Assembly: GCF_003258595.1 (NCBI RefSeq)
Contig: NZ_QHHQ01000002.1
Location: 682,001 to 746,000 of the forward strand
DNA length: 64,000 nt
From: Acuticoccus sediminis
Lineage (GTDB): Bacteria > Pseudomonadota > Alphaproteobacteria > Rhizobiales > Amorphaceae
Reading direction: 5' to 3'
Under the pieces are notes generated by a model that did no database searches, was not told where the DNA came from, and saw only the letters and a list, made by a program, of their open reading frames with translations. The position numbers were made by a program, and so were the translations under genes. Positions within the stretch are counted from its first letter, which is position 1, and each line of letters starts with the position of its first letter. This document shows positions 1-64,000 of the stretch, piece by piece.

Positions 1-423
1 CGTCGGTGCGTGCGCGTCGAGAGCGGCCGATTCCATCGCGACGGCCGTGGCGCGCCAGGCGAGGATCGCCGCGAACGCCGTCAGCAGCGCGAGCGCGAGG
101 ACGTTGAGGATCGCGCGGACCGTCATCGGCAGGCGCTTGTGGACGATGTCGATGCGGATGTGGGCCTTCGTCACGAAGGCGTAGGAGAAGCCGATCGCGG
201 AGGAGAGGGCGAGGACGTAGCCGCCGATCTCGTCCGCCCCCTGCAGCGAGAAGGCGAAGAACTTGCGGCCGACCACTTCCACCGCGATGAGGAGGGAGAG
301 GCCGACCAGCGACCAGCCGGCCACCAGCGCGGCGACCTCGACCGCGACCTCCACCAGCGGCCGCCGGGAGGCAGGGGGGCCGGACGTGCCGGACCCCCGC
401 GCGTCTGGCCGATGGCCGCTCAA
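1..423 (-). CDS. TRAP transporter small permease (DctQ-like), partial
   Basis: Small integral-membrane subunit of a tripartite ATP-independent periplasmic (TRAP) transporter, which links the periplasmic receptor to the large permease. The reverse-strand frame gives hydrophobic segments separated by a GRKFF motif, then a segment ending AFVTKAHIRIDIV; the last two match the family pattern of conserved residues after helix 2. The gene runs off the left edge, so its C-terminus and the large permease (dctM), expected next, are missing. A TTG start at 423 overlaps the dctP stop as TTGA. An in-frame GTG at 354 is an alternative start. Substrate cannot be told; the amidase upstream suggests an organic acid or amide-derived compound (inference). 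Confidence 0.8.
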   Translation of the reverse strand, partial: MSGHRPDARGSGTSGPPASRRPLVEVAVEVAALVAGWSLVGLSLLIAVEVVGRKFFAFSLQGADEIGGYVLALSSAIGFSYAFVTKAHIRIDIVHKRLPMTVRAILNVLALALLTAFAAILAWRATAVAMESAALDAHAPT

Positions 424-1451
424 TTGATCGTCACGCCGATCGCCTGGCCGATCGAATCGTTCCAGATCGCGGTGCACTCGGGGAAGCTCGCGTTGCAGGT
501 TTTGCCCCAGTTCGGCAGCACGACGTTCTCGATCGCCGCCTGGAGCTTCTCCGGATCGCCCTCGGGGACCTCGACCAGCGTCATCTTGGCCGGGACGCCG
601 TGTTCGCACGCACCGCCGGTGTTGCAGGTGATGCCGTCCTCGAAGGTGACGTCGGCGAGCACCCACATGTCCTCCTCCATCTTCTTGAGGCCGTCCATGA
701 GGATCTGCTTCGCCTCGGGCGAGAGCTTGTCCATGTAGGCCTTGGAGGCGACGTGGGCCTGGATGCCCCAGCCGATGGAGAGCGGGTAGAGGTAGTCCGT
801 CACCTCGTGCCAGTTGGCGGTGTTGCCGGAGAGCGAGCCGGTGATGGCGCAGTCCACCACGCCGCGCTGCAGGCCCTGGTAGACCTCGGAGAAGGCGAGC
901 GAGACGGGGATGCCGCCGAACTCCGTCACGAGGTCCGCCATCGCCGGGGTGAAGGTGCGGACCTTTCGCCCCTTCAGGTCCTCGAGGCCGGAGAGCTCGT
1001 CCTTGCAGTAGAAGACCTGGCCCGGATAGGGCCACAGGGCGAGCGTGACGACGTCGTAGCGCTCCTCGAGCCGCTTGGAGAAGGGCTCGCGGTAGGCCTC
1101 GACCACCTTGCGCGCGGTCTGGACGTCCGGCGCGATGCCCGGCAGGTCGAGACCGAGGAGGAACGGTTCGTCACCGCTCACGTAGCCGAGCTGCATCGCC
1201 ATCACGTCGAAGATGCCGAGCTTGGTGAGGCGCAGGGCGTCGAAGCCCTTGAGGCCGACCTCGTCCATGGTGCGGAAGGTGACGTTGAACGTGCCGCCGC
1301 TTTCTTCGCCGAAGTGCTCGAAGAACGGGACTTCGACCTGGCTGCTCTGCAGCTGACCGGTGAAGTTGCCGAGGGCGCGCAGGTCGTAGGTTTGCGCGTA
1401 TGCGCCGGTCGAGATCATCGACGCGACGACGACAGCGGGCAGAATGCGCAT
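420..1451 (-). CDS. dctP: TRAP transporter substrate-binding protein (DctP family)
   Basis: Periplasmic solute receptor of a TRAP transporter; it captures the substrate, usually a carboxylate, for sodium-driven import. It has 343 residues, the usual family length, and a cleavable signal peptide (residues 1-19, ending TGAYA). The middle holds the family core RKVRTFTPAMADLV followed by GGIPVSLAFSEVYQGLQRG; the Arg normally forms the salt bridge to the substrate carboxylate (family knowledge). It lies 24 bases after the amidase stop and overlaps the small permease start, so all three are probably one transcript. The exact ligand is unknown. Confidence 0.9.
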   Translation of the reverse strand: MRILPAVVVASMISTGAYAQTYDLRALGNFTGQLQSSQVEVPFFEHFGEESGGTFNVTFRTMDEVGLKGFDALRLTKLGIFDVMAMQLGYVSGDEPFLLGLDLPGIAPDVQTARKVVEAYREPFSKRLEERYDVVTLALWPYPGQVFYCKDELSGLEDLKGRKVRTFTPAMADLVTEFGGIPVSLAFSEVYQGLQRGVVDCAITGSLSGNTANWHEVTDYLYPLSIGWGIQAHVASKAYMDKLSPEAKQILMDGLKKMEEDMWVLADVTFEDGITCNTGGACEHGVPAKMTLVEVPEGDPEKLQAAIENVVLPNWGKTCNASFPECTAIWNDSIGQAIGVTIN

Positions 1452-1475
1452 GAAGGTGTCCTTCTCGGTTGGTCG

Positions 1476-2834
1476 TCAGGATGCGGGGGAGAGGTGGCGT
1501 TCGAGCCATCGTCCCACCGCGGCGAGGTGCCGGTCGCGGCCGGGCGGGGCGATGACCTGAAGTCCGACGGGAAGAGCGGCCGGGGGAGCCTCGCCCACCG
1601 ACGGAACCGGGAGCGACAGGACCGGCAGCGACAGGGCCGGAGCCCCCATCAGCGTGGCCGGCACGCAGAAACTGCGGGCGCCGGGCGGCGGCCCCTCGGC
1701 CTCCGAGCCCAGCGGCGCCGGGGTCGGCGAGGCGAGGGTCAGGACGGCGTCGACGTTGCCGCCGAGGGCCGTCAGCCGCGCCCGCATCCGCTCGCGGCGG
1801 ACGAGGTTGGCGCGATGGTGGTCGGGGTCGATGGCGCGCCCGAGGTCGACCAGCGCCTTCACGCGATGGCCGAGCATGCCGGGGTGAGCCTCGTCGTAGG
1901 CGCGGAAGGGCCACTCCATCTCGTAGGCGAGGATGTCCTCGGAGACGGTGTCCGCGTCGGCAAGCTCCGTCTCGAGCGCGGCGAGAGCGGCGGCGTCGTG
2001 CGCCTCCCTGCCGCCCACCATGCCGTCGACCACCGCGACGCCCGCCGCCTCGATGGCGCGAACCGCGCGTGCGAAGGCGTCGAGCACGCCGGGGTCCGCG
2101 TGCGCCCACCCGGCGGTCTTGAGGAGCGCGACGCGGACCGGCCGCACCGCCTCCAGCGGCTCCGGCCACGCCTCGCCGCACAGCACGCGCAGGAGGGTCC
2201 ATGCCGTCGTCACGTCTGGCGCGAGGAGGCCCATCGTGTCCATCGACGGGGCGAGGGGGTGAGCGCCGCCCATCGGCGCCGCACCGAACGACGGCTTGAA
2301 CCCCACGATGCCGCAATATGAGGCAGGCCGCAGGGTCGAGGACTGGGTCTGCGTGCCGAGGGCCATGTCGACCATCCCGTCCGCGACCGCCGCGGCCGAT
2401 CCGCTGGACGAGCCGCCCGGCGAGCGCTCGAGCGCGACGGGATTGCGGGTCGGCCCGGCCGCGCCGACGGCGAACTCGGTCGTCACGGTCTTGCCGAGGA
2501 CGACGGCACCGGCGCGCCGCAGCGCCGCGACAGCGGCCGCATCGCGCCGCGCCTCGAAACCGGCAAGGATCGGGCTGCCGCAGGTGGTCGGCGAATCGGC
2601 GGTCTCGAACACGTCCTTGACGCCCAGCACGGCACCGTCCAGCGCGGAAAGCGCCCGGCCGGCGGCGAGCCGGGTGCCCGACGCCTCGGCCATCCGCCTG
2701 GCGGCGTCGGCGTCGTGGCAGACGAAGGCCCTGACGTGCCGCTCGCGCGCCGCGATCCGCTCCAGCCGTCGCTCGAGGCGCAGTCGCGGGTCCAGCATCG
2801 CCGGATCGGCCGAAGCCCTGTCCACCGCACCCAC
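1476..2834 (-). CDS. Amidase-signature family hydrolase
   Basis: Hydrolyses a carboxamide to acid plus ammonia; cytoplasmic. About 452 residues. The amidase-signature Ser-Ser-Lys machinery is visible: Lys in GAVLGVKDVFETAD, then the Gly/Ser-rich stretch SPGGSSSGSAAAVADG containing the cis-Ser, and downstream GTQTQSSTLRPASYCG with the nucleophile Ser. The open frame continues far upstream without a stop, so length alone does not fix the start. I chose GTG at 2834 because GGGAGG lies five bases upstream; GTG at 2825 and ATG at 2798 are alternatives. It is first in an operon with the TRAP genes, which suggests that the imported compound or a derivative is its substrate (inference). Confidence 0.88.
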   Translation of the reverse strand: MGAVDRASADPAMLDPRLRLERRLERIAARERHVRAFVCHDADAARRMAEASGTRLAAGRALSALDGAVLGVKDVFETADSPTTCGSPILAGFEARRDAAAVAALRRAGAVVLGKTVTTEFAVGAAGPTRNPVALERSPGGSSSGSAAAVADGMVDMALGTQTQSSTLRPASYCGIVGFKPSFGAAPMGGAHPLAPSMDTMGLLAPDVTTAWTLLRVLCGEAWPEPLEAVRPVRVALLKTAGWAHADPGVLDAFARAVRAIEAAGVAVVDGMVGGREAHDAAALAALETELADADTVSEDILAYEMEWPFRAYDEAHPGMLGHRVKALVDLGRAIDPDHHRANLVRRERMRARLTALGGNVDAVLTLASPTPAPLGSEAEGPPPGARSFCVPATLMGAPALSLPVLSLPVPSVGEAPPAALPVGLQVIAPPGRDRHLAAVGRWLERHLSPAS

Positions 2835-2913
2835 GCCGACCTCCCGCAACGTCCTGACCAGATGTGCGAGGCTACAAAGGCCAGGGTGGTCCCGAAATTG
2901 CTGTCCTCGCGAA

Positions 2914-2934
2914 GAGTCTCGATTTCGTAGACTC
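2914..2934. promoter_or_regulatory. Inverted repeat in the amidase/XRE divergent spacer
   Basis: GAGTCT (2914-2919) and AGACTC (2929-2934) form perfect 6-base arms nine bases apart, within the 111-base spacer between the divergent amidase and XRE genes. The position suits an operator for the XRE protein, but the arms are short and chance cannot be excluded. Confidence 0.35.
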
Positions 2935-2945
2935 CGGAGCGGGGG

Positions 2946-3863
2946 ATGAGGATGGAGCACTCTGTCAGCAGGGAAGCGGTCCGGATCGGCGAGCGCCTCA
3001 GGGCATTTCGGGTCGGATCGGGACTGACGGTGGACGAGGTGGCCGACCGTCTCAGCCTGTCGCGCGCGGCTGTCTACCGTTTCGAGAAGGAGGGGATCCA
3101 GCGGATCGAGACTCTGGAGCGGGTGGCTCGGATGATGAACATCTCCGTCGGCGCCCTCCTCGGCGTCAGCGTGGAGTATGCGACCAATCCGGTCGAGTTC
3201 TTCGAGCGGCTGCGCCAGCTTGAGGCGTCCGCGGACTGGCTCTTCGTGGCGTTCGGCCCGGCCTACCTGTTGACCGGGGACGCATGGGACCGTGCGCTCA
3301 TGCGCTATTTCGCCGACTTCCACCCCCTGATCCACGGCGACCGCGCCGCCAACGAGAAGGCGCTCGCCAACCTCATGAAAGTGCTGGCGCGGCGCAAGCG
3401 GGCGTTCCGCGCCCGCCCGCCGGCATTCACCAACATCGTCGAGGCGGCCGACGTGGAGCACCTCGCGGTCCACGGCTTCGGCGAGGGGGCGAACTTCGCG
3501 CTGGACGACCGGCAGACGCACCGCCGCATCGCGCTTGAGGAACTGGAACAGCTTGCGCAGATGCTGGAGCGCCCGCCGCTCAACAACCAGATCGGTGTCC
3601 TGTTCGACAGCCTGCCCTCCACGAGCTTCAGCCTGGCCCGGCGGGAGGGATCGACCACGCTGACGATCAGCCCCTTCCGCCTCGGCGCGCGGCCGAGCCT
3701 TCGCAACGGGGTCTCGATGATCACCTCCGCCCGCGAGGCGGTGGAGCTTCACATGGACCTCGCCCATGACCTGTGGCGCCGGTCCGTCATCGGCGAGAAG
3801 GCGGCCGCCTTCGTGCGCGACACTGTGGCGACCGCGCTGCGCGAGTCCCCGCTTGCGAACTGA
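2946..3863 (+). CDS. XRE-family transcriptional regulator
   Basis: DNA-binding regulator of 305 residues. Residues about 13-70 are a Cro/C1-type helix-turn-helix (LRAFRVGSGLTVDEVADRL, then LSRAAVYRFEKEG). The remaining 230 residues are a larger domain that I cannot assign to a named fold; presumably it binds a ligand or mediates dimerisation. A second in-frame ATG lies two codons downstream, and the purine-rich GGAGCGGGGG stretch precedes the first. Its divergent placement suggests that it controls the amidase-TRAP operon (inference from context). No signal peptide or membrane segment is present. Confidence 0.85.
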   Translation: MRMEHSVSREAVRIGERLRAFRVGSGLTVDEVADRLSLSRAAVYRFEKEGIQRIETLERVARMMNISVGALLGVSVEYATNPVEFFERLRQLEASADWLFVAFGPAYLLTGDAWDRALMRYFADFHPLIHGDRAANEKALANLMKVLARRKRAFRARPPAFTNIVEAADVEHLAVHGFGEGANFALDDRQTHRRIALEELEQLAQMLERPPLNNQIGVLFDSLPSTSFSLARREGSTTLTISPFRLGARPSLRNGVSMITSAREAVELHMDLAHDLWRRSVIGEKAAAFVRDTVATALRESPLAN

Positions 3864-4451
3864 CCGCCTCCGCCAGCGAACGGGGGCTCGGGTCTGGCGA
3901 CTGCCGCCGCTTCGTGCACTCTGCCCGGTGGCGACCCGGGCCGTGCCTCGACCCGCCGAAGCCTGACCGACTGCGCCATCATCCGCACTCCAACGCCGGC
4001 TCCTACAGGCTGTTTTCGGCCCTTCGCCGGACACCCGGCACCGGTCGCGGCCGGTGGCGGACCGCGTCGCCCCATGGGCCGGCGGCCGGGCGGTCCGGTC
4101 CCCGGGGCGGTGGCCTCGCGACACCAAAAAGCGGCGTGGCCTCTTCCCTGCGAGATGTATTATGCATAAAACAAGCCAAGTATGAATTTTGGGACAGGCT
4201 GTGACGTCGCAGTCGGTCGGCACCGGCTGGGATCGCATGAAGGCAGAGGGCGTCGAGGTTCGGACCACGGGTGAGCGGTCCCCGGCGCGCCGCGTCCTGC
4301 CTGACGACCCCGCCGCCGCGCGGCAGGCCGGCTTTCCAAGGGCCGGCCGGATCCCCTGGCGCGCGCGTCCCCATCCCTGCGCGACAACTTCGTCGAGGCG
4401 CGGCGGGCCTGCCGTCCGCGTTCCGTCGGCACCCCAGAGAGGCTAGAGTCC
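3864..4451. other. Gene-poor spacer of 588 bases
   Basis: Between the XRE gene and the acyl-CoA synthetase I see no frame with recognisable protein character; the short open frames have arginine/proline-rich translations typical of high-GC shadows. The notable content is an AT-rich island at about 4155-4195, containing TATTAT and a TTATGCATAA palindrome, in otherwise GC-rich sequence. Confidence 0.6.
4158..4169 (+). promoter_or_regulatory. Candidate -10 element overlapping a palindrome
   Basis: TATTAT (4158-4163, five of six matches to the -10 consensus) overlaps the perfect 10-base palindrome TTATGCATAA (4160-4169) in an AT-rich island about 280 bases before the acyl-CoA synthetase start. 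No good -35 lies at the right distance, so an activator-dependent promoter or simply an operator is possible. Confidence 0.35.
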
Positions 4452-5891
4452 ATGTCATTGTCCGAGGTGTTCCGTATCCACGCCGCGTCACGGCCGACGA
4501 AGCCGGCGCTGGTGGACGGGGATCGAACCTTCACCTTCGCCGAGCTCGACGCCGCGGTGGACGGCGCCTGCCACGCGCTCGCAGCGCGTGGGATCGGCTA
4601 CGGCGACCTCACGGCCGTGGCGTTGAAGGATCACGCGGAACATCTCCTGATGCTGCTGGCGCTGGCGCGGATCGGCGCCACGGCGCTGCCGGTCGACTGC
4701 CGCTGGTCGCTGACCGAGAAGCGGGCGGTGACGGAGCACTTCGCGGCGGACCACGTCCTCGTCGAACCCGGCAGCGAGTTGGCCGAGGGCTGGAGCGAGT
4801 TCGACCCGGCCTGGTTCGGCGGCGGGGCGGCGCCCTACCGCGAGCCGCGGGTGGGGCACGAGACGCCGTTCATCCTCTCGCTCTCGTCCGGCACGACCGG
4901 GCTGCCGAAGGGGCCGCGGCTGACGCAGGGGCAGTTCGAGGTGCGGTACATGTCCCACTTCATCAACCTCGGCTTCAACGCGCACGACCGCTTCGTGTCC
5001 GCGACGCCGCTCTACTTCGGCGGCGGGCGCGGGTTCGCGATGAGCACGCTCTACGCCGGTGGGACGGTCCACCTCTATTCGCCGCCCTATGAGCCGCAGG
5101 ATCTCGTCGCCTTCGTCAACGCGATCGGCGGGACCTCGCTCTTCCTCGTGCCGACGCTGCTGCGCCGCGTGCTGGGCGTCGCGGGCGAGGGACCGGCGAT
5201 GCCGACCCTGCGCTGCCTCATTTCCAGCGGCTCGGCGCTCTACATGGAGGAACGCCGGGCGATCCGCGAGCGGATCACGCCGAACCTCTACGAGATGTAC
5301 GCCTCCACCGAGGGCGGAAGCGTCACGGTGATGGGGCCGGAGGAGTTCGAGGCCGAGCCGCAGTCCGTCGGTCGGGGCTGCTTCCGCGTCGAGATCGAGG
5401 TGGTCGACAACGACCACACGCCGCTCGCGGCCGGCGAGACGGGCAAGCTGCGCTACCGCAGCCCCTCGTCGCCGGCGAGCTATTTCCGCGGCGACAGCTC
5501 CGAGGCCTTCCGTGACGGGTGGTTCTACCCCGGCGACCTCGCGATGCGGAACGCGTCGGGCTACCTCTTCCTGCGCGGACGCTCGAAGGACATGATCATC
5601 CGCGGCGGGGTGAACATCTATCCGGGTGACATCGAGGAGGTGATCCTCAAGGTGCCCGGTGTGGCCGACGCCTCGGTGATCGGCGTCCCGTCGCCGGAGA
5701 TGGGCGAGGAGATCGCCGCCTACGTCATCGCCGCGGACGTCGATGCCGACACGATCCGCGCGGCGTGCCGCGAGAGCCTGGCCTCGTTCAAGGTGCCCCG
5801 GCACATCCGGTTCATCGACGCCCTGCCGCGCAGCTCACTCGGCAAGGTGCTGAAGCCCGAGCTGGTGAAACGCTTCGAAAGCGAATCCTGA
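4452..5891 (+). CDS. AMP-dependent acyl-CoA synthetase / ligase
   Basis: Adenylate-forming enzyme that activates a carboxylic acid with ATP and transfers it to CoA (or another acceptor). It has 479 residues, slightly short for the family. Visible motifs in order: A3 phosphate-binding loop LSLSSGTTGLPKGP (about 140), A5 YEMYASTEGG, the hinge region YPGDLAMRN and GRSKDMIIRGGVNIYP, and C-terminal A10 RSSLGKVLK with the catalytic Lys. A GAGAGG sequence precedes the ATG. It stands alone with long spacers on both sides, so the acid substrate is not indicated. Membership of the ANL superfamily is secure; the substrate is not. Confidence 0.92.
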   Translation: MSLSEVFRIHAASRPTKPALVDGDRTFTFAELDAAVDGACHALAARGIGYGDLTAVALKDHAEHLLMLLALARIGATALPVDCRWSLTEKRAVTEHFAADHVLVEPGSELAEGWSEFDPAWFGGGAAPYREPRVGHETPFILSLSSGTTGLPKGPRLTQGQFEVRYMSHFINLGFNAHDRFVSATPLYFGGGRGFAMSTLYAGGTVHLYSPPYEPQDLVAFVNAIGGTSLFLVPTLLRRVLGVAGEGPAMPTLRCLISSGSALYMEERRAIRERITPNLYEMYASTEGGSVTVMGPEEFEAEPQSVGRGCFRVEIEVVDNDHTPLAAGETGKLRYRSPSSPASYFRGDSSEAFRDGWFYPGDLAMRNASGYLFLRGRSKDMIIRGGVNIYPGDIEEVILKVPGVADASVIGVPSPEMGEEIAAYVIAADVDADTIRAACRESLASFKVPRHIRFIDALPRSSLGKVLKPELVKRFESES

Positions 5892-6475
5892 CCGCCGCCG
5901 GGGACGCGCGCGGGTCCCCACGGGCAACTGGCGGGAACAGGGTGCCGTGATCGGCACCGAGCCGGTGCGGGGCGGTGTCGTCCCCATACGGAAGACGCCG
6001 AGTGTCTCCCGCCGGCGGCCGGCATGCCTCCGACGCGCGTGAAACGCAGCACATCGAGGGAGGTGCTCCGAGCCCGTGACGAATGCGTCGGGCGACGAGG
6101 ACCGTCGCGGGAGGCCCCTGAGTTTGCACGGATACTCTCGAATGACCGGGTCGGGGAACGTCTTCGGCGGAGCCGGACGCACGTCGGGCGCGGGTCGGGG
6201 CCGGTCGTCGGGGATGCCGGTCGTGCATGGATCCCATCCGAAGGCATAGCTCCAACCCTGCGGATCGGCGGGTCATATTGGCGAGAATGCCGCCTGGACC
6301 CGGGCGCCGGGACGCGGGGTCGGCGGGCCGGGAGTTGGGGGCGATTGTGTCGCGACGGTGCAAGCACCGGTTTCGTGGGGCATGATACCGGTGGGCCATC
6401 GGCAAGTTCTCCATGACGTTCGCGCCATGACGTTCGCGCCATGACACTCTCGAACCAGGAAAGGGGCCGTGCGCC
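5892..6475. other. Gene-poor spacer of 584 bases
   Basis: No credible coding frame on either strand: the open frames are Arg/Pro/Gly-rich, lack ribosome sites and match no family that I recognise. The last 65 bases carry a short tandem repeat just before the efflux operon. Confidence 0.6.
6411..6445. repeat. 14-base tandem repeat, two and a half copies
   Basis: The unit CCATGACGTTCGCG occurs at 6411-6424 and 6425-6438, followed by a partial CCATGAC at 6439-6445, ending 30 bases before the FUSC start codon. It may be an iterated regulator site for the efflux operon or a slippage-prone leader; the sequence alone does not decide. Confidence 0.8.
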
Positions 6476-8590
6476 ATGTCGACCTCTTTGACGAGCGCCC
6501 CGCCGTCCGGATTGTCGGCCCGCCTGAACCGGATGCAGGCGCGCATCGCCGATGCCCACGCGACGTACGCCTTCAAGGTCGCGCTCGTGACCGTGCTGTC
6601 GCTCTACGCGGCCTTCCTCCTCGACCTCGACCACACCTACTGGGCGCTGATCACCATCCCGCTGATCGTCCGGCCGGACGGCGGGTCCACGGTGTGGCGC
6701 TCCACCGGGCGGCTCGGCGGGACCTTGCTGGGCTGCGCGTCGGGCTTCCTGCTCGCCGTCCTCTTCGGGCAGATGCCGGAGACCGTGATCATCGCGGTGG
6801 CGATCTTCATCTTCATGGTCGCCTTCTTCGGGCAGATGCAGGCCGGGCTCGACGTCTACGCCTACGGCAGCGCCGGCCTCGTCGCGCTGATCATCGTGAT
6901 CGACACCGGGCCCAACGTCGACGCCGCCTTCTCGCTGGCGCTCGCGCGCACCACCGAGACGGCGATCCCCGTCATCGTCGTCTTCATCGTGATGCTGGTG
7001 GTGTTCCCCCGCTCGATCTCGGGGCAGGCGGCCGATGCGCTGCGCACGGCGCGCAAGGCGACGCTGAGCCTGACCGGGCGGATCCTGCGCGGCGAGCTCG
7101 GCCCCAGCCTCGGCTACGAGCCGGAGGTGCTGCCGGCGATCTCCGCCGCCAACACGGCGCTCCGGGCGCTCGCCTACGAGCGCACCCGCCGCAACCACCT
7201 GCGGCCCCGCATGACGGCGGTGATGAACGCGATCAACCGGGTGGCGATCCGCGCCGAGACCGGACGTTTCGCCCTAAACCACGTCCCGGACGAGGCGGAC
7301 GATGCGGAGATCCGCGACGCGCGCCTGCGCCTCGCCGACGCGATCGACCGCCTGCCGGGCGACGATGTCGGCGCCGCCGAGTTCCTCGCCGCGGCCGACG
7401 AGATGGCGCGCGTGGCCGAGACCGTCCACCCGCGTCAGGTGCTGCCGCCGGCGGGCGGGGACCTCTCCGACCGTGCGCTGCGCCTCGGCGCCGCGTTCTA
7501 CCGCATGCGCCAGCTCGCACTCGCCGTCGAGGACCTGATGCGGGCCGAGGCGGCGCTTGTGGATCCCTCGCTGCCCTACGAGAAGATGGCGCCGATGGCG
7601 CGGCGCTACTTCGACCCCATCGGCGCGCTCGAGTTCGCCGCCCGGCCGACGCTCGTATTCCTCGTGCTGACGACGGTCTGGATCGCGACGGCCTGGCCCG
7701 GCGGCCAGATCCTGGCGCTCATCGGCTCGGCGATCACGCTCATCTTCCCTTCCATCGTGCCGCGCGCGCTGCGCATTGGCGGAGCGATCACGATGGCGAA
7801 GGGACTTGCCTGCGGCGGCGTGTTCGCGCTCGTCCTGATGATGCTGCTCCCCAACGTCGAGGGGTTCGGGGCCCTGGCGCTGATCCTCGGCGGGGCGGTG
7901 TTCGCGATCTTCTACGTCACCAGGGAGCCGCAGCACCTGCCGCTCGCCATCGGCTCGGTCCTCGCGATCGCGGTCGGCTTCCAGCCGCAGAACACGCCGA
8001 GCTTCAGCCCGATCGGCCTCGTCAACACGCTCGTCACCCTCACGCTCATGCCGGTGACGGTGGTCTCGGCGCTGACGCTGATCTTCCCGGAGGACGCGGG
8101 GTGGGTGCGCCGCCACCTGCGCCGCGCGACCGACGACCTTCTGGGCAAGGCCGCGCGACGGGAGCTCGGCGACAACAAGCTGCTGGAGCAGTTCATCGAC
8201 GTCCTGGCCGACCTCGGCCTCAGCGTGTCGCCGAACGACCCGGACGGGGTGCACCTTCGCATCCGGGCGCGCGCCGCGCTGATCGCGAGCGGGGAGTTCT
8301 ACCATCAGGAGCGGCTGGAGGGCGGTGGGCACCTCCCGGCACGGCTCGCCGCCTATGGGCCGCGGCTGCGGTCGACGGTGCTGGAGGCCGCGCAGCGGCG
8401 CAGCGGCCCCGCCGAGTGCGTTGTGTTCGGCGAGATGCGCGGCACCCTGCGCACGGTGTTCGCCGACAGTGATCTCGACGAGGAGGCGCGGGTGGACGCG
8501 TTGCGGTACACGGCGGTAGGCGAACTGCTGGCGGCGATCCTGTCGACCGGGCAACTGTCCCGTATGCGGGAGGCCGGCGATGCATCATGA
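6476..8590 (+). CDS. FUSC-family efflux protein (AaeB-like)
   Basis: Inner-membrane protein of the fusaric acid resistance / aromatic acid exporter group (AaeB, YccS). It has 704 residues, with two hydrophobic blocks of about six helices (roughly residues 25-175 and 375-540), each followed by a soluble region. That duplicated layout is the family hallmark. The first block contains LDLDHTYWALITIPLIV, like the family's signature beginning. The next gene overlaps its end by 11 bases and encodes the AaeX-like partner, then an HlyD-type adaptor, giving a B-X-A order (E. coli has X-A-B). The likely role is export of toxic aromatic carboxylates (inference from family). Confidence 0.88.
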   Translation: MSTSLTSAPPSGLSARLNRMQARIADAHATYAFKVALVTVLSLYAAFLLDLDHTYWALITIPLIVRPDGGSTVWRSTGRLGGTLLGCASGFLLAVLFGQMPETVIIAVAIFIFMVAFFGQMQAGLDVYAYGSAGLVALIIVIDTGPNVDAAFSLALARTTETAIPVIVVFIVMLVVFPRSISGQAADALRTARKATLSLTGRILRGELGPSLGYEPEVLPAISAANTALRALAYERTRRNHLRPRMTAVMNAINRVAIRAETGRFALNHVPDEADDAEIRDARLRLADAIDRLPGDDVGAAEFLAAADEMARVAETVHPRQVLPPAGGDLSDRALRLGAAFYRMRQLALAVEDLMRAEAALVDPSLPYEKMAPMARRYFDPIGALEFAARPTLVFLVLTTVWIATAWPGGQILALIGSAITLIFPSIVPRALRIGGAITMAKGLACGGVFALVLMMLLPNVEGFGALALILGGAVFAIFYVTREPQHLPLAIGSVLAIAVGFQPQNTPSFSPIGLVNTLVTLTLMPVTVVSALTLIFPEDAGWVRRHLRRATDDLLGKAARRELGDNKLLEQFIDVLADLGLSVSPNDPDGVHLRIRARAALIASGEFYHQERLEGGGHLPARLAAYGPRLRSTVLEAAQRRSGPAECVVFGEMRGTLRTVFADSDLDEEARVDALRYTAVGELLAAILSTGQLSRMREAGDAS

Positions 8591-8783
8591 GATGTCGTTC
8601 ATCGGCATGCTCTATCCGAGCCTGCTCGCCTGCGCGGTCGTGGCGGCGATCCTCTGGTACCTTGTCGATGCGCTGATGCTGCGCCTCGGCTACTGGTCCT
8701 ATTTCTTCCACCCCGCGCTCGCCCGATTGTCGCTCTACGTCGTGATGCTCGGCGTCGTCTCCTGGCTCGCACCGGATTTTTGA
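8580..8783 (+). CDS. DUF1656 small membrane protein (AaeX-like)
   Basis: 67-residue protein with two hydrophobic helices (about 8-30 and 45-64), matching the small AaeX/DUF1656 family that always accompanies FUSC exporters and their adaptors. Its ATG lies inside the end of the FUSC gene (11-base overlap), which implies translational coupling. The biochemical role within the exporter is not established for the family; a stabilising or assembly subunit is the usual guess. Confidence 0.88.
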   Translation: MHHEMSFIGMLYPSLLACAVVAAILWYLVDALMLRLGYWSYFFHPALARLSLYVVMLGVVSWLAPDF

Positions 8784-8790
8784 GAAGCCG

Positions 8791-9792
8791 ATGATCATCG
8801 TTCGCCTCCTCTTCACCACGGTGCTGACGATCAGCGCCATCTACGCCGGTCTCTTCGTCTGGAACGGGATCTTCCACGATCCGTGGACCCGCGATGCCCA
8901 CGTGCGTGCCGACATCGTGGAAGCCGCGCCGCGGGTCTCCGGCGAGATCGTCGACATCGCCGTGCGCAACAACATGGCGGTCAGGAAGGGGGACCTCATC
9001 CTGACCGTGGACCAGACCGACTACCAGCTCGCCCTCGAGCAGGCGAAGGCCGCGCGCGACGAGGCGGAGGCGAGCCTCGAGATCGCGCGGCAGCAATCCT
9101 CCCGCTACGACCAGCTGAAGCAGAAGGGGTCGATCTCGGTCGCGGCGGTGGACATCATCAACGCGGACCTCGCCACGAAGTCGGCCGAGGCGGCGGTGAA
9201 GGCGGCGGACGCGGCGCTCAAGGTGGCGCAGGTCAACCTCGACCGGACCGAGATGCGATCTCCGGTCGATGGCATCGTCACCAACCTCGCGGCCGACACC
9301 GGCGACTACGCGACGGCGGGTGTTGCGATCGTCGCGATGGTCGACACGAACTCCTTCCGTATCGACGCCTTCTTCCTCGAGACGCAGCTTGCGCGCATCC
9401 GGACCGGCGACCGGGCGCGGGTGCGCTTCATGGCCAACGGCGAGGTGGTCCAGGGGCACGTGAGCGGGATCGCGGCCGGCATCGCCTACAGCGAGGACAC
9501 CTCCACCACGCTGCTCCAGGCGCCGGAGCCCTCGTTCCAGTGGGTGCGGCTCGCCCAGCGCGTCCCGGTGGAGATCACGCTCGACGCGCGCCCGGTCGGG
9601 ATCCCGCTCGTCAACGGCGCGACCACGACGGTCATCATCGAGCCGTCGGTGGTCGACGACCGCACGCTCTGGCGCAAGCTGATGGACCGCATCGACTGGT
9701 GGCGCGGCTCGACCGGCGGGACCGCGCCGCCCGCGCCGGCGGCCACGCACCGCAACCGGCATGGCGGGTCGGGCGCGACGCCGGGAAGCTGA
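8791..9792 (+). CDS. HlyD-family membrane fusion protein (AaeA-like)
   Basis: Periplasmic adaptor of the FUSC efflux system, 333 residues. It has one N-terminal membrane helix (about 5-22). A biotinyl-lipoyl-like half-motif (VEAAPRVSGEIVDIAVRNN) follows, then a coiled-coil hairpin (about 75-150), the second lipoyl half (LDRTEMRSPVDGIVTNL), and a beta-barrel region. It starts seven bases after the DUF1656 stop. The last 20-25 residues are Pro/Ala/Gly-rich and probably disordered. It is third in the exporter operon. Confidence 0.9.
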   Translation: MIIVRLLFTTVLTISAIYAGLFVWNGIFHDPWTRDAHVRADIVEAAPRVSGEIVDIAVRNNMAVRKGDLILTVDQTDYQLALEQAKAARDEAEASLEIARQQSSRYDQLKQKGSISVAAVDIINADLATKSAEAAVKAADAALKVAQVNLDRTEMRSPVDGIVTNLAADTGDYATAGVAIVAMVDTNSFRIDAFFLETQLARIRTGDRARVRFMANGEVVQGHVSGIAAGIAYSEDTSTTLLQAPEPSFQWVRLAQRVPVEITLDARPVGIPLVNGATTTVIIEPSVVDDRTLWRKLMDRIDWWRGSTGGTAPPAPAATHRNRHGGSGATPGS

Positions 9793-9930
9793 AGCGGACG
9801 GGGGCGGGGGCTCGGCCCGGAAGCCGGGCTATGCATCTCCGGTTGTCCGGTACCCGGTTGCCCTCCATTGCCGGGCCGGGAATGCCGGCTGTAATAGAGG
9901 CAGCAGTGTGCCCATGAGTAAGGAGCGGTC

Positions 9931-11862
9931 GTGCCGAAGGACCACCGCAGTCTGAAGAGCTTCGAACTAGGGGACGAGCCGCCGCTCGTCCTGGGGGACG
10001 ACGACCCGTCCCGCTATTCCCGACGCGGCATCAGCCTCAGATGGCTGTTCGGTGCCGTGGTCACCGCAGTCACGTCCACCGCCCTGATGGGCGGCGCACT
10101 CTTTGCCGCGCTCGACGGCCGTTACGTCATCTCCGCCGCCGCAGCGCCGCTCGTCAGCCCCGCCGACGTCGAGCCGCGCGTGCTCGCCCGCAAGGGCGAC
10201 CGGATCCGTCCCACCGACGAGCCCGTGTCGTCGCGGCGGGTCATCGACGTGTCGACGGTGGTGCGGCAGGGCGACGAGCGGATCATCGCGAAAAAGCCTT
10301 ACGTGCTGGTGAACGCCAGCCTAGTGCTCGACCGCAAGGAGATCGGCGAGGTCCCGAAGTTCAACCTGAAGGACCTGATCGAGACCGAGACCAAGGCCAG
10401 CGACGACGCCCCGGACGCGATCACCAACCAGCAGGTCGACGGCGAGATCAAGGTCTCGGTGACCGACTTCCCGCTCGAGTCCGGCGTCGCGTTCGAGAAC
10501 GACCTCGACCTCGACGACGCGGACGTCACCCGCCAGGTGCAGGACGAGGTGAGCGACGAATTGCCGGACGAGTACGCCGAGGTCGCGTCGGCTCCGGAGG
10601 CCGATACGCCCTACGCGGTCGACGGCGACGACTTCTTCGTCCCCCGCTCGATCCCCTCGGCGCCGAACATCGTCCTCATCCCGGAGAACGTCTCCGCCCT
10701 CGCCAAGTCGAGCGCGGAGGAGGGCGACGACGAGGACGGCAACGACCTCCTGGAACTGGTGCAGCCCGGCGACACGCTGTCGAAGATCCTCATCGGCAGC
10801 GGCGTGTCGTCCTCGGACGTCGAGGCGATCGACAAGGTCCTGTCGGACGCCGGGGTCGGTACCCTGACGACGGGCCAGACGCTCCACGTCATCTTCGAGA
10901 TCGTTGACGATGATCACCGCCGGCCGATGCGCCTCTCGATCTACAGCGGCGAGACGCACGTCGCGACGGTGGCGACGACGGACAGCGGCACTTTCGTGCT
11001 GGGCGAGGCGCCGTCCGGGCCCGCCCCGAACGTCGCCGACCTCCAGGTGGCGGCGCCGAAGGACCGGACGCCGACGCTCTACGAGAGCCTCTACCAGACG
11101 GCGGTGAACCAGAACCTGCCGGACCGGGTGCGCGACATCCTCGTCGCGACCTTCGCCAACGAGGTGGACTTCAACGCGCCGGTGCGGCCGGGCGAGAAGC
11201 TGACCGTCATGCACTCCGAGGTCGCCAGCGAGGCGGACGGGCCGGCGGAGCTCCTCTTCGCGGCGCTCACCGTGTCGGGGACGGAGCAGCGGTTCTATCG
11301 CTTCAAGTCCGACGACGGCACGGTCGACTACTACGACCCCGACGGGCGGACCGGCGACCGCTTCCTGTTGCGCAAGCCCGTCGCGCGGGGTGTCCTGACC
11401 TCGACGTTCGGGCCGCGCCGCCACCCCATCTACCACCGGGTGCGGATGCATAACGGCGTCGACTACGGGGCGCCGCGCGGCACGCAGATCTATGCTGCGG
11501 CGGACGGAGTCGTGTCACAGGCCGGGTGGACCAGCGGCGGCTACGGCCGTCACGTCACCGTCGACCATCGCTACGGATATCAGACCGTCTACGGGCACCA
11601 GTCGCGCATCGCCGACGGCATCAAGCCCGGGGTGACGGTGAAGCAGGGGCAGGTGATCGGCTACGTCGGTTCCACCGGCTATTCGACGGGCCCGCACCTT
11701 CACTACGAGATCCGGATCAATGGCCGCGCGGTGAACCCGCTGAAGATCCGTCTGCGCCGCGGCAAGGAGCTGTCGGGCGAGCAGCTCGTCGCCTTCGGTG
11801 CCGAGCGCGACCGCATCGACGACCTGCTGAGCGACCAGCATGTGGCGATTGCCCGCCGCTGA
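9931..11862 (+). CDS. Membrane-anchored M23 family metallopeptidase
   Basis: Cell-wall endopeptidase of the lysostaphin/MepM type, 643 residues. A single transmembrane helix at about 38-60 anchors it; then comes an acidic linker, a LysM/OapA-like segment (VQPGDTLSKILIGSGVSS, about 270-340) and a C-terminal M23 domain. Zinc ligands are visible in RMHNGVDYGAP (HxxxD) and GPHLHYEI (HxH), with the supporting His in YGHQSR. GTG at 9931 was chosen because AAGGAG sits five bases upstream. Such proteins cleave peptide crosslinks to allow wall growth. It is transcribed alone and is followed by a terminator-like hairpin. Confidence 0.92.
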   Translation: MPKDHRSLKSFELGDEPPLVLGDDDPSRYSRRGISLRWLFGAVVTAVTSTALMGGALFAALDGRYVISAAAAPLVSPADVEPRVLARKGDRIRPTDEPVSSRRVIDVSTVVRQGDERIIAKKPYVLVNASLVLDRKEIGEVPKFNLKDLIETETKASDDAPDAITNQQVDGEIKVSVTDFPLESGVAFENDLDLDDADVTRQVQDEVSDELPDEYAEVASAPEADTPYAVDGDDFFVPRSIPSAPNIVLIPENVSALAKSSAEEGDDEDGNDLLELVQPGDTLSKILIGSGVSSSDVEAIDKVLSDAGVGTLTTGQTLHVIFEIVDDDHRRPMRLSIYSGETHVATVATTDSGTFVLGEAPSGPAPNVADLQVAAPKDRTPTLYESLYQTAVNQNLPDRVRDILVATFANEVDFNAPVRPGEKLTVMHSEVASEADGPAELLFAALTVSGTEQRFYRFKSDDGTVDYYDPDGRTGDRFLLRKPVARGVLTSTFGPRRHPIYHRVRMHNGVDYGAPRGTQIYAAADGVVSQAGWTSGGYGRHVTVDHRYGYQTVYGHQSRIADGIKPGVTVKQGQVIGYVGSTGYSTGPHLHYEIRINGRAVNPLKIRLRRGKELSGEQLVAFGAERDRIDDLLSDQHVAIARR

Positions 11863-11870
11863 CGGCAACG

Positions 11871-11893
11871 TCGGCGCGCCCCCGGCGCGCCGA
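11871..11893. terminator. Hairpin between convergent M23 and MFS genes
   Basis: Ten-base arms TCGGCGCGCC and GGCGCGCCGA flank a three-base CCC loop, placed nine bases after the M23 stop and nine before the end of the convergent MFS gene. There is no T-run, so it may act as a bidirectional but imperfect terminator. Confidence 0.65.
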
Positions 11894-11901
11894 ACACCTG
11901 C

Positions 11902-13125
11902 TCAGGTGGTGGCGCCGGCGCTGCGCGGGCGGGCCAGCACCCAGAGCAGCATGACGGCGAGGATGTTCAGCGTCGCGAGCGTGACGAGGGCACCGAGGGT
12001 GACCGAGGCGCCGGCCGTCTCCAGCAGCAGCGCCGTCGCCGAGGGAGCGATGGCCTGCGCGATCAGCGTCGGGGTCGCGAGCCGGCCCATCAGCCGCGCA
12101 TAACCGTCGGGACCGAAGAGGGCGAGCGGCAGTGTCCCGCGCGCGATCGAGAAGATGCCGCTCCCCGCGCCGTAGGCGACCAGCGCCAGCGCCGGGATCG
12201 GGAAGACGACCCAGAGGAGCGTGATCCCCGTCGCGACGAGGAGCACGGCGGCGGTGGCCGTCCAGATCGGATGGTGCCGCCCCCGGCCCAGCATCTCGAT
12301 CACCCGCGCGCCGACCTGGGCCGGGCCGACCAGCGCGCCGAGCGTCACCGCGGCCGCCACCGTGATCCCCTGCGCCTCCAGGAAGGCGATCAGGTGGACC
12401 GACCAGGTGACCGCGACGATGCCCATCGTCGTGATGATCGCCGACAGAAGCACCACGAGCCGCGTGCGCGCCGGCGCCGCCCGGGGCCTGGGACTGGCGG
12501 GCTCATCGGCGGGGACGAAGCGCTCACGCGGCGCTTCCGCGGGGATCGCGAAGAGGTGGAGCGGGAGGCAGACAGCGATCTGCACCGCCGCGTAGATGAG
12601 GCAGGCGCCACGCCAGCCGACAGAATCCACCAGGAACGCCGAGAGCGGCCAGCAGACCGAGCTCGCGAACCCGCCCCAGAGCGTCAGCGACGTGATCGCG
12701 CTGCGGCCGCGCGCGCCGTAGAGCCGGCCGAGCGTCGAGAAGGCCGCGTCGTAGAGCCCTGCGCCCATGCCGGTGCCGAGCACGAGCCACGCGAGCATGT
12801 ACACCGGCAGGCTCGGCGCCATGGCGAGCGCGGCGAGGCCGACCGCGATCAGCACCGAGCTTGCCGCGAGCACCGGGCGCCCGCCGCGGTCGTCGATGAG
12901 CCGGCCGACGCGGATCGACACCAGACCGGAGGCGAGGAGGCCCAGCGACAGCCCGCCGATGACCCAGCCGTAGCCCCACCCCGTGGCGGCAGCGATCGGC
13001 TTGGCGAGCACCGCCAGCAGGTAATAGGTCGTGCCCCAGGAGAGGATCTGCGTCACGCCGAGTGCGCAGATGACGCGATGACGGCTTCGCCACAGGGCGT
13101 CCGGCGCGGGTGCGGTCGTCGTCAT
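11902..13125 (-). CDS. Major facilitator superfamily transporter
   Basis: Secondary transporter with about 12 membrane helices in 407 residues. The loop between helices 2 and 3 carries GRLIDDRGGRPVL, the MFS motif A pattern, and helix 4 contains VLGTGMGAGLYDAAF. The start is taken at the ATG giving MTTTAPAP; an ATG six codons upstream is also in frame. Substrate cannot be assigned. It diverges from the Rrf2 gene across a 279-base spacer, so shared regulation is possible but unproven. Confidence 0.88.
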   Translation of the reverse strand: MTTTAPAPDALWRSRHRVICALGVTQILSWGTTYYLLAVLAKPIAAATGWGYGWVIGGLSLGLLASGLVSIRVGRLIDDRGGRPVLAASSVLIAVGLAALAMAPSLPVYMLAWLVLGTGMGAGLYDAAFSTLGRLYGARGRSAITSLTLWGGFASSVCWPLSAFLVDSVGWRGACLIYAAVQIAVCLPLHLFAIPAEAPRERFVPADEPASPRPRAAPARTRLVVLLSAIITTMGIVAVTWSVHLIAFLEAQGITVAAAVTLGALVGPAQVGARVIEMLGRGRHHPIWTATAAVLLVATGITLLWVVFPIPALALVAYGAGSGIFSIARGTLPLALFGPDGYARLMGRLATPTLIAQAIAPSATALLLETAGASVTLGALVTLATLNILAVMLLWVLARPRSAGATT

Positions 13126-13270
13126 TCCACGATACCGTGGCATCGGCGGTTGTATCGGGCAGCTTGCAAGTGGCGCACTGGAAGTCCGGCAGGCACGGCG
13201 GTCGGGCCGCTTGGGGAGGTGGATCGTCGCACCTTAGCGGCCGGGCGACCACAATGCGATGACGGTTCGA

Positions 13271-13285
13271 TCACGCTTATCGTGA
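13271..13285. promoter_or_regulatory. Inverted repeat in MFS/Rrf2 spacer
   Basis: TCACG and CGTGA are separated by CTTAT in the divergent spacer. The arms are only five bases, so this is a weak operator candidate for the Rrf2 protein or another regulator. Confidence 0.25.
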
Positions 13286-13404
13286 CCAAAAGTGCCATCC
13301 ATGCCCGGTGCGCAACACTGGAATTGCCAAGATCCGGTAACCAGATTGGGTTAAGGGAGATATGTGCAGCATCTCCGACGTCCGCCCCAATCACGACCGG
13401 TACC

Positions 13405-13860
13405 ATGATCTCCCAGAAGGCCCAGTACGCGCTCAAGGCGCTTGTCGTTCTCGCCAGGCTCGAGCCGGGCGAGGCGATCACGACGGTGCAGATCGCCGAG
13501 AAGCGGGACATTCCGCGCAAGTTTCTGGAGCAGATCCTCCTCGAGCTGAAGCGCCACGGGCTCGTCGCCAGCAAGCGCGGGCGGGACGGCGGCTACATGC
13601 TGCTGCGCTCGGCCGACAAGATCACGTTCGGCGAGGTGCTGCGGATCGTCGACGGGCCGCTCGCGCCGCTGCCGTGCCTGTCCAAGGTCGCCTACCGCCG
13701 CTGCGAGGGATGCACGGACGAGGAGAGCTGCGAGGTGCGGCGCGTCTTCAAGCTCGTCACCAGCGCCACCCGCGCCGTGCTCGACCGCGCCACGATCGAG
13801 GACGCGATCACCACCGACGACGACGATCTCGCCCAGTTCATGGTCTCCGCCGCCGCATAA
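13405..13860 (+). CDS. Rrf2-family transcriptional regulator
   Basis: 151-residue regulator. The N-terminal winged helix (MISQKAQYALKALVVLA, then IPRKFLEQILLELKRHG and SKRGRDGGYML) is characteristic of Rrf2/IscR/CymR proteins. The C-terminal half holds CLSKVAYRRCEGC followed five residues later by another Cys, a spacing compatible with an iron-sulfur cluster but different from IscR (Cys-x5-Cys-x5-Cys). Because the sulfate transport operon starts 100 bases downstream, the protein probably reports sulfur or Fe-S status and controls sulfate uptake, as CymR-like members do elsewhere (inference). The reading frame extends upstream, but MISQKAQ is the normal family start. Confidence 0.92.
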   Translation: MISQKAQYALKALVVLARLEPGEAITTVQIAEKRDIPRKFLEQILLELKRHGLVASKRGRDGGYMLLRSADKITFGEVLRIVDGPLAPLPCLSKVAYRRCEGCTDEESCEVRRVFKLVTSATRAVLDRATIEDAITTDDDDLAQFMVSAAA

Positions 13861-13903
13861 GTCATTGTTCGAACCGGTGAATTCGCGGGATCGACGGCGC
13901 ATG

Positions 13904-13931
13904 TTGACAATTCCCACCTAACAGGTAGGTT
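13904..13931 (+). promoter_or_regulatory. Sigma-70-like promoter of the sulfate operon
   Basis: A perfect -35 TTGACA (13904-13909), a 16-base spacer and a weak -10 TAGGTT (13926-13931) lie about 30 bases before the sbp/cysP start codon, whose ribosome site is GGGAGG. The good -35 with a poor -10 covered by a palindrome suits a repressor-controlled promoter. Confidence 0.6.
13916..13930. promoter_or_regulatory. Operator-like palindrome, probable Rrf2 site
   Basis: ACCTA-N5-TAGGT is a perfect 5-base dyad lying in the promoter spacer and -10 region. Binding there would block RNA polymerase. Assignment to the adjacent Rrf2 regulator rests on position only. Confidence 0.5.
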
Positions 13932-13959
13932 TTAAGGGCATTCCATTGGGAGGCCCCGT

Positions 13960-14970
13960 ATGCCCCGCTTGCGAACTGCCCTTCTCGTCGCGACCGCGCT
14001 CAGCGTCGCCACGACTGCGGCCCTCGCCGACACGACCCTTCTCAACGTCTCCTACGACCCGACACGCGAGCTCTACAAAGCGTTCAACACCGCCTTCGCC
14101 GAGCACTGGAAGGAAGAGACGGGCGAGCGCGTGACCGTGCGCATGTCGCACGGCGGATCGGGCAAGCAGGCCCGCGCCGTGATCGACGGTCTCGAGGCCG
14201 ACGTCGTCACCCTCGCCCTCTCCGTCGACATCGACGAGATCGTCAAGGCGACCGGCAAGATCCCCGCCGACTGGCAAGGCCGGCTGCCGAACGCCAGCAC
14301 GCCCTACACCTCCACCATCGTCTTCCTGGTGCGCGAGGGGAACCCGAAGGACATCAAGGACTGGCCCGACCTCGTCCAGAAGGGGATCGAGGTGATCACG
14401 CCGAACCCGAAGACGTCGGGCGGCGCGCGCTGGAACTACCTCGCGGCCTGGATCTGGGCGCTGGAGGAGTTCGACGGCGACGAGGCCAGGGTGAAGGACT
14501 ACGTCACCGCCCTCTACAAGAACGTGCCCGTCCTCGACACCGGCGCGCGCGGCGCCACCACCACGTTCAGCCAGCGCGGCATCGGCGACGTCCTGCTCGC
14601 CTGGGAGAACGAGGCGTACCTGTCGCTGGAGGAGCTCGGCGCGGACAAGTTCGACATCGTCGTCCCGTCCGTCTCGATCCTCGCCGAGCCGCCGGTGACG
14701 GTGGTCGACGGCAACGCCGAGCCGAACGGCAAGCTCGAGGTCGCAGAGGCCTATCTCGACTACCTCTACTCGCCCGTGGGCCAGACGCTCGCCGCGCAGA
14801 ACTTCTACCGCCCCGCCCGCCCGGATCTCGTCGACGCGGCGGAGCTGGCGCGCTTCCCCGACGTCCGGCGCGTCCGTGTCGAGGATGTCTTCGGCTCCTG
14901 GAAGAACGCGCAGGAGACGCACTTCGCCAACGGCGGCGTCTTCGACCAGATCTACCGGCCGGGCAGCTGA
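13960..14970 (+). CDS. sbp: Sulfate ABC transporter substrate-binding protein
   Basis: Periplasmic sulfate/thiosulfate receptor (Sbp/CysP family), 336 residues with a signal peptide (1-23, ending AALAD). It shows the family features [28 protein letters not shown] (the sulfate-contacting Ser/Gly stretch), [12 protein letters not shown] and [13 protein letters not shown]. It is the first gene of the four-gene sulfate uptake operon and starts just after a promoter with an operator-like palindrome. Whether sulfate, thiosulfate or both are carried cannot be read from the sequence. Confidence 0.95.
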
Positions 14971-14973
14971 CCC

Positions 14974-15843
14974 ATGAGCCTCGCCGTTCCCGCATCCGCC
15001 GCCGCGCCGATCGGGTGGCGGTTCCGTCGGCCGAGCGTGATCCCGGGTTTCGGGATCACCTTCGGCTTCACCCTGGCCTATCTCGGCCTCGTGGTGCTCA
15101 TCCCGCTGTCGGGCCTCGCGATACACTCCGCGGGGCTCGGCTGGACCGAGTTCTGGACCATCGCGTCTGATCCGCGGACGCTCAACGCGCTGAAACTCTC
15201 CTTCGGCACGGCCTTCGTCGCGGCGCTCGTCAACGTCGTCTTCGGCGTGATCGTCGCGTGGGTGCTGGTGCGCTACCGCTTCCCCGGCAGGAGGGTCATC
15301 GACGCCATCGTCGACCTGCCGTTCGCGCTGCCGACCGCGGTCGCGGGCATTGCGTTGACCGCAATCTATGCGCCGACGGGCTGGGTGGGCGCGCTGTTCG
15401 CTCCGCTGGGGATCAAGATTGCCTATACGCCCATCGGCATCGTCCTCGCCCTGGTCTTCGTCGGGCTCCCGTTCGTCGTGCGCACGGTGCAGCCGATGAT
15501 GGAGGAGATCGACCGCGAGGTGGAGGAGGCGGCCGCCACCCTCGGCGCCGGCCGCACCGCCACCATCCGCCGGGTGATCCTTCCCGCGCTGACGCCGGCG
15601 ATCCTGACCGGGTTCGCCCTGGCGCTGGCCCGCGGCGTCGGCGAGTACGGCTCGGTGATCTTCATCGCCGGCAACCTGCCGTACGTGTCGGAGATCGCGC
15701 CGCTCCTCATCGTCATCCGCCTGGAGGAGTTCAACGTTCCGGCGGCGACCGCGATCGCGGCGATCATGCTGGCCATCGCGTTCGCCATGCTCTTCGTCAT
15801 CAACGCCATCCAGATCTGGAGCCGGAAGCGCTATGGCCACTGA
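14974..15843 (+). CDS. cysT: Sulfate ABC transporter permease CysT
   Basis: Inner-membrane permease subunit, 289 residues with about six helices. The cytoplasmic loop EEAAATLGAGRTATIRRVIL is the EAA motif that docks on the ATPase. SVIPGFGITFGFTLAYL near the N-terminus and IDAIVDLPFALPTAVAG are typical of CysT/CysU. The gap from sbp is three bases and it overlaps cysW by 11, indicating one tightly coupled operon. Confidence 0.95.
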   Translation: MSLAVPASAAAPIGWRFRRPSVIPGFGITFGFTLAYLGLVVLIPLSGLAIHSAGLGWTEFWTIASDPRTLNALKLSFGTAFVAALVNVVFGVIVAWVLVRYRFPGRRVIDAIVDLPFALPTAVAGIALTAIYAPTGWVGALFAPLGIKIAYTPIGIVLALVFVGLPFVVRTVQPMMEEIDREVEEAAATLGAGRTATIRRVILPALTPAILTGFALALARGVGEYGSVIFIAGNLPYVSEIAPLLIVIRLEEFNVPAATAIAAIMLAIAFAMLFVINAIQIWSRKRYGH

Positions 15844-16729
15844 CACCCTCGCTGTCCCCGGCCCGTCGCTCGCCATCGGCCGCCGGCGGCTGGCACCCAA
15901 CGCGGCCGTCACCGAAGGGGCCGGAACGCGCGCCGTCCTCCTCGGTCTCGCGATCGGCTTCCTCGCGCTGTTCCTGGCGCTGCCGCTCGCCGCGGTCTTC
16001 GGCGAGGCGTTCCGGCAGGGCGTCGGCGCCTACCTCGCCGCGCTCACCGAACCGGACGCGCTCGCGGCGATCCGGCTGACGCTCACGGTCGCCGCCATCG
16101 CCGTGCCGCTCAACTGCGTCTTCGGCGTCGCGGCGGCGTGGGCGATCGCCAAGTTCGAGTTCCGCGGCAAGACGTTCCTCATCACCCTCATCGACCTGCC
16201 GTTCTCGGTCTCGCCGGTGATCTCGGGTCTCGTCTTCGTGCTTCTCTTCGGATCGGGCAGCGTCCTGGCGCCGCTCCTGAAGAGCGCGGGGATCGAGATC
16301 CTGTTCGCGGTGCCGGGCATCGTGCTGGCGACGCTCTTCGTCACCTTCCCGTTCGTCGCGCGCGAGCTCATCCCGCTGATGCAGGACCAGGGGACCGGCG
16401 ACGAGGAGGCCGCGCTCTCCCTCGGCGCGTCCGGCTGGCAGACGTTCCGCTACGTCACGCTCCCCAACATCAAGTGGGGCCTCCTCTACGGCGTGCTGCT
16501 GTGCAACGCCCGCGCGATGGGGGAATTCGGCGCGGTGTCGGTCGTGTCGGGGCACATCCGCGGCCTCACCAACACGATGCCGCTGCACGTCGAGATCCTC
16601 TACAACGAATACAACTTCGTGGCCGCCTTCGCGGTAGCCTCGCTGCTGGCGCTCCTCGCGCTCGTCACCCTCATCCTCAAGACCGCGCTCGAGGCCCGCA
16701 GCGGCATTGGCCGCAGGGGGGAGCGATGA
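15833..16729 (+). CDS. cysW: Sulfate ABC transporter permease CysW
   Basis: Second permease of the sulfate importer, 298 residues with about six membrane helices. The EAA-loop reads [19 protein letters not shown], and [17 protein letters not shown] plus [15 protein letters not shown] are characteristic of CysW. It overlaps cysT by 11 bases, and its stop overlaps an ATG at 16726 that is in frame with cysA. Confidence 0.95.
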
Positions 16730-16899
16730 TCGATGCGCGCATGTCCCTCCTGCACCGCCTCTCCTGCCAGATGGACGATAGCGCCTGGCATCGCCTGCTC
16801 GTCGAAGAGCCCGCGCCGGCCCCCGTCGTCCGGCCCGTCCCGACCCACTCACGCCCCCGCGGTGCACCGCACCGCCGCCCGGCCAGGGAGACCCGCAAG
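16726..16899 (+). other. 58-codon in-frame upstream extension of cysA
   Basis: An open stretch beginning with ATG overlapping the cysW stop (ATGA) continues without a stop into cysA. Its translation begins [19 protein letters not shown] and then turns Pro/Arg-rich; it is unlike the start of ordinary CysA, which begins directly with the beta-strand before Walker A. It could be a genuine N-terminal extension, a coupled leader, or untranslated spacer. I recognise no domain in it. Confidence 0.5.
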
Positions 16900-17973
16900 A
16901 TGAGCGTTTCCGTCCGCTCCGTGTCGAAGGAATTCGACCGCTTCCCCGCGCTCCACGACACTTCGCTCGACATCGAGACGGGTGAGCTCGTGGCCCTGCT
17001 CGGCCCCTCGGGCTCCGGCAAGACGACGCTCCTGCGCCTCATCGCCGGGCTGGAGTTCCCGACGTCGGGCCAGATCATGCTCGGCGGCGAGGACGCGGCC
17101 TATACGCCCGTCCAACATCGCAAGGTCGGCTTCGTTTTCCAGCATTACGCGCTCTTCAGGCACATGAGCGTCCTCGACAACATCCGCTTCGGCCTGAAGG
17201 TGCGCCCGCGCGGCGAACGGCCCGGCGACGCCGAGCAGCGCCGCCGCGCGCTGGAGCTGCTCGACCTCGTGCAGCTCTCCGGGCTTGGCGACCGCTACCC
17301 GTCGCAGCTTTCCGGCGGGCAGCGCCAGCGCGTGGCGCTCGCCCGCGCCATGGCGATCGAGCCGAAGGTGCTGCTGCTCGACGAGCCGTTCGGCGCGCTC
17401 GACGCGATGGTCCGCAAGGAGCTGCGCCGCTGGCTGCGGGAGATCCACGACCGTACCGGCCACACCACCGTCTTCGTCACCCACGACCAGGAGGAGGCGC
17501 TGGAACTCGCCGACCGCGTCGTCGTGATGCGTGCGGGGCGGATCGAGCAGGTCGGCACGCCGGACGAGGTGTACGACGCGCCGGCGACGCCGTTCGTCCA
17601 CGGCTTCATCGGCGAGGCGTCGGAGCTTCCGGTGACGCTGTCGTCCGGCAACGTCCTCGTGGCCGGCCGCCCGACGGGACTGCGCGCGACCGGACGCGGA
17701 CCGGCGCAACTCTATTTCCGGCCACACTCGGTCGCGCTCACCGAGCCCGGCGGCGCGATTTCCGGCGTCGTCGATTCGAGCCGGCGGATCGCCGGTGTGC
17801 GGCGGCTCGAGGTCGCCGTCGCCGGCATCGGGCGGCGTGTCGAGATCGACGTGCCGGCGAGCGAGGAAATCGCGGTCGGCGATCCGATCGGGTTCCGCCC
17901 CACCGCGTTCCGCCTGTTCTCCGAGTCGGGCTTCGTGGAGGACCAGCGCCCCAAGCTCGTCGCCACCGCCTGA
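16900..17973 (+). CDS. cysA: Sulfate ABC transporter ATP-binding protein CysA
   Basis: ATPase subunit of the sulfate importer, 357 residues from this start. Walker [13 protein letters not shown]-loop [12 protein letters not shown], signature [14 protein letters not shown], Walker [14 protein letters not shown] and the switch His in [10 protein letters not shown] are intact. The C-terminal 120 residues form the TOBE-like regulatory domain ([11 protein letters not shown]). I chose ATG at 16900 because AGGGAG lies nine bases upstream and the protein then begins as usual for the family; a coupled start 58 codons earlier at 16726 is possible. A strong terminator follows the stop. Confidence 0.93.
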
Positions 17974-18008
17974 CGCCGCGGCGGGTCAAACGGCGACGGA
18001 ACGTTGCA

Positions 18009-18044
18009 GCATCCCCGGCCCGCCGCCGGGGATGCGGTCGTTTT
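18009..18044 (+). terminator. Intrinsic terminator after cysA
   Basis: A perfect 11-base stem, GCATCCCCGGC paired with GCCGGGGATGC, has a CCGCC loop and is followed by GGTCGTTTT. It lies 36 bases past the cysA stop and closes the sulfate operon. Confidence 0.85.
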
Positions 18045-18226
18045 GGCGCGGGTGCTCGCCTGTCCGCCGGTCCCGCAGCCACGAAAAGCGCGTCATTCCA
18101 GAGTATTGAACCGTCGAGTTCATTCCGGGGATCGGTGCTGGTTCCCGGCCGTCATACGTCGGTAGGGCTGTTCCGGGCATGGGTGCTGCCTCACATCCGG
18201 CAAGAGCGCCAACAAAGGACCTCTCG

Positions 18227-19948
18227 ATGGCAACGACAATCGCGGACCTCATCGTCGACACGCTGGCCTCGATCGGGGTGGAACGGATCTGGGGCGTCAC
18301 GGGCGACAGCCTCAACGCCGTCAACGACAGCCTTCGCCGGAGCGGCAGGATCCGCTTCATGCACGTCCGGCACGAGGAGGCGGCGGCGTTCGCGGCCGGG
18401 GCCGAGGCGGCGGCGACGGGCAACCTCGCCGTCTGCGCCGGGAGCTGCGGGCCCGGCAACCTGCATCTCATCAACGGCCTGTTCGACTGCCATCGCAACC
18501 GCACGCCGGTCCTCGCGATCGCCTCGCACATCCCCTCGTCCGAGATCGGCCTCTCCTACTTCCAGGAGACGCACCCGCAGGACCTCTTCCGCGAGTGCAG
18601 CGACTTCTGCGAGATGGTCACCAACCCGAAGCAGATGCCGGAGGTGCTGCACCGGGCGATCCGCACCGCCGTCGGCAGGCGGGGCGTGGCCGTCATCGTC
18701 CTGCCGGGCGACGTCTCGGTGCTGGAGGTCGGGGCCGGCCTGCCGCCGCTCGTCCTGCCGGACGTGCCGCGCATGGTGCCGACGCCGCACGCCATCGACC
18801 AGGCGGCCGACCTCCTCAACAAGGCGGGCCGGGTCGCGATCCTCGCCGGTGCAGGGTGCCACGGGGCGCACGACGCCGTCGTCGCGCTCGCCGATGCGCT
18901 CGCCGCGCCCGTCGTCCACGCCTTCCGCGGCAAGGAGGTGATGGAGTGGGAGAACCCGTTCGACGTCGGGATGACCGGGCTCATCGGCTTCGCGTCCGGC
19001 TACCACGCCATGAAGGAGTGCGACACGCTGCTGATCCTCGGCAGCAACTTCCCCTACCGCAACTTCTATCCCGAGAACGCGACCATCATCCAGGTGGATA
19101 CCGACCCCTCCTCGCTGGGCAACCGGGTGCCGGTGCATCTGCCGATCCAGGCGGACGTGGCCGAGTTCGCGCCCGTCCTCGCCGCGCGGATCGCGCCGGG
19201 CCGCGACCGCACGTTCCTGCAGGCCGCGCGCAAGCACTACGCGAGCGCCCGCAAGGGCCTCGACGACCTCGCCAGGCCGCGCGGCGCCGGGGAGCCGCTG
19301 CACCCGCAGTATGTCTCGAAGGTCGTCAACGAGGTCGCCGCGGACGATGCGATCTTCACCGCCGACGTCGGCACCCCGGTGGTCTGGGCGGCGCGCTACC
19401 TCAGGACCAACGGGAAGCGCCGGCTCCTGGGCTCGTTCAACCACGGCTCGATGGCCAACGCGATGCCGCAGGCGCTGGGAGCGCAGGCCGCGTTCCCCGG
19501 CCGGCAGGTCGTCTCGATGTCCGGCGACGGCGGCTTCGCGATGCTGATGGGGGAGCTCCTCACCGCCGTGCAGCTCGAATTGCCGATCAAGATCGTCGTC
19601 CTCAACAACGGCACGCTGGGCTTCGTGGAGATGGAGATGAAGGCCTCGGGCTACCTGCCCGACAGCGTCGACCTCAAGAATCCGGACTTCTCCGCGCTCG
19701 CCAGAGCGGTCGACGTCTTCGGCATCCGCGTGACGGACTCGGCGGCGCTCCCGGGGGCGCTGTCGCAGGCGTTCGCGCACGACGGCCCGGCCCTCGTCGA
19801 CGTCGTGTCGGCCCGCAGCGAGCTCGCGATGCCGCCGAAGATCAAGGCCGAGCAGGTGCGCGGCTTCAGCCTCTACGCCATGCGCGCGATCATGTCGGGC
19901 CGCGGTGACGAAATCGTCGAGCTCGCCACCACCAACGTCCTGCGGTGA
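18227..19948 (+). CDS. poxB: Pyruvate dehydrogenase (quinone) / pyruvate oxidase
   Basis: Thiamine-diphosphate and FAD-dependent peripheral membrane enzyme that decarboxylates pyruvate to acetate and CO2, passing electrons to quinone. 573 residues from this ATG, almost the length of E. coli PoxB. Diagnostic strings are GSCGPGNLHLINGLFDCHRN, HIPSSEIGLSYFQETHPQ and FRECSDFCEMV. The TPP-binding motif starts GDGGFAML and ends LNNGTLGF. The ATG at 18227 has AAGGA upstream; the frame is open a further 16 codons. It stands alone between the sulfate operon terminator and a sensor kinase gene. Confidence 0.92.
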   Translation: MATTIADLIVDTLASIGVERIWGVTGDSLNAVNDSLRRSGRIRFMHVRHEEAAAFAAGAEAAATGNLAVCAGSCGPGNLHLINGLFDCHRNRTPVLAIASHIPSSEIGLSYFQETHPQDLFRECSDFCEMVTNPKQMPEVLHRAIRTAVGRRGVAVIVLPGDVSVLEVGAGLPPLVLPDVPRMVPTPHAIDQAADLLNKAGRVAILAGAGCHGAHDAVVALADALAAPVVHAFRGKEVMEWENPFDVGMTGLIGFASGYHAMKECDTLLILGSNFPYRNFYPENATIIQVDTDPSSLGNRVPVHLPIQADVAEFAPVLAARIAPGRDRTFLQAARKHYASARKGLDDLARPRGAGEPLHPQYVSKVVNEVAADDAIFTADVGTPVVWAARYLRTNGKRRLLGSFNHGSMANAMPQALGAQAAFPGRQVVSMSGDGGFAMLMGELLTAVQLELPIKIVVLNNGTLGFVEMEMKASGYLPDSVDLKNPDFSALARAVDVFGIRVTDSAALPGALSQAFAHDGPALVDVVSARSELAMPPKIKAEQVRGFSLYAMRAIMSGRGDEIVELATTNVLR

Positions 19949-20048
19949 CCGCCAGGCGGGGGACTGCCTTCCGCGTTTGATGTCCGTCCGCTGTGGCCGA
20001 ACGTGATAGCGTCGTGCGCCGTCCGCCGTCGCCAAGGCCCTGCCGTCC

Positions 20049-23000
20049 GTGAGAGATCCCACCCGATATCGCCTTCGCCTGCTCGCCCTCGAGGGGCGGC
20101 TGGCGCTTTACCGCGGTACCCGGGACGGGCCGGACGCCGAACCGCTCCTCTTCGTGCGTCCGCTCGCGCCCGACGACCTGGAGGCGGTCGCGCTGCTCGA
20201 GAACGCTTTCGCGCTGTCGCGCACGCTGGACACCGCGTTCGCCGCCCCCGCGCTGGAGCTGAACGACGCCGGCGGGACGCCGACGCTCGTGCTCGCCGAC
20301 CCCGGCGGCGAGCCGCTCTCCGGCCGGCTCGGTCGACCGCTGCCGCTCGCGTCCGTTCTCTCGCTCGCCTTCCGTCTCGCGGAGGCGCTCGGCGCCGTGC
20401 ACGGGACGGGCATCATTCACACCGCGCTGCGCCCGGCGGTGATCCTGGTGGACGAGGGCGACGGGGTCCGCCTGACCGGCTTCGGTCATGCCCGCAGGGT
20501 TGCGCGGCCGCATCACCATGACCTGTCGCCCGAACCCTCTACGCCCGCGGCGCCCTACATGTCGCCGGAACAGTCCGGGCGGATGCATCGCACGGTCGAC
20601 GCCCGCAGCGACCTCTATGCCCTCGGCGTCATCCTCTACGAGATGCTGACGGGCACGCTTCCCTTCGCGGCGGAGGGCGTCATGGAGTGGGTGCATGCCC
20701 ACGTCGCCCGGCAGCCGACGAGCCCGGGACGTTATGTCCCGCACCTTCCCGCCGTCGTCGCCGACATCGTCATGACGCTCCTCGCGAAGGCGCCCGAGGA
20801 GCGCTACCAGACCGCGCGGGGCCTCGCCGCCGACCTTGCGGAGTGCCTTGCAAGACTGTCGAGCGACGGCCGGATCGCCCCGTTCCCGCTGCGTCGCCGC
20901 GATGTGCGCGACCGGATGGTCGTGCCGGACCGCCTCTACGGGCGCGAGACGGAAATCGGCGAACTCGTCGCGGCCTACGACCGCATGACGCTGTCAGGCA
21001 GTCCCGAGCTGGTGCTCGTCTCGGGATATTCGGGCGTCGGCAAGTCGGCGCTGGTCGCCGAGTTCTTCGCACTGCTCGCGCCGGCCGGCGTCAGGATCGT
21101 CGCCGGCAAGTTCGACCAGGTGAACCGCGGCGTGCCCTTCGCGACCCTGACCGAGGGCTTCGAGCGCGCGATCCGCACGATCCTTGCCGCTGACGAGGCG
21201 GAGCGCACGCGCTGGCGATCGCGGCTCGTGGACGCGCTCGGGGCCAATGCCGGGCTGGTGACGTCGCTCATTCCCGAGCTTGCGCTCCTGATCGGGCCGT
21301 CGCCGCCGGTGCCGCCGCTCTCCGCGCAGGAGGCGCAGCACCGCTTCCGCTTCGTGTTCGAGCGCTTCCTCGCCGCCTTTGCGACGCCTGGCGAGCCGCT
21401 CGTCGTCTTCCTCGACGACCTGCAGTGGGTCGACCCGGCGACGGCGAGCCTCATCGAGCGGCTGGTGGTGGATGCGCCTGTACCGCACCTCTTCCTCGTC
21501 GGCGCCTATCGCGTCAACGAGGTGGGGCAGGGCCATCCCTTCGCCGAGGTGCTGGCACGGATCCGCGCTTCGCGCCATGCGCCGACCGAGGTGATGCTGG
21601 GTCCGCTGTCGGTCGCACACGTGACGGGGCTGGTGGCGGACGCGCTCGGCACCGAGCCGTCCCGTGTCGCTGATCTCGCCGAGATCATCGTCGCCCGCAC
21701 CACCGGCAATCCCTTCTACGTGGTGCAGCTTCTGGAGACGCTGGTGGAGCGGTCCATCGTGCGTTTCGACGCGCCCGCCGCCCAATGGCGCTACGACGCC
21801 GACGAAGTGCGCGCGGCGGAGGGGCTCGACATCGCGAGCCTGATGGTGGCGAGCCTCCACCGCCTGTCCGACGCGGCGTGCCGCGACCTGCGCCGCTTCG
21901 CGGCGCTCGGCATGACGGCGCGCACCGATGTCCTCGCGAGCGTGCTCGATGTGGCGGAGGCGGGGCTCGAGCCGCGCCTCGCGGAGGCGGTGGAGGCCGG
22001 GCTCGTCCTGCGCCGCACCGGCGCCTACAGTTTCCTGCATGACCAGGTCCAGGAGGCGGCCTATCGTCTCGTACCGGAGGGGGAGCGCGCCGCTCTGCAC
22101 CTCGCCATCGGACGAACGCTCGGCGCCGCGCTCCGGGGCGGACGTCTCGAGGACGCGACCTTCGAGACCGCGAACCAGCTCAATCGCGGTCTCGCGCTGA
22201 TCACAGGCGAGCCCGAACGGCTCGATGTCGCCCGCCTCGACGTCGCGGCGGCGGCGAAGGCCAGCGCCTCGGGCGGCCATGGGGCGGCGCTCGGCTATCT
22301 CGCAGCCGCCCGCGAGGTGCTGGGCGGCCTCTCGGGCGAGGCCGATCGCCTGCGGTTCGAGGTGGAGATCGCCTGTGCCGAGTGCGAGCTTCTGAGCGGC
22401 GACCATGCGTCGGCCGAACGCCGCCTCGCCGCGCTGGCCGCCGTCGGCCGGCCGGTGACGGACGCGGCCCGGATCGCCTGGCAGCGCATCACGATCCAGA
22501 CCGCCAGCGGCCGCCTCGAACGGGCGGTGGCGCTCTGCCTCGAATATCTCCGCGGGTCGGGGATCGACTGGTCCGCCCACCCGTCGATGGAGGCTCTGAC
22601 GGCCGAGTTCGCGCCCATCCGCGCCGAGATCGACGGTGGCCGGATCGAGGAGCGCCTGGCACTGCCCGGGATCACCGACCCGGAGGCGCTCGCCACCGTC
22701 GAAGTGCTGACCGCGGTGCTGCCGCCCGCATTCTTCACCGACCAGACGTTGGTGTGTCTGGTGCTGTGCCGCATGGCCAACATCAGCGCGCGGCACGGCA
22801 ACAGCGCGGCCTCGGCGCTGGGCTACGCCTACCTCGGAATGGTCCTCGGCCCCGTGTTCGGGGACTACGCGGCCGGGTACCGCTTCGGCAGGCTCGGCAT
22901 CGACATCTCGGAGCGGCCCGGCTTCGAGCGCTTCCGGGCGCGAACGCTGATGACCTTCGCCTATCACGTGCTGCCCTATTCGCGTCCGCTCGCGACCGGC

Positions 23001-25007
23001 CGCGACCCGCTCCGCCGCGCGTTCGAGCTGGCCCGCGAGACCGGGGACCTCACCTATTCCGGCTACTCGACCTGCACGCTGATCAGCAATCTCCTCGCGG
23101 CGGGCGAGCCGCTGGGCCGGATCGAGCGGCAGGCCGAGCGGGGCCTCGCCTACGTCAGGAGCGTGCGGTTCGGGCTGATCGACGACATCGTCACCACGCA
23201 GCTCATGCTGACGCGGGCGCTGCGCGGGCTGACGTACGGCCCGGCGACCTTCACCGACGGCGTCTTCGACGAGGAGGCGTTCGAGCGGCGCCTCGCCGGG
23301 GATCCGACACTGACCATCGCCGCCTGCTGGCACCATATCCGCAAGCTCCAGGCGGCGGTGTTTGCGGGCGACAACCGCGCGGCGAGGGAGGCCGCGCGCC
23401 GGGCGGAGCCGCTGCTGTGGACGACAGGCGGTCATCTCGAACTCGTGGAGTTCCACTTCTACGACGCCATCGCCCGGGCCGACGGCGCCGGGACGGGCGA
23501 CCGCGCTGCCATCGAAGCGCACCGGGACCGGTTCCGCACCTGGGCCGAGAACTGCCCGGCGAACTTCCTCCATCACCTCAGGCTCATCGAGGCCGAGCTC
23601 GCCCGCCTCTCCGGCGCCGCGCTGGACGCGCTTCGGCTTTACGACGATGCCGTCCGCTCCGCCCGCGCGAACGGCTTCACCCACATCGAGGCGCTGGCGC
23701 ACGAGCGCGCCGCCGCCCATTGCGCCGCGTCCGGGCTCGAGACGGTGGCCGAGCTGCACCTTGCCCGCGCGCAGGCGGCCTACCGCCGCTGGGGCGCTGA
23801 CTCCAAGCTCCGGTCCGCCGGCGAGGCGGGCGCTGCGCCGACCGAGGCGGCGCCGGCGAGGGAGCGGCCGGGAGACACAGCCGATGTCGACCTTGCCACC
23901 ATCGTCCGGTCGTCCGAGGCCCTCTCCGGAGCGGCGGTGCTGGCCGACCTCATCCGCACCCTGATGACCCTCGTTCTGGAGAATGCTGGGGCGCAGCGCG
24001 GCGTCCTCATCCTCATCGAGGGCGAGCGGCTCTGGTCCGAGGCGGAGGCGAGCACCGAGGCGGACGGCTTCCGCGTGACGCTGCGGCGACGGCCGGCGAG
24101 CGCCGCCGACGTGCCCCTCACCCTGATCGACGCGGCGATCCGTTCCCGCTCCTCGGTCCTCGTCGGCGACGCGGCCACGGACCACCCCTTCCGGGAGGAT
24201 CCCTACCTCGCGACGCGTGCGCCGCGCTCGATCCTGGCGCTGCCGCTGGTGCGGCAGGGCAAGCTTCGCAGCCTTATCTACCTGGAGAACGAAGCGACGG
24301 CGAACACCTTCACGCCGGCCCGCCTCGCGGTTCTCCGCCTCATCGCGGCGCAGGCGGCCATCTCGCTGGAAAATGCCGTCCTCGAGGAGAAGGAGTCGCT
24401 CCTCAAGGAGGTGCACCACCGGGTGAAGAACAACCTTCAGCTCATCTCCAGCCTCCTCAACCTGCAGGCCGCCCGCAGCGCGGACGCCACGGTCGCCGAG
24501 CACTTCGCCGAGAGCCGCAACCGCGTGCGCGCGATGGCGCTGGTTCACGAGAACCTCTACCGCGCGGGCAGCTTCGCGCGGATCTCCATGGCCGACCACC
24601 TGCGTTCGCTCTGCGCCCACCTGGTCCGCTCCTACGCGGTGCCGCAGCGGCGGGTGTCGCTGGCGGTAGAGGCCGAGGAGGTGACTCTCGACCTCGACCG
24701 CGCGGTGTCGTGCGGGCTGATCGTCAACGAATTGGTCTCCAACGCACTGAAGCACGCCTTTCCCGGCGCGCGAGCGGGCCGTGTCGGCGTGTCGCTGCGC
24801 ATGGAGCCGTTCGACCGCTGCGTCCTGACGGTGGAGGACGACGGGATCGGCTTGCCCGAGGACTGGCGCTCCAGCGAGAGTCTTGGTCTTCAACTCGTGC
24901 GCGATCTCGCCGACCAGCTCGGCGGGCGCATCGACGTGACGTTGCATCAGGGAACCCGCTTCATGATCCACTTCGACCTCGCCGCCCCGGGGGGCGAGCC
25001 GCGATGA
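20049..25007 (+). CDS. Multidomain sensor: pseudokinase, AAA ATPase, GAF, histidine kinase
   Basis: 1652-residue HstK-like signalling protein. Order: Ser/Thr-kinase-like domain (about 1-270); AAA/NACHT-like ATPase (about 290-560) with Walker A GYSGVGKSALV and Walker B LVVFLDDLQWVD; a long helical repeat region (about 600-1250); GAF (about 1280-1445); and a HisKA_2 kinase with the phospho-His in KEVHHRVKNNLQLISSL (about 1456) and an ATPase with NELVSNALKHAF. In the kinase-like domain the catalytic loop reads IIHTALRPAVILV instead of HRDxKPxN, and the DFG motif is GFG. GFG is common in this family but loss of the loop Asp is not, so it is probably a pseudokinase. GTG start; the next gene overlaps its stop (ATGA). 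Confidence 0.9.
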   Translation: MRDPTRYRLRLLALEGRLALYRGTRDGPDAEPLLFVRPLAPDDLEAVALLENAFALSRTLDTAFAAPALELNDAGGTPTLVLADPGGEPLSGRLGRPLPLASVLSLAFRLAEALGAVHGTGIIHTALRPAVILVDEGDGVRLTGFGHARRVARPHHHDLSPEPSTPAAPYMSPEQSGRMHRTVDARSDLYALGVILYEMLTGTLPFAAEGVMEWVHAHVARQPTSPGRYVPHLPAVVADIVMTLLAKAPEERYQTARGLAADLAECLARLSSDGRIAPFPLRRRDVRDRMVVPDRLYGRETEIGELVAAYDRMTLSGSPELVLVSGYSGVGKSALVAEFFALLAPAGVRIVAGKFDQVNRGVPFATLTEGFERAIRTILAADEAERTRWRSRLVDALGANAGLVTSLIPELALLIGPSPPVPPLSAQEAQHRFRFVFERFLAAFATPGEPLVVFLDDLQWVDPATASLIERLVVDAPVPHLFLVGAYRVNEVGQGHPFAEVLARIRASRHAPTEVMLGPLSVAHVTGLVADALGTEPSRVADLAEIIVARTTGNPFYVVQLLETLVERSIVRFDAPAAQWRYDADEVRAAEGLDIASLMVASLHRLSDAACRDLRRFAALGMTARTDVLASVLDVAEAGLEPRLAEAVEAGLVLRRTGAYSFLHDQVQEAAYRLVPEGERAALHLAIGRTLGAALRGGRLEDATFETANQLNRGLALITGEPERLDVARLDVAAAAKASASGGHGAALGYLAAAREVLGGLSGEADRLRFEVEIACAECELLSGDHASAERRLAALAAVGRPVTDAARIAWQRITIQTASGRLERAVALCLEYLRGSGIDWSAHPSMEALTAEFAPIRAEIDGGRIEERLALPGITDPEALATVEVLTAVLPPAFFTDQTLVCLVLCRMANISARHGNSAASALGYAYLGMVLGPVFGDYAAGYRFGRLGIDISERPGFERFRARTLMTFAYHVLPYSRPLATGRDPLRRAFELARETGDLTYSGYSTCTLISNLLAAGEPLGRIERQAERGLAYVRSVRFGLIDDIVTTQLMLTRALRGLTYGPATFTDGVFDEEAFERRLAGDPTLTIAACWHHIRKLQAAVFAGDNRAAREAARRAEPLLWTTGGHLELVEFHFYDAIARADGAGTGDRAAIEAHRDRFRTWAENCPANFLHHLRLIEAELARLSGAALDALRLYDDAVRSARANGFTHIEALAHERAAAHCAASGLETVAELHLARAQAAYRRWGADSKLRSAGEAGAAPTEAAPARERPGDTADVDLATIVRSSEALSGAAVLADLIRTLMTLVLENAGAQRGVLILIEGERLWSEAEASTEADGFRVTLRRRPASAADVPLTLIDAAIRSRSSVLVGDAATDHPFREDPYLATRAPRSILALPLVRQGKLRSLIYLENEATANTFTPARLAVLRLIAAQAAISLENAVLEEKESLLKEVHHRVKNNLQLISSLLNLQAARSADATVAEHFAESRNRVRAMALVHENLYRAGSFARISMADHLRSLCAHLVRSYAVPQRRVSLAVEAEEVTLDLDRAVSCGLIVNELVSNALKHAFPGARAGRVGVSLRMEPFDRCVLTVEDDGIGLPEDWRSSESLGLQLVRDLADQLGGRIDVTLHQGTRFMIHFDLAAPGGEPR

Positions 25008-26494
25008 GTCCGGCCCGCATCGCGATCGTCGAGGACGACCGCATCGTTGCCCGCGACATCCGCGAGCAACTGCGCCGGAGCGGCTACGAGGTGGTGGGGA
25101 CGGCGGCGAGCGGGGAGGGCGCGCGGGAGATGGTCGCCCGTGAGCGGCCCGACCTCGTCCTGATGGACATTCGCCTCGAGGGCGCCGAGGACGGCATCGA
25201 GGCGGCCCAGCGGGTGCGCCGCGACTACCGCGTGCCGGTGATCTTCCTCACCGCCTACGCCGACGACGACACCGTGCGCCGCGCCACCGAGGCGGAGCCC
25301 TTCGGCTATCTCCTCAAGCCGTTCGAGGACCAGCAGCTCCGGACCGCCATCGAGATGGCGCTCTACAAGCATCGTGCCGAGCGCCGCCTCGAGGAGAGCG
25401 AGCGGCGCTACGCCACCACGCTCGCCTCCATCGGCGACGCGGTGATCGCGACCGATCCCGACGCGCGCATCACCTTCATGAACCCGGTCGCCGAGGCGCT
25501 GACGGGGTGGACCGTCGCCGAGGCCGCCGGCGCTGCCGTCACCGAGGTCTTCCGCATCATCAACGAGGACTCGCGCGAGACGGTCGAGGATCCCGTCGCA
25601 AAGGTGCTGCGGCTCGGAACGGTGGTGGGCCTCGCCAACCATACCCTGCTGATCGCCAGGGACGGGCGGGAGGTCCCCATCGACGACTGCGGCTCGCCGA
25701 TCATCGACGACGCGGGCGAGATCTCCGGCGCCGTCCTCGTCTTCCGCGACATCACCGAGCGGCGACAGATGGACGAGGCGCTGCGCGAGGCACAGAACCA
25801 GCTCGCCCTCGTCGCCCGCCTCACGCGTCTCGGCGAGCTCGCCGCCTCCATCGCGCACGAGGTCAACCAGCCGCTCACCGCCATCATGTCCAACGCGGAG
25901 ACGTGCCTTCGCTATCTCGACGAGGCCCGGGCGGCGGCGGAGCGAATGGTGGGCAACTCGGCCCGCGCCGGCGAGGTCGTCAAGAGCATCCGCAGCCTCG
26001 CCTCCCGCTCGACGCCGGCGCTCTCCCCGGTCGACATCAACGAGCTGGTGCGCGACGTGGTCGACCTCCTGCGCGGCGACGTGCGCCGCTCCGGCACGAC
26101 GCTGCGGCTGGAACTCGAGAGCGGCCTCGCCCGGGTCACCGGCGACGGCGTGCAGCTCCAGCAGGTCCTCCTCAACCTCGTCACCAACGCGCTGGAGGCT
26201 CTTGTGGAGGTGCCGGAGGGCGAGCGGATCGTGCGCGTGCAGACGGCGATGGAGGGGACCTGCCACGTCACCGTGACGGTCGAAGATTCCGGCCCCGGTC
26301 TCGACGCATCACTCGCCGACAAGATTTTCGAGCCGCTGTACACCACAAAACGCGACGGCATGGGCCTCGGGCTGTCGATCTGTCGGTCGATCGTCGAGGC
26401 GCATGGGGGCCGCATCGGCGCCACACGACGCGATGCTGCGCAGAGGGGGACTGTCTTCGTGTTTACCATTCCCGTGCGCAACGATGCCGACTGA
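25004..26494 (+). CDS. Hybrid REC-PAS-histidine kinase
   Basis: 496 residues. An N-terminal receiver (IAIVEDDRIVARDI, phospho-Asp in LVLMDIRLEG, Lys in LLKPFEDQQL) is followed by a PAS domain (about 130-255, ending VLVFRDITERRQMDEAL). Then come a HisKA helix with the phospho-His in IAHEVNQPLTAIMSNAE (about 285) and a HATPase domain (NLVTNALEAL, GMGLGLSICRSIVEAHGG). Receiver-first kinases can be charged by another kinase, so it may be the target of the preceding 1652-residue sensor (inference). It overlaps genes on both sides by 4 and 11 bases. Confidence 0.92.
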   Translation: MSPARIAIVEDDRIVARDIREQLRRSGYEVVGTAASGEGAREMVARERPDLVLMDIRLEGAEDGIEAAQRVRRDYRVPVIFLTAYADDDTVRRATEAEPFGYLLKPFEDQQLRTAIEMALYKHRAERRLEESERRYATTLASIGDAVIATDPDARITFMNPVAEALTGWTVAEAAGAAVTEVFRIINEDSRETVEDPVAKVLRLGTVVGLANHTLLIARDGREVPIDDCGSPIIDDAGEISGAVLVFRDITERRQMDEALREAQNQLALVARLTRLGELAASIAHEVNQPLTAIMSNAETCLRYLDEARAAAERMVGNSARAGEVVKSIRSLASRSTPALSPVDINELVRDVVDLLRGDVRRSGTTLRLELESGLARVTGDGVQLQQVLLNLVTNALEALVEVPEGERIVRVQTAMEGTCHVTVTVEDSGPGLDASLADKIFEPLYTTKRDGMGLGLSICRSIVEAHGGRIGATRRDAAQRGTVFVFTIPVRNDAD

Positions 26495-27107
26495 CGACGG
26501 CGCTCCCGCCGTCTTTCTGATCGACGACGACAGGGACATCCGCGAGGCGCTCGACGCGCTCCTGCGGTCGGTCGGGCTGAGGGTCGAGTCCTTCGCGTCG
26601 GTCGAGGACTTCACCGCGAGCGGGAGGCTGGGCGAGCCCGGCTGCCTACTCCTCGACGTGAGACTGTCCGGGCAGAGCGGGTTGAGCTTCCAGGCGGAGC
26701 TCGCCTCACGCGGCATCGACGTGCCGATCATCTTCATGAGCGGCCACGCGGACGTGCCGATGGCGGTGCGCGGCATGAAGGCGGGGGCGATCGAGTTCCT
26801 CACCAAGCCGCTGCGGCCACAGGATCTGATCGACGCGGTCAATCAGGGACTGGCGCGCGATGTCGAGCGGCGCGGCGAGCGGGCGGAGCGCGACGCCATC
26901 GCCCGCGCCAGGGCGACGCTGACGCAGCGTGAGCGCGAGGTGATGGATCTCGTCGCCAGCGGGCACTCGAACCGCGCCATCGCCGACACGCTCGGTCTCA
27001 GCGAGGCGACGGTGAAGGTCCACCGCGCGCACGTCATGCAGAAGATGGGCGCCGGCTCGCTCGCCCACCTCGTCACCATGGCGCAGACCCTGAAGTCGCA
27101 GCGCTAG
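26484..27107 (+). CDS. FixJ-like response regulator
   Basis: 207 residues: receiver domain (VFLIDDDRDIREAL, phospho-Asp in CLLLDVRLSGQSG, FLTKPLRPQDL) plus a LuxR/FixJ DNA-binding domain (LTQREREVMDLVASG, then LGLSEATVKVHRAHVMQKM). The ATG at 26484 overlaps the preceding kinase by 11 bases, so it is almost certainly that kinase's output. The open frame extends 27 codons upstream, but that stretch lies within the kinase gene. Closely resembles the regulator at 31329. Confidence 0.93.
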   Translation: MPTDDGAPAVFLIDDDRDIREALDALLRSVGLRVESFASVEDFTASGRLGEPGCLLLDVRLSGQSGLSFQAELASRGIDVPIIFMSGHADVPMAVRGMKAGAIEFLTKPLRPQDLIDAVNQGLARDVERRGERAERDAIARARATLTQREREVMDLVASGHSNRAIADTLGLSEATVKVHRAHVMQKMGAGSLAHLVTMAQTLKSQR

Positions 27108-27189
27108 CGCGTCGCCACGACCTTCGCCCCTTGATCGGACGCTGCGGGCCGGGGATGACTTGCGGCGGGACGGTTCCGCTACGGAAGGG

Positions 27190-28872
27190 ATGGGCGCGGT
27201 GGATGGTGGGCGATCGGTGTCGGAGGAGACTGCGCCCGGTGCGAGCCGGCGGGAGGGGCCGGCCGGCGCTGGGCCCGGCGGCGAGCGCGACGGGCGCCTC
27301 CTCCTGATCTCCACCGCGCCGCCGTCCCGCAGCGACCGGTGGCTCGCCATGGGCGTCGTCGGCGGTCTCGTCGCCGCTCTGGTCGCGGTCGAGCCCTTCG
27401 CGCAGGTCCGGCTCGACGGCACCCAGTCGCTGATCCCGGCCTACCTCGTCGCGGTGCTTCTCAACCAGCTCATCACCGCCGTTCTGCTGATGTCGCACTA
27501 TGCCGTGCAGCGCTCGCGCCGCGTGCTGGTGCTCTCGGCGGGCTACCTGTTCGCCGGGCTCATGATCATACCGTGGGCGCTGACCTTTCCGGGGGCCTTC
27601 CCCGCCTTCGGCCTCGACGCCAGGCTGCAGGCGACGGCGACGATCGCGGCGGTCAATCGCCTCGGATTCCCGCTCTTCGTGCTCGTCTACGCCCTGCTGC
27701 CGGAACGTTCGACGGGACAGGCGCCGCGCGGGTCGTCGGCGTGGCCGCTGACCGCGATGGCCGCGGTCGTCGCGGGGACCGTCGCCGCGCTGACCGTGCT
27801 CGTCGCCCTCACCGACACGCCGCTCCCGCCCTTCATGCGCGACGCGCACAGCGTGGCGACGCTCTGGCGGGTGGTGCCGCCTGCGGCCATCGTCATCTGC
27901 GCCGCCGGCCTCGTGGTGCTGCGGGCGCGGCTGCGTTCGGTGCTTGATCTCTGGCTTTTGGTGGTGCTGGCGTCGATCATCTGCGAGGTGCTGCTGCTCG
28001 GCTACCTCAGCGACGGCGTGCGGCTCAGCCTCGGCTGGTGGGCGGGGCGCGTGTGCGGGCTGGTCGCGGCGAGCATCGTGCTCGTCGTGCTCCTCTCCGG
28101 CACCACGACCCTTTATGCGCGTCTTGCCCGTTCGGTCCTCGCGGAGCGCCGCGCGCGCGAGAGCCGCCTCACCACCATGGAGGCGCTTTCGGCCTCGATC
28201 GCCCACGAGATCCGCCAGCCGCTCTCCAGCGTCGTCCTGAGCGCGGCGGCGGGCCTGCGCTGGCTGCGCCGCGACACGCCGGACCTTGCCGAGGTGGAGG
28301 CCTCGCTGCAGCGCATCCAGGCGGTCGGCGAGCGGGCGGGGCAGCTCCTCGAGAGCATCCGGATGAACTTCAAGACCGGGGCCGCGCAGCACGTCGAGGT
28401 CGACGTGAACCGCGTCATCGAGGAGGTGATCGCGCGGTGCCGGGAGGAGACGGAGCTCGACCGCATCGCGCTGCGCATCGAGCTCGGCCAGACGCTGCCC
28501 GCGGTGGCGATCGATCCGCTGCAGCTCCAGCTCGTCCTGTCGAACCTCATCAGCAACGCGCTCGATTCGATGCGCGAGGCGGGTGGGCGCATGCGCGTCC
28601 TGCGGATCACGACACGCTGGGCGCCCGACGAGGTGCTCGTGTCGGTCGCCGACAACGGCACCGGCCTCCCGGCCGAGCACCGCGAGCGCATTTTCAATGC
28701 CTACTTCACCACCAAGGCCGAGGGCAGCGGCATCGGGCTCATGTTCTGCCGCTCCATCATCGAGGCGAACGGCGGACGGATCTGGGCGGCCGACAACATT
28801 CCGCACGGCGCCGTGCTGCACTTCGCGCTGCCGGCGGCCCCGCCTCGCGGACCGCTCCGGCCGCAGGAATAG
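27190..28872 (+). CDS. MASE4-domain sensor histidine kinase
   Basis: Membrane sensor kinase of about 560 residues. The N-terminal half has some seven to eight hydrophobic helices beginning after LLLISTAPPSRSDRW, with YLFAGLMIIPWALTFPGAFP, matching the MASE4 sensory domain. The C-terminal half has HisKA (SIAHEIRQPLSSVVL, phospho-His) and HATPase motifs (NLISNALDSM, ADNGTGLPAEH, GSGIGLMFCRSII). The start is uncertain: ATG at 27190 is used, with TTG at 27160 and GTG at 27199 also in frame. It follows the FixJ-like gene by 82 bases and may be part of the same circuit. MASE4 ligands are unknown. Confidence 0.85.
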   Translation: MGAVDGGRSVSEETAPGASRREGPAGAGPGGERDGRLLLISTAPPSRSDRWLAMGVVGGLVAALVAVEPFAQVRLDGTQSLIPAYLVAVLLNQLITAVLLMSHYAVQRSRRVLVLSAGYLFAGLMIIPWALTFPGAFPAFGLDARLQATATIAAVNRLGFPLFVLVYALLPERSTGQAPRGSSAWPLTAMAAVVAGTVAALTVLVALTDTPLPPFMRDAHSVATLWRVVPPAAIVICAAGLVVLRARLRSVLDLWLLVVLASIICEVLLLGYLSDGVRLSLGWWAGRVCGLVAASIVLVVLLSGTTTLYARLARSVLAERRARESRLTTMEALSASIAHEIRQPLSSVVLSAAAGLRWLRRDTPDLAEVEASLQRIQAVGERAGQLLESIRMNFKTGAAQHVEVDVNRVIEEVIARCREETELDRIALRIELGQTLPAVAIDPLQLQLVLSNLISNALDSMREAGGRMRVLRITTRWAPDEVLVSVADNGTGLPAEHRERIFNAYFTTKAEGSGIGLMFCRSIIEANGGRIWAADNIPHGAVLHFALPAAPPRGPLRPQE

Positions 28873-28887
28873 GACCGGCTCCGAGCG

Positions 28888-29196
28888 TCAGAAGAAGCGG
28901 GGGATGGGGCGCGGGTGCGGCGTCTTGCGGTCGGAAAGGTCGAGGAGGGCCTTGTCGACGTAGCACCAGCCCCACCCCTCCGGCGGGTCGTAACCCTCGA
29001 TGATGGGGTGGTCCGTGGCGTGGAAATGCTTCGCGGCGTGGCGGTTCGGCGAGTCGTCGCAGCAGCCGACGTGTCCGCAGGTACGGCAGAGGCGAAGGTG
29101 CACCCACCAGCTTCCCGACTTGAGGCATTCCTCGCATCCGTCCGCGCTCGGCGTCACGTCGCGGATCGTGGAAAGGTGCGTGCAGGTCTCGCTCAT
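28888..29196 (-). CDS. UBP-type zinc finger protein
   Basis: 102-residue protein built around a ZnF-UBP domain: TCTHL, then CEECLKSGSWWVHLRLC, CGHVGCCDDSPNRHAAKHF and HATDHPII supply the Cys/His zinc ligands. In eukaryotes this domain binds the ubiquitin C-terminus; bacteria lack ubiquitin, and stand-alone bacterial copies have no established role. It is last in the AraC-XapX-UBP unit and ends only 15 bases from the convergent MASE4 kinase gene. Confidence 0.88.
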   Translation of the reverse strand: MSETCTHLSTIRDVTPSADGCEECLKSGSWWVHLRLCRTCGHVGCCDDSPNRHAAKHFHATDHPIIEGYDPPEGWGWCYVDKALLDLSDRKTPHPRPIPRFF

Positions 29197-29237
29197 GTGC
29201 GATCTCCGGGGCGGATCGAGGTGCGAAGGCGCGGCGG

Positions 29238-29498
29238 TCAGGCGTCGCGGTCGGGCTCGTTCTTCGGCAGATGGCCGAGGATGTGACGCGCGCAGCCGAC
29301 GCGCAAGAAGCTCGCGACGTCCTCGCCCCGGAGGAGGCGCCTGACGATGGGCACCACCTGCTCGCCGATGAGGATGCCGAAGAGGCCGCACAGGGCGATC
29401 AGAGGCGGGGCGGGGGAGTGCACCCCGATGAGGCCGTAGACCACGCCGACGAGTATGCCGGCGGCGAGGGAGGCGACGTAGGCGGTCGTCCCGGTCAT
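29238..29498 (-). CDS. XapX domain protein, copy 1
   Basis: 86-residue protein with a two-helix hydrophobic core (ASLAAGILVGVVYGLIGVHS, then PAPPLIALCGLFGILIGEQ), the hallmark of the XapX domain. The function of the family is unknown. The ATG overlaps the AraC stop by four bases. A second copy is encoded at 32840 with the same SPAPPLIAL core, so this locus has two paralogues on opposite strands. Confidence 0.85.
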   Translation of the reverse strand: MTGTTAYVASLAAGILVGVVYGLIGVHSPAPPLIALCGLFGILIGEQVVPIVRRLLRGEDVASFLRVGCARHILGHLPKNEPDRDA

Positions 29499-30070
29499 GC
29501 CGGCAGGCGCAGGGTCTGGTCGCACGCGTCGCGGTCACCCGTCGTCCGGCGCCAGGTGCGGCGCCAGGTGAGCGGCGTCACGCCGACGTAGCGGCGGAAG
29601 AGACGCGTGAGGTGGGCCTGGTCGGTCAGGCCGCAGGCGGCGGCGATGTGGCTCAGCGTGTCGGCCGTCGTCAGCATCAGGACCTGCGCGTGCTCGACGC
29701 GGCGGCGCACGATGAAGGTGTGCGGCGTCATCCCGACGCTCGCCTTGAACGCGCGGCAGAAGTGGCCGTTGCTGAGCCGCACCGTCCCGGCGAGGTCGGC
29801 GATCGAGACGGACTGGCCGAGGTTCGCCTCGACGTAGGCGGCGACGCGCCGGATCTGCCACGGAGCGAGCCCGCCGCGCGTCGTCCCGCCGGATTCGACA
29901 GCGTCTCCCGATGGCGAGACCGTGCCGACATCCTCCGCCAGCAGCGAGGCGAGCTGGCGCAGGCAGGCGCGGACCTGGCCGAGGTCACGCTCGAGCGAGG
30001 CTTCGGCGTGGGCCACCAGACGGGTCGCGACGGCCTTGCCGTCGGTGATGACGAGGGGCTCTTGCAGCAC
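29495..30070 (-). CDS. AraC-family transcriptional regulator
   Basis: 191 residues. The C-terminal 100 residues are an AraC/XylS DNA-binding domain with two helix-turn-helices (IADLAGTVRLSNGHFCRAFK and HIAAACGLTDQAHLTRLFRR, followed by VGVTPLTWR). The N-terminal 75 residues match no ligand domain that I recognise. GTG start with GGAGG seven bases upstream. It is divergent from the alpha/beta hydrolase gene and is the best candidate regulator of the catabolic island (inference). Confidence 0.9.
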   Translation of the reverse strand: MLQEPLVITDGKAVATRLVAHAEASLERDLGQVRACLRQLASLLAEDVGTVSPSGDAVESGGTTRGGLAPWQIRRVAAYVEANLGQSVSIADLAGTVRLSNGHFCRAFKASVGMTPHTFIVRRRVEHAQVLMLTTADTLSHIAAACGLTDQAHLTRLFRRYVGVTPLTWRRTWRRTTGDRDACDQTLRLPA

Positions 30071-30100
30071 CGAGTACCTCCGGATCGTTCAACTGTATGC

Positions 30101-30106
30101 AGTATA
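30101..30106 (-). promoter_or_regulatory. Candidate -10 element of the araC-type gene
   Basis: On the minus strand TATACT (five of six consensus) lies 31 bases before the GTG start, in a short AT-rich patch of the 257-base divergent spacer. No convincing -35 is present. The rest of the spacer holds nothing that I can name. Confidence 0.4.
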
Positions 30107-30327
30107 GATCCAGGGGCGACGGCCGAAATCGAACGCTTGGGCGGAACGTATAAGCCCATCATCGCACGGACCTATGCCAAGGTTCAGGTGTCGTCTCCGC
30201 CCGTCCCGTGCCTGCCGCGATTCGCATGTCGGCGGCAGGGATCTGCAAATCCCGCGCCGGACCTGCAAGACGGACCGGCCGCCGATGCGCACGGTCGCGC
30301 GTCTGACATCAGCGGAGGCATCCTGTC

Positions 30328-31149
30328 ATGGCATTCGTGACCACGCGCGACGGCACGAACATCTTCTACAAGGATTGGGGCAGCGGGCAGCCGGTGGTGT
30401 TCTCGCACGGATGGCCGCTCAGCGCCGACGCGTGGGACGGACAGATGCAGTTCCTGGGCGAGGCCGGCTACCGCGTCATCGCCCATGACCGTCGCAGTCA
30501 CGGCCGTTCCGACCAGACCTGGTCGGGCAACGACATGGACCACTACGCCGACGACCTCGCCGACCTGATGAACGCGCTCGACCTCAAGGACGCCGTGCTC
30601 GTCGGCCACTCCACCGGTGGCGGCGAGGTGGCGCACTACTGCGGCCGGCACGGCCTCGACCGCGTCGCCAAGGCGGTGCTCATCAGCGCGGTGCCGCCGC
30701 TGATGCTGAAGACGGAGAACAACCCGATCGGGCTGCCGCTCGAGGTGTTCGACGGCATCCGCAAGTCGACCTTCGACAACCGCTCGCAGTTCTTCCAGGA
30801 CATCACGCTGCCCTTCTTCGGCTACAACCGGGACGGCGCGGTTGCCTCGCAGGGCATCATGGACAGCTTCTGGCTGCAGGGCATGATGGGCGGCCTCAAG
30901 GGGCAGTACGACTGCATCCGCGAGTTCTCCGCCGTCGACTACACGCCAGACCTCGAGGCGATGACGATTCCGGTCCTGATCCTCCACGGCGACGACGACC
31001 AGATCGTGCCGATCGACGCGGCGGGGCGCGCGTCCGCCAGGATCCTGCCGAACGCGACGCTGAAGGAATACAAGGGCGCCCCGCACGGGATTCCGCAGAC
31101 CCATCAGGACGAGATCAACGCCGACCTTCTCGCCTTCATCCGCGGCTGA
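30328..31149 (+). CDS. Alpha/beta hydrolase (cofactor-free haloperoxidase type)
   Basis: 273-residue alpha/beta-hydrolase similar to non-haem chloroperoxidases and esterases. The triad is visible: Ser in [19 protein letters not shown], Asp in [12 protein letters not shown] and His in [10 protein letters not shown]. The oxyanion motif is [12 protein letters not shown]. No signal peptide. Members often show side haloperoxidase activity, but their natural substrates are esters, lactones or peracids. First plus-strand gene of the catabolic island. Confidence 0.9.
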
Positions 31150-31328
31150 AGCCGGTCGAGCCGCGCCCGGCTGTGCACGTCAGCCATGCCGGGGGCGGCG
31201 GGACACTTCACACCTTAAGAAAGCAAGGCTAGGACTCTCCGGCACGGGCCGCGCGCCGATCTTCGGATGACGCCGACGATCGGCCCGCTTCGGTCCGTCG
31301 CATGGGCCGAACGGAGAGGACGCCGCTG

Positions 31329-31976
31329 ATGGGGCAACACCCTGGGACGGGAGAGCACCGCGGGGCCGAGCCGGTGGTCGTCGTCGTGGACGACGACGCC
31401 GACGTCCGGGCCTCCATGGACAGCCTCTTCCGCTCGGTCGGCCTCGACACGCTCCTCTTCGGCTCCGCCCGCGAGTTCATGGACACGCCGCTCCCCGACG
31501 GGGACTGCTGCTTCGTCGTCGACGTGCTGATGCCGCAGCTCAGCGGTCTGGAGCTGCAGGCCAAGCTGGCCGAGCAGGGCAGCACCGTGCCGATCGTCTT
31601 CGTGACCGGCTACGGCGACATCCCGATGAGCGTGAAGGCGATGAAGGCCGGCGCGGTGGACTTCCTGACCAAGCCGCTGCGCGAACAGGACCTCCTCGAC
31701 GCGGTCGAGACCGCGCTGTCCCGGCACCGCAACCACCGTCTCGCGGAGGAGAAGTCCGCCGCCCTCAGGGCACGCTTCGCCTCGCTCACCGCGCGCGAAC
31801 GCGAGGTGATGACGATGGTGGTGCAGGGCCTCCTCAACAAGCAGATCGCCGCCGAGCTGGGCCTCAGCGAGATCACCGTGAAGCTCCACCGCGCCAACAT
31901 GCTGAAGAAGATGGGAACGCGCACCGTCGCCGACCTCGTGCGCATGTCCGAGTCCCTCGCCCGCGAGCCGAGCTGA
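31329..31976 (+). CDS. FixJ-like response regulator, orphan
   Basis: 215 residues: receiver (VVVVDDDADVRASM, phospho-Asp in CCFVVDVLMPQLSG, FLTKPLREQDLLDAV) and LuxR/FixJ helix-turn-helix (LTAREREVMTMVVQG, LGLSEITVKLHRANMLKKMG). ATG at 31329 follows GGAGAGG by nine bases; an ATG nine codons upstream is in frame. No kinase is directly adjacent; the closest are the MASE4 and REC-PAS kinases 2.5-6 kb away. It closely resembles the regulator at 26484, suggesting duplication. Confidence 0.9.
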   Translation: MGQHPGTGEHRGAEPVVVVVDDDADVRASMDSLFRSVGLDTLLFGSAREFMDTPLPDGDCCFVVDVLMPQLSGLELQAKLAEQGSTVPIVFVTGYGDIPMSVKAMKAGAVDFLTKPLREQDLLDAVETALSRHRNHRLAEEKSAALRARFASLTAREREVMTMVVQGLLNKQIAAELGLSEITVKLHRANMLKKMGTRTVADLVRMSESLAREPS

Positions 31977-32165
31977 CCGCGCGACTGCCCGACGTCGGCG
32001 GCCTGACAGGATGCCGCTGGCGGTGCGCCGAGTGCGTCTCGTCCAAGCGGGGCATGAAATGACCAATCCTCGTCTCCCCCTGCCGGGCTAGCTCTCCGAC
32101 CGGATGCAACGGGACGTCGCCTCGGCCGAATGCCGGCGCCACGACGTCCAGGTATGGAGACGCCG

Positions 32166-32834
32166 ATGCCCGCCGCCACCCCGACCCCCGGCAAGACGCT
32201 GCTGTCGCCGAACGATCACACGCTGATCCTGATCGACTTCCAGTCGCAGATGGCGTTCGCCACGAAGTCGATCGACGCGACGCTGCTGCGCAACAACGCC
32301 GCGCTGGTCGCCAACGCCGCCAAGGCCTTCGGGGTCTCGACCATCCTGACGACGGTGGCGAAGGATTCCTTCTCGGGCCCGATGTTCTCCGAGATCGCCG
32401 AAGCCTTCCCGGGCCAGGAGATGCTCGACCGCACCTCCATGAACACCTGGGAGGACGCCGCAGTGATCGACGAGGTGAACCGCATCGGCAAGAAGCGCAT
32501 CGTGCTGGCGGGTCTGTGGACGAGCGTGTGCATCGTCGGTCCGGCCGCCTCGGCCATCGACCAGGGCTTCGAGGTCTACGTCGTGGCGGACGCCTGCGGC
32601 GACGTCTCCGAGGAGGCGCACGAGCGCGCCGTCGACCGGATGGTCCAGCTCGGCTGCGTGCCGATGACCTCGGTCCAGTACCTCCTCGAGCTGCAGCGCG
32701 ACTGGGCGCGGGGCGAGACCTACGACGTCACCACCGGCATCGCCAAGTCGTACGCCGGCGCCTACGGCCTCGGGATCACCTACGCGAAGACGATGTTCAA
32801 CGCCTCCGAGGGCGCGGCGCACGAGGCGGCCTGA
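32166..32834 (+). CDS. YcaC-like isochorismatase-family cysteine hydrolase
   Basis: 222 residues of the isochorismatase-like hydrolase fold, closest in pattern to YcaC. The Asp of LILIDFQSQMAF, a Lys in TTVAKDSFSGP and the nucleophile Cys in AGLWTSVCIVGP are present, with the family's cis-peptide neighbourhood. YcaC's own substrate is unknown; relatives cleave amides, carbamates and isochorismate. GGAGA precedes the ATG. It is followed five bases later by a XapX gene and then an amidohydrolase. Confidence 0.88.
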   Translation: MPAATPTPGKTLLSPNDHTLILIDFQSQMAFATKSIDATLLRNNAALVANAAKAFGVSTILTTVAKDSFSGPMFSEIAEAFPGQEMLDRTSMNTWEDAAVIDEVNRIGKKRIVLAGLWTSVCIVGPAASAIDQGFEVYVVADACGDVSEEAHERAVDRMVQLGCVPMTSVQYLLELQRDWARGETYDVTTGIAKSYAGAYGLGITYAKTMFNASEGAAHEAA

Positions 32835-32839
32835 TCGCC

Positions 32840-33067
32840 ATGTCGGCCTATGCCCTCTCGCTCGCCGCGGGGGTCCTCGCCGGCGTGATCTACGGGCTTC
32901 TCACGGTGCGTTCGCCGGCGCCGCCGCTGATCGCGCTGCTGGGCCTCCTCGGGATCCTCATCGGCGAGCAGGCCGTGCCGCTCGTCAGCGGCCTCGCCAA
33001 GGGGGAGGCCGTTTCGGTTCTCCCCGGCGACGCCCCATCCACCGACCTGACCCGAACGGACGGCTGA
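32840..33067 (+). CDS. XapX domain protein, copy 2
   Basis: 75 residues with the XapX core (SLAAGVLAGVIYGLLTVRS, then PAPPLIALLGLLGILIGEQ) and a short polar tail. Nearly identical in the core to the copy at 29238, but it lies between the cysteine hydrolase and amidohydrolase genes in a different operon. Its function is unknown; two hydrophobic segments imply a membrane protein. Confidence 0.88.
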   Translation: MSAYALSLAAGVLAGVIYGLLTVRSPAPPLIALLGLLGILIGEQAVPLVSGLAKGEAVSVLPGDAPSTDLTRTDG

Positions 33068-33092
33068 GCCGTCCCACCTCCGGAGTTCCACC

Positions 33093-34940
33093 ATGTCCGA
33101 TCTCCTGATCGTCAACGCGCGGATCACGACGATGGACCGCGCCAACCCCGAGGCGGCGGCACTCGCGATCCGGGACGGGCGCTTCCTCGCCGTCGGCGAC
33201 GAGGTGGAGGTGCGCGGCGCGGCCGCGCCCGATGCCGTGGTCATCGACGCCGGCGGACGGCGGATCATCCCGGGCCTCATCGACAGCCACATGCACGTGA
33301 TCCGCGGCGGGCTGAACTACAACATGGAGCTGCGCTGGGACGGCGTGCCGAGCCTCGACGACGCGATGACGATGCTGCGCCGGCAGGCCGAGAACACGCC
33401 GCCGCCGCAGTGGGTGCGCGTCGTCGGCGGCTTCACCGAGCATCAGTTCGCCGAAAAGCGCCTGCCGACCATCGAGGAGCTGAACGCGGCCGCGCCAGAG
33501 ACGCCTGTATTCATCCTCCACCTCTACGACCGGGCGCTCCTCAACGGCGCGGCGCTGCGGGCCGTCGGCTACACCAGGGATACGCCGAATCCGCCGGGCG
33601 GCGAGATCGTGCGCGACGCGGCCGGCAACCCGACCGGACTGCTGCTGGCGCAGCCGAACGCCACGATCCTCTACGCGACGCTCGCCAAGGGCCCGAAGCT
33701 GCCGCCCGACTACCAGAAGAACTCCACACGACACTTCATGCGGGAGCTGAACAGCCTCGGCGTGACGGGCGTGATCGACGCCGGCGGCGGGTTCCAGAAC
33801 TACCCCGACGACTACGCCATCATCGAGGAGCTGCATGCGGCCGGCGAGCTGTCGCTGCGGATCAGCTACAACCTCTTCACCCAGAAGCCCAAGGAGGAGC
33901 TCGCCGACTTCGCCTCCTGGGTGGGTCAGGTGTCCCCCGGCACAGGTGACGACACCTACCGCCACAACGGCGCGGGCGAGATGCTGGTCTACTCCGCCGC
34001 CGACTTCGAGGACTTCCGCGCCGCCCGGCCGGACATGCCGCCGGAGATGGAGGACGACCTCGAGCCGGTGATCCGCCTCCTCGCCGAGAACCGCTGGCCC
34101 TGGCGCCTGCACGCCACCTACGACGAGACCATCGGCCGGGCGCTGGACGTCTTCGAGAAGGTCAACCGGGACATCCCGCTCGACGGGATCAACTGGTTCT
34201 TCGACCATGCCGAGACGATCGGCGAGCGAAACATCGACCGGATCGCGGCGCTCGGCGGCGGCATCGCCGTGCAGCACAGGATGGCCTACCAGGGCGAGTA
34301 TTTCGTCGAGCGCTACGGCGCGCGGCAGGCCGAGACGACGCCGCCCATCCGCAAGATGCTGGACGCCGGGCTCAAGGTCGGTGCGGGGACGGACGCGACG
34401 CGCGTCGCCTCCTACAATCCCTGGGTCTCGCTCTCCTGGCTCGTCACCGGCCGGACGGTGGGCGATCTCACGATCTATCCCGCCGCCAACCGGATGGACC
34501 GGGAGACGGCGCTGTGGCTCTGGACCGGCGCCAACACCTGGTTCTCCAACGAGGTGGGCAAGAAGGGGCAGATCAGGGCCGGTCAGCTCGCCGACCTCGC
34601 GGTCCTCTCGGCGGACTACTTCAAGGTGCCGGAGAGCGACATCAGGCACCTCGGCGCCGTGCTGACGATCCTCGGCGGCAATGTCGTTCACGGGGAGGGC
34701 GAGTTCGGCCCGCTGGCGCCGAGCCTGCCGCCGGCGATGCCCGACTGGTCTCCCGTCGCGGCCTACGGCGGCTACTATCGCAGCGAGCCCGCGGTGACGG
34801 CGCTCGCCTCGGCGTGCGGCTGCAGCCACGCGTGCCAGGTCCACGGGCACGACCACGCGGCGGCGCTCGGCTCCTCCGTCCCGGCGAACGACGTGCAGAC
34901 GTTCTGGGGCGCCCTCGGCTGCGGCTGCTGGGCGGTGTGA
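33093..34940 (+). CDS. Amidohydrolase (YtcJ/AepA type) with Cys/His-rich tail
   Basis: 615-residue metal-dependent amidohydrolase of the Amidohydro_3 group. The HxH metal site is in LIDSHMHVIRGG (about 67-69), later ligands are in RLHATYDETIG and WFFDHAETIG, and the final Asp in VGAGTDATRVA. The C-terminus, beyond the composite domain (VHGEGEFGPLAP), is unusual: ACGCSHACQVHGHDH and a final GCGCWAV give five Cys and several His, suggestive of metal binding. No signal peptide. Substrate unknown. Its stop overlaps the DoxX start. Confidence 0.88.
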   Translation: MSDLLIVNARITTMDRANPEAAALAIRDGRFLAVGDEVEVRGAAAPDAVVIDAGGRRIIPGLIDSHMHVIRGGLNYNMELRWDGVPSLDDAMTMLRRQAENTPPPQWVRVVGGFTEHQFAEKRLPTIEELNAAAPETPVFILHLYDRALLNGAALRAVGYTRDTPNPPGGEIVRDAAGNPTGLLLAQPNATILYATLAKGPKLPPDYQKNSTRHFMRELNSLGVTGVIDAGGGFQNYPDDYAIIEELHAAGELSLRISYNLFTQKPKEELADFASWVGQVSPGTGDDTYRHNGAGEMLVYSAADFEDFRAARPDMPPEMEDDLEPVIRLLAENRWPWRLHATYDETIGRALDVFEKVNRDIPLDGINWFFDHAETIGERNIDRIAALGGGIAVQHRMAYQGEYFVERYGARQAETTPPIRKMLDAGLKVGAGTDATRVASYNPWVSLSWLVTGRTVGDLTIYPAANRMDRETALWLWTGANTWFSNEVGKKGQIRAGQLADLAVLSADYFKVPESDIRHLGAVLTILGGNVVHGEGEFGPLAPSLPPAMPDWSPVAAYGGYYRSEPAVTALASACGCSHACQVHGHDHAAALGSSVPANDVQTFWGALGCGCWAV

Positions 34941-35356
34941 TGCGGCAGGCCCCGGCACCCATCTCCGCGATACTCGACTGGCCGGGCACGGCGCTCCTGG
35001 TTCGGGTCGGACTGGCGCTGCCGTTCGCCGTCAGCGGCGTCGTGAAGCTCCTCGACTGGCCGGGCGCGGTCGCCGAGGCGGCGGCGCTCGGCTTCGCGGC
35101 GCCCGCTCTCGTCGCGGCGGCCACCATCGCGACGCAGCTCGTCGGCTCGGCGCTGCTGCTGTCGGTGCGCTGGTGCTGGCTCGGAGCGGGAATCCTTGCC
35201 GTCTTCACCGCCGCCGCGACCGTGATCGCGCACGCCTTCTGGGCCGCTGACGGGGCCGAGCGGGCGCATCAGCTCGCGACCTTCCTGGAGCACGTCGCGA
35301 TCGTCGCCGGGCTCGCCGCCGCGGCGATCCTCGCCAACGGCGCGAGGCGGCCGTGA
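34940..35356 (+). CDS. DoxX-family membrane protein
   Basis: 138 residues with four predicted helices; the first begins LLVRVGLALPFAVSGVVKLL, a typical DoxX opening. DoxX-like proteins are small membrane proteins, some tied to quinone-linked oxidation, but most lack a known role. The ATG shares one base with the amidohydrolase stop and its own stop overlaps the porin start, so the three are translationally linked. Confidence 0.82.
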   Translation: MRQAPAPISAILDWPGTALLVRVGLALPFAVSGVVKLLDWPGAVAEAAALGFAAPALVAAATIATQLVGSALLLSVRWCWLGAGILAVFTAAATVIAHAFWAADGAERAHQLATFLEHVAIVAGLAAAAILANGARRP

Positions 35357-36780
35357 CGGCGCGCCGCCGCCTCGCGCTGGGGGCCCTCGCGGCCGCCATG
35401 TGCGGGCCGGCGGCGGCGCAGGCTCCCGACCCGGCGACCGCGCCCGAGCTGCCGCCGCTCACCACGACACGGTACGACGAGGCATGGTCCGTCCTCGCCG
35501 ACCCGGTCTACGCCGACACCGGCACGGGACGGGTCTGGAGCGGCCGGCTCAAGTACATCCCGCTCACGGACGACGGCTCCGTCTACCTGACCCTCGGGAT
35601 GGAGCTGCGTGCCCGCAACGAGGACTACCGCAACAACGTCTGGGACTCGGTCCCCGACCCCGACAACGGGTACCTGTGGCTGCGCGCGCTTCCCTATGCC
35701 GACCTCCACGCCGGCCCGACGCGCGCCTTCGTCCAGCCCATCATCGCGTACGCGGTGGGGGTGGAGCCGAAGCCGAGCCCCGTCGACCAGACGCGCATCG
35801 ACATCCTGCAGGCCTTCGCCGACTACGCGGTGCCGCTCGCCGGGAACGGCACGCTGACGGTGCGCGGCGGGCGCGAGATGATCGGCCTCGGATCGGAGCG
35901 GCTCGTCGGCACCCGCTACGGCCCCAACGTGCCGCTCGCGTTCGACGGCGGGCGGGTGATCGTCGAGCACGGGCCGTGGGTGACGAACCTTCTGGCGGTC
36001 CGCCCGGTGGAGGCCGGTCCCGACAGCTTCGACGACAAGACCTCGACGAGCCGCACCCTCTGGGGCATCTACGCGACCTATTCGGGTCTCTGGAGCTCGA
36101 ATGTCGGCGCGGACGTCTACTATCTCGGCTACCGCAACGACGACGCGTCCTTCCAGCAGGGGAGCGGGCGGGAGCTGCGGCACACCCTCGGGGTGCGCCT
36201 CTTCGACAGCGCGGACCCGCTGCACTTCAACATCGAGGGCATGGTCCAGTTCGGCCGCTTCGCCGGCGGGTCGATCGGCGCGTGGTCGCTCGCGACGGAG
36301 GTGGGGCGCCGGTTCGAGGCACTGCCGTTCTCGCCGGACTTCACCATGCGGGTGAACGTCGCCAGCGGTGACGGGGACCCGGACGACGACCATCTCGGGA
36401 CGTTCAATGCGCTGTTCCCGAAGGGAAAATACTTCGGCGAGCTGTCGCCCATCGGACCCTACAACATCATCAACGTGAACCCGCGCGTCGACCTCGACCT
36501 CGGCCACGGCTGGGCGGCGGGCCTGTCCGGCGGGCTCTACTGGCGCGCCAGCACCGGGGACGGGATCTACGACATCCCCGGCCATCTCATCCGCTCCGGC
36601 GAGGGGACGGACGCGCGCTTCATCGGCACCCAGGCGGAGGTGACGGTGGAGTGGCAGGCGAGCCGCGCGCTCGGGTTCTCAGCTTCGGCCTCGCTGTTCA
36701 CCGCCGGGGAATACATCCGCCAGTCGGGGCCCTCGGCGACCATCGGGATGCTCGGCTTCGAGGCCGGGTACCGCTTTTAG
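35353..36780 (+). CDS. Outer-membrane porin, alginate-export type
   Basis: 475 residues with a signal peptide (1-23, ending AAAQA) and a long chain of amphipathic strands ending in a C-terminal Phe (GYRF), as expected for an outer-membrane beta-barrel. VYLTLGMELRARNEDYRNN, near the start, resembles alginate-export (AlgE-like) porins that pass anionic compounds. The GTG start overlaps the DoxX stop. Presumably it admits the substrate of the island's hydrolases (inference). Confidence 0.82.
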   Translation: MTARRRLALGALAAAMCGPAAAQAPDPATAPELPPLTTTRYDEAWSVLADPVYADTGTGRVWSGRLKYIPLTDDGSVYLTLGMELRARNEDYRNNVWDSVPDPDNGYLWLRALPYADLHAGPTRAFVQPIIAYAVGVEPKPSPVDQTRIDILQAFADYAVPLAGNGTLTVRGGREMIGLGSERLVGTRYGPNVPLAFDGGRVIVEHGPWVTNLLAVRPVEAGPDSFDDKTSTSRTLWGIYATYSGLWSSNVGADVYYLGYRNDDASFQQGSGRELRHTLGVRLFDSADPLHFNIEGMVQFGRFAGGSIGAWSLATEVGRRFEALPFSPDFTMRVNVASGDGDPDDDHLGTFNALFPKGKYFGELSPIGPYNIINVNPRVDLDLGHGWAAGLSGGLYWRASTGDGIYDIPGHLIRSGEGTDARFIGTQAEVTVEWQASRALGFSASASLFTAGEYIRQSGPSATIGMLGFEAGYRF

Positions 36781-36803
36781 TCAACGCGCTGCAGAGGATG
36801 GCG

Positions 36804-37496
36804 ATGGCGTTCAAGATCACCACACAGGACAAGGCTCTGCCGTGCCTGCTCCTTCTCCTGTCGCTGACGACGGGCCTCGTCGACGCGATCAGCGTGCTCG
36901 GCCTCGGCAAGGTCTTCACGGCCAACATGACGGGCAACGTCGTCTTTCTCGGCTTCGCCACGATGGGCGTGCCGGGGTTCGGCGTGGCGCCCTACATCGT
37001 CGCCCTGGCCTCGTTCCTGACGGGCGCGGCGGTGGCGGGGCGCACGGTCAACCTCACCTCGTCGCGGCCGCGCTCGCACTGGCTCCTCGCGGCGGCGACG
37101 ATCGAGGGCGGACTGTTGCTGATCTCCGCCGTCATCGCCCTCGACTACGATATCGCGACGCTCCAGCCTGCCGGGAGCCTCTATGCGATCATCGCGCTGA
37201 CCGGACTTGCGATGGGGCTGCGCAACGCGACCATCCGCCAGCTCAAGGTGCCCGACATGACGACTACCGTCCTGACCCTGACGCTCACCGGCCTCGCGGC
37301 GGAATCGACGCTCGGCGGCGGGTCGAACCCCAACTGGTTCCGGCGCATCGCGAGCGTGGTCGCGATCTTCCTCGGCGCGGCCATCGGCGCAGCGCTCGTC
37401 ACGACGGTGGGGCTCAGCGTTCCGCTGGCCCTGGCCGGCGGCATCGTGCTGCTCGCGACGATCGGGCTCGCGATACTGCCGCGCGCCCCGGAATGA
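36804..37496 (+). CDS. DUF1275 (YoaK) family membrane protein
   Basis: 230 residues with about six helices. LSLTTGLVDAISVLGLGKVF, then TANMTGNVVFLGFA and GLAMGLRNATIRQLKVPD are the conserved strings of the YoaK/DUF1275 family. Function unknown, perhaps transport. GAGG lies six bases before this ATG; an ATG two codons earlier is also in frame. It follows the porin by 23 bases and probably belongs to the same transcript. Confidence 0.88.
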   Translation: MAFKITTQDKALPCLLLLLSLTTGLVDAISVLGLGKVFTANMTGNVVFLGFATMGVPGFGVAPYIVALASFLTGAAVAGRTVNLTSSRPRSHWLLAAATIEGGLLLISAVIALDYDIATLQPAGSLYAIIALTGLAMGLRNATIRQLKVPDMTTTVLTLTLTGLAAESTLGGGSNPNWFRRIASVVAIFLGAAIGAALVTTVGLSVPLALAGGIVLLATIGLAILPRAPE

Positions 37497-37591
37497 TGCC
37501 GCGCGGCGTTCGTGCAAACGCGGCGGTGAACCGACAAGCCCGCCGCGGCGTGCCGTGCCATCGGGTCCGTAGCAGACTGGAGGTCTTTCCC

Positions 37592-38503
37592 ATGCCGAGC
37601 CGGGACATTCGAACCATCCGCCGGGGCGCGCTCGCCGCCGCGCTGGCGATCCTCGCCGCGACCGCCCCCGTCGCCGCCGGGCCGCTCGCGGTCGGCCCGC
37701 AGTACGACACCACGCACGTCTACCTCGATCCGGCCGACGTCGACCGGTTCGTGACGAGCTTCACCGCGACCTTCGGCGGTGCCTCGACCCCGCAGATCGT
37801 GGTGACCGTGACACCGACGCCGAGCCGGACCACCTCGCAGCTCGTCATGACGCCGGTCGGCACGCTGTCGGTGTTCGGCTACGAGACGCCCGTTCCGTAC
37901 CCCTTCGGTGAGGAGCGCACCGGCTATCTCGTCACCGACCTCGACGAGGCGGTCGCCGCAGCGCGGGAGGCGGGCGCCTGGGTGCTGGTGGCGCCGTTCG
38001 ACGATCCCATCGGCCGCGACGCCGTGGTCACCTGGCCGGGCGGCATCGACATGCAGTTCTACTGGCACACCACGCCGCCGGACTATCCGGCGTTGGCGAC
38101 CGTGCCGGAGAACCGCGTCTACATCTCGCCCGACGCGGCCGACGAGTTCGTGGCGCACTTCCTCGCCTTCTCGGGCGGCCGGCTGGTGGAGGACGACCCC
38201 GACGCCTCGGGTGCCGAGATCGGCCGCGATGGCACGTACCGGCGCGTCCGCCTCGAGAGCCGGTTCGGGCGAATGGTCGTCCTGGTGACGGACGGGCACC
38301 TGCCTTACCCGTTCGGCCGCGAGGTCACGGGGTACGAGGTCGCCGCCCTCGACGACACGCTCGCGAAGGCGGCGGCGACCGGCGCGACGGTGCTCGCCGG
38401 TCCCGTATCGGCCGACGGGCGGCGGACCGCCATGGTGGAGTTCCCCGGCGGATACATCGCCGAGGTCCACGGCCCCGATGGCGGGGCGAAGCCGGGGCAG
38501 TGA
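37592..38503 (+). CDS. Exported VOC/glyoxalase-like protein
   Basis: 303 residues with a signal peptide (1-29, ending PVAAG). Two tandem halves each look like a vicinal-oxygen-chelate module: THVYLDPADVDRFVTSF with PFGEERTGYLVTD in the first, and NRVYISPDAADEFVAHFLAF with PFGREVTGYEVAA in the second. The repeated PFGxE/RxTGY pattern supports internal duplication. Metal ligands are not clear. GGAGG precedes the ATG. Secreted VOC proteins are poorly understood. A loopless palindrome follows the gene. Confidence 0.7.
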   Translation: MPSRDIRTIRRGALAAALAILAATAPVAAGPLAVGPQYDTTHVYLDPADVDRFVTSFTATFGGASTPQIVVTVTPTPSRTTSQLVMTPVGTLSVFGYETPVPYPFGEERTGYLVTDLDEAVAAAREAGAWVLVAPFDDPIGRDAVVTWPGGIDMQFYWHTTPPDYPALATVPENRVYISPDAADEFVAHFLAFSGGRLVEDDPDASGAEIGRDGTYRRVRLESRFGRMVVLVTDGHLPYPFGREVTGYEVAALDDTLAKAAATGATVLAGPVSADGRRTAMVEFPGGYIAEVHGPDGGAKPGQ

Positions 38504-38508
38504 GGGGA

Positions 38509-38528
38509 CGGCGCCCCGCGGGGCGCCG
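38509..38528. terminator. 20-base palindrome between convergent genes
   Basis: CGGCGCCCCG followed directly by CGGGGCGCCG is a perfect palindrome five bases after the VOC gene stop and five before the end of the convergent fmdB. It could fold as an eight-base stem with a four-base loop on either strand, without a T-run. Probably a shared terminator. Confidence 0.6.
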
Positions 38529-38533
38529 CCGGT

Positions 38534-38866
38534 TCAGTGGGAGATCATCCAGGGCCGGGCGGAGGGGAAGGACTTGGACCCGTCCGGCCGGTGGAGCGTT
38601 CCCCGGCTCTTCGACTTGCCGGAGCAGCAGCCGCAGCCGGGGCCGTGCCCGTCGCCGGAGCGCCTCGGGCTGTCAGCCGAGCGCTCGTTGGTGGCGTGGG
38701 CATGGCGCTTCGCTCCGTCCATGCCGGCGAGCCGGGGCGCCGTCATGATCGCCCGCGGTGCCGCCGTGCCGCAGGCGGGGCAGGGCGACGGATCGGCTGA
38801 CTCGGCCATCGGCCGGACCGCCTGGAACGCGCCGTGGCGGGTGCAGAGGTACTCGTAGGTCGGCAT
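38534..38866 (-). CDS. fmdB: FmdB-family zinc ribbon protein
   Basis: 110 residues beginning MPTYEYLCTRHG, the standard FmdB start, with a zinc ribbon completed by CPACGTAAP. A second Cys cluster, GPGCGCCSG, lies in the C-terminal half. FmdB was described as a putative regulatory protein of the amide operon in Methylophilus. It begins four bases after the formamidase stop and is the last gene of the minus-strand amide unit. Confidence 0.9.
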   Translation of the reverse strand: MPTYEYLCTRHGAFQAVRPMAESADPSPCPACGTAAPRAIMTAPRLAGMDGAKRHAHATNERSADSPRRSGDGHGPGCGCCSGKSKSRGTLHRPDGSKSFPSARPWMISH

Positions 38867-38870
38867 CGGT

Positions 38871-40103
38871 TCAGAGGTCCGGCGCGATCGGCACGTCCAC
38901 CGAGCCGTCGATGAACGGCGTCGGCCCGTCCTTGTTGGGCATCAGGTCGGCGTCGAAGATGTCGGTCGGGAGCCAGAGCGTGGCGCACGCGTTCGGCACG
39001 TCGACGACGCCGGAGATATGCCCCTGCACCGGCGCGGTGCCGAGAATCGCGTACCCCTGCGCGCCGGAGTAGCCGAACTTCTTCAGGTATTCGATCGCAT
39101 TGAGGCAGGCTTGGCGGTAGGCGATGTGGACGTCGAGGTAGTGCTGCGTGCCGGCCTCGTCGACGGAGATGCCCTCGAAGATCAGGAAGTCGTCGTACTT
39201 CGGGGTGATCGGCGAGGGGCGGAAGATCGGGTTCTTGATCCCGTACTTGGCCATGCCGCCCTTGATGAGGTCGACCTTGATGTGCAGCCAGCCGGCCATC
39301 TCGATGGCGCCGCAGAAGGTGATCTCGCCGTCGCCCTGGCTGAAGTGCAGGTCGCCCATCGAGAGGCCCGCCCCGTCGACATAGACGGGGAAGTAAACCT
39401 TCGAGCCGCGCGACAGGTCCTTGATATCGCAGTTGCCGCCATGCTCGCGGGGCGGGACGGTGCGGGCTCCGGTCGCCGCGGCCTTGTCGCGCGCGTCGCC
39501 GGCGAGCTTGCCCATGTGGGCGGTCTCACCGCCGTCCGGGAGGTTGGCGAGGCCGGGGACGCGGCCCGGGTCGGTGTCGAACAGCGCCTTCTCGCGCGTG
39601 TTCCACGTCTCCAGCATCTTGTGATCGGGCAGGCAGCCGATGAGGCCGGGATGGATGAGGCCGGCGTAGCGCACGCCCGGCACGTGGCGCGACTTGGTGA
39701 ACATGCCCTCGAAGTCCCAGATGGACTTCTGCGCGGCGGGGAAGTGGTCGGTCAGGAAGCCGCCGCCGTTGTTCTTGGAGAAGAAGCCGTTGAAGCCCCA
39801 GTTCATCGCCTCGACGGCGCCGATGTCGAGGATGTCGACCACCAGGAGGTCGCCGGGCTCGGCGCCCTTCACGCCGATCGGTCCGGAGAGGAAGTGGACC
39901 TGGCGCAGGTCCACGTCGCGCACGTCCGCGGCCGAGTCGTCGTTCTTGATCTGCCCGCCGGTCCAGTCATAGGTCTCGACGAGGAAGTCGTCGCCCGGCT
40001 CCACCCAGTCGCACATCGGGATATCGGGGTGCCAACGATTGTGGATCTTCTCGTTGGTGTAGGGGCTCTCGGAGAGATCGACCTTGATGAGGGTGCTCGC
40101 CAT
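38871..40103 (-). CDS. fmdA: Formamidase
   Basis: Cytoplasmic enzyme hydrolysing formamide (and poorly other short amides) to formate and ammonia. 410 residues, standard length for FmdA. It starts MASTLIKVDLSESPY, with IHNRWHPDIPMCDWVEPGDD and VHFLSGPIGVKGAEPGDLLV early on, GLIHPGLIGCLPDH in the middle and DLHFSQGDGEITFCGAIEM later, all diagnostic of FmdA. It lies after an amide/urea ABC transporter and before fmdB, so import and hydrolysis are encoded together. Confidence 0.95.
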   Translation of the reverse strand: MASTLIKVDLSESPYTNEKIHNRWHPDIPMCDWVEPGDDFLVETYDWTGGQIKNDDSAADVRDVDLRQVHFLSGPIGVKGAEPGDLLVVDILDIGAVEAMNWGFNGFFSKNNGGGFLTDHFPAAQKSIWDFEGMFTKSRHVPGVRYAGLIHPGLIGCLPDHKMLETWNTREKALFDTDPGRVPGLANLPDGGETAHMGKLAGDARDKAAATGARTVPPREHGGNCDIKDLSRGSKVYFPVYVDGAGLSMGDLHFSQGDGEITFCGAIEMAGWLHIKVDLIKGGMAKYGIKNPIFRPSPITPKYDDFLIFEGISVDEAGTQHYLDVHIAYRQACLNAIEYLKKFGYSGAQGYAILGTAPVQGHISGVVDVPNACATLWLPTDIFDADLMPNKDGPTPFIDGSVDVPIAPDL

Positions 40104-40180
40104 TCTCTTTAACCTTTGCTGATGGCTGGGGCTGCCCCGGGACGGAACCGGAGAGAGCAGCTCGTCTTCTCGGGGTAGGG

Positions 40181-40202
40181 CGCGGGCCGCGGACAGCCCG
40201 CG
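40181..40202 (-). terminator. Hairpin between urtE and fmdA
   Basis: CGCGGGC and GCCCGCG form a 7-base stem with an 8-base loop just after the urtE stop on the minus strand, without a T-run. It may partly attenuate read-through or stabilise the mRNA end. Confidence 0.35.
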
Positions 40203-40203
40203 G

Positions 40204-40956
40204 TCACACGGAGAGGAAGCGGGCGACCGCCGCCTCGTCGACGCCGTCGCGCGGGCTCTCGTGCGCGATGGTGCCGTTCTCGATCACGAGGATCCGGTCG
40301 GCGACGTCGAGCGCGAACGAGAGGACCTGCTCGGAGACGACCACCGAGAGGCCCCGCTCGTCGCGGATCTGGCGGAGCGTTCGCGCCATGTCGCGGATGA
40401 TGGACGGCTGGATGCCCTCGGTCGGCTCGTCGAGCAGCAGCACGGACGGGTTGGCCGCAAGCGCCCGCGCGATGGCGAGCTGCTGCTGCTGCCCGCCCGA
40501 GAGGTTGCCGCCGCGCCGCCGCCGCATCTCGAGGAGTACGGGGAAGAGGTCGTAGATCTCCTGCGGCACGTCGGTCCGTCCGGTGACGGTGAGGCCGGTC
40601 TCGATGTTCTCCTGCACCGTCATGGTGGAGAAGATCTGCCGGCCCTGCGGCACGTAGGCGAGGCCGCTCGCGACGCGCAGGTGGCTCTTCATGGCGGTCA
40701 CGTCGACGCCGCCGACGGCGATCGTGCCGGACTTCACCGGCACGAGGCCCATGAGCGACTTCATCAGGGTGGTCTTGCCCATGCCGTTGCGGCCCATGAC
40801 GGCGACGATCTCGCCGGGCGCGACGGCGAGGTCGATGCCGTGGATGACCTCGCTCTCGCCGTAGGAGACATGGAGGTCGGTGACGGTGAGGCCCCTCCCG
40901 GCGTCTGGCGCGCCGATGTGGGACGGAGCGAGGGCGGTGCGGAGACTTTGCAGCAT
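40204..40956 (-). CDS. urtE: Urea/short-amide ABC transporter ATPase UrtE
   Basis: 250-residue ATPase of the branched-chain amino acid type. Walker A GRNGMGKTTLMKSL, signature LSGGQQQQLAIARAL, Walker B LLLDEPTEGIQPSI and the switch region VVVSEQVLSF are visible. GxNxMGKTT and EGIQPSI are characteristic of UrtE compared with LivF. An N-terminal lead of about 24 residues precedes the ATPase. It is the last transporter gene before formamidase. Confidence 0.93.
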   Translation of the reverse strand: MLQSLRTALAPSHIGAPDAGRGLTVTDLHVSYGESEVIHGIDLAVAPGEIVAVMGRNGMGKTTLMKSLMGLVPVKSGTIAVGGVDVTAMKSHLRVASGLAYVPQGRQIFSTMTVQENIETGLTVTGRTDVPQEIYDLFPVLLEMRRRRGGNLSGGQQQQLAIARALAANPSVLLLDEPTEGIQPSIIRDMARTLRQIRDERGLSVVVSEQVLSFALDVADRILVIENGTIAHESPRDGVDEAAVARFLSV

Positions 40957-40958
40957 GG

Positions 40959-41726
40959 TCAATGCCCCAGGTAGACGTCGATGACGGCCGGGTCGGACTT
41001 CACCTTCTCCATCGAGCCTTCGGCGAGGATCTTGCCCTGGTGCAGCACGGTGACCTTGTGGGCGATGTCCTCGACGAACCCCATGTCGTGCTCGATGACG
41101 ATCACGGAGCGGCCTTCGGTGATGGTGTGGAGGAGCTCGGCGGTCTTGCGCCGCTCGGCGACGGACATGCCGGCGACGGGCTCGTCGAGCATCAGGAGCT
41201 CCGGTTCCTGGATGAGGAGCATGCCGATCTCGAGCCACTGCTTCTGGCCGTGGCTGAGGGTTGCGGCCTTCTGGTCGAGGTGGTCGGCGAGGAAGATCAT
41301 CTCCGCCACCTCCCGCACCCGGTCGATCACCTCGGCGCCGCGCTGGAAGAAGAGCGAGCCGAAGACGCCGTGCCCGCGCGGGTAGGAGATCTCGAGGTTC
41401 TCGAAGACGGTGAGGTCCTCGTAGATCGAGGGGTTCTGGAACTTGCGGCCGACGCCGGCGTGGACGATCTGGTCCTCGCGCATGTGGGTCAGCTCGCGGC
41501 CCTTGAACTTGACCGAGCCTTCCGTCGCGCGGGTCTTGCCGCAGAGAAGGTCGAGCACCGTCGTCTTGCCCGCCCCGTTGGGGCCGATGATGACGCGGAT
41601 CTCGCCGGTGTCGACGTAGAAGGTGAGGTCGTTGACCGCCTTGAACCCGTCGAAGGAGACCGTGAGATGCTCCACGGAGAGCAGGTAGTCGTTGTTGGTG
41701 TATTCCTGAGTGCTCTGCGCGTTCAT
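40959..41726 (-). CDS. urtD: Urea/short-amide ABC transporter ATPase UrtD
   Basis: 255 residues, LivG-type ATPase. Walker A GPNGAGKTTVLDLL, signature-like LSHGQKQWLEIGMLL, Walker B LMLDEPVAGMSV and switch His in IVIEHDMGFVE. The SHGQKQWLEIGM signature is diagnostic of UrtD. Spacing is two bases to urtE and five from urtC. Confidence 0.94.
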   Translation of the reverse strand: MNAQSTQEYTNNDYLLSVEHLTVSFDGFKAVNDLTFYVDTGEIRVIIGPNGAGKTTVLDLLCGKTRATEGSVKFKGRELTHMREDQIVHAGVGRKFQNPSIYEDLTVFENLEISYPRGHGVFGSLFFQRGAEVIDRVREVAEMIFLADHLDQKAATLSHGQKQWLEIGMLLIQEPELLMLDEPVAGMSVAERRKTAELLHTITEGRSVIVIEHDMGFVEDIAHKVTVLHQGKILAEGSMEKVKSDPAVIDVYLGH

Positions 41727-41731
41727 CGCCG

Positions 41732-42877
41732 TTACTCCGCAGGGTTGGGCTGCTGGACCGCCGGTTCGGCGATCACCGGGCCGCGGCTGCGGCGGAGGGC
41801 CTTGCGGATCGGCGTCTCGATCCAGTCGTTGTAGAGACCGGCGACACCGGACGGGAAGGCGAGCACCACGCCGATGAAGAGCGCGCCCATGGCGAAGAGC
41901 CAGAGTTCCGGGAAGCTCTCCGACAGCGCCGTCTTCGCCCAGTTGACGAGAAGGGTCCCGTACACGGCGCCGAAGATGGAGTAGCGCCCGCCGACCGCGC
42001 AGAAGATCACCATCTCGATCGACGGCACGATGCCGACGAAGGACGGCGACATGAAACCGACCTGCAGGGTGAACATCGCCCCGCCGATGCCGGCGAACGC
42101 GCAGCCGAGGCAGAAGACGAAGATCTTGAAGTTGGCGACGTCGTAGCCGGAGAAGCGCACCCGGTCCTCCCGGTCGCGGATCGCGATGAGCAGCCGGCCG
42201 AGCTTCGAGCGGCGCACGAAGTGGGCCATGAACAGGCACGCGAAGAGGAGGACGGCGTTGACGAAGTAGAGGATCACCTTCGCGTCGTCGGTGCGGATGT
42301 CCCAGCCGAGCATCGTCCGGAGGTCGGTGATGCCGTTGACGCCGCCGGTGTAGCCCTGCTGGCCGATGATGAGGATCGTCAGGATCGCGGCGATCGCCTG
42401 GGTGATGATGGCGAAGTAGACGCCGCCGACACGGCGGCGGAACATCGCGACGCCGATGACGAAGGAGAGCGCGACCGGCACCAGCACCACCGCGACGAGC
42501 GCGAAGGGGAGGTAGTGGAACGGTTCCCACCACCAGGGCAGGTACGTGACCTGGTTCCAGTCCATGAAGTCCGGGATGCCGGGGGTGGACTGGATGGCGG
42601 TGTTCTCGGGCGAGGAGGCCTCGAGCTTCAGGAACATCGCCATGCAGTAGCCGCCAAGGCCGAAGAAGACGCCCTGACCCAGCGAGAGGATGCCGCCCGC
42701 GCCCCAGCACAGCACCAGCCCGAGCGCGACGAACGCGTAGGTGAGGTACTTGCCGAAGAGGTTGAGGCGGAAGACGTCCATCGTCATCGGCAGGACGACG
42801 AAGATCAGCGCGGCGAGGACGACGAAGCCCATGAGCTCCGTCCACGTGAACATGCGTTGGGAGACGACGCGGTTCAT
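41732..42877 (-). CDS. urtC: Urea/short-amide ABC transporter permease UrtC
   Basis: 381-residue permease with about ten hydrophobic segments. GLVLCWGAGGILSLGQGVFF and GLGGYCMAMFLKLE are strongly conserved in UrtC; FGAVYGTLLVNWAKTALSE lies near the C-terminus. Seven bases from urtB. Forms the membrane channel with UrtB. Confidence 0.94.
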   Translation of the reverse strand: MNRVVSQRMFTWTELMGFVVLAALIFVVLPMTMDVFRLNLFGKYLTYAFVALGLVLCWGAGGILSLGQGVFFGLGGYCMAMFLKLEASSPENTAIQSTPGIPDFMDWNQVTYLPWWWEPFHYLPFALVAVVLVPVALSFVIGVAMFRRRVGGVYFAIITQAIAAILTILIIGQQGYTGGVNGITDLRTMLGWDIRTDDAKVILYFVNAVLLFACLFMAHFVRRSKLGRLLIAIRDREDRVRFSGYDVANFKIFVFCLGCAFAGIGGAMFTLQVGFMSPSFVGIVPSIEMVIFCAVGGRYSIFGAVYGTLLVNWAKTALSESFPELWLFAMGALFIGVVLAFPSGVAGLYNDWIETPIRKALRRSRGPVIAEPAVQQPNPAE

Positions 42878-42884
42878 GGCGGCC

Positions 42885-43820
42885 TCAGTTGCGGATCTTG
42901 AGGGTGAAGAGACCCTGGGGACGCAGCATCAGGATGCCGACGACCGTGAGCAGGGTGAGCACCTTCGCCATGGAGCCGGAGATGAAAAACTCCATGAGCG
43001 ACTGCGCCTGGCTGATCGAGAACGCCGAGGCGATCGTGCCCGCGAGGCTCGCCGCGCCGCCGAAGACGACCACCAGGAAGGTGTCGACGATGTAGAGCTG
43101 GCCGGACGAGGGGCCGGTGGAGCCGATCATCGTGAAGGCGGCGCCCGCGACGCCGGCGATCCCGCAGCCGATGCCGAAGGTCATCCGGTCGACGCGTTCG
43201 GTGTTGATGCCGACCGCGCCGGCCATCGGCCGGTTGAAGGTGACCGCGCGGACCTTCTTGCCCCACTGGCTCTTCATCAGGAGGATCGCGACGGCGACCG
43301 CGATGGCGAACGTGAGGACCATCACGAAGAGGCCGTTGATGGGCACCTCGATGAGGTCGGTCAGGGGCAGGGAGCCCATCATCCAGTCCGGGATGGTGAC
43401 GCCCACCTCACGCGCGCCGAACACCGACCGGTAGGTCTGCTGGAGGATGAGGCTCAGGCCCCAGGTGGCGAGCAGCGTGTCGAGCGGTCTTCGGTAGAGG
43501 TGCCGGATGAGGAGCCACTCGACCATCATCCCCAGCGCCCCCGCCGCGATGAAGGCGAGAATCATGGCGACGAAGAAGTAGATGCTGAACAGCGCCGGGA
43601 TGTGGTTGGCGAAGAAGTGCGAGCACAGGTACGTCACGTACGCGCCCAAAATCATGAACTCGCCGTGCGCCATGTTGATGACGCCCATCTGGCCGAAGAT
43701 GATGGCGAGGCCGAGCGCCATGAGGACGAGGACGGAGAAGAGGATCAACCCCGCGAAGCCTTGCATGGCAAAGATCGCGATGAGGTCGCTGGACGAATAG
43801 CCTTCGAACATCGGCGGCAC
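42885..43820 (-). CDS. urtB: Urea/short-amide ABC transporter permease UrtB
   Basis: 311-residue LivH-type permease with about eight helices. LGLAIIFGQMGVINMAHGEF and MILGAYVTYL in the first part and RMTFGIGCGIAGVAGAAFTM later are diagnostic. It lacks the long N-terminal extension of some UrtB proteins. A 122-base GC-rich spacer separates it from urtA, as is common after binding-protein genes. Confidence 0.93.
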   Translation of the reverse strand: MPPMFEGYSSSDLIAIFAMQGFAGLILFSVLVLMALGLAIIFGQMGVINMAHGEFMILGAYVTYLCSHFFANHIPALFSIYFFVAMILAFIAAGALGMMVEWLLIRHLYRRPLDTLLATWGLSLILQQTYRSVFGAREVGVTIPDWMMGSLPLTDLIEVPINGLFVMVLTFAIAVAVAILLMKSQWGKKVRAVTFNRPMAGAVGINTERVDRMTFGIGCGIAGVAGAAFTMIGSTGPSSGQLYIVDTFLVVVFGGAASLAGTIASAFSISQAQSLMEFFISGSMAKVLTLLTVVGILMLRPQGLFTLKIRN

Positions 43821-43942
43821 CTTGATGGGAGAGGCGGGCGCGCGGCGGGGCGGCCGGATCCGGGGACCCGGCGCCGCCGCTCACGCGGGGGCGGGAGGCG
43901 CGGCGATCGGCCGGACGACGCGTCGCCGCCCGGCGCCGGGGC

Positions 43943-45214
43943 TTATTGGTAGCCTTCGGGGAACGGATCCGGCTCGACGAGGTCCTCGGTCTCGAACACC
44001 ACCTCGTACTGGCCGTCCGCCTTGGCGCGGCCGACGCGGGTGCGCGACCACAGGTGATGGTTCTCGTGGATGCGCACGTAGCCTTCCGGCGCCTGCGGGA
44101 ACTCGATGTCCGGCGAGGCCTCGCGCACCTTGTCGACGTCGAACGAGCCGGCCTTCTCCACCGCGAGCTTCCACAGCCACGGGCCGAGGTAGGCGGCCTG
44201 CGTCACGTCGCCGATCACCATGTCGCTGCCCCACATGTCCTTGAAGGCGGCGACGAAGGTGTCGTTGTTCTCGTTCTGAAGGCTCTGGAAATACTTCATG
44301 CAGGCGTAGGCGCCTTCGATGTTCTCGCCACCGATGCCGCGGATCTCGTCCTCGGTCACCGAGATGGTGAGGAGCACCGGCTTCTCCTCCGTCATGTCGA
44401 TGCCGGCGGCCTTCAGCTGCTTGTAGAAGGCGACGTTCGAGCCGCCGACGACGATGGCGTAGATCACGTCCGGCTTGCGCAGGCGGATCTTGTTGATCAC
44501 GGAGTTGAACTGCGTGTGACCGAGCGGGTAATACTCCTCACCGACCACCTTGAGGCCGAGCTTGTCCTCGATGTGCTTGCGCGCGATCTTGTTGGACGTG
44601 CGCGGCCAGATGTAGTCCGAACCGAGGAGGTAGAAGGTCTTCGCGCCCTTCTCGTTCGTCACCCAGTCGATGCCGGCGATGATCTGCTGGGTGGCCTCCT
44701 GCCCGGTGTAGATGACGTTGGGCGACTGCTCGAGGCCTTCGTAGAAGGTCGGGTAGTAGAGCATGCCGTTGTACTGCTCGAACACCGGCAGCACCGCCTT
44801 GCGGGAGGCGGAGGTCCAGCAGCCCATCACCGAGGCGACCTTGTCGTTGACGAGGAGCTTCCTCGCCTTCTCGGCGAAGGTCGGCCAGTCGGACGCGCCA
44901 TCCTCCTGGATGAACTGGATCTTGCGGCCGAGCACGCCGCCCTGGGCGTTGATCTGGTCGATGGCGAGCTTCTCGGCCTGCACCGAACCGGTCTCGGAGA
45001 TCGCCATCGTGCCGGTGACGGAGTGCAGGATGCCCACCGTCACGGTGTCGTCGGTCACGGCAAGGCCGCTCGTGTTGACCTGCGCGGTCGGATAGTCCTG
45101 CGCGCGCAGGCCCTTGGGCATGAAGAGGCTGGCGGATAGGGCCGCGGAGCCCAGGAGCATGCCGCGCCGGCTGAGGGGCGGGAAGATCCCGCGGGTCTTG
45201 TCGTTGTCGCTCAT
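43943..45214 (-). CDS. urtA: Urea/short-amide-binding protein UrtA
   Basis: Periplasmic receptor of the importer, 423 residues. A twin-arginine-like signal (LSRRGMLLGSAALSASLFM) precedes the mature protein. VGILHSVTGTMAISETGSVQ, then GGVLGRKIQFIQEDGASDWP and WTSASRKAVLPVFE are diagnostic of the UrtA/FmdD group. Linked to formamidase and not urease here, so formamide or another short amide may be the real ligand (inference). ATG at 45214 has GAGG six bases upstream; an ATG two codons earlier is in frame. Confidence 0.92.
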   Translation of the reverse strand: MSDNDKTRGIFPPLSRRGMLLGSAALSASLFMPKGLRAQDYPTAQVNTSGLAVTDDTVTVGILHSVTGTMAISETGSVQAEKLAIDQINAQGGVLGRKIQFIQEDGASDWPTFAEKARKLLVNDKVASVMGCWTSASRKAVLPVFEQYNGMLYYPTFYEGLEQSPNVIYTGQEATQQIIAGIDWVTNEKGAKTFYLLGSDYIWPRTSNKIARKHIEDKLGLKVVGEEYYPLGHTQFNSVINKIRLRKPDVIYAIVVGGSNVAFYKQLKAAGIDMTEEKPVLLTISVTEDEIRGIGGENIEGAYACMKYFQSLQNENNDTFVAAFKDMWGSDMVIGDVTQAAYLGPWLWKLAVEKAGSFDVDKVREASPDIEFPQAPEGYVRIHENHHLWSRTRVGRAKADGQYEVVFETEDLVEPDPFPEGYQ

Positions 45215-45619
45215 GGTCATCCTCGCATCGGGAAAGGCGGGGAGCACCTCGGGCCGCCGGCGGCGGGCCGCCCCGAGGCGCAACGGGTCGAAGACGCGCG
45301 ACGGCGCATCCGGAAGAGGGCGCCGCGTGGCGCCAGCGGTGAGAGGGGAGCGCCGTCCGGCGCCGGGGTTCGCAGCGCCGCGGGGCGCAGGGGACGATGG
45401 GGGTCAGCTTGGTTGGCGATACCCCAAACGGACAATGGGTGGTCTTACCCATGGCGCCGGGCAGTCTTCCCCGGCATCGTCGATCCGGATGGTGCGAAGA
45501 TTGCAAAGGATCCGTCGCTCGGGACGAATCATGACAAAGGTCTGCTGCCTGCGATTGCAGCCGTTTCGGCGGCAGCACTTGCAGTTCTGTGTGCCCGGAG
45601 GAGCATTGAAAGGGGGGAG
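45215..45619. other. Divergent control region between urtA and the sensor gene
   Basis: 405 bases with no credible gene. The frame of the sensor gene is open upstream to 45413, but the extension looks non-coding and the ribosome site sits at 45610-45619. This spacer must contain the promoters for both the transport-formamidase operon and the sensor. The clearest element is the inverted repeat at 45435-45452. TTGCAA and ACGAAT 17 bases apart near 45500 are a weak promoter candidate toward the sensor gene. Confidence 0.6.
45435..45452. promoter_or_regulatory. ATGGGT-N6-ACCCAT inverted repeat
   Basis: Perfect six-base arms with a six-base spacer lie midway in the urtA/sensor spacer, an arrangement that suits a LuxR-type dimer such as the response regulator encoded at 48981. 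The assignment is positional. Confidence 0.5.
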
Positions 45620-48600
45620 ATGACCAAGGTGCGGACCATTACGCGCCAGCGTCGGACGTACAACCAGTGGGTGGCCAACGAAACACTGGAAGACTTCGCG
45701 CTGCGGTTCACCGCCCGGCGGGCGCGCCGCTGGACCCCGCTGCGCGTGGCCAACACCGCCCTCGGCTCCATCTCATTCCTCGCGCTGGAAGCGATCGGCG
45801 CCGCGATCACGCTGTCCACCGGCTTCGACAACGCGGTCGTCGCCATCATGATCGTCGGCGCGATCCTCTTCCTGACGGGCCTTCCCATCGCCTACCACGC
45901 GGCGAAGGCGGGCGTGGACATCGACCTCCTGACCCGGGGCGCGGGCTTCGGCTACATCGGCTCGACCATCACCTCGCTGATCTACGCCTCGTTCACGTTC
46001 ATCTTCTTCGCCCTCGAGGCCGCGATCCTCGCCATGGCGCTGGACCTCTGTTTCGGCGTCCCGCTCTGGATCGGCTATCCGCTCAACGCGCTCGTCGTCA
46101 TCCCGCTGGTGACGCACGGCTTCACCAAGATCTCGATCTTCCAGAAATGGACGCAGGCGCCCTGGATCGCGCTCAACATCCTGCCGTTCCTGTGCGTCCT
46201 CTATGCGGGCAACGTCAGCTTCGACGAGTGGATCGGTTTCACGCCGGAGGGCAGGCCCGAGGGGCTCGACCTCCTGATGCTGGGCGCGGCATGCGGCGTC
46301 GTCCTGTCGCTCATCGCGCAGATCGGCGAGCAGGTGGATTTCCTGCGCTTCCTGCCGGAGCCGACGACGCGCGCAGAGCGCCGGCGGTGGTGGCTGGCGC
46401 TGATCGCGGCCGGGCCGGGCTGGTCGGCGCTCGGCGTCCTGAAGATGCTGGCGGGGTCCTACCTCGCGGTCCTCGCCCTCTCCGGCGGCGCCTCGTACGC
46501 GGCGGCGGCCGACCCGACGCACATGTACCTCGCCGCCTTCTCCACGGCGATCGCCGACCCGCGGATCGCGCTGATCCTCGCCGGCACCTTCGTCGTTATC
46601 GCCCAGCTCAAGATCAACGTCACGAACGCCTACGCGGGGTCGATCGCCTGGTCGAACTTCTTCGCGCGGCTGACGCACGCCCATCCGGGGCGCGTCGTCT
46701 GGCTCGTCTTCAACGTCACCATCGCGCTGATGCTGATGGAGCTCGGCGTCTTCGCCGCGCTGGAGGCGACGCTCACCATCTACGCCACCGTCGCGGTCGC
46801 ATGGGTCGGGGCGATCGTCGCCGACCTCACCGTCAACAAGCCGCTCGGCCTCAGTCCGGAGGGGATCGAGTTCCGCCGCGGCTACCTCTACGACATCAAC
46901 CCCGTCGGTGTCGGCGCGATGGCGGGGGGCGTCGCGCTCGGCTTTTGCGCGCACGGCGGCCTCCTCGGCGTCACCGCGGCCGCGCTCGGCACGCCGATCG
47001 CCCTCGTCGCCGCCTTCGCGCTCGCGCCGCTGATCGCGTGGGCGACGGACGGGCGCTACTATATCGCCCGCCCGCACGAGCCGGCCCACGTCCACGACGC
47101 GGCGCACGGGGGCGAGGCGGAGTGCACCGTCTGCGGCAACGCCTTCGAGTCCGACGACACGCTCTACTGCCCGTTCTACACCGGCCCGATCTGCTCGCTG
47201 TGCTGCTCGCTCGACGCCCGGTGCGGCGACGTCTGCCGGCCCCACGCCCAGCTCCGCGAGCAGGCCGGCCACTTCGTCGACGTCGTCTTTCCGCCGAGGA
47301 TCGGGCGGCTCCTCAAGACGCGCTACGCGGCGTTCGCCGCGCTGATGACGCTCGCCGCGCTCGTCATGGGCATCCCGCTCCGCTACGTCGCGGTCGTCGC
47401 CAACGATCCCGCCGCGCTGACGACGCCGACGCAGGCCGTGTGGCTCTCCTTCGCGATCCTCGCCTTCGTCGCCGGCATCGCCATCTGGCTCTTCGTCCTC
47501 GCGCAGGAGGCATCGCGCACGGCCATGCGCGAGAGCGACGAGCACGCGCAGCTCCTGATGCGCGAGATCCGCGCCCACAAGCGCACCGACGCCCAGCTCC
47601 GCCGCGCCCGGCAGGAGGCGGAGGCGGCCAACGGCGCAAAGAGCCGCTACGTCGTCGGCATCACCCACGAGCTGCGCACGCCGCTCAACGCGATCCTCGG
47701 CTACGCGCAGCTCCTCGAGGCGGATCCCGACCTGCCGCCGCGGCGGCGCGAGGCGGTCTCCGTGATGCGGCGCAGCGGCGAGCACCTGTCGGGCCTCATC
47801 GAGGGGCTCCTCGACATCTCGAAGATCGAGGCCGGGCGGCTGGAACTCCACCCCGGCACAGTGAACCTGCCGGAGTTCCTCGACCAGCTGGTGGCCATCT
47901 TCCGCATGCAGGCGGCCGACCGCGGGCTCGCCTTCAAGTTCGTCATCGAGGACAAGATCCCCGACTGGGTGCGCTGCGACGAGCACCGCCTGAAGCAGAT
48001 CCTGATGAACCTCCTTACCAACGCCATCCGCTACACCGAGCGCGGCGAGGTGGAGTTCAAGGTCGGTTACCGGTCCGAGGTCGCGCGCTTCACCGTGTCG
48101 GACACCGGGATCGGCATCGACCCGAGCGAGATCCAGAAGATCTTCATGCCGTTCGCGCGGCTGTCGCGGCCGGGCGGGCCGGTGGTGCCCGGGACCGGGC
48201 TCGGCCTCACCATCACCAAGCTCCTCACCGAGATCCAGGGCGGGGAGCTGAAGGTCGCCTCGATCCCCGGCGTCGGCAGCCGCTTCTCGGTGCGGCTCAT
48301 GCTGCCGCGGGTGCACCAGACGACGTCGGTGCCGGTCAAGCACATCCGCGTCGTGACCGGCTATCTCGGTCCCGGCCGCACCATCATGGTGGTGGAGGAC
48401 GAGCCGGACCACCGCCGCCTGCTGGAAGACGTACTGCGCCCGATCGGCTTCAATCTCTTCCTCGCCGCCGCCGCGGAGGAGGCGCTCGACCTACTGGGGC
48501 AGGTGCGGCCGGACCTCTTCCTCATCGACGTGAAGCTCCCCGGGCTGAGCGGCTGGGACCTCGCCGAGCGGATCCGCGCGGTGGGAAGCGACGCGCCGAT

Positions 48601-48991
48601 CGTGATGGTGTCCGCCCACGCCTCCGACCGCCTCGCCGAGGAGGAGCGGGCGGGGCTGACCGACGAGTTCATCGCCAAGCCCATCAACGTGGAAGACCTG
48701 TTGGTGCGGCTGGAGCGCCAGCTCGGCCTGACCTACACGGTCGCCGGGGCCGGACTGGCGCCGGGCGTCGCCGCGCCACGCCCGCGCCTCTCGCGCGAGC
48801 GGATCGCCGAGCTGCGCCGCTTCGCACAGATCGGCTGGCCGCGCGGCCTCACCGAGACGCTGGCGGCGATCGAGGAGGAAGACCCCGACCTTTCCGGAAC
48901 CGTGGCGCACCTCAAGGGGATCGTCGCCACGTTCGACATGTCGCGCCTCGATACGGTGCTCACAGAGATGGAGGCCGCCGATGAACGCTAG
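45620..48991 (+). CDS. NCS1 permease - histidine kinase - receiver fusion sensor
   Basis: 1123-residue hybrid sensor. Residues about 1-480 are an NCS1 purine/cytosine permease-like module with some 12 helices (ETLEDFALRFTARRAR, GYIGSTITSLIYASF, NAYAGSIAWSNFFARLTHAH). At about 501-540 is a Cys-rich module (CTVCGNAFES, CPFYTGPICSLCCS, CGDVC). Two more helices follow (about 575-640). The kinase has its phospho-His in ITHELRTPLNAILGYAQLLE (about 682) and ATPase motifs LLTNAIRYT and GTGLGLTITKLL; a receiver starts at about 920 with Asp in LFLIDVKLPGLSG. ATG at 45620 sits behind AGGGGGGAG. Divergent from urt-fmd, so it likely senses amides or related nitrogen compounds (inference). Confidence 0.9.
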   Translation: MTKVRTITRQRRTYNQWVANETLEDFALRFTARRARRWTPLRVANTALGSISFLALEAIGAAITLSTGFDNAVVAIMIVGAILFLTGLPIAYHAAKAGVDIDLLTRGAGFGYIGSTITSLIYASFTFIFFALEAAILAMALDLCFGVPLWIGYPLNALVVIPLVTHGFTKISIFQKWTQAPWIALNILPFLCVLYAGNVSFDEWIGFTPEGRPEGLDLLMLGAACGVVLSLIAQIGEQVDFLRFLPEPTTRAERRRWWLALIAAGPGWSALGVLKMLAGSYLAVLALSGGASYAAAADPTHMYLAAFSTAIADPRIALILAGTFVVIAQLKINVTNAYAGSIAWSNFFARLTHAHPGRVVWLVFNVTIALMLMELGVFAALEATLTIYATVAVAWVGAIVADLTVNKPLGLSPEGIEFRRGYLYDINPVGVGAMAGGVALGFCAHGGLLGVTAAALGTPIALVAAFALAPLIAWATDGRYYIARPHEPAHVHDAAHGGEAECTVCGNAFESDDTLYCPFYTGPICSLCCSLDARCGDVCRPHAQLREQAGHFVDVVFPPRIGRLLKTRYAAFAALMTLAALVMGIPLRYVAVVANDPAALTTPTQAVWLSFAILAFVAGIAIWLFVLAQEASRTAMRESDEHAQLLMREIRAHKRTDAQLRRARQEAEAANGAKSRYVVGITHELRTPLNAILGYAQLLEADPDLPPRRREAVSVMRRSGEHLSGLIEGLLDISKIEAGRLELHPGTVNLPEFLDQLVAIFRMQAADRGLAFKFVIEDKIPDWVRCDEHRLKQILMNLLTNAIRYTERGEVEFKVGYRSEVARFTVSDTGIGIDPSEIQKIFMPFARLSRPGGPVVPGTGLGLTITKLLTEIQGGELKVASIPGVGSRFSVRLMLPRVHQTTSVPVKHIRVVTGYLGPGRTIMVVEDEPDHRRLLEDVLRPIGFNLFLAAAAEEALDLLGQVRPDLFLIDVKLPGLSGWDLAERIRAVGSDAPIVMVSAHASDRLAEEERAGLTDEFIAKPINVEDLLVRLERQLGLTYTVAGAGLAPGVAAPRPRLSRERIAELRRFAQIGWPRGLTETLAAIEEEDPDLSGTVAHLKGIVATFDMSRLDTVLTEMEAADER

Positions 48992-49907
48992 CCCGCATCG
49001 CCGGACCGTGCTGGAGGAACGCGGCAACCTCGTGCTGGTGGTGGACGACGCACCCGACACGCTGGCGATGCTGATCGACACGCTCGAGGCGAACGGCCTC
49101 ACCGTGCTCGTCGCGCGCGACGGGGAGACGGCGCTCTCGCTGGTCGGCCGCATCGAGCCCGACGCCATCCTGCTCGACGCGGTGATGCCGGGGCTCGACG
49201 GCTTCGAGACGTGCCGCCGTCTGAAGTCCGGTGCCGGCGCGACCCCCGCGCCGATCATCTTCATGACGGGGCTGACGGGGCCGGAGCACATCGTCGCCGG
49301 CCTCTCGGCGGGCGGCGTCGACTATGTGACGAAGCCGGTGAACGCGGACGAACTGATCGCGCGCGTCGCGGTCCACGTTTCCAACGCGAGGATGATGCGC
49401 GAGGCGCGTAGCGCGCTCGACGCGGTCGGCCAGCCGCTGATGGCCGTCTCGACGGCCGGACGCGTCGCGTGGACCTCGGCGAACGCGCTGTCGATGGCGG
49501 CGTCGGTGCTCGACGGCGAGCGGGCGGAGGTCGTGGCGCCGAGTCTTCTCGCCTGGCTGAAGCGCAGCGTCGCGACGGCGGTCTCGGCCGCGACGCCGTG
49601 GCAGGCCCCCGAGGGACCGCTGACGATCACCTACATCGGCCGCACGACGTCGGGCGACGTCCTGGTGCGCCTTGCCGCCGATCCGGTCGAGGACGAGCGG
49701 CGCCTCGGCGACCATTTCGGCCTCACCGACAGAGAGGCCGAGGTCCTGAACTGGATCGTCAAAGGCAAGTCCAACCGCGACATCGCCGAGATCCTGGCGA
49801 TCAATCCCGGCACGGTGAACAAGCACCTCGAGAAGATCCTCGCCAAGCTCGGCGTCGAGAACAGGACCGCCGCGGCGGTCTCCGCCGTGCGCGCGCTCGG
49901 CGCCTGA
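48981..49907 (+). CDS. LuxR-type response regulator partner of the fusion sensor
   Basis: 308 residues: receiver (LVLVVDDAPDTLAMLIDTLE, phospho-Asp in AILLDAVMPGLDG, Lys in YVTKPVNADEL), a middle region of about 90 residues that I cannot name, and a C-terminal LuxR helix-turn-helix (LTDREAEVLNWIVKGKSNRD, then INPGTVNKHLEKILAKLGVE). It overlaps the sensor gene by 11 bases, making it the obvious output. Likely target: the urt-fmd operon (inference). Confidence 0.92.
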   Translation: MNASPHRRTVLEERGNLVLVVDDAPDTLAMLIDTLEANGLTVLVARDGETALSLVGRIEPDAILLDAVMPGLDGFETCRRLKSGAGATPAPIIFMTGLTGPEHIVAGLSAGGVDYVTKPVNADELIARVAVHVSNARMMREARSALDAVGQPLMAVSTAGRVAWTSANALSMAASVLDGERAEVVAPSLLAWLKRSVATAVSAATPWQAPEGPLTITYIGRTTSGDVLVRLAADPVEDERRLGDHFGLTDREAEVLNWIVKGKSNRDIAEILAINPGTVNKHLEKILAKLGVENRTAAAVSAVRALGA

Positions 49908-49974
49908 CGCCCCGCCGCCGCGGCGCCGGCCGGGGACGCAGGACCCACCCCGGGCGGCGCCGGACGGGTCTCGG

Positions 49975-51117
49975 TCAGACGCTCTCGCCGGCGACGAGGA
50001 TGCGGCGCGGCGTGTGCGTCAGGAGGCGTGCGCCGCCGTCCTCCACCACCACCGTCTCGGAGAGGGCGAGGCCCTGGGCGGTGGCGTAGACGTGGAAGGT
50101 CTGCCCCGCCTCGAACGGCCAATCGGCGCCCGGGTGCAGGCTGAGCGAGGTGTCCGACGAGCGTGGCGTCTTGGCGTAGAGGCCGACCTGGTAGCCGGTG
50201 ATGTTCGGGTAGTCGTCGCGCAGGCCCGCCGCGATCAGGCCCCGGCGCATGATCGCGTCGACGTCCGCTGCCTTCGCGCCCGGCCGCATCGCCGCGAACT
50301 GCTCGTCCTGGAGGGCGACGAGGCGGTCCATCACCGTGCGCTCCCCGGCGGTCGGCTCGCCCAGCTTGATGGAGCGCATGAAGCGGCACGAGTAGTAGCT
50401 CACCCGGGGCACCAGCTCGACGTGGAGGATGTCGCCTTCTGAGAGGGCGTCGTCGTGCAGCGTCGCATGCAGGAAGCCCATGCCGTGCCCGTCCGCCTCG
50501 GCGCGGCGCGAGATCGAGATCGGGCCGACCCAGTAGTCGTCCGCCCCTTCCGTCAGGTAGTGGAAGGCGGCGATCGCGGACGCGTCGCGCGGGCGCATCC
50601 CCGGCTTCAGCGCACGGGCGATCGCCGCCATCGCACCGCTGCCGATGCGGCCGGCCGCCTCGATGGTGGCCACCTCGGCCGCGTCCTTGACGGCGCGCAG
50701 GTGGCCCGAGGACTGCGGGATGTCGACGAAGGTCGTCCCCGGCAGAAGCTCCGCCAGACGGTCGCGCGTATGGGCCGTGAAGCCGAACGAGGTGTAGTCC
50801 GCGCCGACCGTCCCGGGCGCGAACCGACGGATCTCGGCGGCGACGCGGGCGTGCGCGTCCTCGTGGTCGGCGTAGGCGACGACGTTCGGGACCCAGGTCG
50901 CGGCGCGGCAGGGTACCTCGTCGATCCGGCGCAGGACGATGACCGGATCGCCCTCCGCCGGGACGATGGCCGCCCGGTAGAAGGTCTCCGACACGGTGTA
51001 GCCGGTCAGCCAGACCATCATTTCGGCGTGGTCGCAGATGTAGACGTCCGCGCCGGCGGCCGCCATCGCATCCCGCAACCTGGTGAGACGCGCGTCGTAG
51101 GGTGCGGGCGCGCTCAT
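49975..51117 (-). CDS. Creatinase-like M24 family protein
   Basis: 380 residues with the pita-bread fold of M24 enzymes. The usual dinuclear-metal ligands are missing: the first Asp position reads GDILHVELVPRV, the second is RFMRS in place of DITRT, and the His motif is GYQVGL rather than GHGVGL. The stretch GDIL followed by P, YY and R resembles metal-free creatinase. A catalytic-type His is kept in GFLHATLHDD. It is therefore more likely an amidinohydrolase or other C-N hydrolase than a proline peptidase (inference). Its ATG overlaps the stop of the M20-like gene; last gene of the operon. Confidence 0.78.
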   Translation of the reverse strand: MSAPAPYDARLTRLRDAMAAAGADVYICDHAEMMVWLTGYTVSETFYRAAIVPAEGDPVIVLRRIDEVPCRAATWVPNVVAYADHEDAHARVAAEIRRFAPGTVGADYTSFGFTAHTRDRLAELLPGTTFVDIPQSSGHLRAVKDAAEVATIEAAGRIGSGAMAAIARALKPGMRPRDASAIAAFHYLTEGADDYWVGPISISRRAEADGHGMGFLHATLHDDALSEGDILHVELVPRVSYYSCRFMRSIKLGEPTAGERTVMDRLVALQDEQFAAMRPGAKAADVDAIMRRGLIAAGLRDDYPNITGYQVGLYAKTPRSSDTSLSLHPGADWPFEAGQTFHVYATAQGLALSETVVVEDGGARLLTHTPRRILVAGESV

Positions 51118-52331
51118 GCCTCGGCGACCTCGCACACGTCGAGGATCGCCAGCGTGTACATCTTCACGCAGTCGATGAACTGGGTCCTGCGCACGCGCTC
51201 GTCCGGCATCGTGTTGAACTCCCCGCCGGGGCCGCAGACGATCCCCTCCATGCCCGCGGCCGCGAGGTGCGCGGCGTCGGTGCCGTAGAAGGCGGGCGGA
51301 CGGATCGCCCCGGTCGGCTGCGGGCTGCCGCGCACCGCCTCGTAGGCGGCGTTGACGACCTTCACGATCCGGGACTGCGGGTCCACCTCGAACGGCGGCA
51401 TGCGCGGGCGGCCGCCGTCGTTGGCGTCGATGGTCCACTTGAGCCCCGGATATTCCAGCGCGAGCGCCTCCAGCAGCCGCTCGAGGTCGGCGATGACGCC
51501 CGGGATCGACTGGCTCGGCGCGTAGCGGCAGGTGCCCTTGATCTGCGCGTGGTCGGCCACCTGCGGCGGGCGCCACTCGTAGAACTCCTCGCCGAGGCCG
51601 GCGCGCATCACGCCGACGTGGCCACGGTTCACCGAACGGTGCGCCGCGCTCGCGGCGCCGGAGAACGTGATCCCGTCGATCCGGTCGACCAGCTTCGCGG
51701 CGGCCGCCAGCGCGTCGCACGCCTCCTCGCGCTTGGAGAGGTGGCGCGTGTCGCCGACGAGGTCGATCGTGAACGTGAAGGCGCCCGCGTGGAGCGTCAG
51801 CGCCTGCAGGTCGGTCGGCTCGGAGTTGATGAAGTAGTCGGCGCGGGTGCCGTGCTCGATCATCCTGACCGTGCCGACGCCGCCCTGCAGCTCGCCGATG
51901 ACGAACGTCAGGATGACGTCGCCCTTCAGTTTGACGCCCGCCTTCAGCAGCGTCTCGACGGCGCACAGATATGCCGCGTCGCCCGCCTTCATGTTCGAGA
52001 CGCCGATCCCGTAGATGAAATCGTCGTCCACCACGCCGCCCCACGGGTCGACGGTCCAGCCGGACGTCGCGGGGTTGGTGTCGAGGTGGCCGTTGAAGAG
52101 GAGCGAGGCGCCGCCGCCCGTCCCCTTCAGACGGCCGATCGCGTTGACGCGGTCGCCGACGACCGGCTGCAGCTCCGCCTCGAGGCCGAGACCGTCGAGG
52201 ATCTCGGCCATGTGGCGGGCGAGGGCGATCTCGCCCTCGGTCTCGGAATAGCTCTTGTGACGCACCATGTCGGCGAGCCGCGCGATGCACGCGTCCTCGT
52301 CGATGTGGGCCAGGATCTCGTCGGGCGTCAC
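51114..52331 (-). CDS. M20-family deacylase/peptidase (ArgE/DapE-like)
   Basis: 405 residues. The M20 fold is shown by LLFNGHLDTNPATSGWTVDP, GIGVSNMKAGDAAYL, the lid-domain His in VGDTRHLSKREE, and a C-terminal GPGGEFNTM. Two classic positions differ: SNMK replaces SDMK (bridging Asp to Asn), and GELQGGVGT replaces DEE-GG. I have the impression that some ArgE/DapE subfamilies share these variants, so activity is not excluded. GTG start with GGAGG nine bases upstream, four bases after the ABC ATPase stop. Probably processes the imported compound. Confidence 0.85.
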   Translation of the reverse strand: MTPDEILAHIDEDACIARLADMVRHKSYSETEGEIALARHMAEILDGLGLEAELQPVVGDRVNAIGRLKGTGGGASLLFNGHLDTNPATSGWTVDPWGGVVDDDFIYGIGVSNMKAGDAAYLCAVETLLKAGVKLKGDVILTFVIGELQGGVGTVRMIEHGTRADYFINSEPTDLQALTLHAGAFTFTIDLVGDTRHLSKREEACDALAAAAKLVDRIDGITFSGAASAAHRSVNRGHVGVMRAGLGEEFYEWRPPQVADHAQIKGTCRYAPSQSIPGVIADLERLLEALALEYPGLKWTIDANDGGRPRMPPFEVDPQSRIVKVVNAAYEAVRGSPQPTGAIRPPAFYGTDAAHLAAAGMEGIVCGPGGEFNTMPDERVRRTQFIDCVKMYTLAILDVCEVAEA

Positions 52332-52335
52332 TGGT

Positions 52336-54384
52336 TCAGGCCTCCACTTGGGTCTTGAAGCGCCATACCGGAGGCGCGTTCTTCAGCTCGTCGATGGGGA
52401 TGTGGCAGAGGAGGCCGTGGTCCGGCCGGGCCTCGCGCCACGGGGGAGGGGTGGTCGCGCAGATGTCGCCGACCCGGCGGGGGCAGCGGCTCTCGAACGG
52501 GCATCCGGCCAGCCGCTCGGTGCGGCGCGGCAGCGTGCCGGTCAGGCGGATGCGGCGCGTCTCGCTCATCGGGTCGATCGACGGCGAGGACGACATCAGC
52601 GCCTCGGTGTAGGGGTGGTAGGGCGTCTCGTCGAGCGAGGCGACGCTGCGCGTCTCGACGATCTCGCCCAAATACATCACGGCGACGCGGTGGGCGACGT
52701 GGCGCAGGATGGCGAGGTCGTGGGTGATGAACACCATCGCGCAGCCGGTGTCGCGCTGGATCTCGGCGAGGAGGGCCACGATGGCCGCCTGCACCGCCGC
52801 GTCGAGGCCGGACGTCACCTCGTCGCAGATGATCACCTCCGGCTGCGCGGCGATCGCCCGCGCGATGGCGACGCGCTGCTTCTCGCCGCCGGAGAGCTGG
52901 TGCGGGTAGCGCTCGGCGTAGTCGGCGGGCAGGCGCACCCGCTCCAGGATGCGGCCGATCTCGGCGCGCCGCTCGCCGGGCGAAAGCCCCCGGTAGAGCT
53001 TGAGCGGGCGGGACAGCAGCGTCGCGATGGAGTGGCGCGGGTTGAGCGAGTTGTCCGGGTTCTGGAAGACCATCTGCACCCGGCCGCGGTAGGCGCGGTC
53101 GATCGACGCCACGGTGATCCCGTCGAGCTTCACCTCGCCCTCGAACGGGATGAGGCCGACGAGCGCCCGCGCCAGGGTGGACTTGCCGCAGCCCGATTCC
53201 CCGACGAGCCCCAGCGTCTCGCCGCGGTTCAGGGTCAGGCCGACGTCGTTGACGGCGCGGACCTTTCGCGAGCGGCCCGTCAGGCGGTCGAGGATCCGGT
53301 CGCGCCCGTACGTGACGCGAAGGCCGCTGCCCTCGAAGACCCGCACCGGGCGGATGTCGCCGGGTTCCGTGCCGTGGGCGCTTCCCGCGTCCGGCTGGCC
53401 GGCGATCTCCTCGGCGCGGGCACAGGCGACGCGCCGCTCGCCCATGTCATGGAGCCGCACCGGAGCGGCGTCGCAGATCTCGGGCCGGTGGTAGGCGCAG
53501 GAGCCGGAGTAGATGCAGGGCGGCGGCGTGCCCCGCCGCGGCGCGGGCCTTGCGCCGGAGATGTCGAGCGAGCGCCCCGTCCGCGTGTCCGACGGGCGCG
53601 GCAGGCTGGCGAGGAGCGCGCGGGTGTACGGGTGGCGCGGGGCGGCGAAGAGCGGCCCCGGCTCGGCCACCTCGACGATGCGCCCGCCGTAGATCACGGC
53701 GATGCGGTCGGCGATCTCCGCAACGGTGCCGAGGTCGTGGGAGATGAAGAGGCCCGACACCCCGGTCTTCGCTTGCAACTCGCGGAAGAGGTCGAGAAGG
53801 GTCGCCGCCGTGGTGGCGTCGAGCGCAGACGTCGGCTCGTCGAAGAGGATCAGCTCCGGGTTGCATGCGAAGGCGAGGGCGAGGACGATGCGCTGCTTCT
53901 CGCCGCCCGACACCTCGTGCGCGTAGCGCGTCAGCATGGCGTCGGGGTCCGGCAGGCCCACCATCGCGATGAGCTCCTTGGCGCGGGCCCGGCCGGCGGC
54001 GCCCTCGAGGCCGGCGTGGCGGGCGAGGAGCTCCTCGAGGTGGCTGCCGAGCGTCTGCGTCGGGTCGAGCGCGGCACCGGCGTTCTGGAACACCATCGCG
54101 ATGCGCTTGCCGCGGACCGCCTCCAGTGCGGTCTCGCCCATCGTGGTGAGGTTCTCGCCGGACAGCAGGATTTCGCCGCCCTCGTGGGCGACGCGGCCGG
54201 GAAGGTCGCGGATGATGGCGTTGGCGAGCGAGGATTTCGCCGATCCGCTCTCGCCCACGAGGCCGAGAACCTCGCCGCGGCCGATGGTCAGCGTGACGTC
54301 GTCGAGGATCCGCACGGGACCGCTCGCCGTCTTGTAGCTCAGCGCGTAGTCGCGGATCGAAAGGACGGGTGGCGTGTCTGTCAT
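52336..54384 (-). CDS. Dipeptide/oligopeptide ABC transporter, fused double ATPase
   Basis: 682 residues carrying two complete ATPase halves, equivalent to DppD plus DppF. Half 1: Walker A GESGSAKSSLAN, signature VSGGEKQRIVLAL, Walker B LILFDEPTSALD. Half 2: GESGCGKSTLAR, LSGGEKQRVAIARA, VIICDEVTSGLD. Both halves end in the Cys-containing oligopeptide-transporter tail (CIYSGSCAYHRPEIC; CPFESRCPRRVGDIC). The first Walker A has Ala where GKS normally has Gly. ATG overlaps the upstream permease stop by four bases. Confidence 0.92.
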   Translation of the reverse strand: MTDTPPVLSIRDYALSYKTASGPVRILDDVTLTIGRGEVLGLVGESGSAKSSLANAIIRDLPGRVAHEGGEILLSGENLTTMGETALEAVRGKRIAMVFQNAGAALDPTQTLGSHLEELLARHAGLEGAAGRARAKELIAMVGLPDPDAMLTRYAHEVSGGEKQRIVLALAFACNPELILFDEPTSALDATTAATLLDLFRELQAKTGVSGLFISHDLGTVAEIADRIAVIYGGRIVEVAEPGPLFAAPRHPYTRALLASLPRPSDTRTGRSLDISGARPAPRRGTPPPCIYSGSCAYHRPEICDAAPVRLHDMGERRVACARAEEIAGQPDAGSAHGTEPGDIRPVRVFEGSGLRVTYGRDRILDRLTGRSRKVRAVNDVGLTLNRGETLGLVGESGCGKSTLARALVGLIPFEGEVKLDGITVASIDRAYRGRVQMVFQNPDNSLNPRHSIATLLSRPLKLYRGLSPGERRAEIGRILERVRLPADYAERYPHQLSGGEKQRVAIARAIAAQPEVIICDEVTSGLDAAVQAAIVALLAEIQRDTGCAMVFITHDLAILRHVAHRVAVMYLGEIVETRSVASLDETPYHPYTEALMSSSPSIDPMSETRRIRLTGTLPRRTERLAGCPFESRCPRRVGDICATTPPPWREARPDHGLLCHIPIDELKNAPPVWRFKTQVEA

Positions 54385-55220
54385 TCGGCGATCCTGGGGT
54401 TCAGGACGTCGCGGAGGCCGTCGCCCAGCATGTTGAAGGTGATCGCGACGAGGGCGATGGCCGCCCCCGGCACCACCACGGGCCACGGGCTGCGGAAGAG
54501 GTGTGCCCGCGCCTCGGAGATCATGAGGCCCCATTCCGGCGAGGGCGGCTGCGCGCCGAGGCCGAGGAAGGAGAGCGTGGCGAAGGTCATGATGGCGAAG
54601 GCGACGCGGATCGTAGCCTCGACGATGACCGGCGCGACGGTATTGGGCAGGATCTCGGCGCAGACGATCCAGAGCGCCCCCTCACCGCGCGAGCGGGCGG
54701 CGGCGACGTAGTCGAGCGCACGCACCTTCAGCGTCACGGAGCGGGAGATCCGGGCCATTCCGGGCGCGAAGGCGATACCGATCGCGACGACGGCGTTGAT
54801 CGACGACGAGCCGAGGACGGCGATGATCATCAGCGCGAAGAGCAGGCTGGGGATCGCCATCACCGCATCGTTGATGCGCATGATGAACTCGTCGGTGCGT
54901 CCGCCGACGTAGCCGGACAGGATGCCGACGATCGCGCCGAGGAACGTGCCGATGGCGGTGGCGAGGAGCGCCATGAGGACCGTCGAGCGGGCGCCCGTGA
55001 GCACGCGGCTCAGGAGGTCCCGGCCGTACCAGTCGGTGCCGAGCGGGAACTCGGCCGAGGGGGCCGCGAAGCGGGCGCCGAAGTTGAAGGTCTCCGGGTC
55101 GCGGGGGGCGAGCGACGGCCCGGCGACGGCGACGACCATGAGGACGAGGAACAGGATCAGCCCCACCGCCCCCTGTGGGGTGCGCAGGAGCCCGCGCAGT
55201 GTGCGGAAAAAGCCGGTCAT
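54381..55220 (-). CDS. Dipeptide ABC transporter permease (DppC-like)
   Basis: 279 residues, about six helices. The N-terminal region contains PRDPETFNFGARFAAPSAEF and PLGTDWYGRDLLSRVLTGAR, diagnostic of DppC/OppC. The EAA-type loop reads YVAAARSRGEGALWIVCAEI. Overlaps both neighbours by four bases, implying coupled translation. Confidence 0.94.
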   Translation of the reverse strand: MTGFFRTLRGLLRTPQGAVGLILFLVLMVVAVAGPSLAPRDPETFNFGARFAAPSAEFPLGTDWYGRDLLSRVLTGARSTVLMALLATAIGTFLGAIVGILSGYVGGRTDEFIMRINDAVMAIPSLLFALMIIAVLGSSSINAVVAIGIAFAPGMARISRSVTLKVRALDYVAAARSRGEGALWIVCAEILPNTVAPVIVEATIRVAFAIMTFATLSFLGLGAQPPSPEWGLMISEARAHLFRSPWPVVVPGAAIALVAITFNMLGDGLRDVLNPRIAE

Positions 55221-56167
55221 TCGAATTGGATCCGCTTGTCGAGCGCCGCGTAGGCGAAATCGGCGAGGAGGTTGGCGACGGCATAGGTGAGCGCCATGAC
55301 GAGGGCGCCGGCCTGGAGCATCGGCAGGTCCCGGTTCTGGATCGCGAGGATGAGCTGCCGCCCGAGGCCGGGGAAGGCGAACACCTCCTCCACCACGATG
55401 ACGCCGCCGATCAGGTAGCCGATGTCGAGCGCGATGACGGTGATCGCCGGCAGCAGCGAGTTTGGCAGCGCATGGTGGAACACGACGCGCCTGCGGCCGA
55501 GCCCGCGCAGGCGGGCGGCGCGCACGAAGTCGCTGTCCAGCGTGTCGGCCATCTCCGAGCGCACCATCCGGCTGACGTGTGCGGTGAGGATGATGGTGAG
55601 CGTGATGACCGGGAGCGCGATGTGGTGCAGCGCGTCGAGCGGGTCGTCCATGAACGAGGTGTAGCCCGACGCCGGAAAGAGGCCGACCGACGGCCCCGCC
55701 AGCCAGGCGAGCAGGAGCGTCGCCAGCACGAACTCCGGCAGCGACACGCCGAGGTAGGAGACGAACGAGACCGCGACGTCGGTCGGCCTGCCGCGGCGTG
55801 TCGCCGCCAGCACTCCGAGCGGGATCGCGATGATGGTGACGAGGACGAGCGAGAAGGCGGCGAGGATCGCCGAGCGCCCGAACGCGGCCATGATGACCGG
55901 TCCCACCGGCTGCCCGGTGCGCAGCGAGGTGCCGAAGTCGCCGCCGAGGACGCCCGACAGCCAGTCCCAGTATTGCACCCAGGCCGGCTGGTCGAGGCCG
56001 AGCTTGGCGTTGAGGGCGGCGAGCGCCTCGTCGGTGGCGTATTCGCCCAGGATGAGCTGGGCTGCGTTCGCGGGCAGGATCTGCGTGACCGCGAACACGA
56101 TCGCGGACACGAGGAGAGCCGTGAGCGCGAGGTAGAACAGTCGTTTTGCAATGAAGACGACGGACAT
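55217..56167 (-). CDS. Dipeptide ABC transporter permease (DppB-like)
   Basis: 316 residues, six helices. AALNAKLGLDQPAWVQYWDW followed by GDFGTSLRTGQPV is the DppB/OppB periplasmic signature; the cytoplasmic loop is FVRAARLRGLGRRRVVFHHA. Second transporter gene of the operon, 112 bases after the binding-protein gene. Confidence 0.94.
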   Translation of the reverse strand: MSVVFIAKRLFYLALTALLVSAIVFAVTQILPANAAQLILGEYATDEALAALNAKLGLDQPAWVQYWDWLSGVLGGDFGTSLRTGQPVGPVIMAAFGRSAILAAFSLVLVTIIAIPLGVLAATRRGRPTDVAVSFVSYLGVSLPEFVLATLLLAWLAGPSVGLFPASGYTSFMDDPLDALHHIALPVITLTIILTAHVSRMVRSEMADTLDSDFVRAARLRGLGRRRVVFHHALPNSLLPAITVIALDIGYLIGGVIVVEEVFAFPGLGRQLILAIQNRDLPMLQAGALVMALTYAVANLLADFAYAALDKRIQFE

Positions 56168-56279
56168 TCAGTCCTCGTTCGCTGGGGTGCGCAGACGGGC
56201 CGCGATCGGCCGCCCGCCGGCGCACGGAACTCGAAACACGACGCGGGAGGGCCGGCGCGGGGCCGGCCGTCCGCCAGCG

Positions 56280-57830
56280 TCAGCGGGTCGGCGCGTCCTC
56301 GGTCACCCACACCTTGTGGAGGGCGAAGTTGGCGCCGCGCGGGTGCTGCACGTAGCCCTCGACGTACTGGGCGCGCGCCCCCAGGAGGTCGAAGAAGCAG
56401 GGCACCAGCGCCGGAACGTCCTTGCGCATCAGCGCCTGCGCGTCGGCGTAGAGCTTTTCGCGGGCGGCGCTGTCGGTCGTCGCCTCCGCCTCGGCGACGA
56501 GCTTGTCGAACTCGGTGTTGTTCCAGCGGGTCTCGTTCCAGGACGCCTCGGAGGTGAAGAGGAGGTTGAGGATCGTCCCCTCGGTCGGCTGCATGTTGTA
56601 GTAGCCGACGTAGAACTTGCCCTTCTTCCAGACCTGATCGAGGTAGGAGGAATGGTCCATGGTCTGGACGGCGATGTCGAAGCCGGCCGGGCGGGCCATC
56701 TCGCGCATCACCACCGCCATCGCCGAGCGGTAGCCGGGCTTGGTGGAGGCGACGAGCTCCAGCTTGATGCCGTCCGGGTAGCCGGCTTCGGCGAGCAGCG
56801 CCTTGGCCTTCTCCGGGTCGTAGGCCTTCAGCGGGGCCTCGCTGTAGTAGTGGTAGGCGGAGTTGATCGGCGTGTCGTTGCCGGGCGTGCCGTAGCCCTC
56901 GGCGACGAGCTCGACCATCGCCTCGCGGTCGACCGCGTAGGAGAGCGCCTCGCGCACCTTCGGGTCGTTGAACGGCTCGACGGTGCAGTCCATCACCACG
57001 TCGAGGAAGCGGCCGGAGGGCGTGCGCAGGCCGACGAGGCCGCTCGCGGAGGAGACGCGGCTGTAGTCGGGCGGCTGCACCTCGGTGAGGAGGTCGACCT
57101 CGCCGGCCATCGTCGCGGCGACGGCACCGGCGGCGTCCGGGAAGGTGAGGATCTCGATGCGGTCGAGGTAGGGAAGCTCGGGCACGAAGTAGTCGTCGCG
57201 CTTCTCGACGACGGCGCGCTGGTCAGGGCTGAACTCGACCAGCTTGAACGGCCCGGTGCCGACCGGCGTCGTGGCGAGGCTCTCGAAGTCGCCTTCGGCG
57301 AGCGCGGCCGGGACGATCTTCGCCGTCGGGTAGGAGAGCGCGACCGGGAGGTCGCCGTAGGGGCTGGACGTGCGGATGATGACGCCGAGGTCGCCGTCGG
57401 CGACGACGTCGGAGATCGGGCCGAGGTTGCGGCTGCCGGGGGCGGCGGTGGCGGGGTCGAGCAGCTTCTTGAAGCTGGCGACGACGTCCGCGGACGTCAG
57501 GGGCGAGCCGTTGGAGAACACCGCGTTGTCACGCAGGGTGAAGTGCCACTCTGTGGCATCCTCGTTGGCGCTCCACTCGGTGGCGAGGTCCGGCGCGGCG
57601 GTCATCTCGGGCGTCAGCGTCGTGAGGCCGGAGTAGAGCAGCTCGCCGAGCAGGTACTCGGAGTTGAGGCGCGCCAGCATCGGGTTGAGGACCGACGGCG
57701 TGATGTTGAGGGCGACGCGCAGCGTGCCGCCCGGCGCGGGCGAGCCGGCGGCGAGCGAGGGCATCGCCGCCAGAACGCCGAGAGCGGCGCCGGACTGGAG
57801 GACGAGACGTCGGGACGGTGTCCAGCTCAT
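56280..57830 (-). CDS. Peptide/solute ABC transporter substrate-binding protein (SBP_5)
   Basis: 516 residues, DppA/OppA-type. The signal contains a twin-arginine-like SRRLVLQSGAALGVLA. The mature part shows DLATEWSANEDATEWHFTLR, then DNAVFSNGSPLTSADVVASF and GTGPFKLVEFSPDQ, typical of SBP_5. Ligands in this family range from peptides to opines and nickel; the neighbouring M20 and creatinase-like enzymes suggest an acylated or amidino compound (inference). Confidence 0.93.
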   Translation of the reverse strand: MSWTPSRRLVLQSGAALGVLAAMPSLAAGSPAPGGTLRVALNITPSVLNPMLARLNSEYLLGELLYSGLTTLTPEMTAAPDLATEWSANEDATEWHFTLRDNAVFSNGSPLTSADVVASFKKLLDPATAAPGSRNLGPISDVVADGDLGVIIRTSSPYGDLPVALSYPTAKIVPAALAEGDFESLATTPVGTGPFKLVEFSPDQRAVVEKRDDYFVPELPYLDRIEILTFPDAAGAVAATMAGEVDLLTEVQPPDYSRVSSASGLVGLRTPSGRFLDVVMDCTVEPFNDPKVREALSYAVDREAMVELVAEGYGTPGNDTPINSAYHYYSEAPLKAYDPEKAKALLAEAGYPDGIKLELVASTKPGYRSAMAVVMREMARPAGFDIAVQTMDHSSYLDQVWKKGKFYVGYYNMQPTEGTILNLLFTSEASWNETRWNNTEFDKLVAEAEATTDSAAREKLYADAQALMRKDVPALVPCFFDLLGARAQYVEGYVQHPRGANFALHKVWVTEDAPTR

Positions 57831-57850
57831 GAAAGGATCTCCTGTGTCGA

Positions 57851-59173
57851 TCAGGGTTGAGCCGATCCCGGCTGAGCGGCGGACGGCTGGTCGCCGCCGG
57901 GCTCAGGATCGAAGTCGGCGCGCAGGAAGTTCTCGATCGCGCGCGAGAGGTCCGCGAGATCGTCGGTGGTCGTGAATTCGTCCGCGGCGTGGACGTTGCG
58001 GTCGGGCCGCGCGAGGCCGCCCAGCAGCATGTGCGTCTGGCCCGCCCGCTGCACCCAGCCGAAGTCGGAGGAGGTGCCGGAGCCGTAGCGCCGGAACGCC
58101 GACTCCGGCAGGCCCCACGCCGCCGCTCGCGCCAGCGTCCAGCGCCGCGTCGCCGGACCGTCCGGGTCGACGACCGGCGGCAGGTGGCCGGTCTCCTCAA
58201 GCGACCAGTCCTCCGGGGCGAGATGGGAAAGGGCGGCGGCCACCGTCGCCTCGATCTCGGCACGCACGTCGGCCTCTCGCTCCTCGGGCAGGTAGCGGCG
58301 GTTGAGCGTGATCCGGCAGAGGCCCGGGATCGCCGAGCCCTTGTCGCCGGCGTGGATCGCCGTCAGCGAGAGGCGCGCGTGCAGCGGTCCCGCGGCCCAG
58401 GGCGGGGCCGGCATCGGCGTGGTGCGCGCCTCGACGGTGGGCTTCAGCGCGTTGAGGGCGTTGAGGGCGGGGAGCGCCATGTCGATGGCGTTGCGGCCGC
58501 GGTCCGGCTCGCCGGAATGGGCGGTGCGGCCGGTGACGGTCAGCATCATGTCGATGGAGCCGACGCAGCCGGCCCAGATGCGCGGCTCGGCCGAGCCGTT
58601 GAGGTTGAGGAGAACGTCGGGGAGGTCGGTCGTTTCGGCCAGATAGCGGATGCCGGGATAGCGTCCGCCCTCCTCGTCGGTGCAGAACGCGAGGACGGGG
58701 GAGTAGGCGAGCGGAAGCCCGCTCTCCTTCAGCCGCAGGAGGCAATCACGTACAGCTACGATCGTGCCCTTCATATCGGCCGTCCCCCGGCCATAGAGCC
58801 GGTTCCCCTCGCGGGTCAGCGCCAGCGCCGGCTTCGTCCAGCCCTCGCCGACCGGTGCCGTATCGATATGAAAGTAAATCATCGCCGATGCAATCTCAGC
58901 GTGCCGGCCGTCGGGGCTCCCGCCCCTCCCGCCCATGTCCGGGCGGAGGACGAGGTTCACCCTCGGCCCGTGCAGCCCCGGCACCGTCCACAGCTCCTCG
59001 GGCACGCGGATGCGCTCGGCGCGTCCGCCGAGGGGCGCGAACAGCCTCTCGATCAGGTCGCAGACGGCCGGGTATCCGCTCCCGGGCGGAATCGTCGTAT
59101 CGCACGCGACGAGGGCGGCGAGCGCCTCCTGCATGGCGTCGGGATCTGGCGATGGGGTCGCGTTGAACGGCAT
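57851..59173 (-). CDS. M20-family metallopeptidase
   Basis: 440 residues, first gene of the transporter operon. The canonical M20 residues are all present: MIYFHIDTAPVGEGW (His-x-Asp), YGRGTADMKGT (bridging Asp), FCTDEEGGRYPG (catalytic and metal Glu), a lid His in GRTAHSGEPDRG, and SGTSSDFGWVQRAGQ near the end. It contrasts with the more divergent M20-like protein at 51114. The ATG at 59173 has no ribosome site and abuts a palindrome; a leaderless mRNA or a downstream start (ATG at 59134) is possible. Confidence 0.88.
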   Translation of the reverse strand: MPFNATPSPDPDAMQEALAALVACDTTIPPGSGYPAVCDLIERLFAPLGGRAERIRVPEELWTVPGLHGPRVNLVLRPDMGGRGGSPDGRHAEIASAMIYFHIDTAPVGEGWTKPALALTREGNRLYGRGTADMKGTIVAVRDCLLRLKESGLPLAYSPVLAFCTDEEGGRYPGIRYLAETTDLPDVLLNLNGSAEPRIWAGCVGSIDMMLTVTGRTAHSGEPDRGRNAIDMALPALNALNALKPTVEARTTPMPAPPWAAGPLHARLSLTAIHAGDKGSAIPGLCRITLNRRYLPEEREADVRAEIEATVAAALSHLAPEDWSLEETGHLPPVVDPDGPATRRWTLARAAAWGLPESAFRRYGSGTSSDFGWVQRAGQTHMLLGGLARPDRNVHAADEFTTTDDLADLSRAIENFLRADFDPEPGGDQPSAAQPGSAQP

Positions 59174-59187
59174 ATCTATATAGAAAT
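59172..59187. promoter_or_regulatory. Palindromic operator between M20 operon and GntR gene
   Basis: TCTATATAGA (59175-59184) is a perfect 10-base palindrome and extends to 16 bases with one mismatched pair. It is AT-rich in GC-rich DNA and sits in the 47-base divergent spacer, directly before the M20 start. HutC/UTRA-type GntR proteins bind short TATA-centred dyads, so the adjacent regulator is the likely binder. Confidence 0.7.
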
Positions 59188-59220
59188 GAATTCGACCCCG
59201 GACGGCAAGCGAAAGACACA

Positions 59221-59982
59221 ATGAACAAGGAAAATGCCCAATCTTTGGGCGAGATGCCCCGGAATCGACCACTTCATGAACAAGTTGCGGAAGATATCCT
59301 GCGCCGCATCATCCTCGGGGAGTGGCCGGAGGGGCATGTGCTGCCCTCGGAGGAGAAGCTCGCGGAGGCGTTCGGCGTCTCCTACGGCACCGTCCGCAGG
59401 GCGATGGCGGACCTGACGCACCAGGGCGTCGTGATGCGCCGGAGGCGTACCGGCACCGTCGTGACCGGGCGCACGCCGCACCACACGCTGGAGCGCTTCT
59501 ACCGGTATTTCCGCCTCCACAACCGCAACGGCGATCTGGTCCGGACCGAGGCGAAGTACATCGAGGTGGCGAAGCGCGAGGCGTCGGACGAGGAGGCCCG
59601 TACGCTCGGGATCGAGCCCGGCGAGGACGTGTCCTTCATCCTGCGGTTGCGCGTGATCGACGGGCGCCCGGTGATGATCGACCGGATCGTGGTTCCGCTC
59701 AGCCGCTACCGGGCGTTTCCGACCACGATGGAGGAGACGCCTTCACTCATCTACCGCTTCCTGCTGGAGAACGAGGGAACGCGGCTCGGTGCGGTCCGCG
59801 AGAGCGTCTCGGCGCGGCTTGCCGAGCCGGAGGACTGCAAGCTGCTGGAACTCGACCCGGCGGTCCCGCATGCGCTGCTGCAGATCGACGAGGTGGCGTT
59901 CGACCCGCAGAACGTGCCGCTCCTCATCATGCGCCACTCGGCGCTGACCGAGCATCACGCCTACCTCAACGAGGTGCGCTGA
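59221..59982 (+). CDS. GntR-family (HutC/UTRA) transcriptional regulator
   Basis: 253 residues: an N-terminal winged helix (RPLHEQVAEDILRRIILGEW, LAEAFGVSYGTVRRAMADL) and a UTRA ligand domain (about 95-250, with LGIEPGEDVSFILRLRVIDG). UTRA domains bind small molecules and usually release the repressor from DNA. Divergent from the M20-ABC operon with a strong palindrome between them; likely a substrate-responsive repressor of that operon and of itself. Confidence 0.92.
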   Translation: MNKENAQSLGEMPRNRPLHEQVAEDILRRIILGEWPEGHVLPSEEKLAEAFGVSYGTVRRAMADLTHQGVVMRRRRTGTVVTGRTPHHTLERFYRYFRLHNRNGDLVRTEAKYIEVAKREASDEEARTLGIEPGEDVSFILRLRVIDGRPVMIDRIVVPLSRYRAFPTTMEETPSLIYRFLLENEGTRLGAVRESVSARLAEPEDCKLLELDPAVPHALLQIDEVAFDPQNVPLLIMRHSALTEHHAYLNEVR

Positions 59983-60005
59983 GGCCGGCGTCCCCGGTCG
60001 AGGGC

Positions 60006-60521
60006 CTATTCGTCCTCGTGCTCGGACCGCCGGGGGCGGCGCGGGCGGTGGCGCTGATCGTCACCGGCGAGACGGTCGACCAGCCTGCCGATGCGCGGCA
60101 GGGTGAGGTTCACGATGAACATCAGCAGCGCGACCTCGGTCGCCTCCAGCAGGAAGCCGAAGCCGCTGAGCGCCCCGACGGCACCCGTCGCCCAGATGCT
60201 CGCGGCCGCGCTGAGGCCGCGCACGCTCATGCCGTCGCGGAAGATGAGGCCGGCGCCGAGGAAGCCGATCCCGGTCACCACCTGCCCGGCGATGCGCGAC
60301 ACGTCCCCGACGGGCGAGGCGAGCGAGGCGATCGACACGAAAGCCGCCGCGCCCAGCGCCACCAGCGCGTGCGTCGTCACGCCCGTGTAGCGCTGCACGA
60401 ACTGCCGCTCCAGGCCGATGACGGCCCCGAGAAAGACCGCCACGACGAGATTGATGGTGACGGAGAGCTGCTCGAGCCCGAGCAGCGTGAAGGTGGATAC
60501 CGTGTCCCCCGCCTGCATCAC
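60006..60521 (-). CDS. MgtC/SapB family membrane protein
   Basis: 171 residues with four to five helices. INLVVAVFLGAVIGLERQFV, GVTTHALVALGAAAFVSIAS and TGIGFLGAGLIFRDG are the conserved MgtC core. The C-terminus is a charged tail and lacks the extra soluble domain of Salmonella MgtC. The family is linked to magnesium limitation and F1Fo ATPase regulation in some bacteria. Its ATG overlaps the stop of the M17-like gene by four bases. Confidence 0.9.
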   Translation of the reverse strand: MMQAGDTVSTFTLLGLEQLSVTINLVVAVFLGAVIGLERQFVQRYTGVTTHALVALGAAAFVSIASLASPVGDVSRIAGQVVTGIGFLGAGLIFRDGMSVRGLSAAASIWATGAVGALSGFGFLLEATEVALLMFIVNLTLPRIGRLVDRLAGDDQRHRPRRPRRSEHEDE

Positions 60522-62044
60522 GGGCTCCGGGTCGGGAGCGGCGGCGCACTCCCGGAGAACGTCGAGGCGACGCGTGCGGCCTCGCCGTTGCGCGTCCTCG
60601 CCGCGCGGTGGATGAGGAAGGTTGTCAGCAGCGGTACCGGCCGTCCGGTCGCGGCGAGGGCATTGCCTTGCATCGCGGCGTGGCGGTGGACGGTGGCGGT
60701 GCCGCCGATGTCGAGGTGGGCCCAGCGGGTCTGGCCGGCGAAGCGCATCAGGGCGCCGGCGGCGGCGACGGAGTCGGACGTCGCGCCCGCCGGGGGCTCG
60801 CCGTCGTCCCAGAGCGGGAGCTGCCAGGCACGGTCGCCGGTCTCGAAACCGCAGGTGAGGAGCTCATGCGCCAGCGGGCCGTCGTTGGCGAAGAGGCAGC
60901 TTGCCTGACTGCCGAAGGCGACCGTCGACGGGTCCGTCAGGGTGGCGACGTCGATGACGCAGGCGGGCTCGAAATGCTCGGCGTAGGAGAGGGCGTCGCA
61001 CAGGATCAGCCAGCCCGCCGCGTCCGTCCCCCGGACCTCGACCGTTTCACCCGACATCGCGCGCACGACGCAGCCGGGGCGCGGGGCGGCGGCGCATTCG
61101 GCCGCCGGAACCAGCCCGACGAGGTTCAGCGGGAGCTTCAGCCGGGCCGCCGCCCACAACGTACCGAGAACGGCGCCGGCGCCGCTCATCTCGAACCGGG
61201 TGTCGCGGGGGCGGGCGGCCGCGGAATTGAAGGTGAGGCCCTCGCCGACGAGGACGATCGGCCTGGAGGCGGGCGGCCCGCTGCGATAGCCGACGACGAT
61301 GAGCCTCGCGCTCGCATGACCGACGGCGAGGAGCGCGCCCATGCCGAGCTTCTCGAGGTCGCCCCACTCGAACACCTCCACCTCGAGGCCGAACTTCGAG
61401 CCGATCGAGCGGGATGTCTCGGCGAGGTAGGTGGGGGTGCAGACGGTGCTCGGCATGTTGCCGAGGTCCCTGGCGAGCGCGAGACCTTCGGCCACCGCGA
61501 GCCCCTGCCGCGCCGCCGCCTCGTGCGCCGCCTCGACCGCCCGGGGCACGACGAGCGCCACGCACTCGACGCCGGTGCGCTCCGTCCCGTCCGCCGGCAT
61601 CGTCGCGCCGCGGCCCGGGAGGACGAAGCGGTACGCGCCGTCCGCCAGCAGTCGCGCGGCCTCACCGATGCGCCATTCCACACCGCGGCCGGCCACGTCG
61701 ACTTCCGTCAGGGAGACGACCGCATCGCGCGACAGGCTCTCGGCGAGCGTGCGGGCGGTGGCTGCCAGCACCGTCCGGTAGGCGCTCTCCGACAGCGGGC
61801 CATGGCTGCCGAGGCAGACCAGAAGGATCTTGCGGTGGACGGCGGCCGACAGGCCGAAGAGCTGGAGCTGCGCGCCGACGTGGCGGCGCAGCTCGCCGGC
61901 GATCACCAGCGCGGAGAGGCGCACGAGCGTCTCCTCCGGCAGGATCGAAGCGGAGGGGGTCAGCGTGCCGTCGGTGTACGCGCCGAGCACGAGCAGTGAG
62001 GTCTGGCCGAGCGACTGCGAGCAGGTGACGAGGTCGATGTTCAT
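60518..62044 (-). CDS. M17 leucyl aminopeptidase homologue, probably inactive
   Basis: 508 residues aligning in pattern with PepA over both domains (LARDLGNMPSTVCTPTYLAE; LPLNLVGLVPAAEC; AMSGETVEV; PACVIDVATLT). The catalytic core is altered throughout. VGKGITFDSGG is VGEGLTFNSAA, losing Lys and Asp ligands; YDMxGA is FEMSGAG; NTDAEGRL is GTDAAGWL, losing the Glu ligand and the Arg that positions the transition state. It is therefore a pseudo-aminopeptidase by sequence, maybe structural or DNA-binding, as PepA also has non-enzymatic roles. The frame is intact, so it is not a pseudogene. It overlaps mgtC. Confidence 0.85.
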   Translation of the reverse strand: MNIDLVTCSQSLGQTSLLVLGAYTDGTLTPSASILPEETLVRLSALVIAGELRRHVGAQLQLFGLSAAVHRKILLVCLGSHGPLSESAYRTVLAATARTLAESLSRDAVVSLTEVDVAGRGVEWRIGEAARLLADGAYRFVLPGRGATMPADGTERTGVECVALVVPRAVEAAHEAAARQGLAVAEGLALARDLGNMPSTVCTPTYLAETSRSIGSKFGLEVEVFEWGDLEKLGMGALLAVGHASARLIVVGYRSGPPASRPIVLVGEGLTFNSAAARPRDTRFEMSGAGAVLGTLWAAARLKLPLNLVGLVPAAECAAAPRPGCVVRAMSGETVEVRGTDAAGWLILCDALSYAEHFEPACVIDVATLTDPSTVAFGSQASCLFANDGPLAHELLTCGFETGDRAWQLPLWDDGEPPAGATSDSVAAAGALMRFAGQTRWAHLDIGGTATVHRHAAMQGNALAATGRPVPLLTTFLIHRAARTRNGEAARVASTFSGSAPPLPTRSP

Positions 62045-62125
62045 CGCTCCGCCTCGTCCGGCGGCCGGGGGAGCGGCCTCCCGATCTCTATGCCCCCGCC
62101 TCTCATCGTCGCCCGGTGCTCCGCC

Positions 62126-63211
62126 TCAGTTCGTGTTCGGCGGCAGCGGGACGAGCCGCTGGCCCGGATGCAGCGCCTGCGTGCCTGCCGTCACGATCAC
62201 GTCGCTGGGATTGAGGCCGCTCGCGACGATGACGCTGCTGGGGGCGAAGCTCAGGATCTCGATCGGCCGCAGGGCCGCGGTGGACGTCTCCGGCTCGACC
62301 GTCCACACCGCCGGCAGCCCGTGCCCACGGGTGAGCGCGCTCGCCGGGATCGACACGACGACGGCCGATTGCAGCTCGATCTCGCCGACCACCGACCCGC
62401 CGAGGAGCATTGACGCCGGCGGATGGTCGAGGCCGACGCGCACCTCGAAGGTGCCGGTCGTCGGGTCCGCCTCCGGCGCGATGACGCGCACGCGCCCGGT
62501 CGCGGTCACGTTCCGGTCGTCCGCGAGGCGCACGTTGAGGGTGTCGGCCTGGGCGAGGGCGTGAACCAGGCGGGCCGGGACGTCGAACACCGCGTCGCGG
62601 CCATCGTCACGGGCGATGCGCACGACCATCTGGCCGGCCGCGACGACCTCGCCCGGCTCGGCCCCGCGCGCGGTGACGACGCCGTCCGTGTCGGCGACGA
62701 TCTCGGTGAAGGCGAGCCGGTCCTCGGCGACCTCGCGCTGCGCCTCGGCGTCGCGCAGGCCCGCCTCGGCGAGGCGCAGGACCTTGAGCGTCTCGTCGTA
62801 GCGCGCCCGCGTTGTGAAGCCGCGCCGCAACAGCTCGGCATGGCGGTCGTAGACGTTCTGGGCCGTAGCGACCTCGCCCTGCGCGGCGACGACGGCGGCG
62901 ATGGCCGCGCTGAGCCCGGCCTCCTCCTGCTGCGGGTCGAGGCGCGCGATGAGATCGCCCGCCTCCACGGCATCGCCGACATTGACGGGCCGGTCCGTGA
63001 GCCGTCCGGCGATGCGGAAGGCGCGCGCCACCTCCTGCTCGGCCTGGATGTCGCCGGTGATGGTGGCGACGTCGCCGAGATCGCTCGCGGTCACGGTCTC
63101 GACGCGCACGATGCGGCCGGGCCCCGCCTCGCGCTCCGTCTCGTCCATGCAGGCGGCGAGGCCGAGGGCGGCAATGCCGATCACCGCGAGGCGCAGAAGG
63201 AGCCCGGTCAT
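62126..63211 (-). CDS. RND efflux periplasmic adaptor lipoprotein
   Basis: 361 residues. Lipobox GLAAC gives an N-terminal lipid anchor. Order: first lipoyl half (RIAGRLTDRPVNVGDAVEAG), a coiled-coil hairpin (about 90-160), second lipoyl half (VADTDGVVTARGAEPGEVV), beta-barrel and membrane-proximal domains. It overlaps the pump gene by four bases and comes after it, the reverse of the usual adaptor-first order. Confidence 0.9.
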   Translation of the reverse strand: MTGLLLRLAVIGIAALGLAACMDETEREAGPGRIVRVETVTASDLGDVATITGDIQAEQEVARAFRIAGRLTDRPVNVGDAVEAGDLIARLDPQQEEAGLSAAIAAVVAAQGEVATAQNVYDRHAELLRRGFTTRARYDETLKVLRLAEAGLRDAEAQREVAEDRLAFTEIVADTDGVVTARGAEPGEVVAAGQMVVRIARDDGRDAVFDVPARLVHALAQADTLNVRLADDRNVTATGRVRVIAPEADPTTGTFEVRVGLDHPPASMLLGGSVVGEIELQSAVVVSIPASALTRGHGLPAVWTVEPETSTAALRPIEILSFAPSSVIVASGLNPSDVIVTAGTQALHPGQRLVPLPPNTN

Positions 63212-64000
63212 GGCGCGACCTCCGAGGTGCCGCGGGGGATGGGCGGGTTCTCGCGCTCCCGGCGGACGACGCCGCCGAACCACGTCACGTAGAGCGTCGG
63301 CAGGAAGATGAGCGTCAGCACGGTCGCGACCAGCAGGCCGCCCATGATGGCGAGCGCCATCGGTCCCCAGAACACCGTCGGCGCGATCGGGAGCATGCCG
63401 AGCACGGTCGACACGGCCGTCAGCATGATCGGCCGGAACCGCATGCTGGAGGCGTCGATCACGGCGTCGACCACGCTCTTGCCGCTCTCCCGCTCGGACT
63501 CGATCTGGCCGATCAGGATGACGGCGTTCTTGGTGATGATGCCGAAGAGGGCGAGGACGCCGAGCAGCGCCACGAAACCCAGCGGCATGCCCGACAGGAG
63601 CAGCGCGCCGACCACGCCGATGAGCCCGAGCGGGGCGATCGACAGGACAAGGATGAGCCGCTGGAAGCTCTTGAGCTGGAACATCAGCACCGCGAGCGTG
63701 ATGAGGATCATCACCGGGATCACGGCGATCACCGAGGCCTGCGACTTGGCGCTCTCCTCGACGGTGCCGCCGGTCGCCAGCGTGTAGCCCTTCGGAAGCG
63801 TGGCGCGCACGGCGTCGATGCGGGGCTCGAGGGCGGCGACGAGCGTCTCGGGCAGGTAGTCCGGGTCGATCTCGGCCTGCACCGTCAGCGTTGGTACGCG
63901 GTCGCGGCGCCACACCAGCGGATAGTCCTGGTTGTAGCTGAAGGTGACGAACTGCTTCAGCGGGGCGGTGCGCCCGTTGGGCAGGGCGATCTGCATCGCC
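63208..64000 (-). CDS. RND-type efflux pump inner-membrane protein, partial
   Basis: C-terminal 260-odd residues of an AcrB/CzcA-type pump; the N-terminal three quarters lie beyond the right edge. Periplasmic porter segment LTVQAEIDPDYLPETLVAAL, then the last helices with LSIAPLGLIGVVGALLLSGM, ALFGIITKNAVILIGQIESE and MRFRPIMLTAVSTVLGMLP, all typical of RND helices 10-12. Substrate unknown. Confidence 0.92.
   Translation of the reverse strand, partial: AMQIALPNGRTAPLKQFVTFSYNQDYPLVWRRDRVPTLTVQAEIDPDYLPETLVAALEPRIDAVRATLPKGYTLATGGTVEESAKSQASVIAVIPVMILITLAVLMFQLKSFQRLILVLSIAPLGLIGVVGALLLSGMPLGFVALLGVLALFGIITKNAVILIGQIESERESGKSVVDAVIDASSMRFRPIMLTAVSTVLGMLPIAPTVFWGPMALAIMGGLLVATVLTLIFLPTLYVTWFGGVVRRERENPPIPRGTSEVAP

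Follow-up and report, generated by a model that had tools for sequence, protein, structure and literature searches.

Urea and formamide are common nitrogen sources. Among the closest described systems to the locus analysed here, CrbS/CrbR pairs an SLC5-type sensor with a LuxR-type regulator. Like our gene pair, CrbS/CrbR consists of a sensor kinase and a cognate regulator, in that case for the nutrient gene acsA, according to the available part of the report (PMC5436829). CbrA of Pseudomonas also senses a nutrient and has a transporter fold N-terminal to its histidine kinase, the two being separated by a small cytoplasmic domain; unlike our sensor, it uses an SLC5 rather than an NCS1 transporter, has STAC and PAS domains rather than an eight-cysteine block and two hydrophobic segments, and senses histidine, as the accessible portion of that study describes (PMC13022988). 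Ks-Amt5, an ammonium sensor kinase of Kuenenia stuttgartiensis, likewise combines a transporter domain with a histidine kinase and takes a nitrogen compound as its signal, but has the Amt fold, in the account given by the available text (PMC5764959). The homologous formamidase cluster fmdCABDEF of Methylophilus methylotrophus is induced by urea and formamide, with no sensor named in the accessible part of the report (PMC10781810), and we found no paper that names a receptor for urea or formamide induction of a formamidase cluster.

We analysed a 64,000-nucleotide stretch of the Acuticoccus sediminis genome (the window), which encodes what appears to be a variant of the known transporter-kinase sensors, present in many Proteobacteria and usually located beside genes for the import or breakdown of urea or formamide. 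We estimate a probability of about 0.7 that the protein is a formamide or urea receptor derived from a transporter, and that its partner regulator switches on uptake and hydrolysis.

The sensor, its regulator and the divergent urt-fmd operon

The genes and domains considered are as follows.

38534..38866, minus strand: fmdB, zinc-ribbon protein (TIGR02605, FmdB zinc-ribbon; NF053663, RPWMISH)
38871..40103, minus strand: fmdA, formamidase (NF045496, 755 bits, cut-off 500; PF03069)
40204..40956, minus strand: urtE, start codon not settled (TIGR03410)
40959..41711, minus strand: urtD, start codon not settled (TIGR03411)
41732..42877, minus strand: urtC (TIGR03408)
42885..43820, minus strand: urtB, short form, 311 aa (TIGR03409)
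43943..45220, minus strand: urtA, substrate-binding protein (TIGR03407, 549.6 bits, cut-off 492.75)
45620..48991, plus strand: sensor kinase, 1123 aa, with NCS1-type permease module, Cys block, extra hydrophobic segments and hybrid histidine kinase (open frame without internal stop; Pfam; 164 aligned relatives)
45677..47071, plus strand: NCS1-type permease module, residues about 20-484 (43% identity to one PF02133 member; hhalign 97.1 to another)
47123..47236, plus strand: eight-cysteine block, residues 502-539 (C502, C505, C517, C525, C528, C529, C535, C539; all eight in 164/164 sensors)
47324..47500, plus strand: two extra hydrophobic segments, residues about 569-587 and 609-627 (hydropathy peaks only)
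47639..47836, plus strand: HisKA, residues 674-739, with H683 (PF00512, 64.7 bits)
47978..48304, plus strand: HATPase_c, residues 787-895 (PF02518, 82.7 bits)
48383..48712, plus strand: C-terminal receiver (Response_reg), residues 922-1031, with D970 (PF00072, 74.9 bits)
48981..49907, plus strand: LuxR/NarL-type response regulator, 308 aa (Response_reg and GerE in Pfam; NPGT in the recognition helix)

The first-pass annotation had described an NCS1-like permease, a Cys-rich block, a histidine kinase and a receiver in a single 1123-residue frame, and translation, Pfam and homology agree on this arrangement. The sensor has the HisKA, HATPase_c and receiver domains of a hybrid histidine kinase, with H683, N797 and D970 present; all three residues are invariant in 29/29 aligned sensors. 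The order of transporter-family domain followed by kinase within one polypeptide is kept in the 164 aligned sensors (the 165 loci described below minus L124, which has a 204-residue frame). A STAC domain, as found in CbrA, was absent from the sensor's Pfam matches at E values up to 1. The LuxR-type regulator said to overlap the sensor end is indeed there, with Response_reg and GerE domains and a frame that begins 11 bp before the sensor frame ends. The divergent urtABCDE-fmdA-fmdB operon was also as described, with all genes on the minus strand, UrtA-E and FmdA over their NCBIfam cut-offs, and FmdB passing its models.

In the Pfam scan, every family that the sensor matched above cut-off was a kinase or receiver family, and PF02133 was not matched. 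Residues 1-627 matched no NCBIfam family and, among PDB sequences, nothing at E values up to 10; for 23 members of the sensor family (set A2), the permease part yielded only sub-cut-off oddities in Pfam. We dropped an NCS1 label based on direct profile matching alone because no curated model matches, and used homology to two PF02133 members instead. The 535-residue permease P0003 is 43% identical to the sensor module over 522 residues and exceeds the PF02133 cut-off at 37.7 bits. The 473-residue L072 permease aligned to the sensor-family profile with an hhalign probability of 97.1 over 427 columns, and exceeds the PF02133 cut-off at 36.8 bits versus 23.5. Controls against the same profile gave 4.5 for codB, 1.8 for gabP, 0.6 for putP, 0.4 for betT, 0.3 for allW and 0.1 for mntH, and further NCS1 comparisons gave 4.4 for L164, 0.5 for L163 and 0.2 for L165. 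The low values for codB, L164, L163, allW and L165 indicate that most NCS1 proteins are also too distant for direct detection. The NCS2, SSF, BCCT, APC, NRAMP, CNT and ClC folds were considered for the module and rejected, with single-protein hhalign controls at a probability of 1.8 or lower. Judged by homology, the permease module is NCS1-like despite the lack of a direct Pfam match. The NCS1 assignment made in the first-pass annotation was thus upheld; among the proteins found, the module is closest to permeases at urease genes, not to nucleobase carriers. These urease-linked NCS1 permeases (annotated "cytosine permease" in Klebsiella and "hypothetical protein" in A. lwoffii) resemble the sensor in their 43% identity, their core residues and their CxxC...ICxxC tail, but have no kinase, Phe at the E57 position and only four tail cysteines. 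Residues Q234, E237, F125, T126 and K275 are common to sensors and urease-linked permeases and are absent from two other NCS1-like proteins.

The 70 residues around the Cys block matched no Pfam or NCBIfam family, the best match being a C2H2 finger at an E value of 0.21. A RING-like PDB match of the A2 sensor profile, the sole match, was discarded as chance level (E = 6.6). The free-standing Klebsiella permease ends in a four-cysteine version of the block (CxxC...ICxxC), and a Paracoccus permease ends in a similar tail, suggesting that the block in the sensor is an inherited structural tail.

Linkage of the sensor family to urea and amide genes

We surveyed 165 sensor loci (not deduplicated; 166 minus L221, a 552-residue permease). 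At 153 of these, urt-fmd, urea-type urt, urease, formamidase or a sister permease lies within about 10 kb; the other 12 comprise six loci cut by contig ends and six that stand alone without such genes (L064, L066, L067, L068, L150 and L154). Where the urt-fmd locus is complete, urtA is divergent from and immediately upstream of the sensor in every case (102/102). Co-occurrence in other genomes had been set beforehand as the test that could refute the proposed association, and co-occurrence was found. Among 289 genomes of the class, the sensor is present in 14/17 with FmdA over cut-off versus 6/272 without (Fisher p = 1e-16, relatedness not corrected; permease locus L041/L072 and fragment L042 excluded, leaving 20 of 22 matching genomes), and FmdA and the sensor are within about 10 kb of each other in 10 of the 14 genomes that have both. 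Urease, too, is enriched, being over cut-off in 18/20 sensor genomes of this sample versus 62/269 others. In a phylum sample of 56 sensor loci (57 matches at E below 1e-90, with G545, on a 4,779-base contig, excluded), 55 have urt, fmd or urease genes no more than about 10 kb away, and the remaining locus ends 375 bp upstream of the sensor, inside urtA. The sensor is absent from 6/7 congeners.

These data bear out a tie to amide systems, but one that is not restricted to formamidase, since other members lie at urease or urea-type urt operons. This pattern points to some small amide resembling urea as the ligand, which may differ between members. Among well-filled columns, the largest difference between fmd-linked and urea-linked sensors is at G397 and V396, which are leads only, having been chosen from about 480 columns without correction.

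A palindrome in the sensor/operon gap

We examined gaps in which an opposite-strand urtA or ureA start lies 60-900 bp upstream, giving 129 loci, or 98 without near copies. A palindrome in these gaps has the consensus ATACGTCANNTGACGTAT. Its core, TACG-N8-CGTA, occurs in 62 of the 98 non-redundant gaps (shuffle mean 0.18, maximum 2) and in 2/478 ordinary windows of the same loci, with 53/82 fmd-type gaps and 9/16 urea-type gaps contributing. Allowing half-site variants beyond TACG increased the number of gaps with a site to 93/98, versus 10.6 in shuffles (maximum 19) and 32/478 ordinary windows; these variants were admitted after seeing the regions, and the TACG core alone is the clean test. 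Its location in the divergent gap makes the palindrome a putative DNA target for the regulator. The corresponding feature in the window is listed below.

45435..45452, no strand assigned: putative operator ATGGGTGGTCTTACCCAT (variant ATGGGT-N6-ACCCAT) in the urtA/sensor gap; same site in L043 and L044

With up to 1 mismatch allowed, nothing else in the window matches (0.06 expected), and this is the only exact copy of ATGGGT-N6-ACCCAT in its genome. The TACG-type matrix misses this site, with a best score of -5.3 that was equalled by 15/100 shuffles, and also misses the L043 and L044 sites; hence, the putative operator of the window depends on a variant that was identified post hoc. The sensor-less congener G001 has this variant too, as an exact match at another location. 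An NPGT recognition helix is found in 3/159 regulators, and these are exactly the three that face TGGG/TGGG sites. Site type and regulator type therefore appear to change together, with the three NPGT regulators forming one clade and representing one event. In Tistrella-like genomes, urt-fmd and the sensor are on separate contigs; the core precedes the sensor in 3/3 of these cases and, in the single genome checked for it, also precedes the distant urtA. Of the lone loci, L067 and L154 have regions with a weak variant site only, and the L150 region has none. Nine genomes with a sensor-gap site within 2 mismatches have at most one other site each. Taken at the level of sequence, a link between the regulator and the operon is well supported.

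A scan for the sigma-54 consensus, run without a shuffle control, identified promoter-like sites in 8/98 gaps.

Candidate function, alternatives and origin

We propose that the two genes form a two-component system devoted to sensing a small amide resembling urea. In the sensor, an NCS1-type permease, from a branch with free-standing members at urease genes, is joined to a hybrid histidine kinase by a cysteine-rich linker. The amide would occupy the central site of the permease and change the shape of the module, leading the kinase to phosphorylate; the phosphoryl group would pass to the LuxR-type regulator, via the C-terminal receiver or directly. The regulator would then bind the palindrome at 45435-45452 and switch on urtABCDE-fmdAB, such that the cell would import the amide and hydrolyse it to ammonia and formate. 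The sequences themselves establish the architecture, its conservation, the gene linkage, and the palindrome with its correspondence to regulator type; from these we infer the ligand, the phosphotransfer route, activation rather than repression, and any retained transport ability. For the window copy, formamide is the most likely ligand, with urea next.

It is possible, if rather doubtful, that every member senses urea, and that formamide uptake and hydrolysis in fmd-linked members form a side branch of a urea regulon. Sister permeases do lie at urease genes, the palindrome core is common to urea-linked and fmd-linked members, and the 18/20 sensor genomes of the class sample with urease include all 14 with FmdA. 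By contrast, of the five genomes in the phylum sample that carry two sensors, four have one beside urt-fmd and the other beside urease; the recognition helices of the two copies differ in at least G546 and G687, suggesting separate signals. Moreover, the urease of the window genome is on another contig, which has no exact copy of the window's site. A second alternative concerns transport rather than ligand. Position 57 falls within the first hydrophobic segment; it is Glu in 162/162 sensors covering it and Phe in the four sister permeases. This drastic substitution, in a helix important to transport by LeuT-fold proteins, argues against a genuine transceptor able to carry its ligand as well. 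Nonetheless, the central polar residues that the sensors have in common with the free-standing permeases are kept in 164/164 sensors, and CbrA moves histidine through its SLC5 domain, as stated in the available text (PMC13022988); we consider a CbrA-like transceptor, as opposed to a transport-dead receptor, a contender at clearly less than even odds.

The presence of all eight cysteines in 164/164 sensors would be expected if the signal were a metal or redox state read by the Cys block, with the permease merely an anchor. We regard this as improbable: a four-Cys tail is already present on the free-standing Klebsiella permease, so the block looks structural and inherited, the permease core is conserved at least as strictly, and the neighbouring genes have to do with amides rather than metals. 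Lastly, the neighbourhood could be co-inherited while the pair regulates something else, as the 6/165 loci that stand alone might suggest; however, the palindrome lies inside the shared promoter gap, with at most one other site per genome in the nine genomes, making this very improbable. If the sensor is a formamide or urea receptor, as we favour, it would add a third transporter fold to the two known as receptors of kinases, SLC5 (CbrA) and Amt, and would provide a natural series of free-standing permease, urease-linked sensor and formamidase-linked sensor. Together with its linked genes, the palindrome opens the ligand question to a direct reporter test.

Sister permeases are found after ureG in Klebsiella, ahead of ureEFGJDABC in A. 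lwoffii and divergent from a sensor in A. baumannii; for the sister permease of Arthrobacter (41% identical), the listed neighbours include no urease gene. In a careful tree (46 rows), 38 sensors form one side of a branch (98/95) with four permeases outside, in an analysis whose bootstrap had not settled (0.955) and whose outgroup is not one side of any branch. A quick tree (95 rows) places the free-standing permeases inside the sensors, beside L237, with a long-branch warning, and requires at least four switches between fmd and urea linkage. We read the origin, with caution, from the careful tree rather than the quick one. We tentatively suggest, as a less likely history, that a urease-branch permease was fused only once to a hybrid kinase, that its small zinc-ribbon-like tail doubled into an eight-Cys gate coupling ligand-driven movements to the kinase, and that the family then switched partners repeatedly, between urease regulons and formamidase regulons, while operator, regulator and ligand site changed to match. 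Were this history correct, amide and urea uptake operons throughout Proteobacteria would have in this family the inducer receptor that has been missing. A plasmid operon has been discussed for urea use, in a report whose available text does not name the sensor (PMC13060141). The system described here is also found on plasmids, with 342/529 matching PLSDB records labelled Klebsiella.

Layout of the sensor locus and origin of its permease module

Pfam and NCBIfam searches confirmed the layout described in the first-pass annotation, namely a kinase and receiver in one frame, an overlapping gene for a LuxR-type regulator, and a divergent urtABCDE-fmdA-fmdB operon.

45620-48991, + strand: sensor kinase, open frame of 1123 residues
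48981-49907, + strand: LuxR-type regulator, with receiver and GerE domains (Pfam)
45220, - strand: ATG start codon of urtA

The HisKA, HATPase_c and receiver domains of the sensor all scored above the Pfam cut-offs, and the sensor and regulator frames overlap by 11 bp. The urtA, urtB, urtC, urtD, urtE, fmdA and fmdB genes, identified by NCBIfam, lie on the opposite strand, with 399 bp between the start codons of urtA and the sensor. FmdB (38534-38866) ends in an RPWMISH motif (NF053663, NCBIfam) beside the FmdB zinc ribbon. Further kinase/receiver frames matching those parts of the sensor occur at about 25007-26924 and 31311-31718, and peptidase, amidohydrolase-like and dipeptide-type ABC transporter frames, named by eye, lie beyond the regulator gene at 50000-58300 (- strand).

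Residues 1-627 of the sensor matched no curated model in Pfam or NCBIfam, nor any PDB sequence with an E value of 10 or below. The label of this module as NCS1 permease-like was nevertheless upheld, through two bridging permeases rather than a direct model match. A 473-residue permease found with the sensor as query (25% identity) exceeded the PF02133 cut-off (36.8 vs 23.5 bits) and aligned to the sensor family profile with a probability of 97.1 over 427 columns (hhalign). A 535-residue Klebsiella permease passed PF02133 with 37.7 bits and was 43% identical to the sensor over 522 residues, tail included. Because both bridges pass PF02133 and align to the module, we assign the module to the NCS1 superfamily on sequence grounds; codB and allW are too distant from it to be detected directly. 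Q234, E237, F125, T126 and K275 are common to the sensors and four kinase-less sister permeases and are absent from two other NCS1-like proteins; K331, N333 and N336 are likewise kept. At position 57, all 162 sensors with coverage have Glu, and the four sister permeases have Phe. From the shared residues and the change at E57, we infer that the binding site may have been kept and a helix altered for signalling.

C502, C505, C517, C525, C528, C529, C535 and C539 were present in 164/164 aligned sensors. The C-terminus of the Klebsiella permease is a four-cysteine form of the same stretch, and a Paracoccus aminophilus permease beside hydantoinase A and B genes (L174:6071-7699) ends in a similar CxxC...CxxC tail, indicating that tails of this kind are also present in more distantly related NCS1 proteins. 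Since free-standing permeases end in such tails, the eight-cysteine block looks like an old permease tail that was enlarged in the sensors; it likely holds a metal.

Transporter-kinase fusions are a known type, with precedents in CbrA (PMC13022988) and Ks-Amt5 (PMC5764959), but no title or abstract start among the matches listed by a full-text literature search concerned an NCS1-kinase fusion. On that basis, the NCS1 version is new, and it comes with a testable regulon.

Neighbouring genes and distribution

The first-pass annotation suggested testing whether NCS1-kinase fusions co-occur with fmdA/urt elsewhere, and a neighbourhood survey found this association. We examined 165 sensor loci, which were not deduplicated (the window, 29 from genus and class samples, 80 named, 4 plasmid and 51 from a phylum sample). 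An fmd-type urtA was present at 113; 102 of these had FmdA, two had FmdA plus a urea-type urt, and in nine FmdA was undetected in the stretch examined, mostly at a contig end. The other loci had urea-type urt alone (17), urea-type urt with urease (12), urease (8), a separate formamidase (2), a free-standing permease as the sole such neighbour (1), or none of these genes (12). Six of the last 12 were at contig ends, and six truly lacked urea/amide genes within about 10 kb. In all 102 complete urt-fmd loci, urtA was divergent from and adjoined the sensor.

The phylum sample (n=56) comprised 36 loci with urt-fmd, seven with urea-type urt and urease, six with urease, four with urea-type urt, two with a separate formamidase, and one that stops inside urtA. 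In the class sample, urt genes lay beside 16 of 20 sensors and beside none of the other four. Conversely, FmdA exceeded the cut-off in 17/289 class genomes, 14 of which encoded the sensor: both genes were within about 10 kb in ten, one was at a contig end, and in three close Tistrella relatives FmdA was on a different contig. Three FmdA genomes (G130, G222 and G338) lacked the sensor. Urease alpha was over the cut-off in 80/289 genomes, being found in 18/20 with the sensor vs 62/269 without. Fisher p values, which ignore relatedness, were 1e-16 for FmdA and 2e-9 for urease alpha.

A scan of species genomes gave at least 591 stretches encoding module relatives, a figure that may include free-standing permeases and several stretches per locus; the best 80 were used. 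The sensor was found in 20 of 289 drawn alphaproteobacterial genomes (own genome included) and in 1/7 other genomes of the genus. A drawn sample of 398 phylum genomes had 57 places with a sensor match below E 1e-90, and PLSDB had 529 matching records, 342 of them labelled Klebsiella. Two loci (L219:3367-9555, - strand, and L217) encode a shorter sensor variant (894-899 residues) that lacks the C-terminal receiver. At L219 the next genes encode a receiver-HisKA-HATPase protein and then a formamidase sharing about 70% identity with that of the window, and no gene for a LuxR-type regulator was detected next to the sensor.

Published accounts touch on related loci. In Ectopseudomonas guguanensis, a second urtABCDE operon has a hybrid kinase and a LuxR-type regulator as neighbours (PMC13296017), the passages on it naming neither permease nor mechanism. 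Urt-formamidase clusters are discussed for Pseudomonas veronii and Klebsiella CG307 (PMC13209695, PMC13060141), in passages that leave the sensor unnamed.

A putative operator and the regulator helix

The strongest dyads in 98 non-redundant gaps between sensor and urtA or ureA were all one palindrome, ATACGTCANNTGACGTAT. Its core, TACG-N8-CGTA, occurred in 53/82 fmd-type gaps and 9/16 urea- or urease-type gaps (62/98 together). In 100 shuffles the count averaged 0.18 and never exceeded 2, and 2/478 ordinary windows from the same loci contained the core. At two mismatches or fewer, ten of 20 genomes had one or two full sites, and nine of the ten had one in the sensor gap; the other ten had no full site at this threshold, some carrying a site that differs in the inner bases. 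The core was upstream of the sensor in 3/3 Tistrella-like genomes, and it also preceded the remote urtA in the one examined.

No TACG core is present in the window, and a TACG-type matrix gave no credible site there. Its putative operator is ATGGGT-N6-ACCCAT (45435-45452), the only match within the window at one mismatch or fewer (expected 0.06). The genome has no second exact copy, and three more sites at one mismatch. The two nearest relatives have the same site in their gaps, again without a further exact copy in either genome. Some other loci, such as L054, have hybrid sites that combine a half of each type. NPGT was found in 3 of the 159 regulator helices read, and these belong precisely to the regulators facing a TGGG/TGGG site. 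These three regulators form one clade, which argues for one joint change of site and regulator rather than several. SPAT occurs in five regulators from gamma-proteobacterial urease-linked loci, where the sites found have altered inner bases.

Amide and urea linkage of sensors and sister permeases

The gene neighbourhoods point to a small amide as the probable ligand. A free-standing sister permease directly follows ureG in Klebsiella and precedes ureEFGJDABC in A. lwoffii. In Novosphingobium, ureDABCEFG and a ureJ-like gene are followed by sensor and regulator. In A. baumannii, a sister permease is encoded divergently from sensor and regulator (L208:4334-10560), with no urt or urease match in the stretch examined. 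The listed neighbours of the Arthrobacter relative include no urease gene, which counts against a strict rule. The PF02133-type permeases at the urease clusters of Klebsiella (L172:8944-10548) and Acinetobacter (L207:8959-10566), annotated as 'cytosine permease' or 'hypothetical protein', are candidate urea permeases of a type we did not find described. Four two-sensor genomes have one copy beside urt-fmd and the other beside urease; a fifth has one at urt-fmd and the other at a separate formamidase. This placement of copies at different amide/urea genes fits ligand specialisation.

In a careful tree, a branch with 98/95 support separated the sensors from the urease-linked permeases. A quick tree, which carried a long-branch warning, conflicted with this placement of the permeases, and it required at least four changes of fmd/urea linkage. 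The simplest reading is a single fusion followed by several re-pairings.
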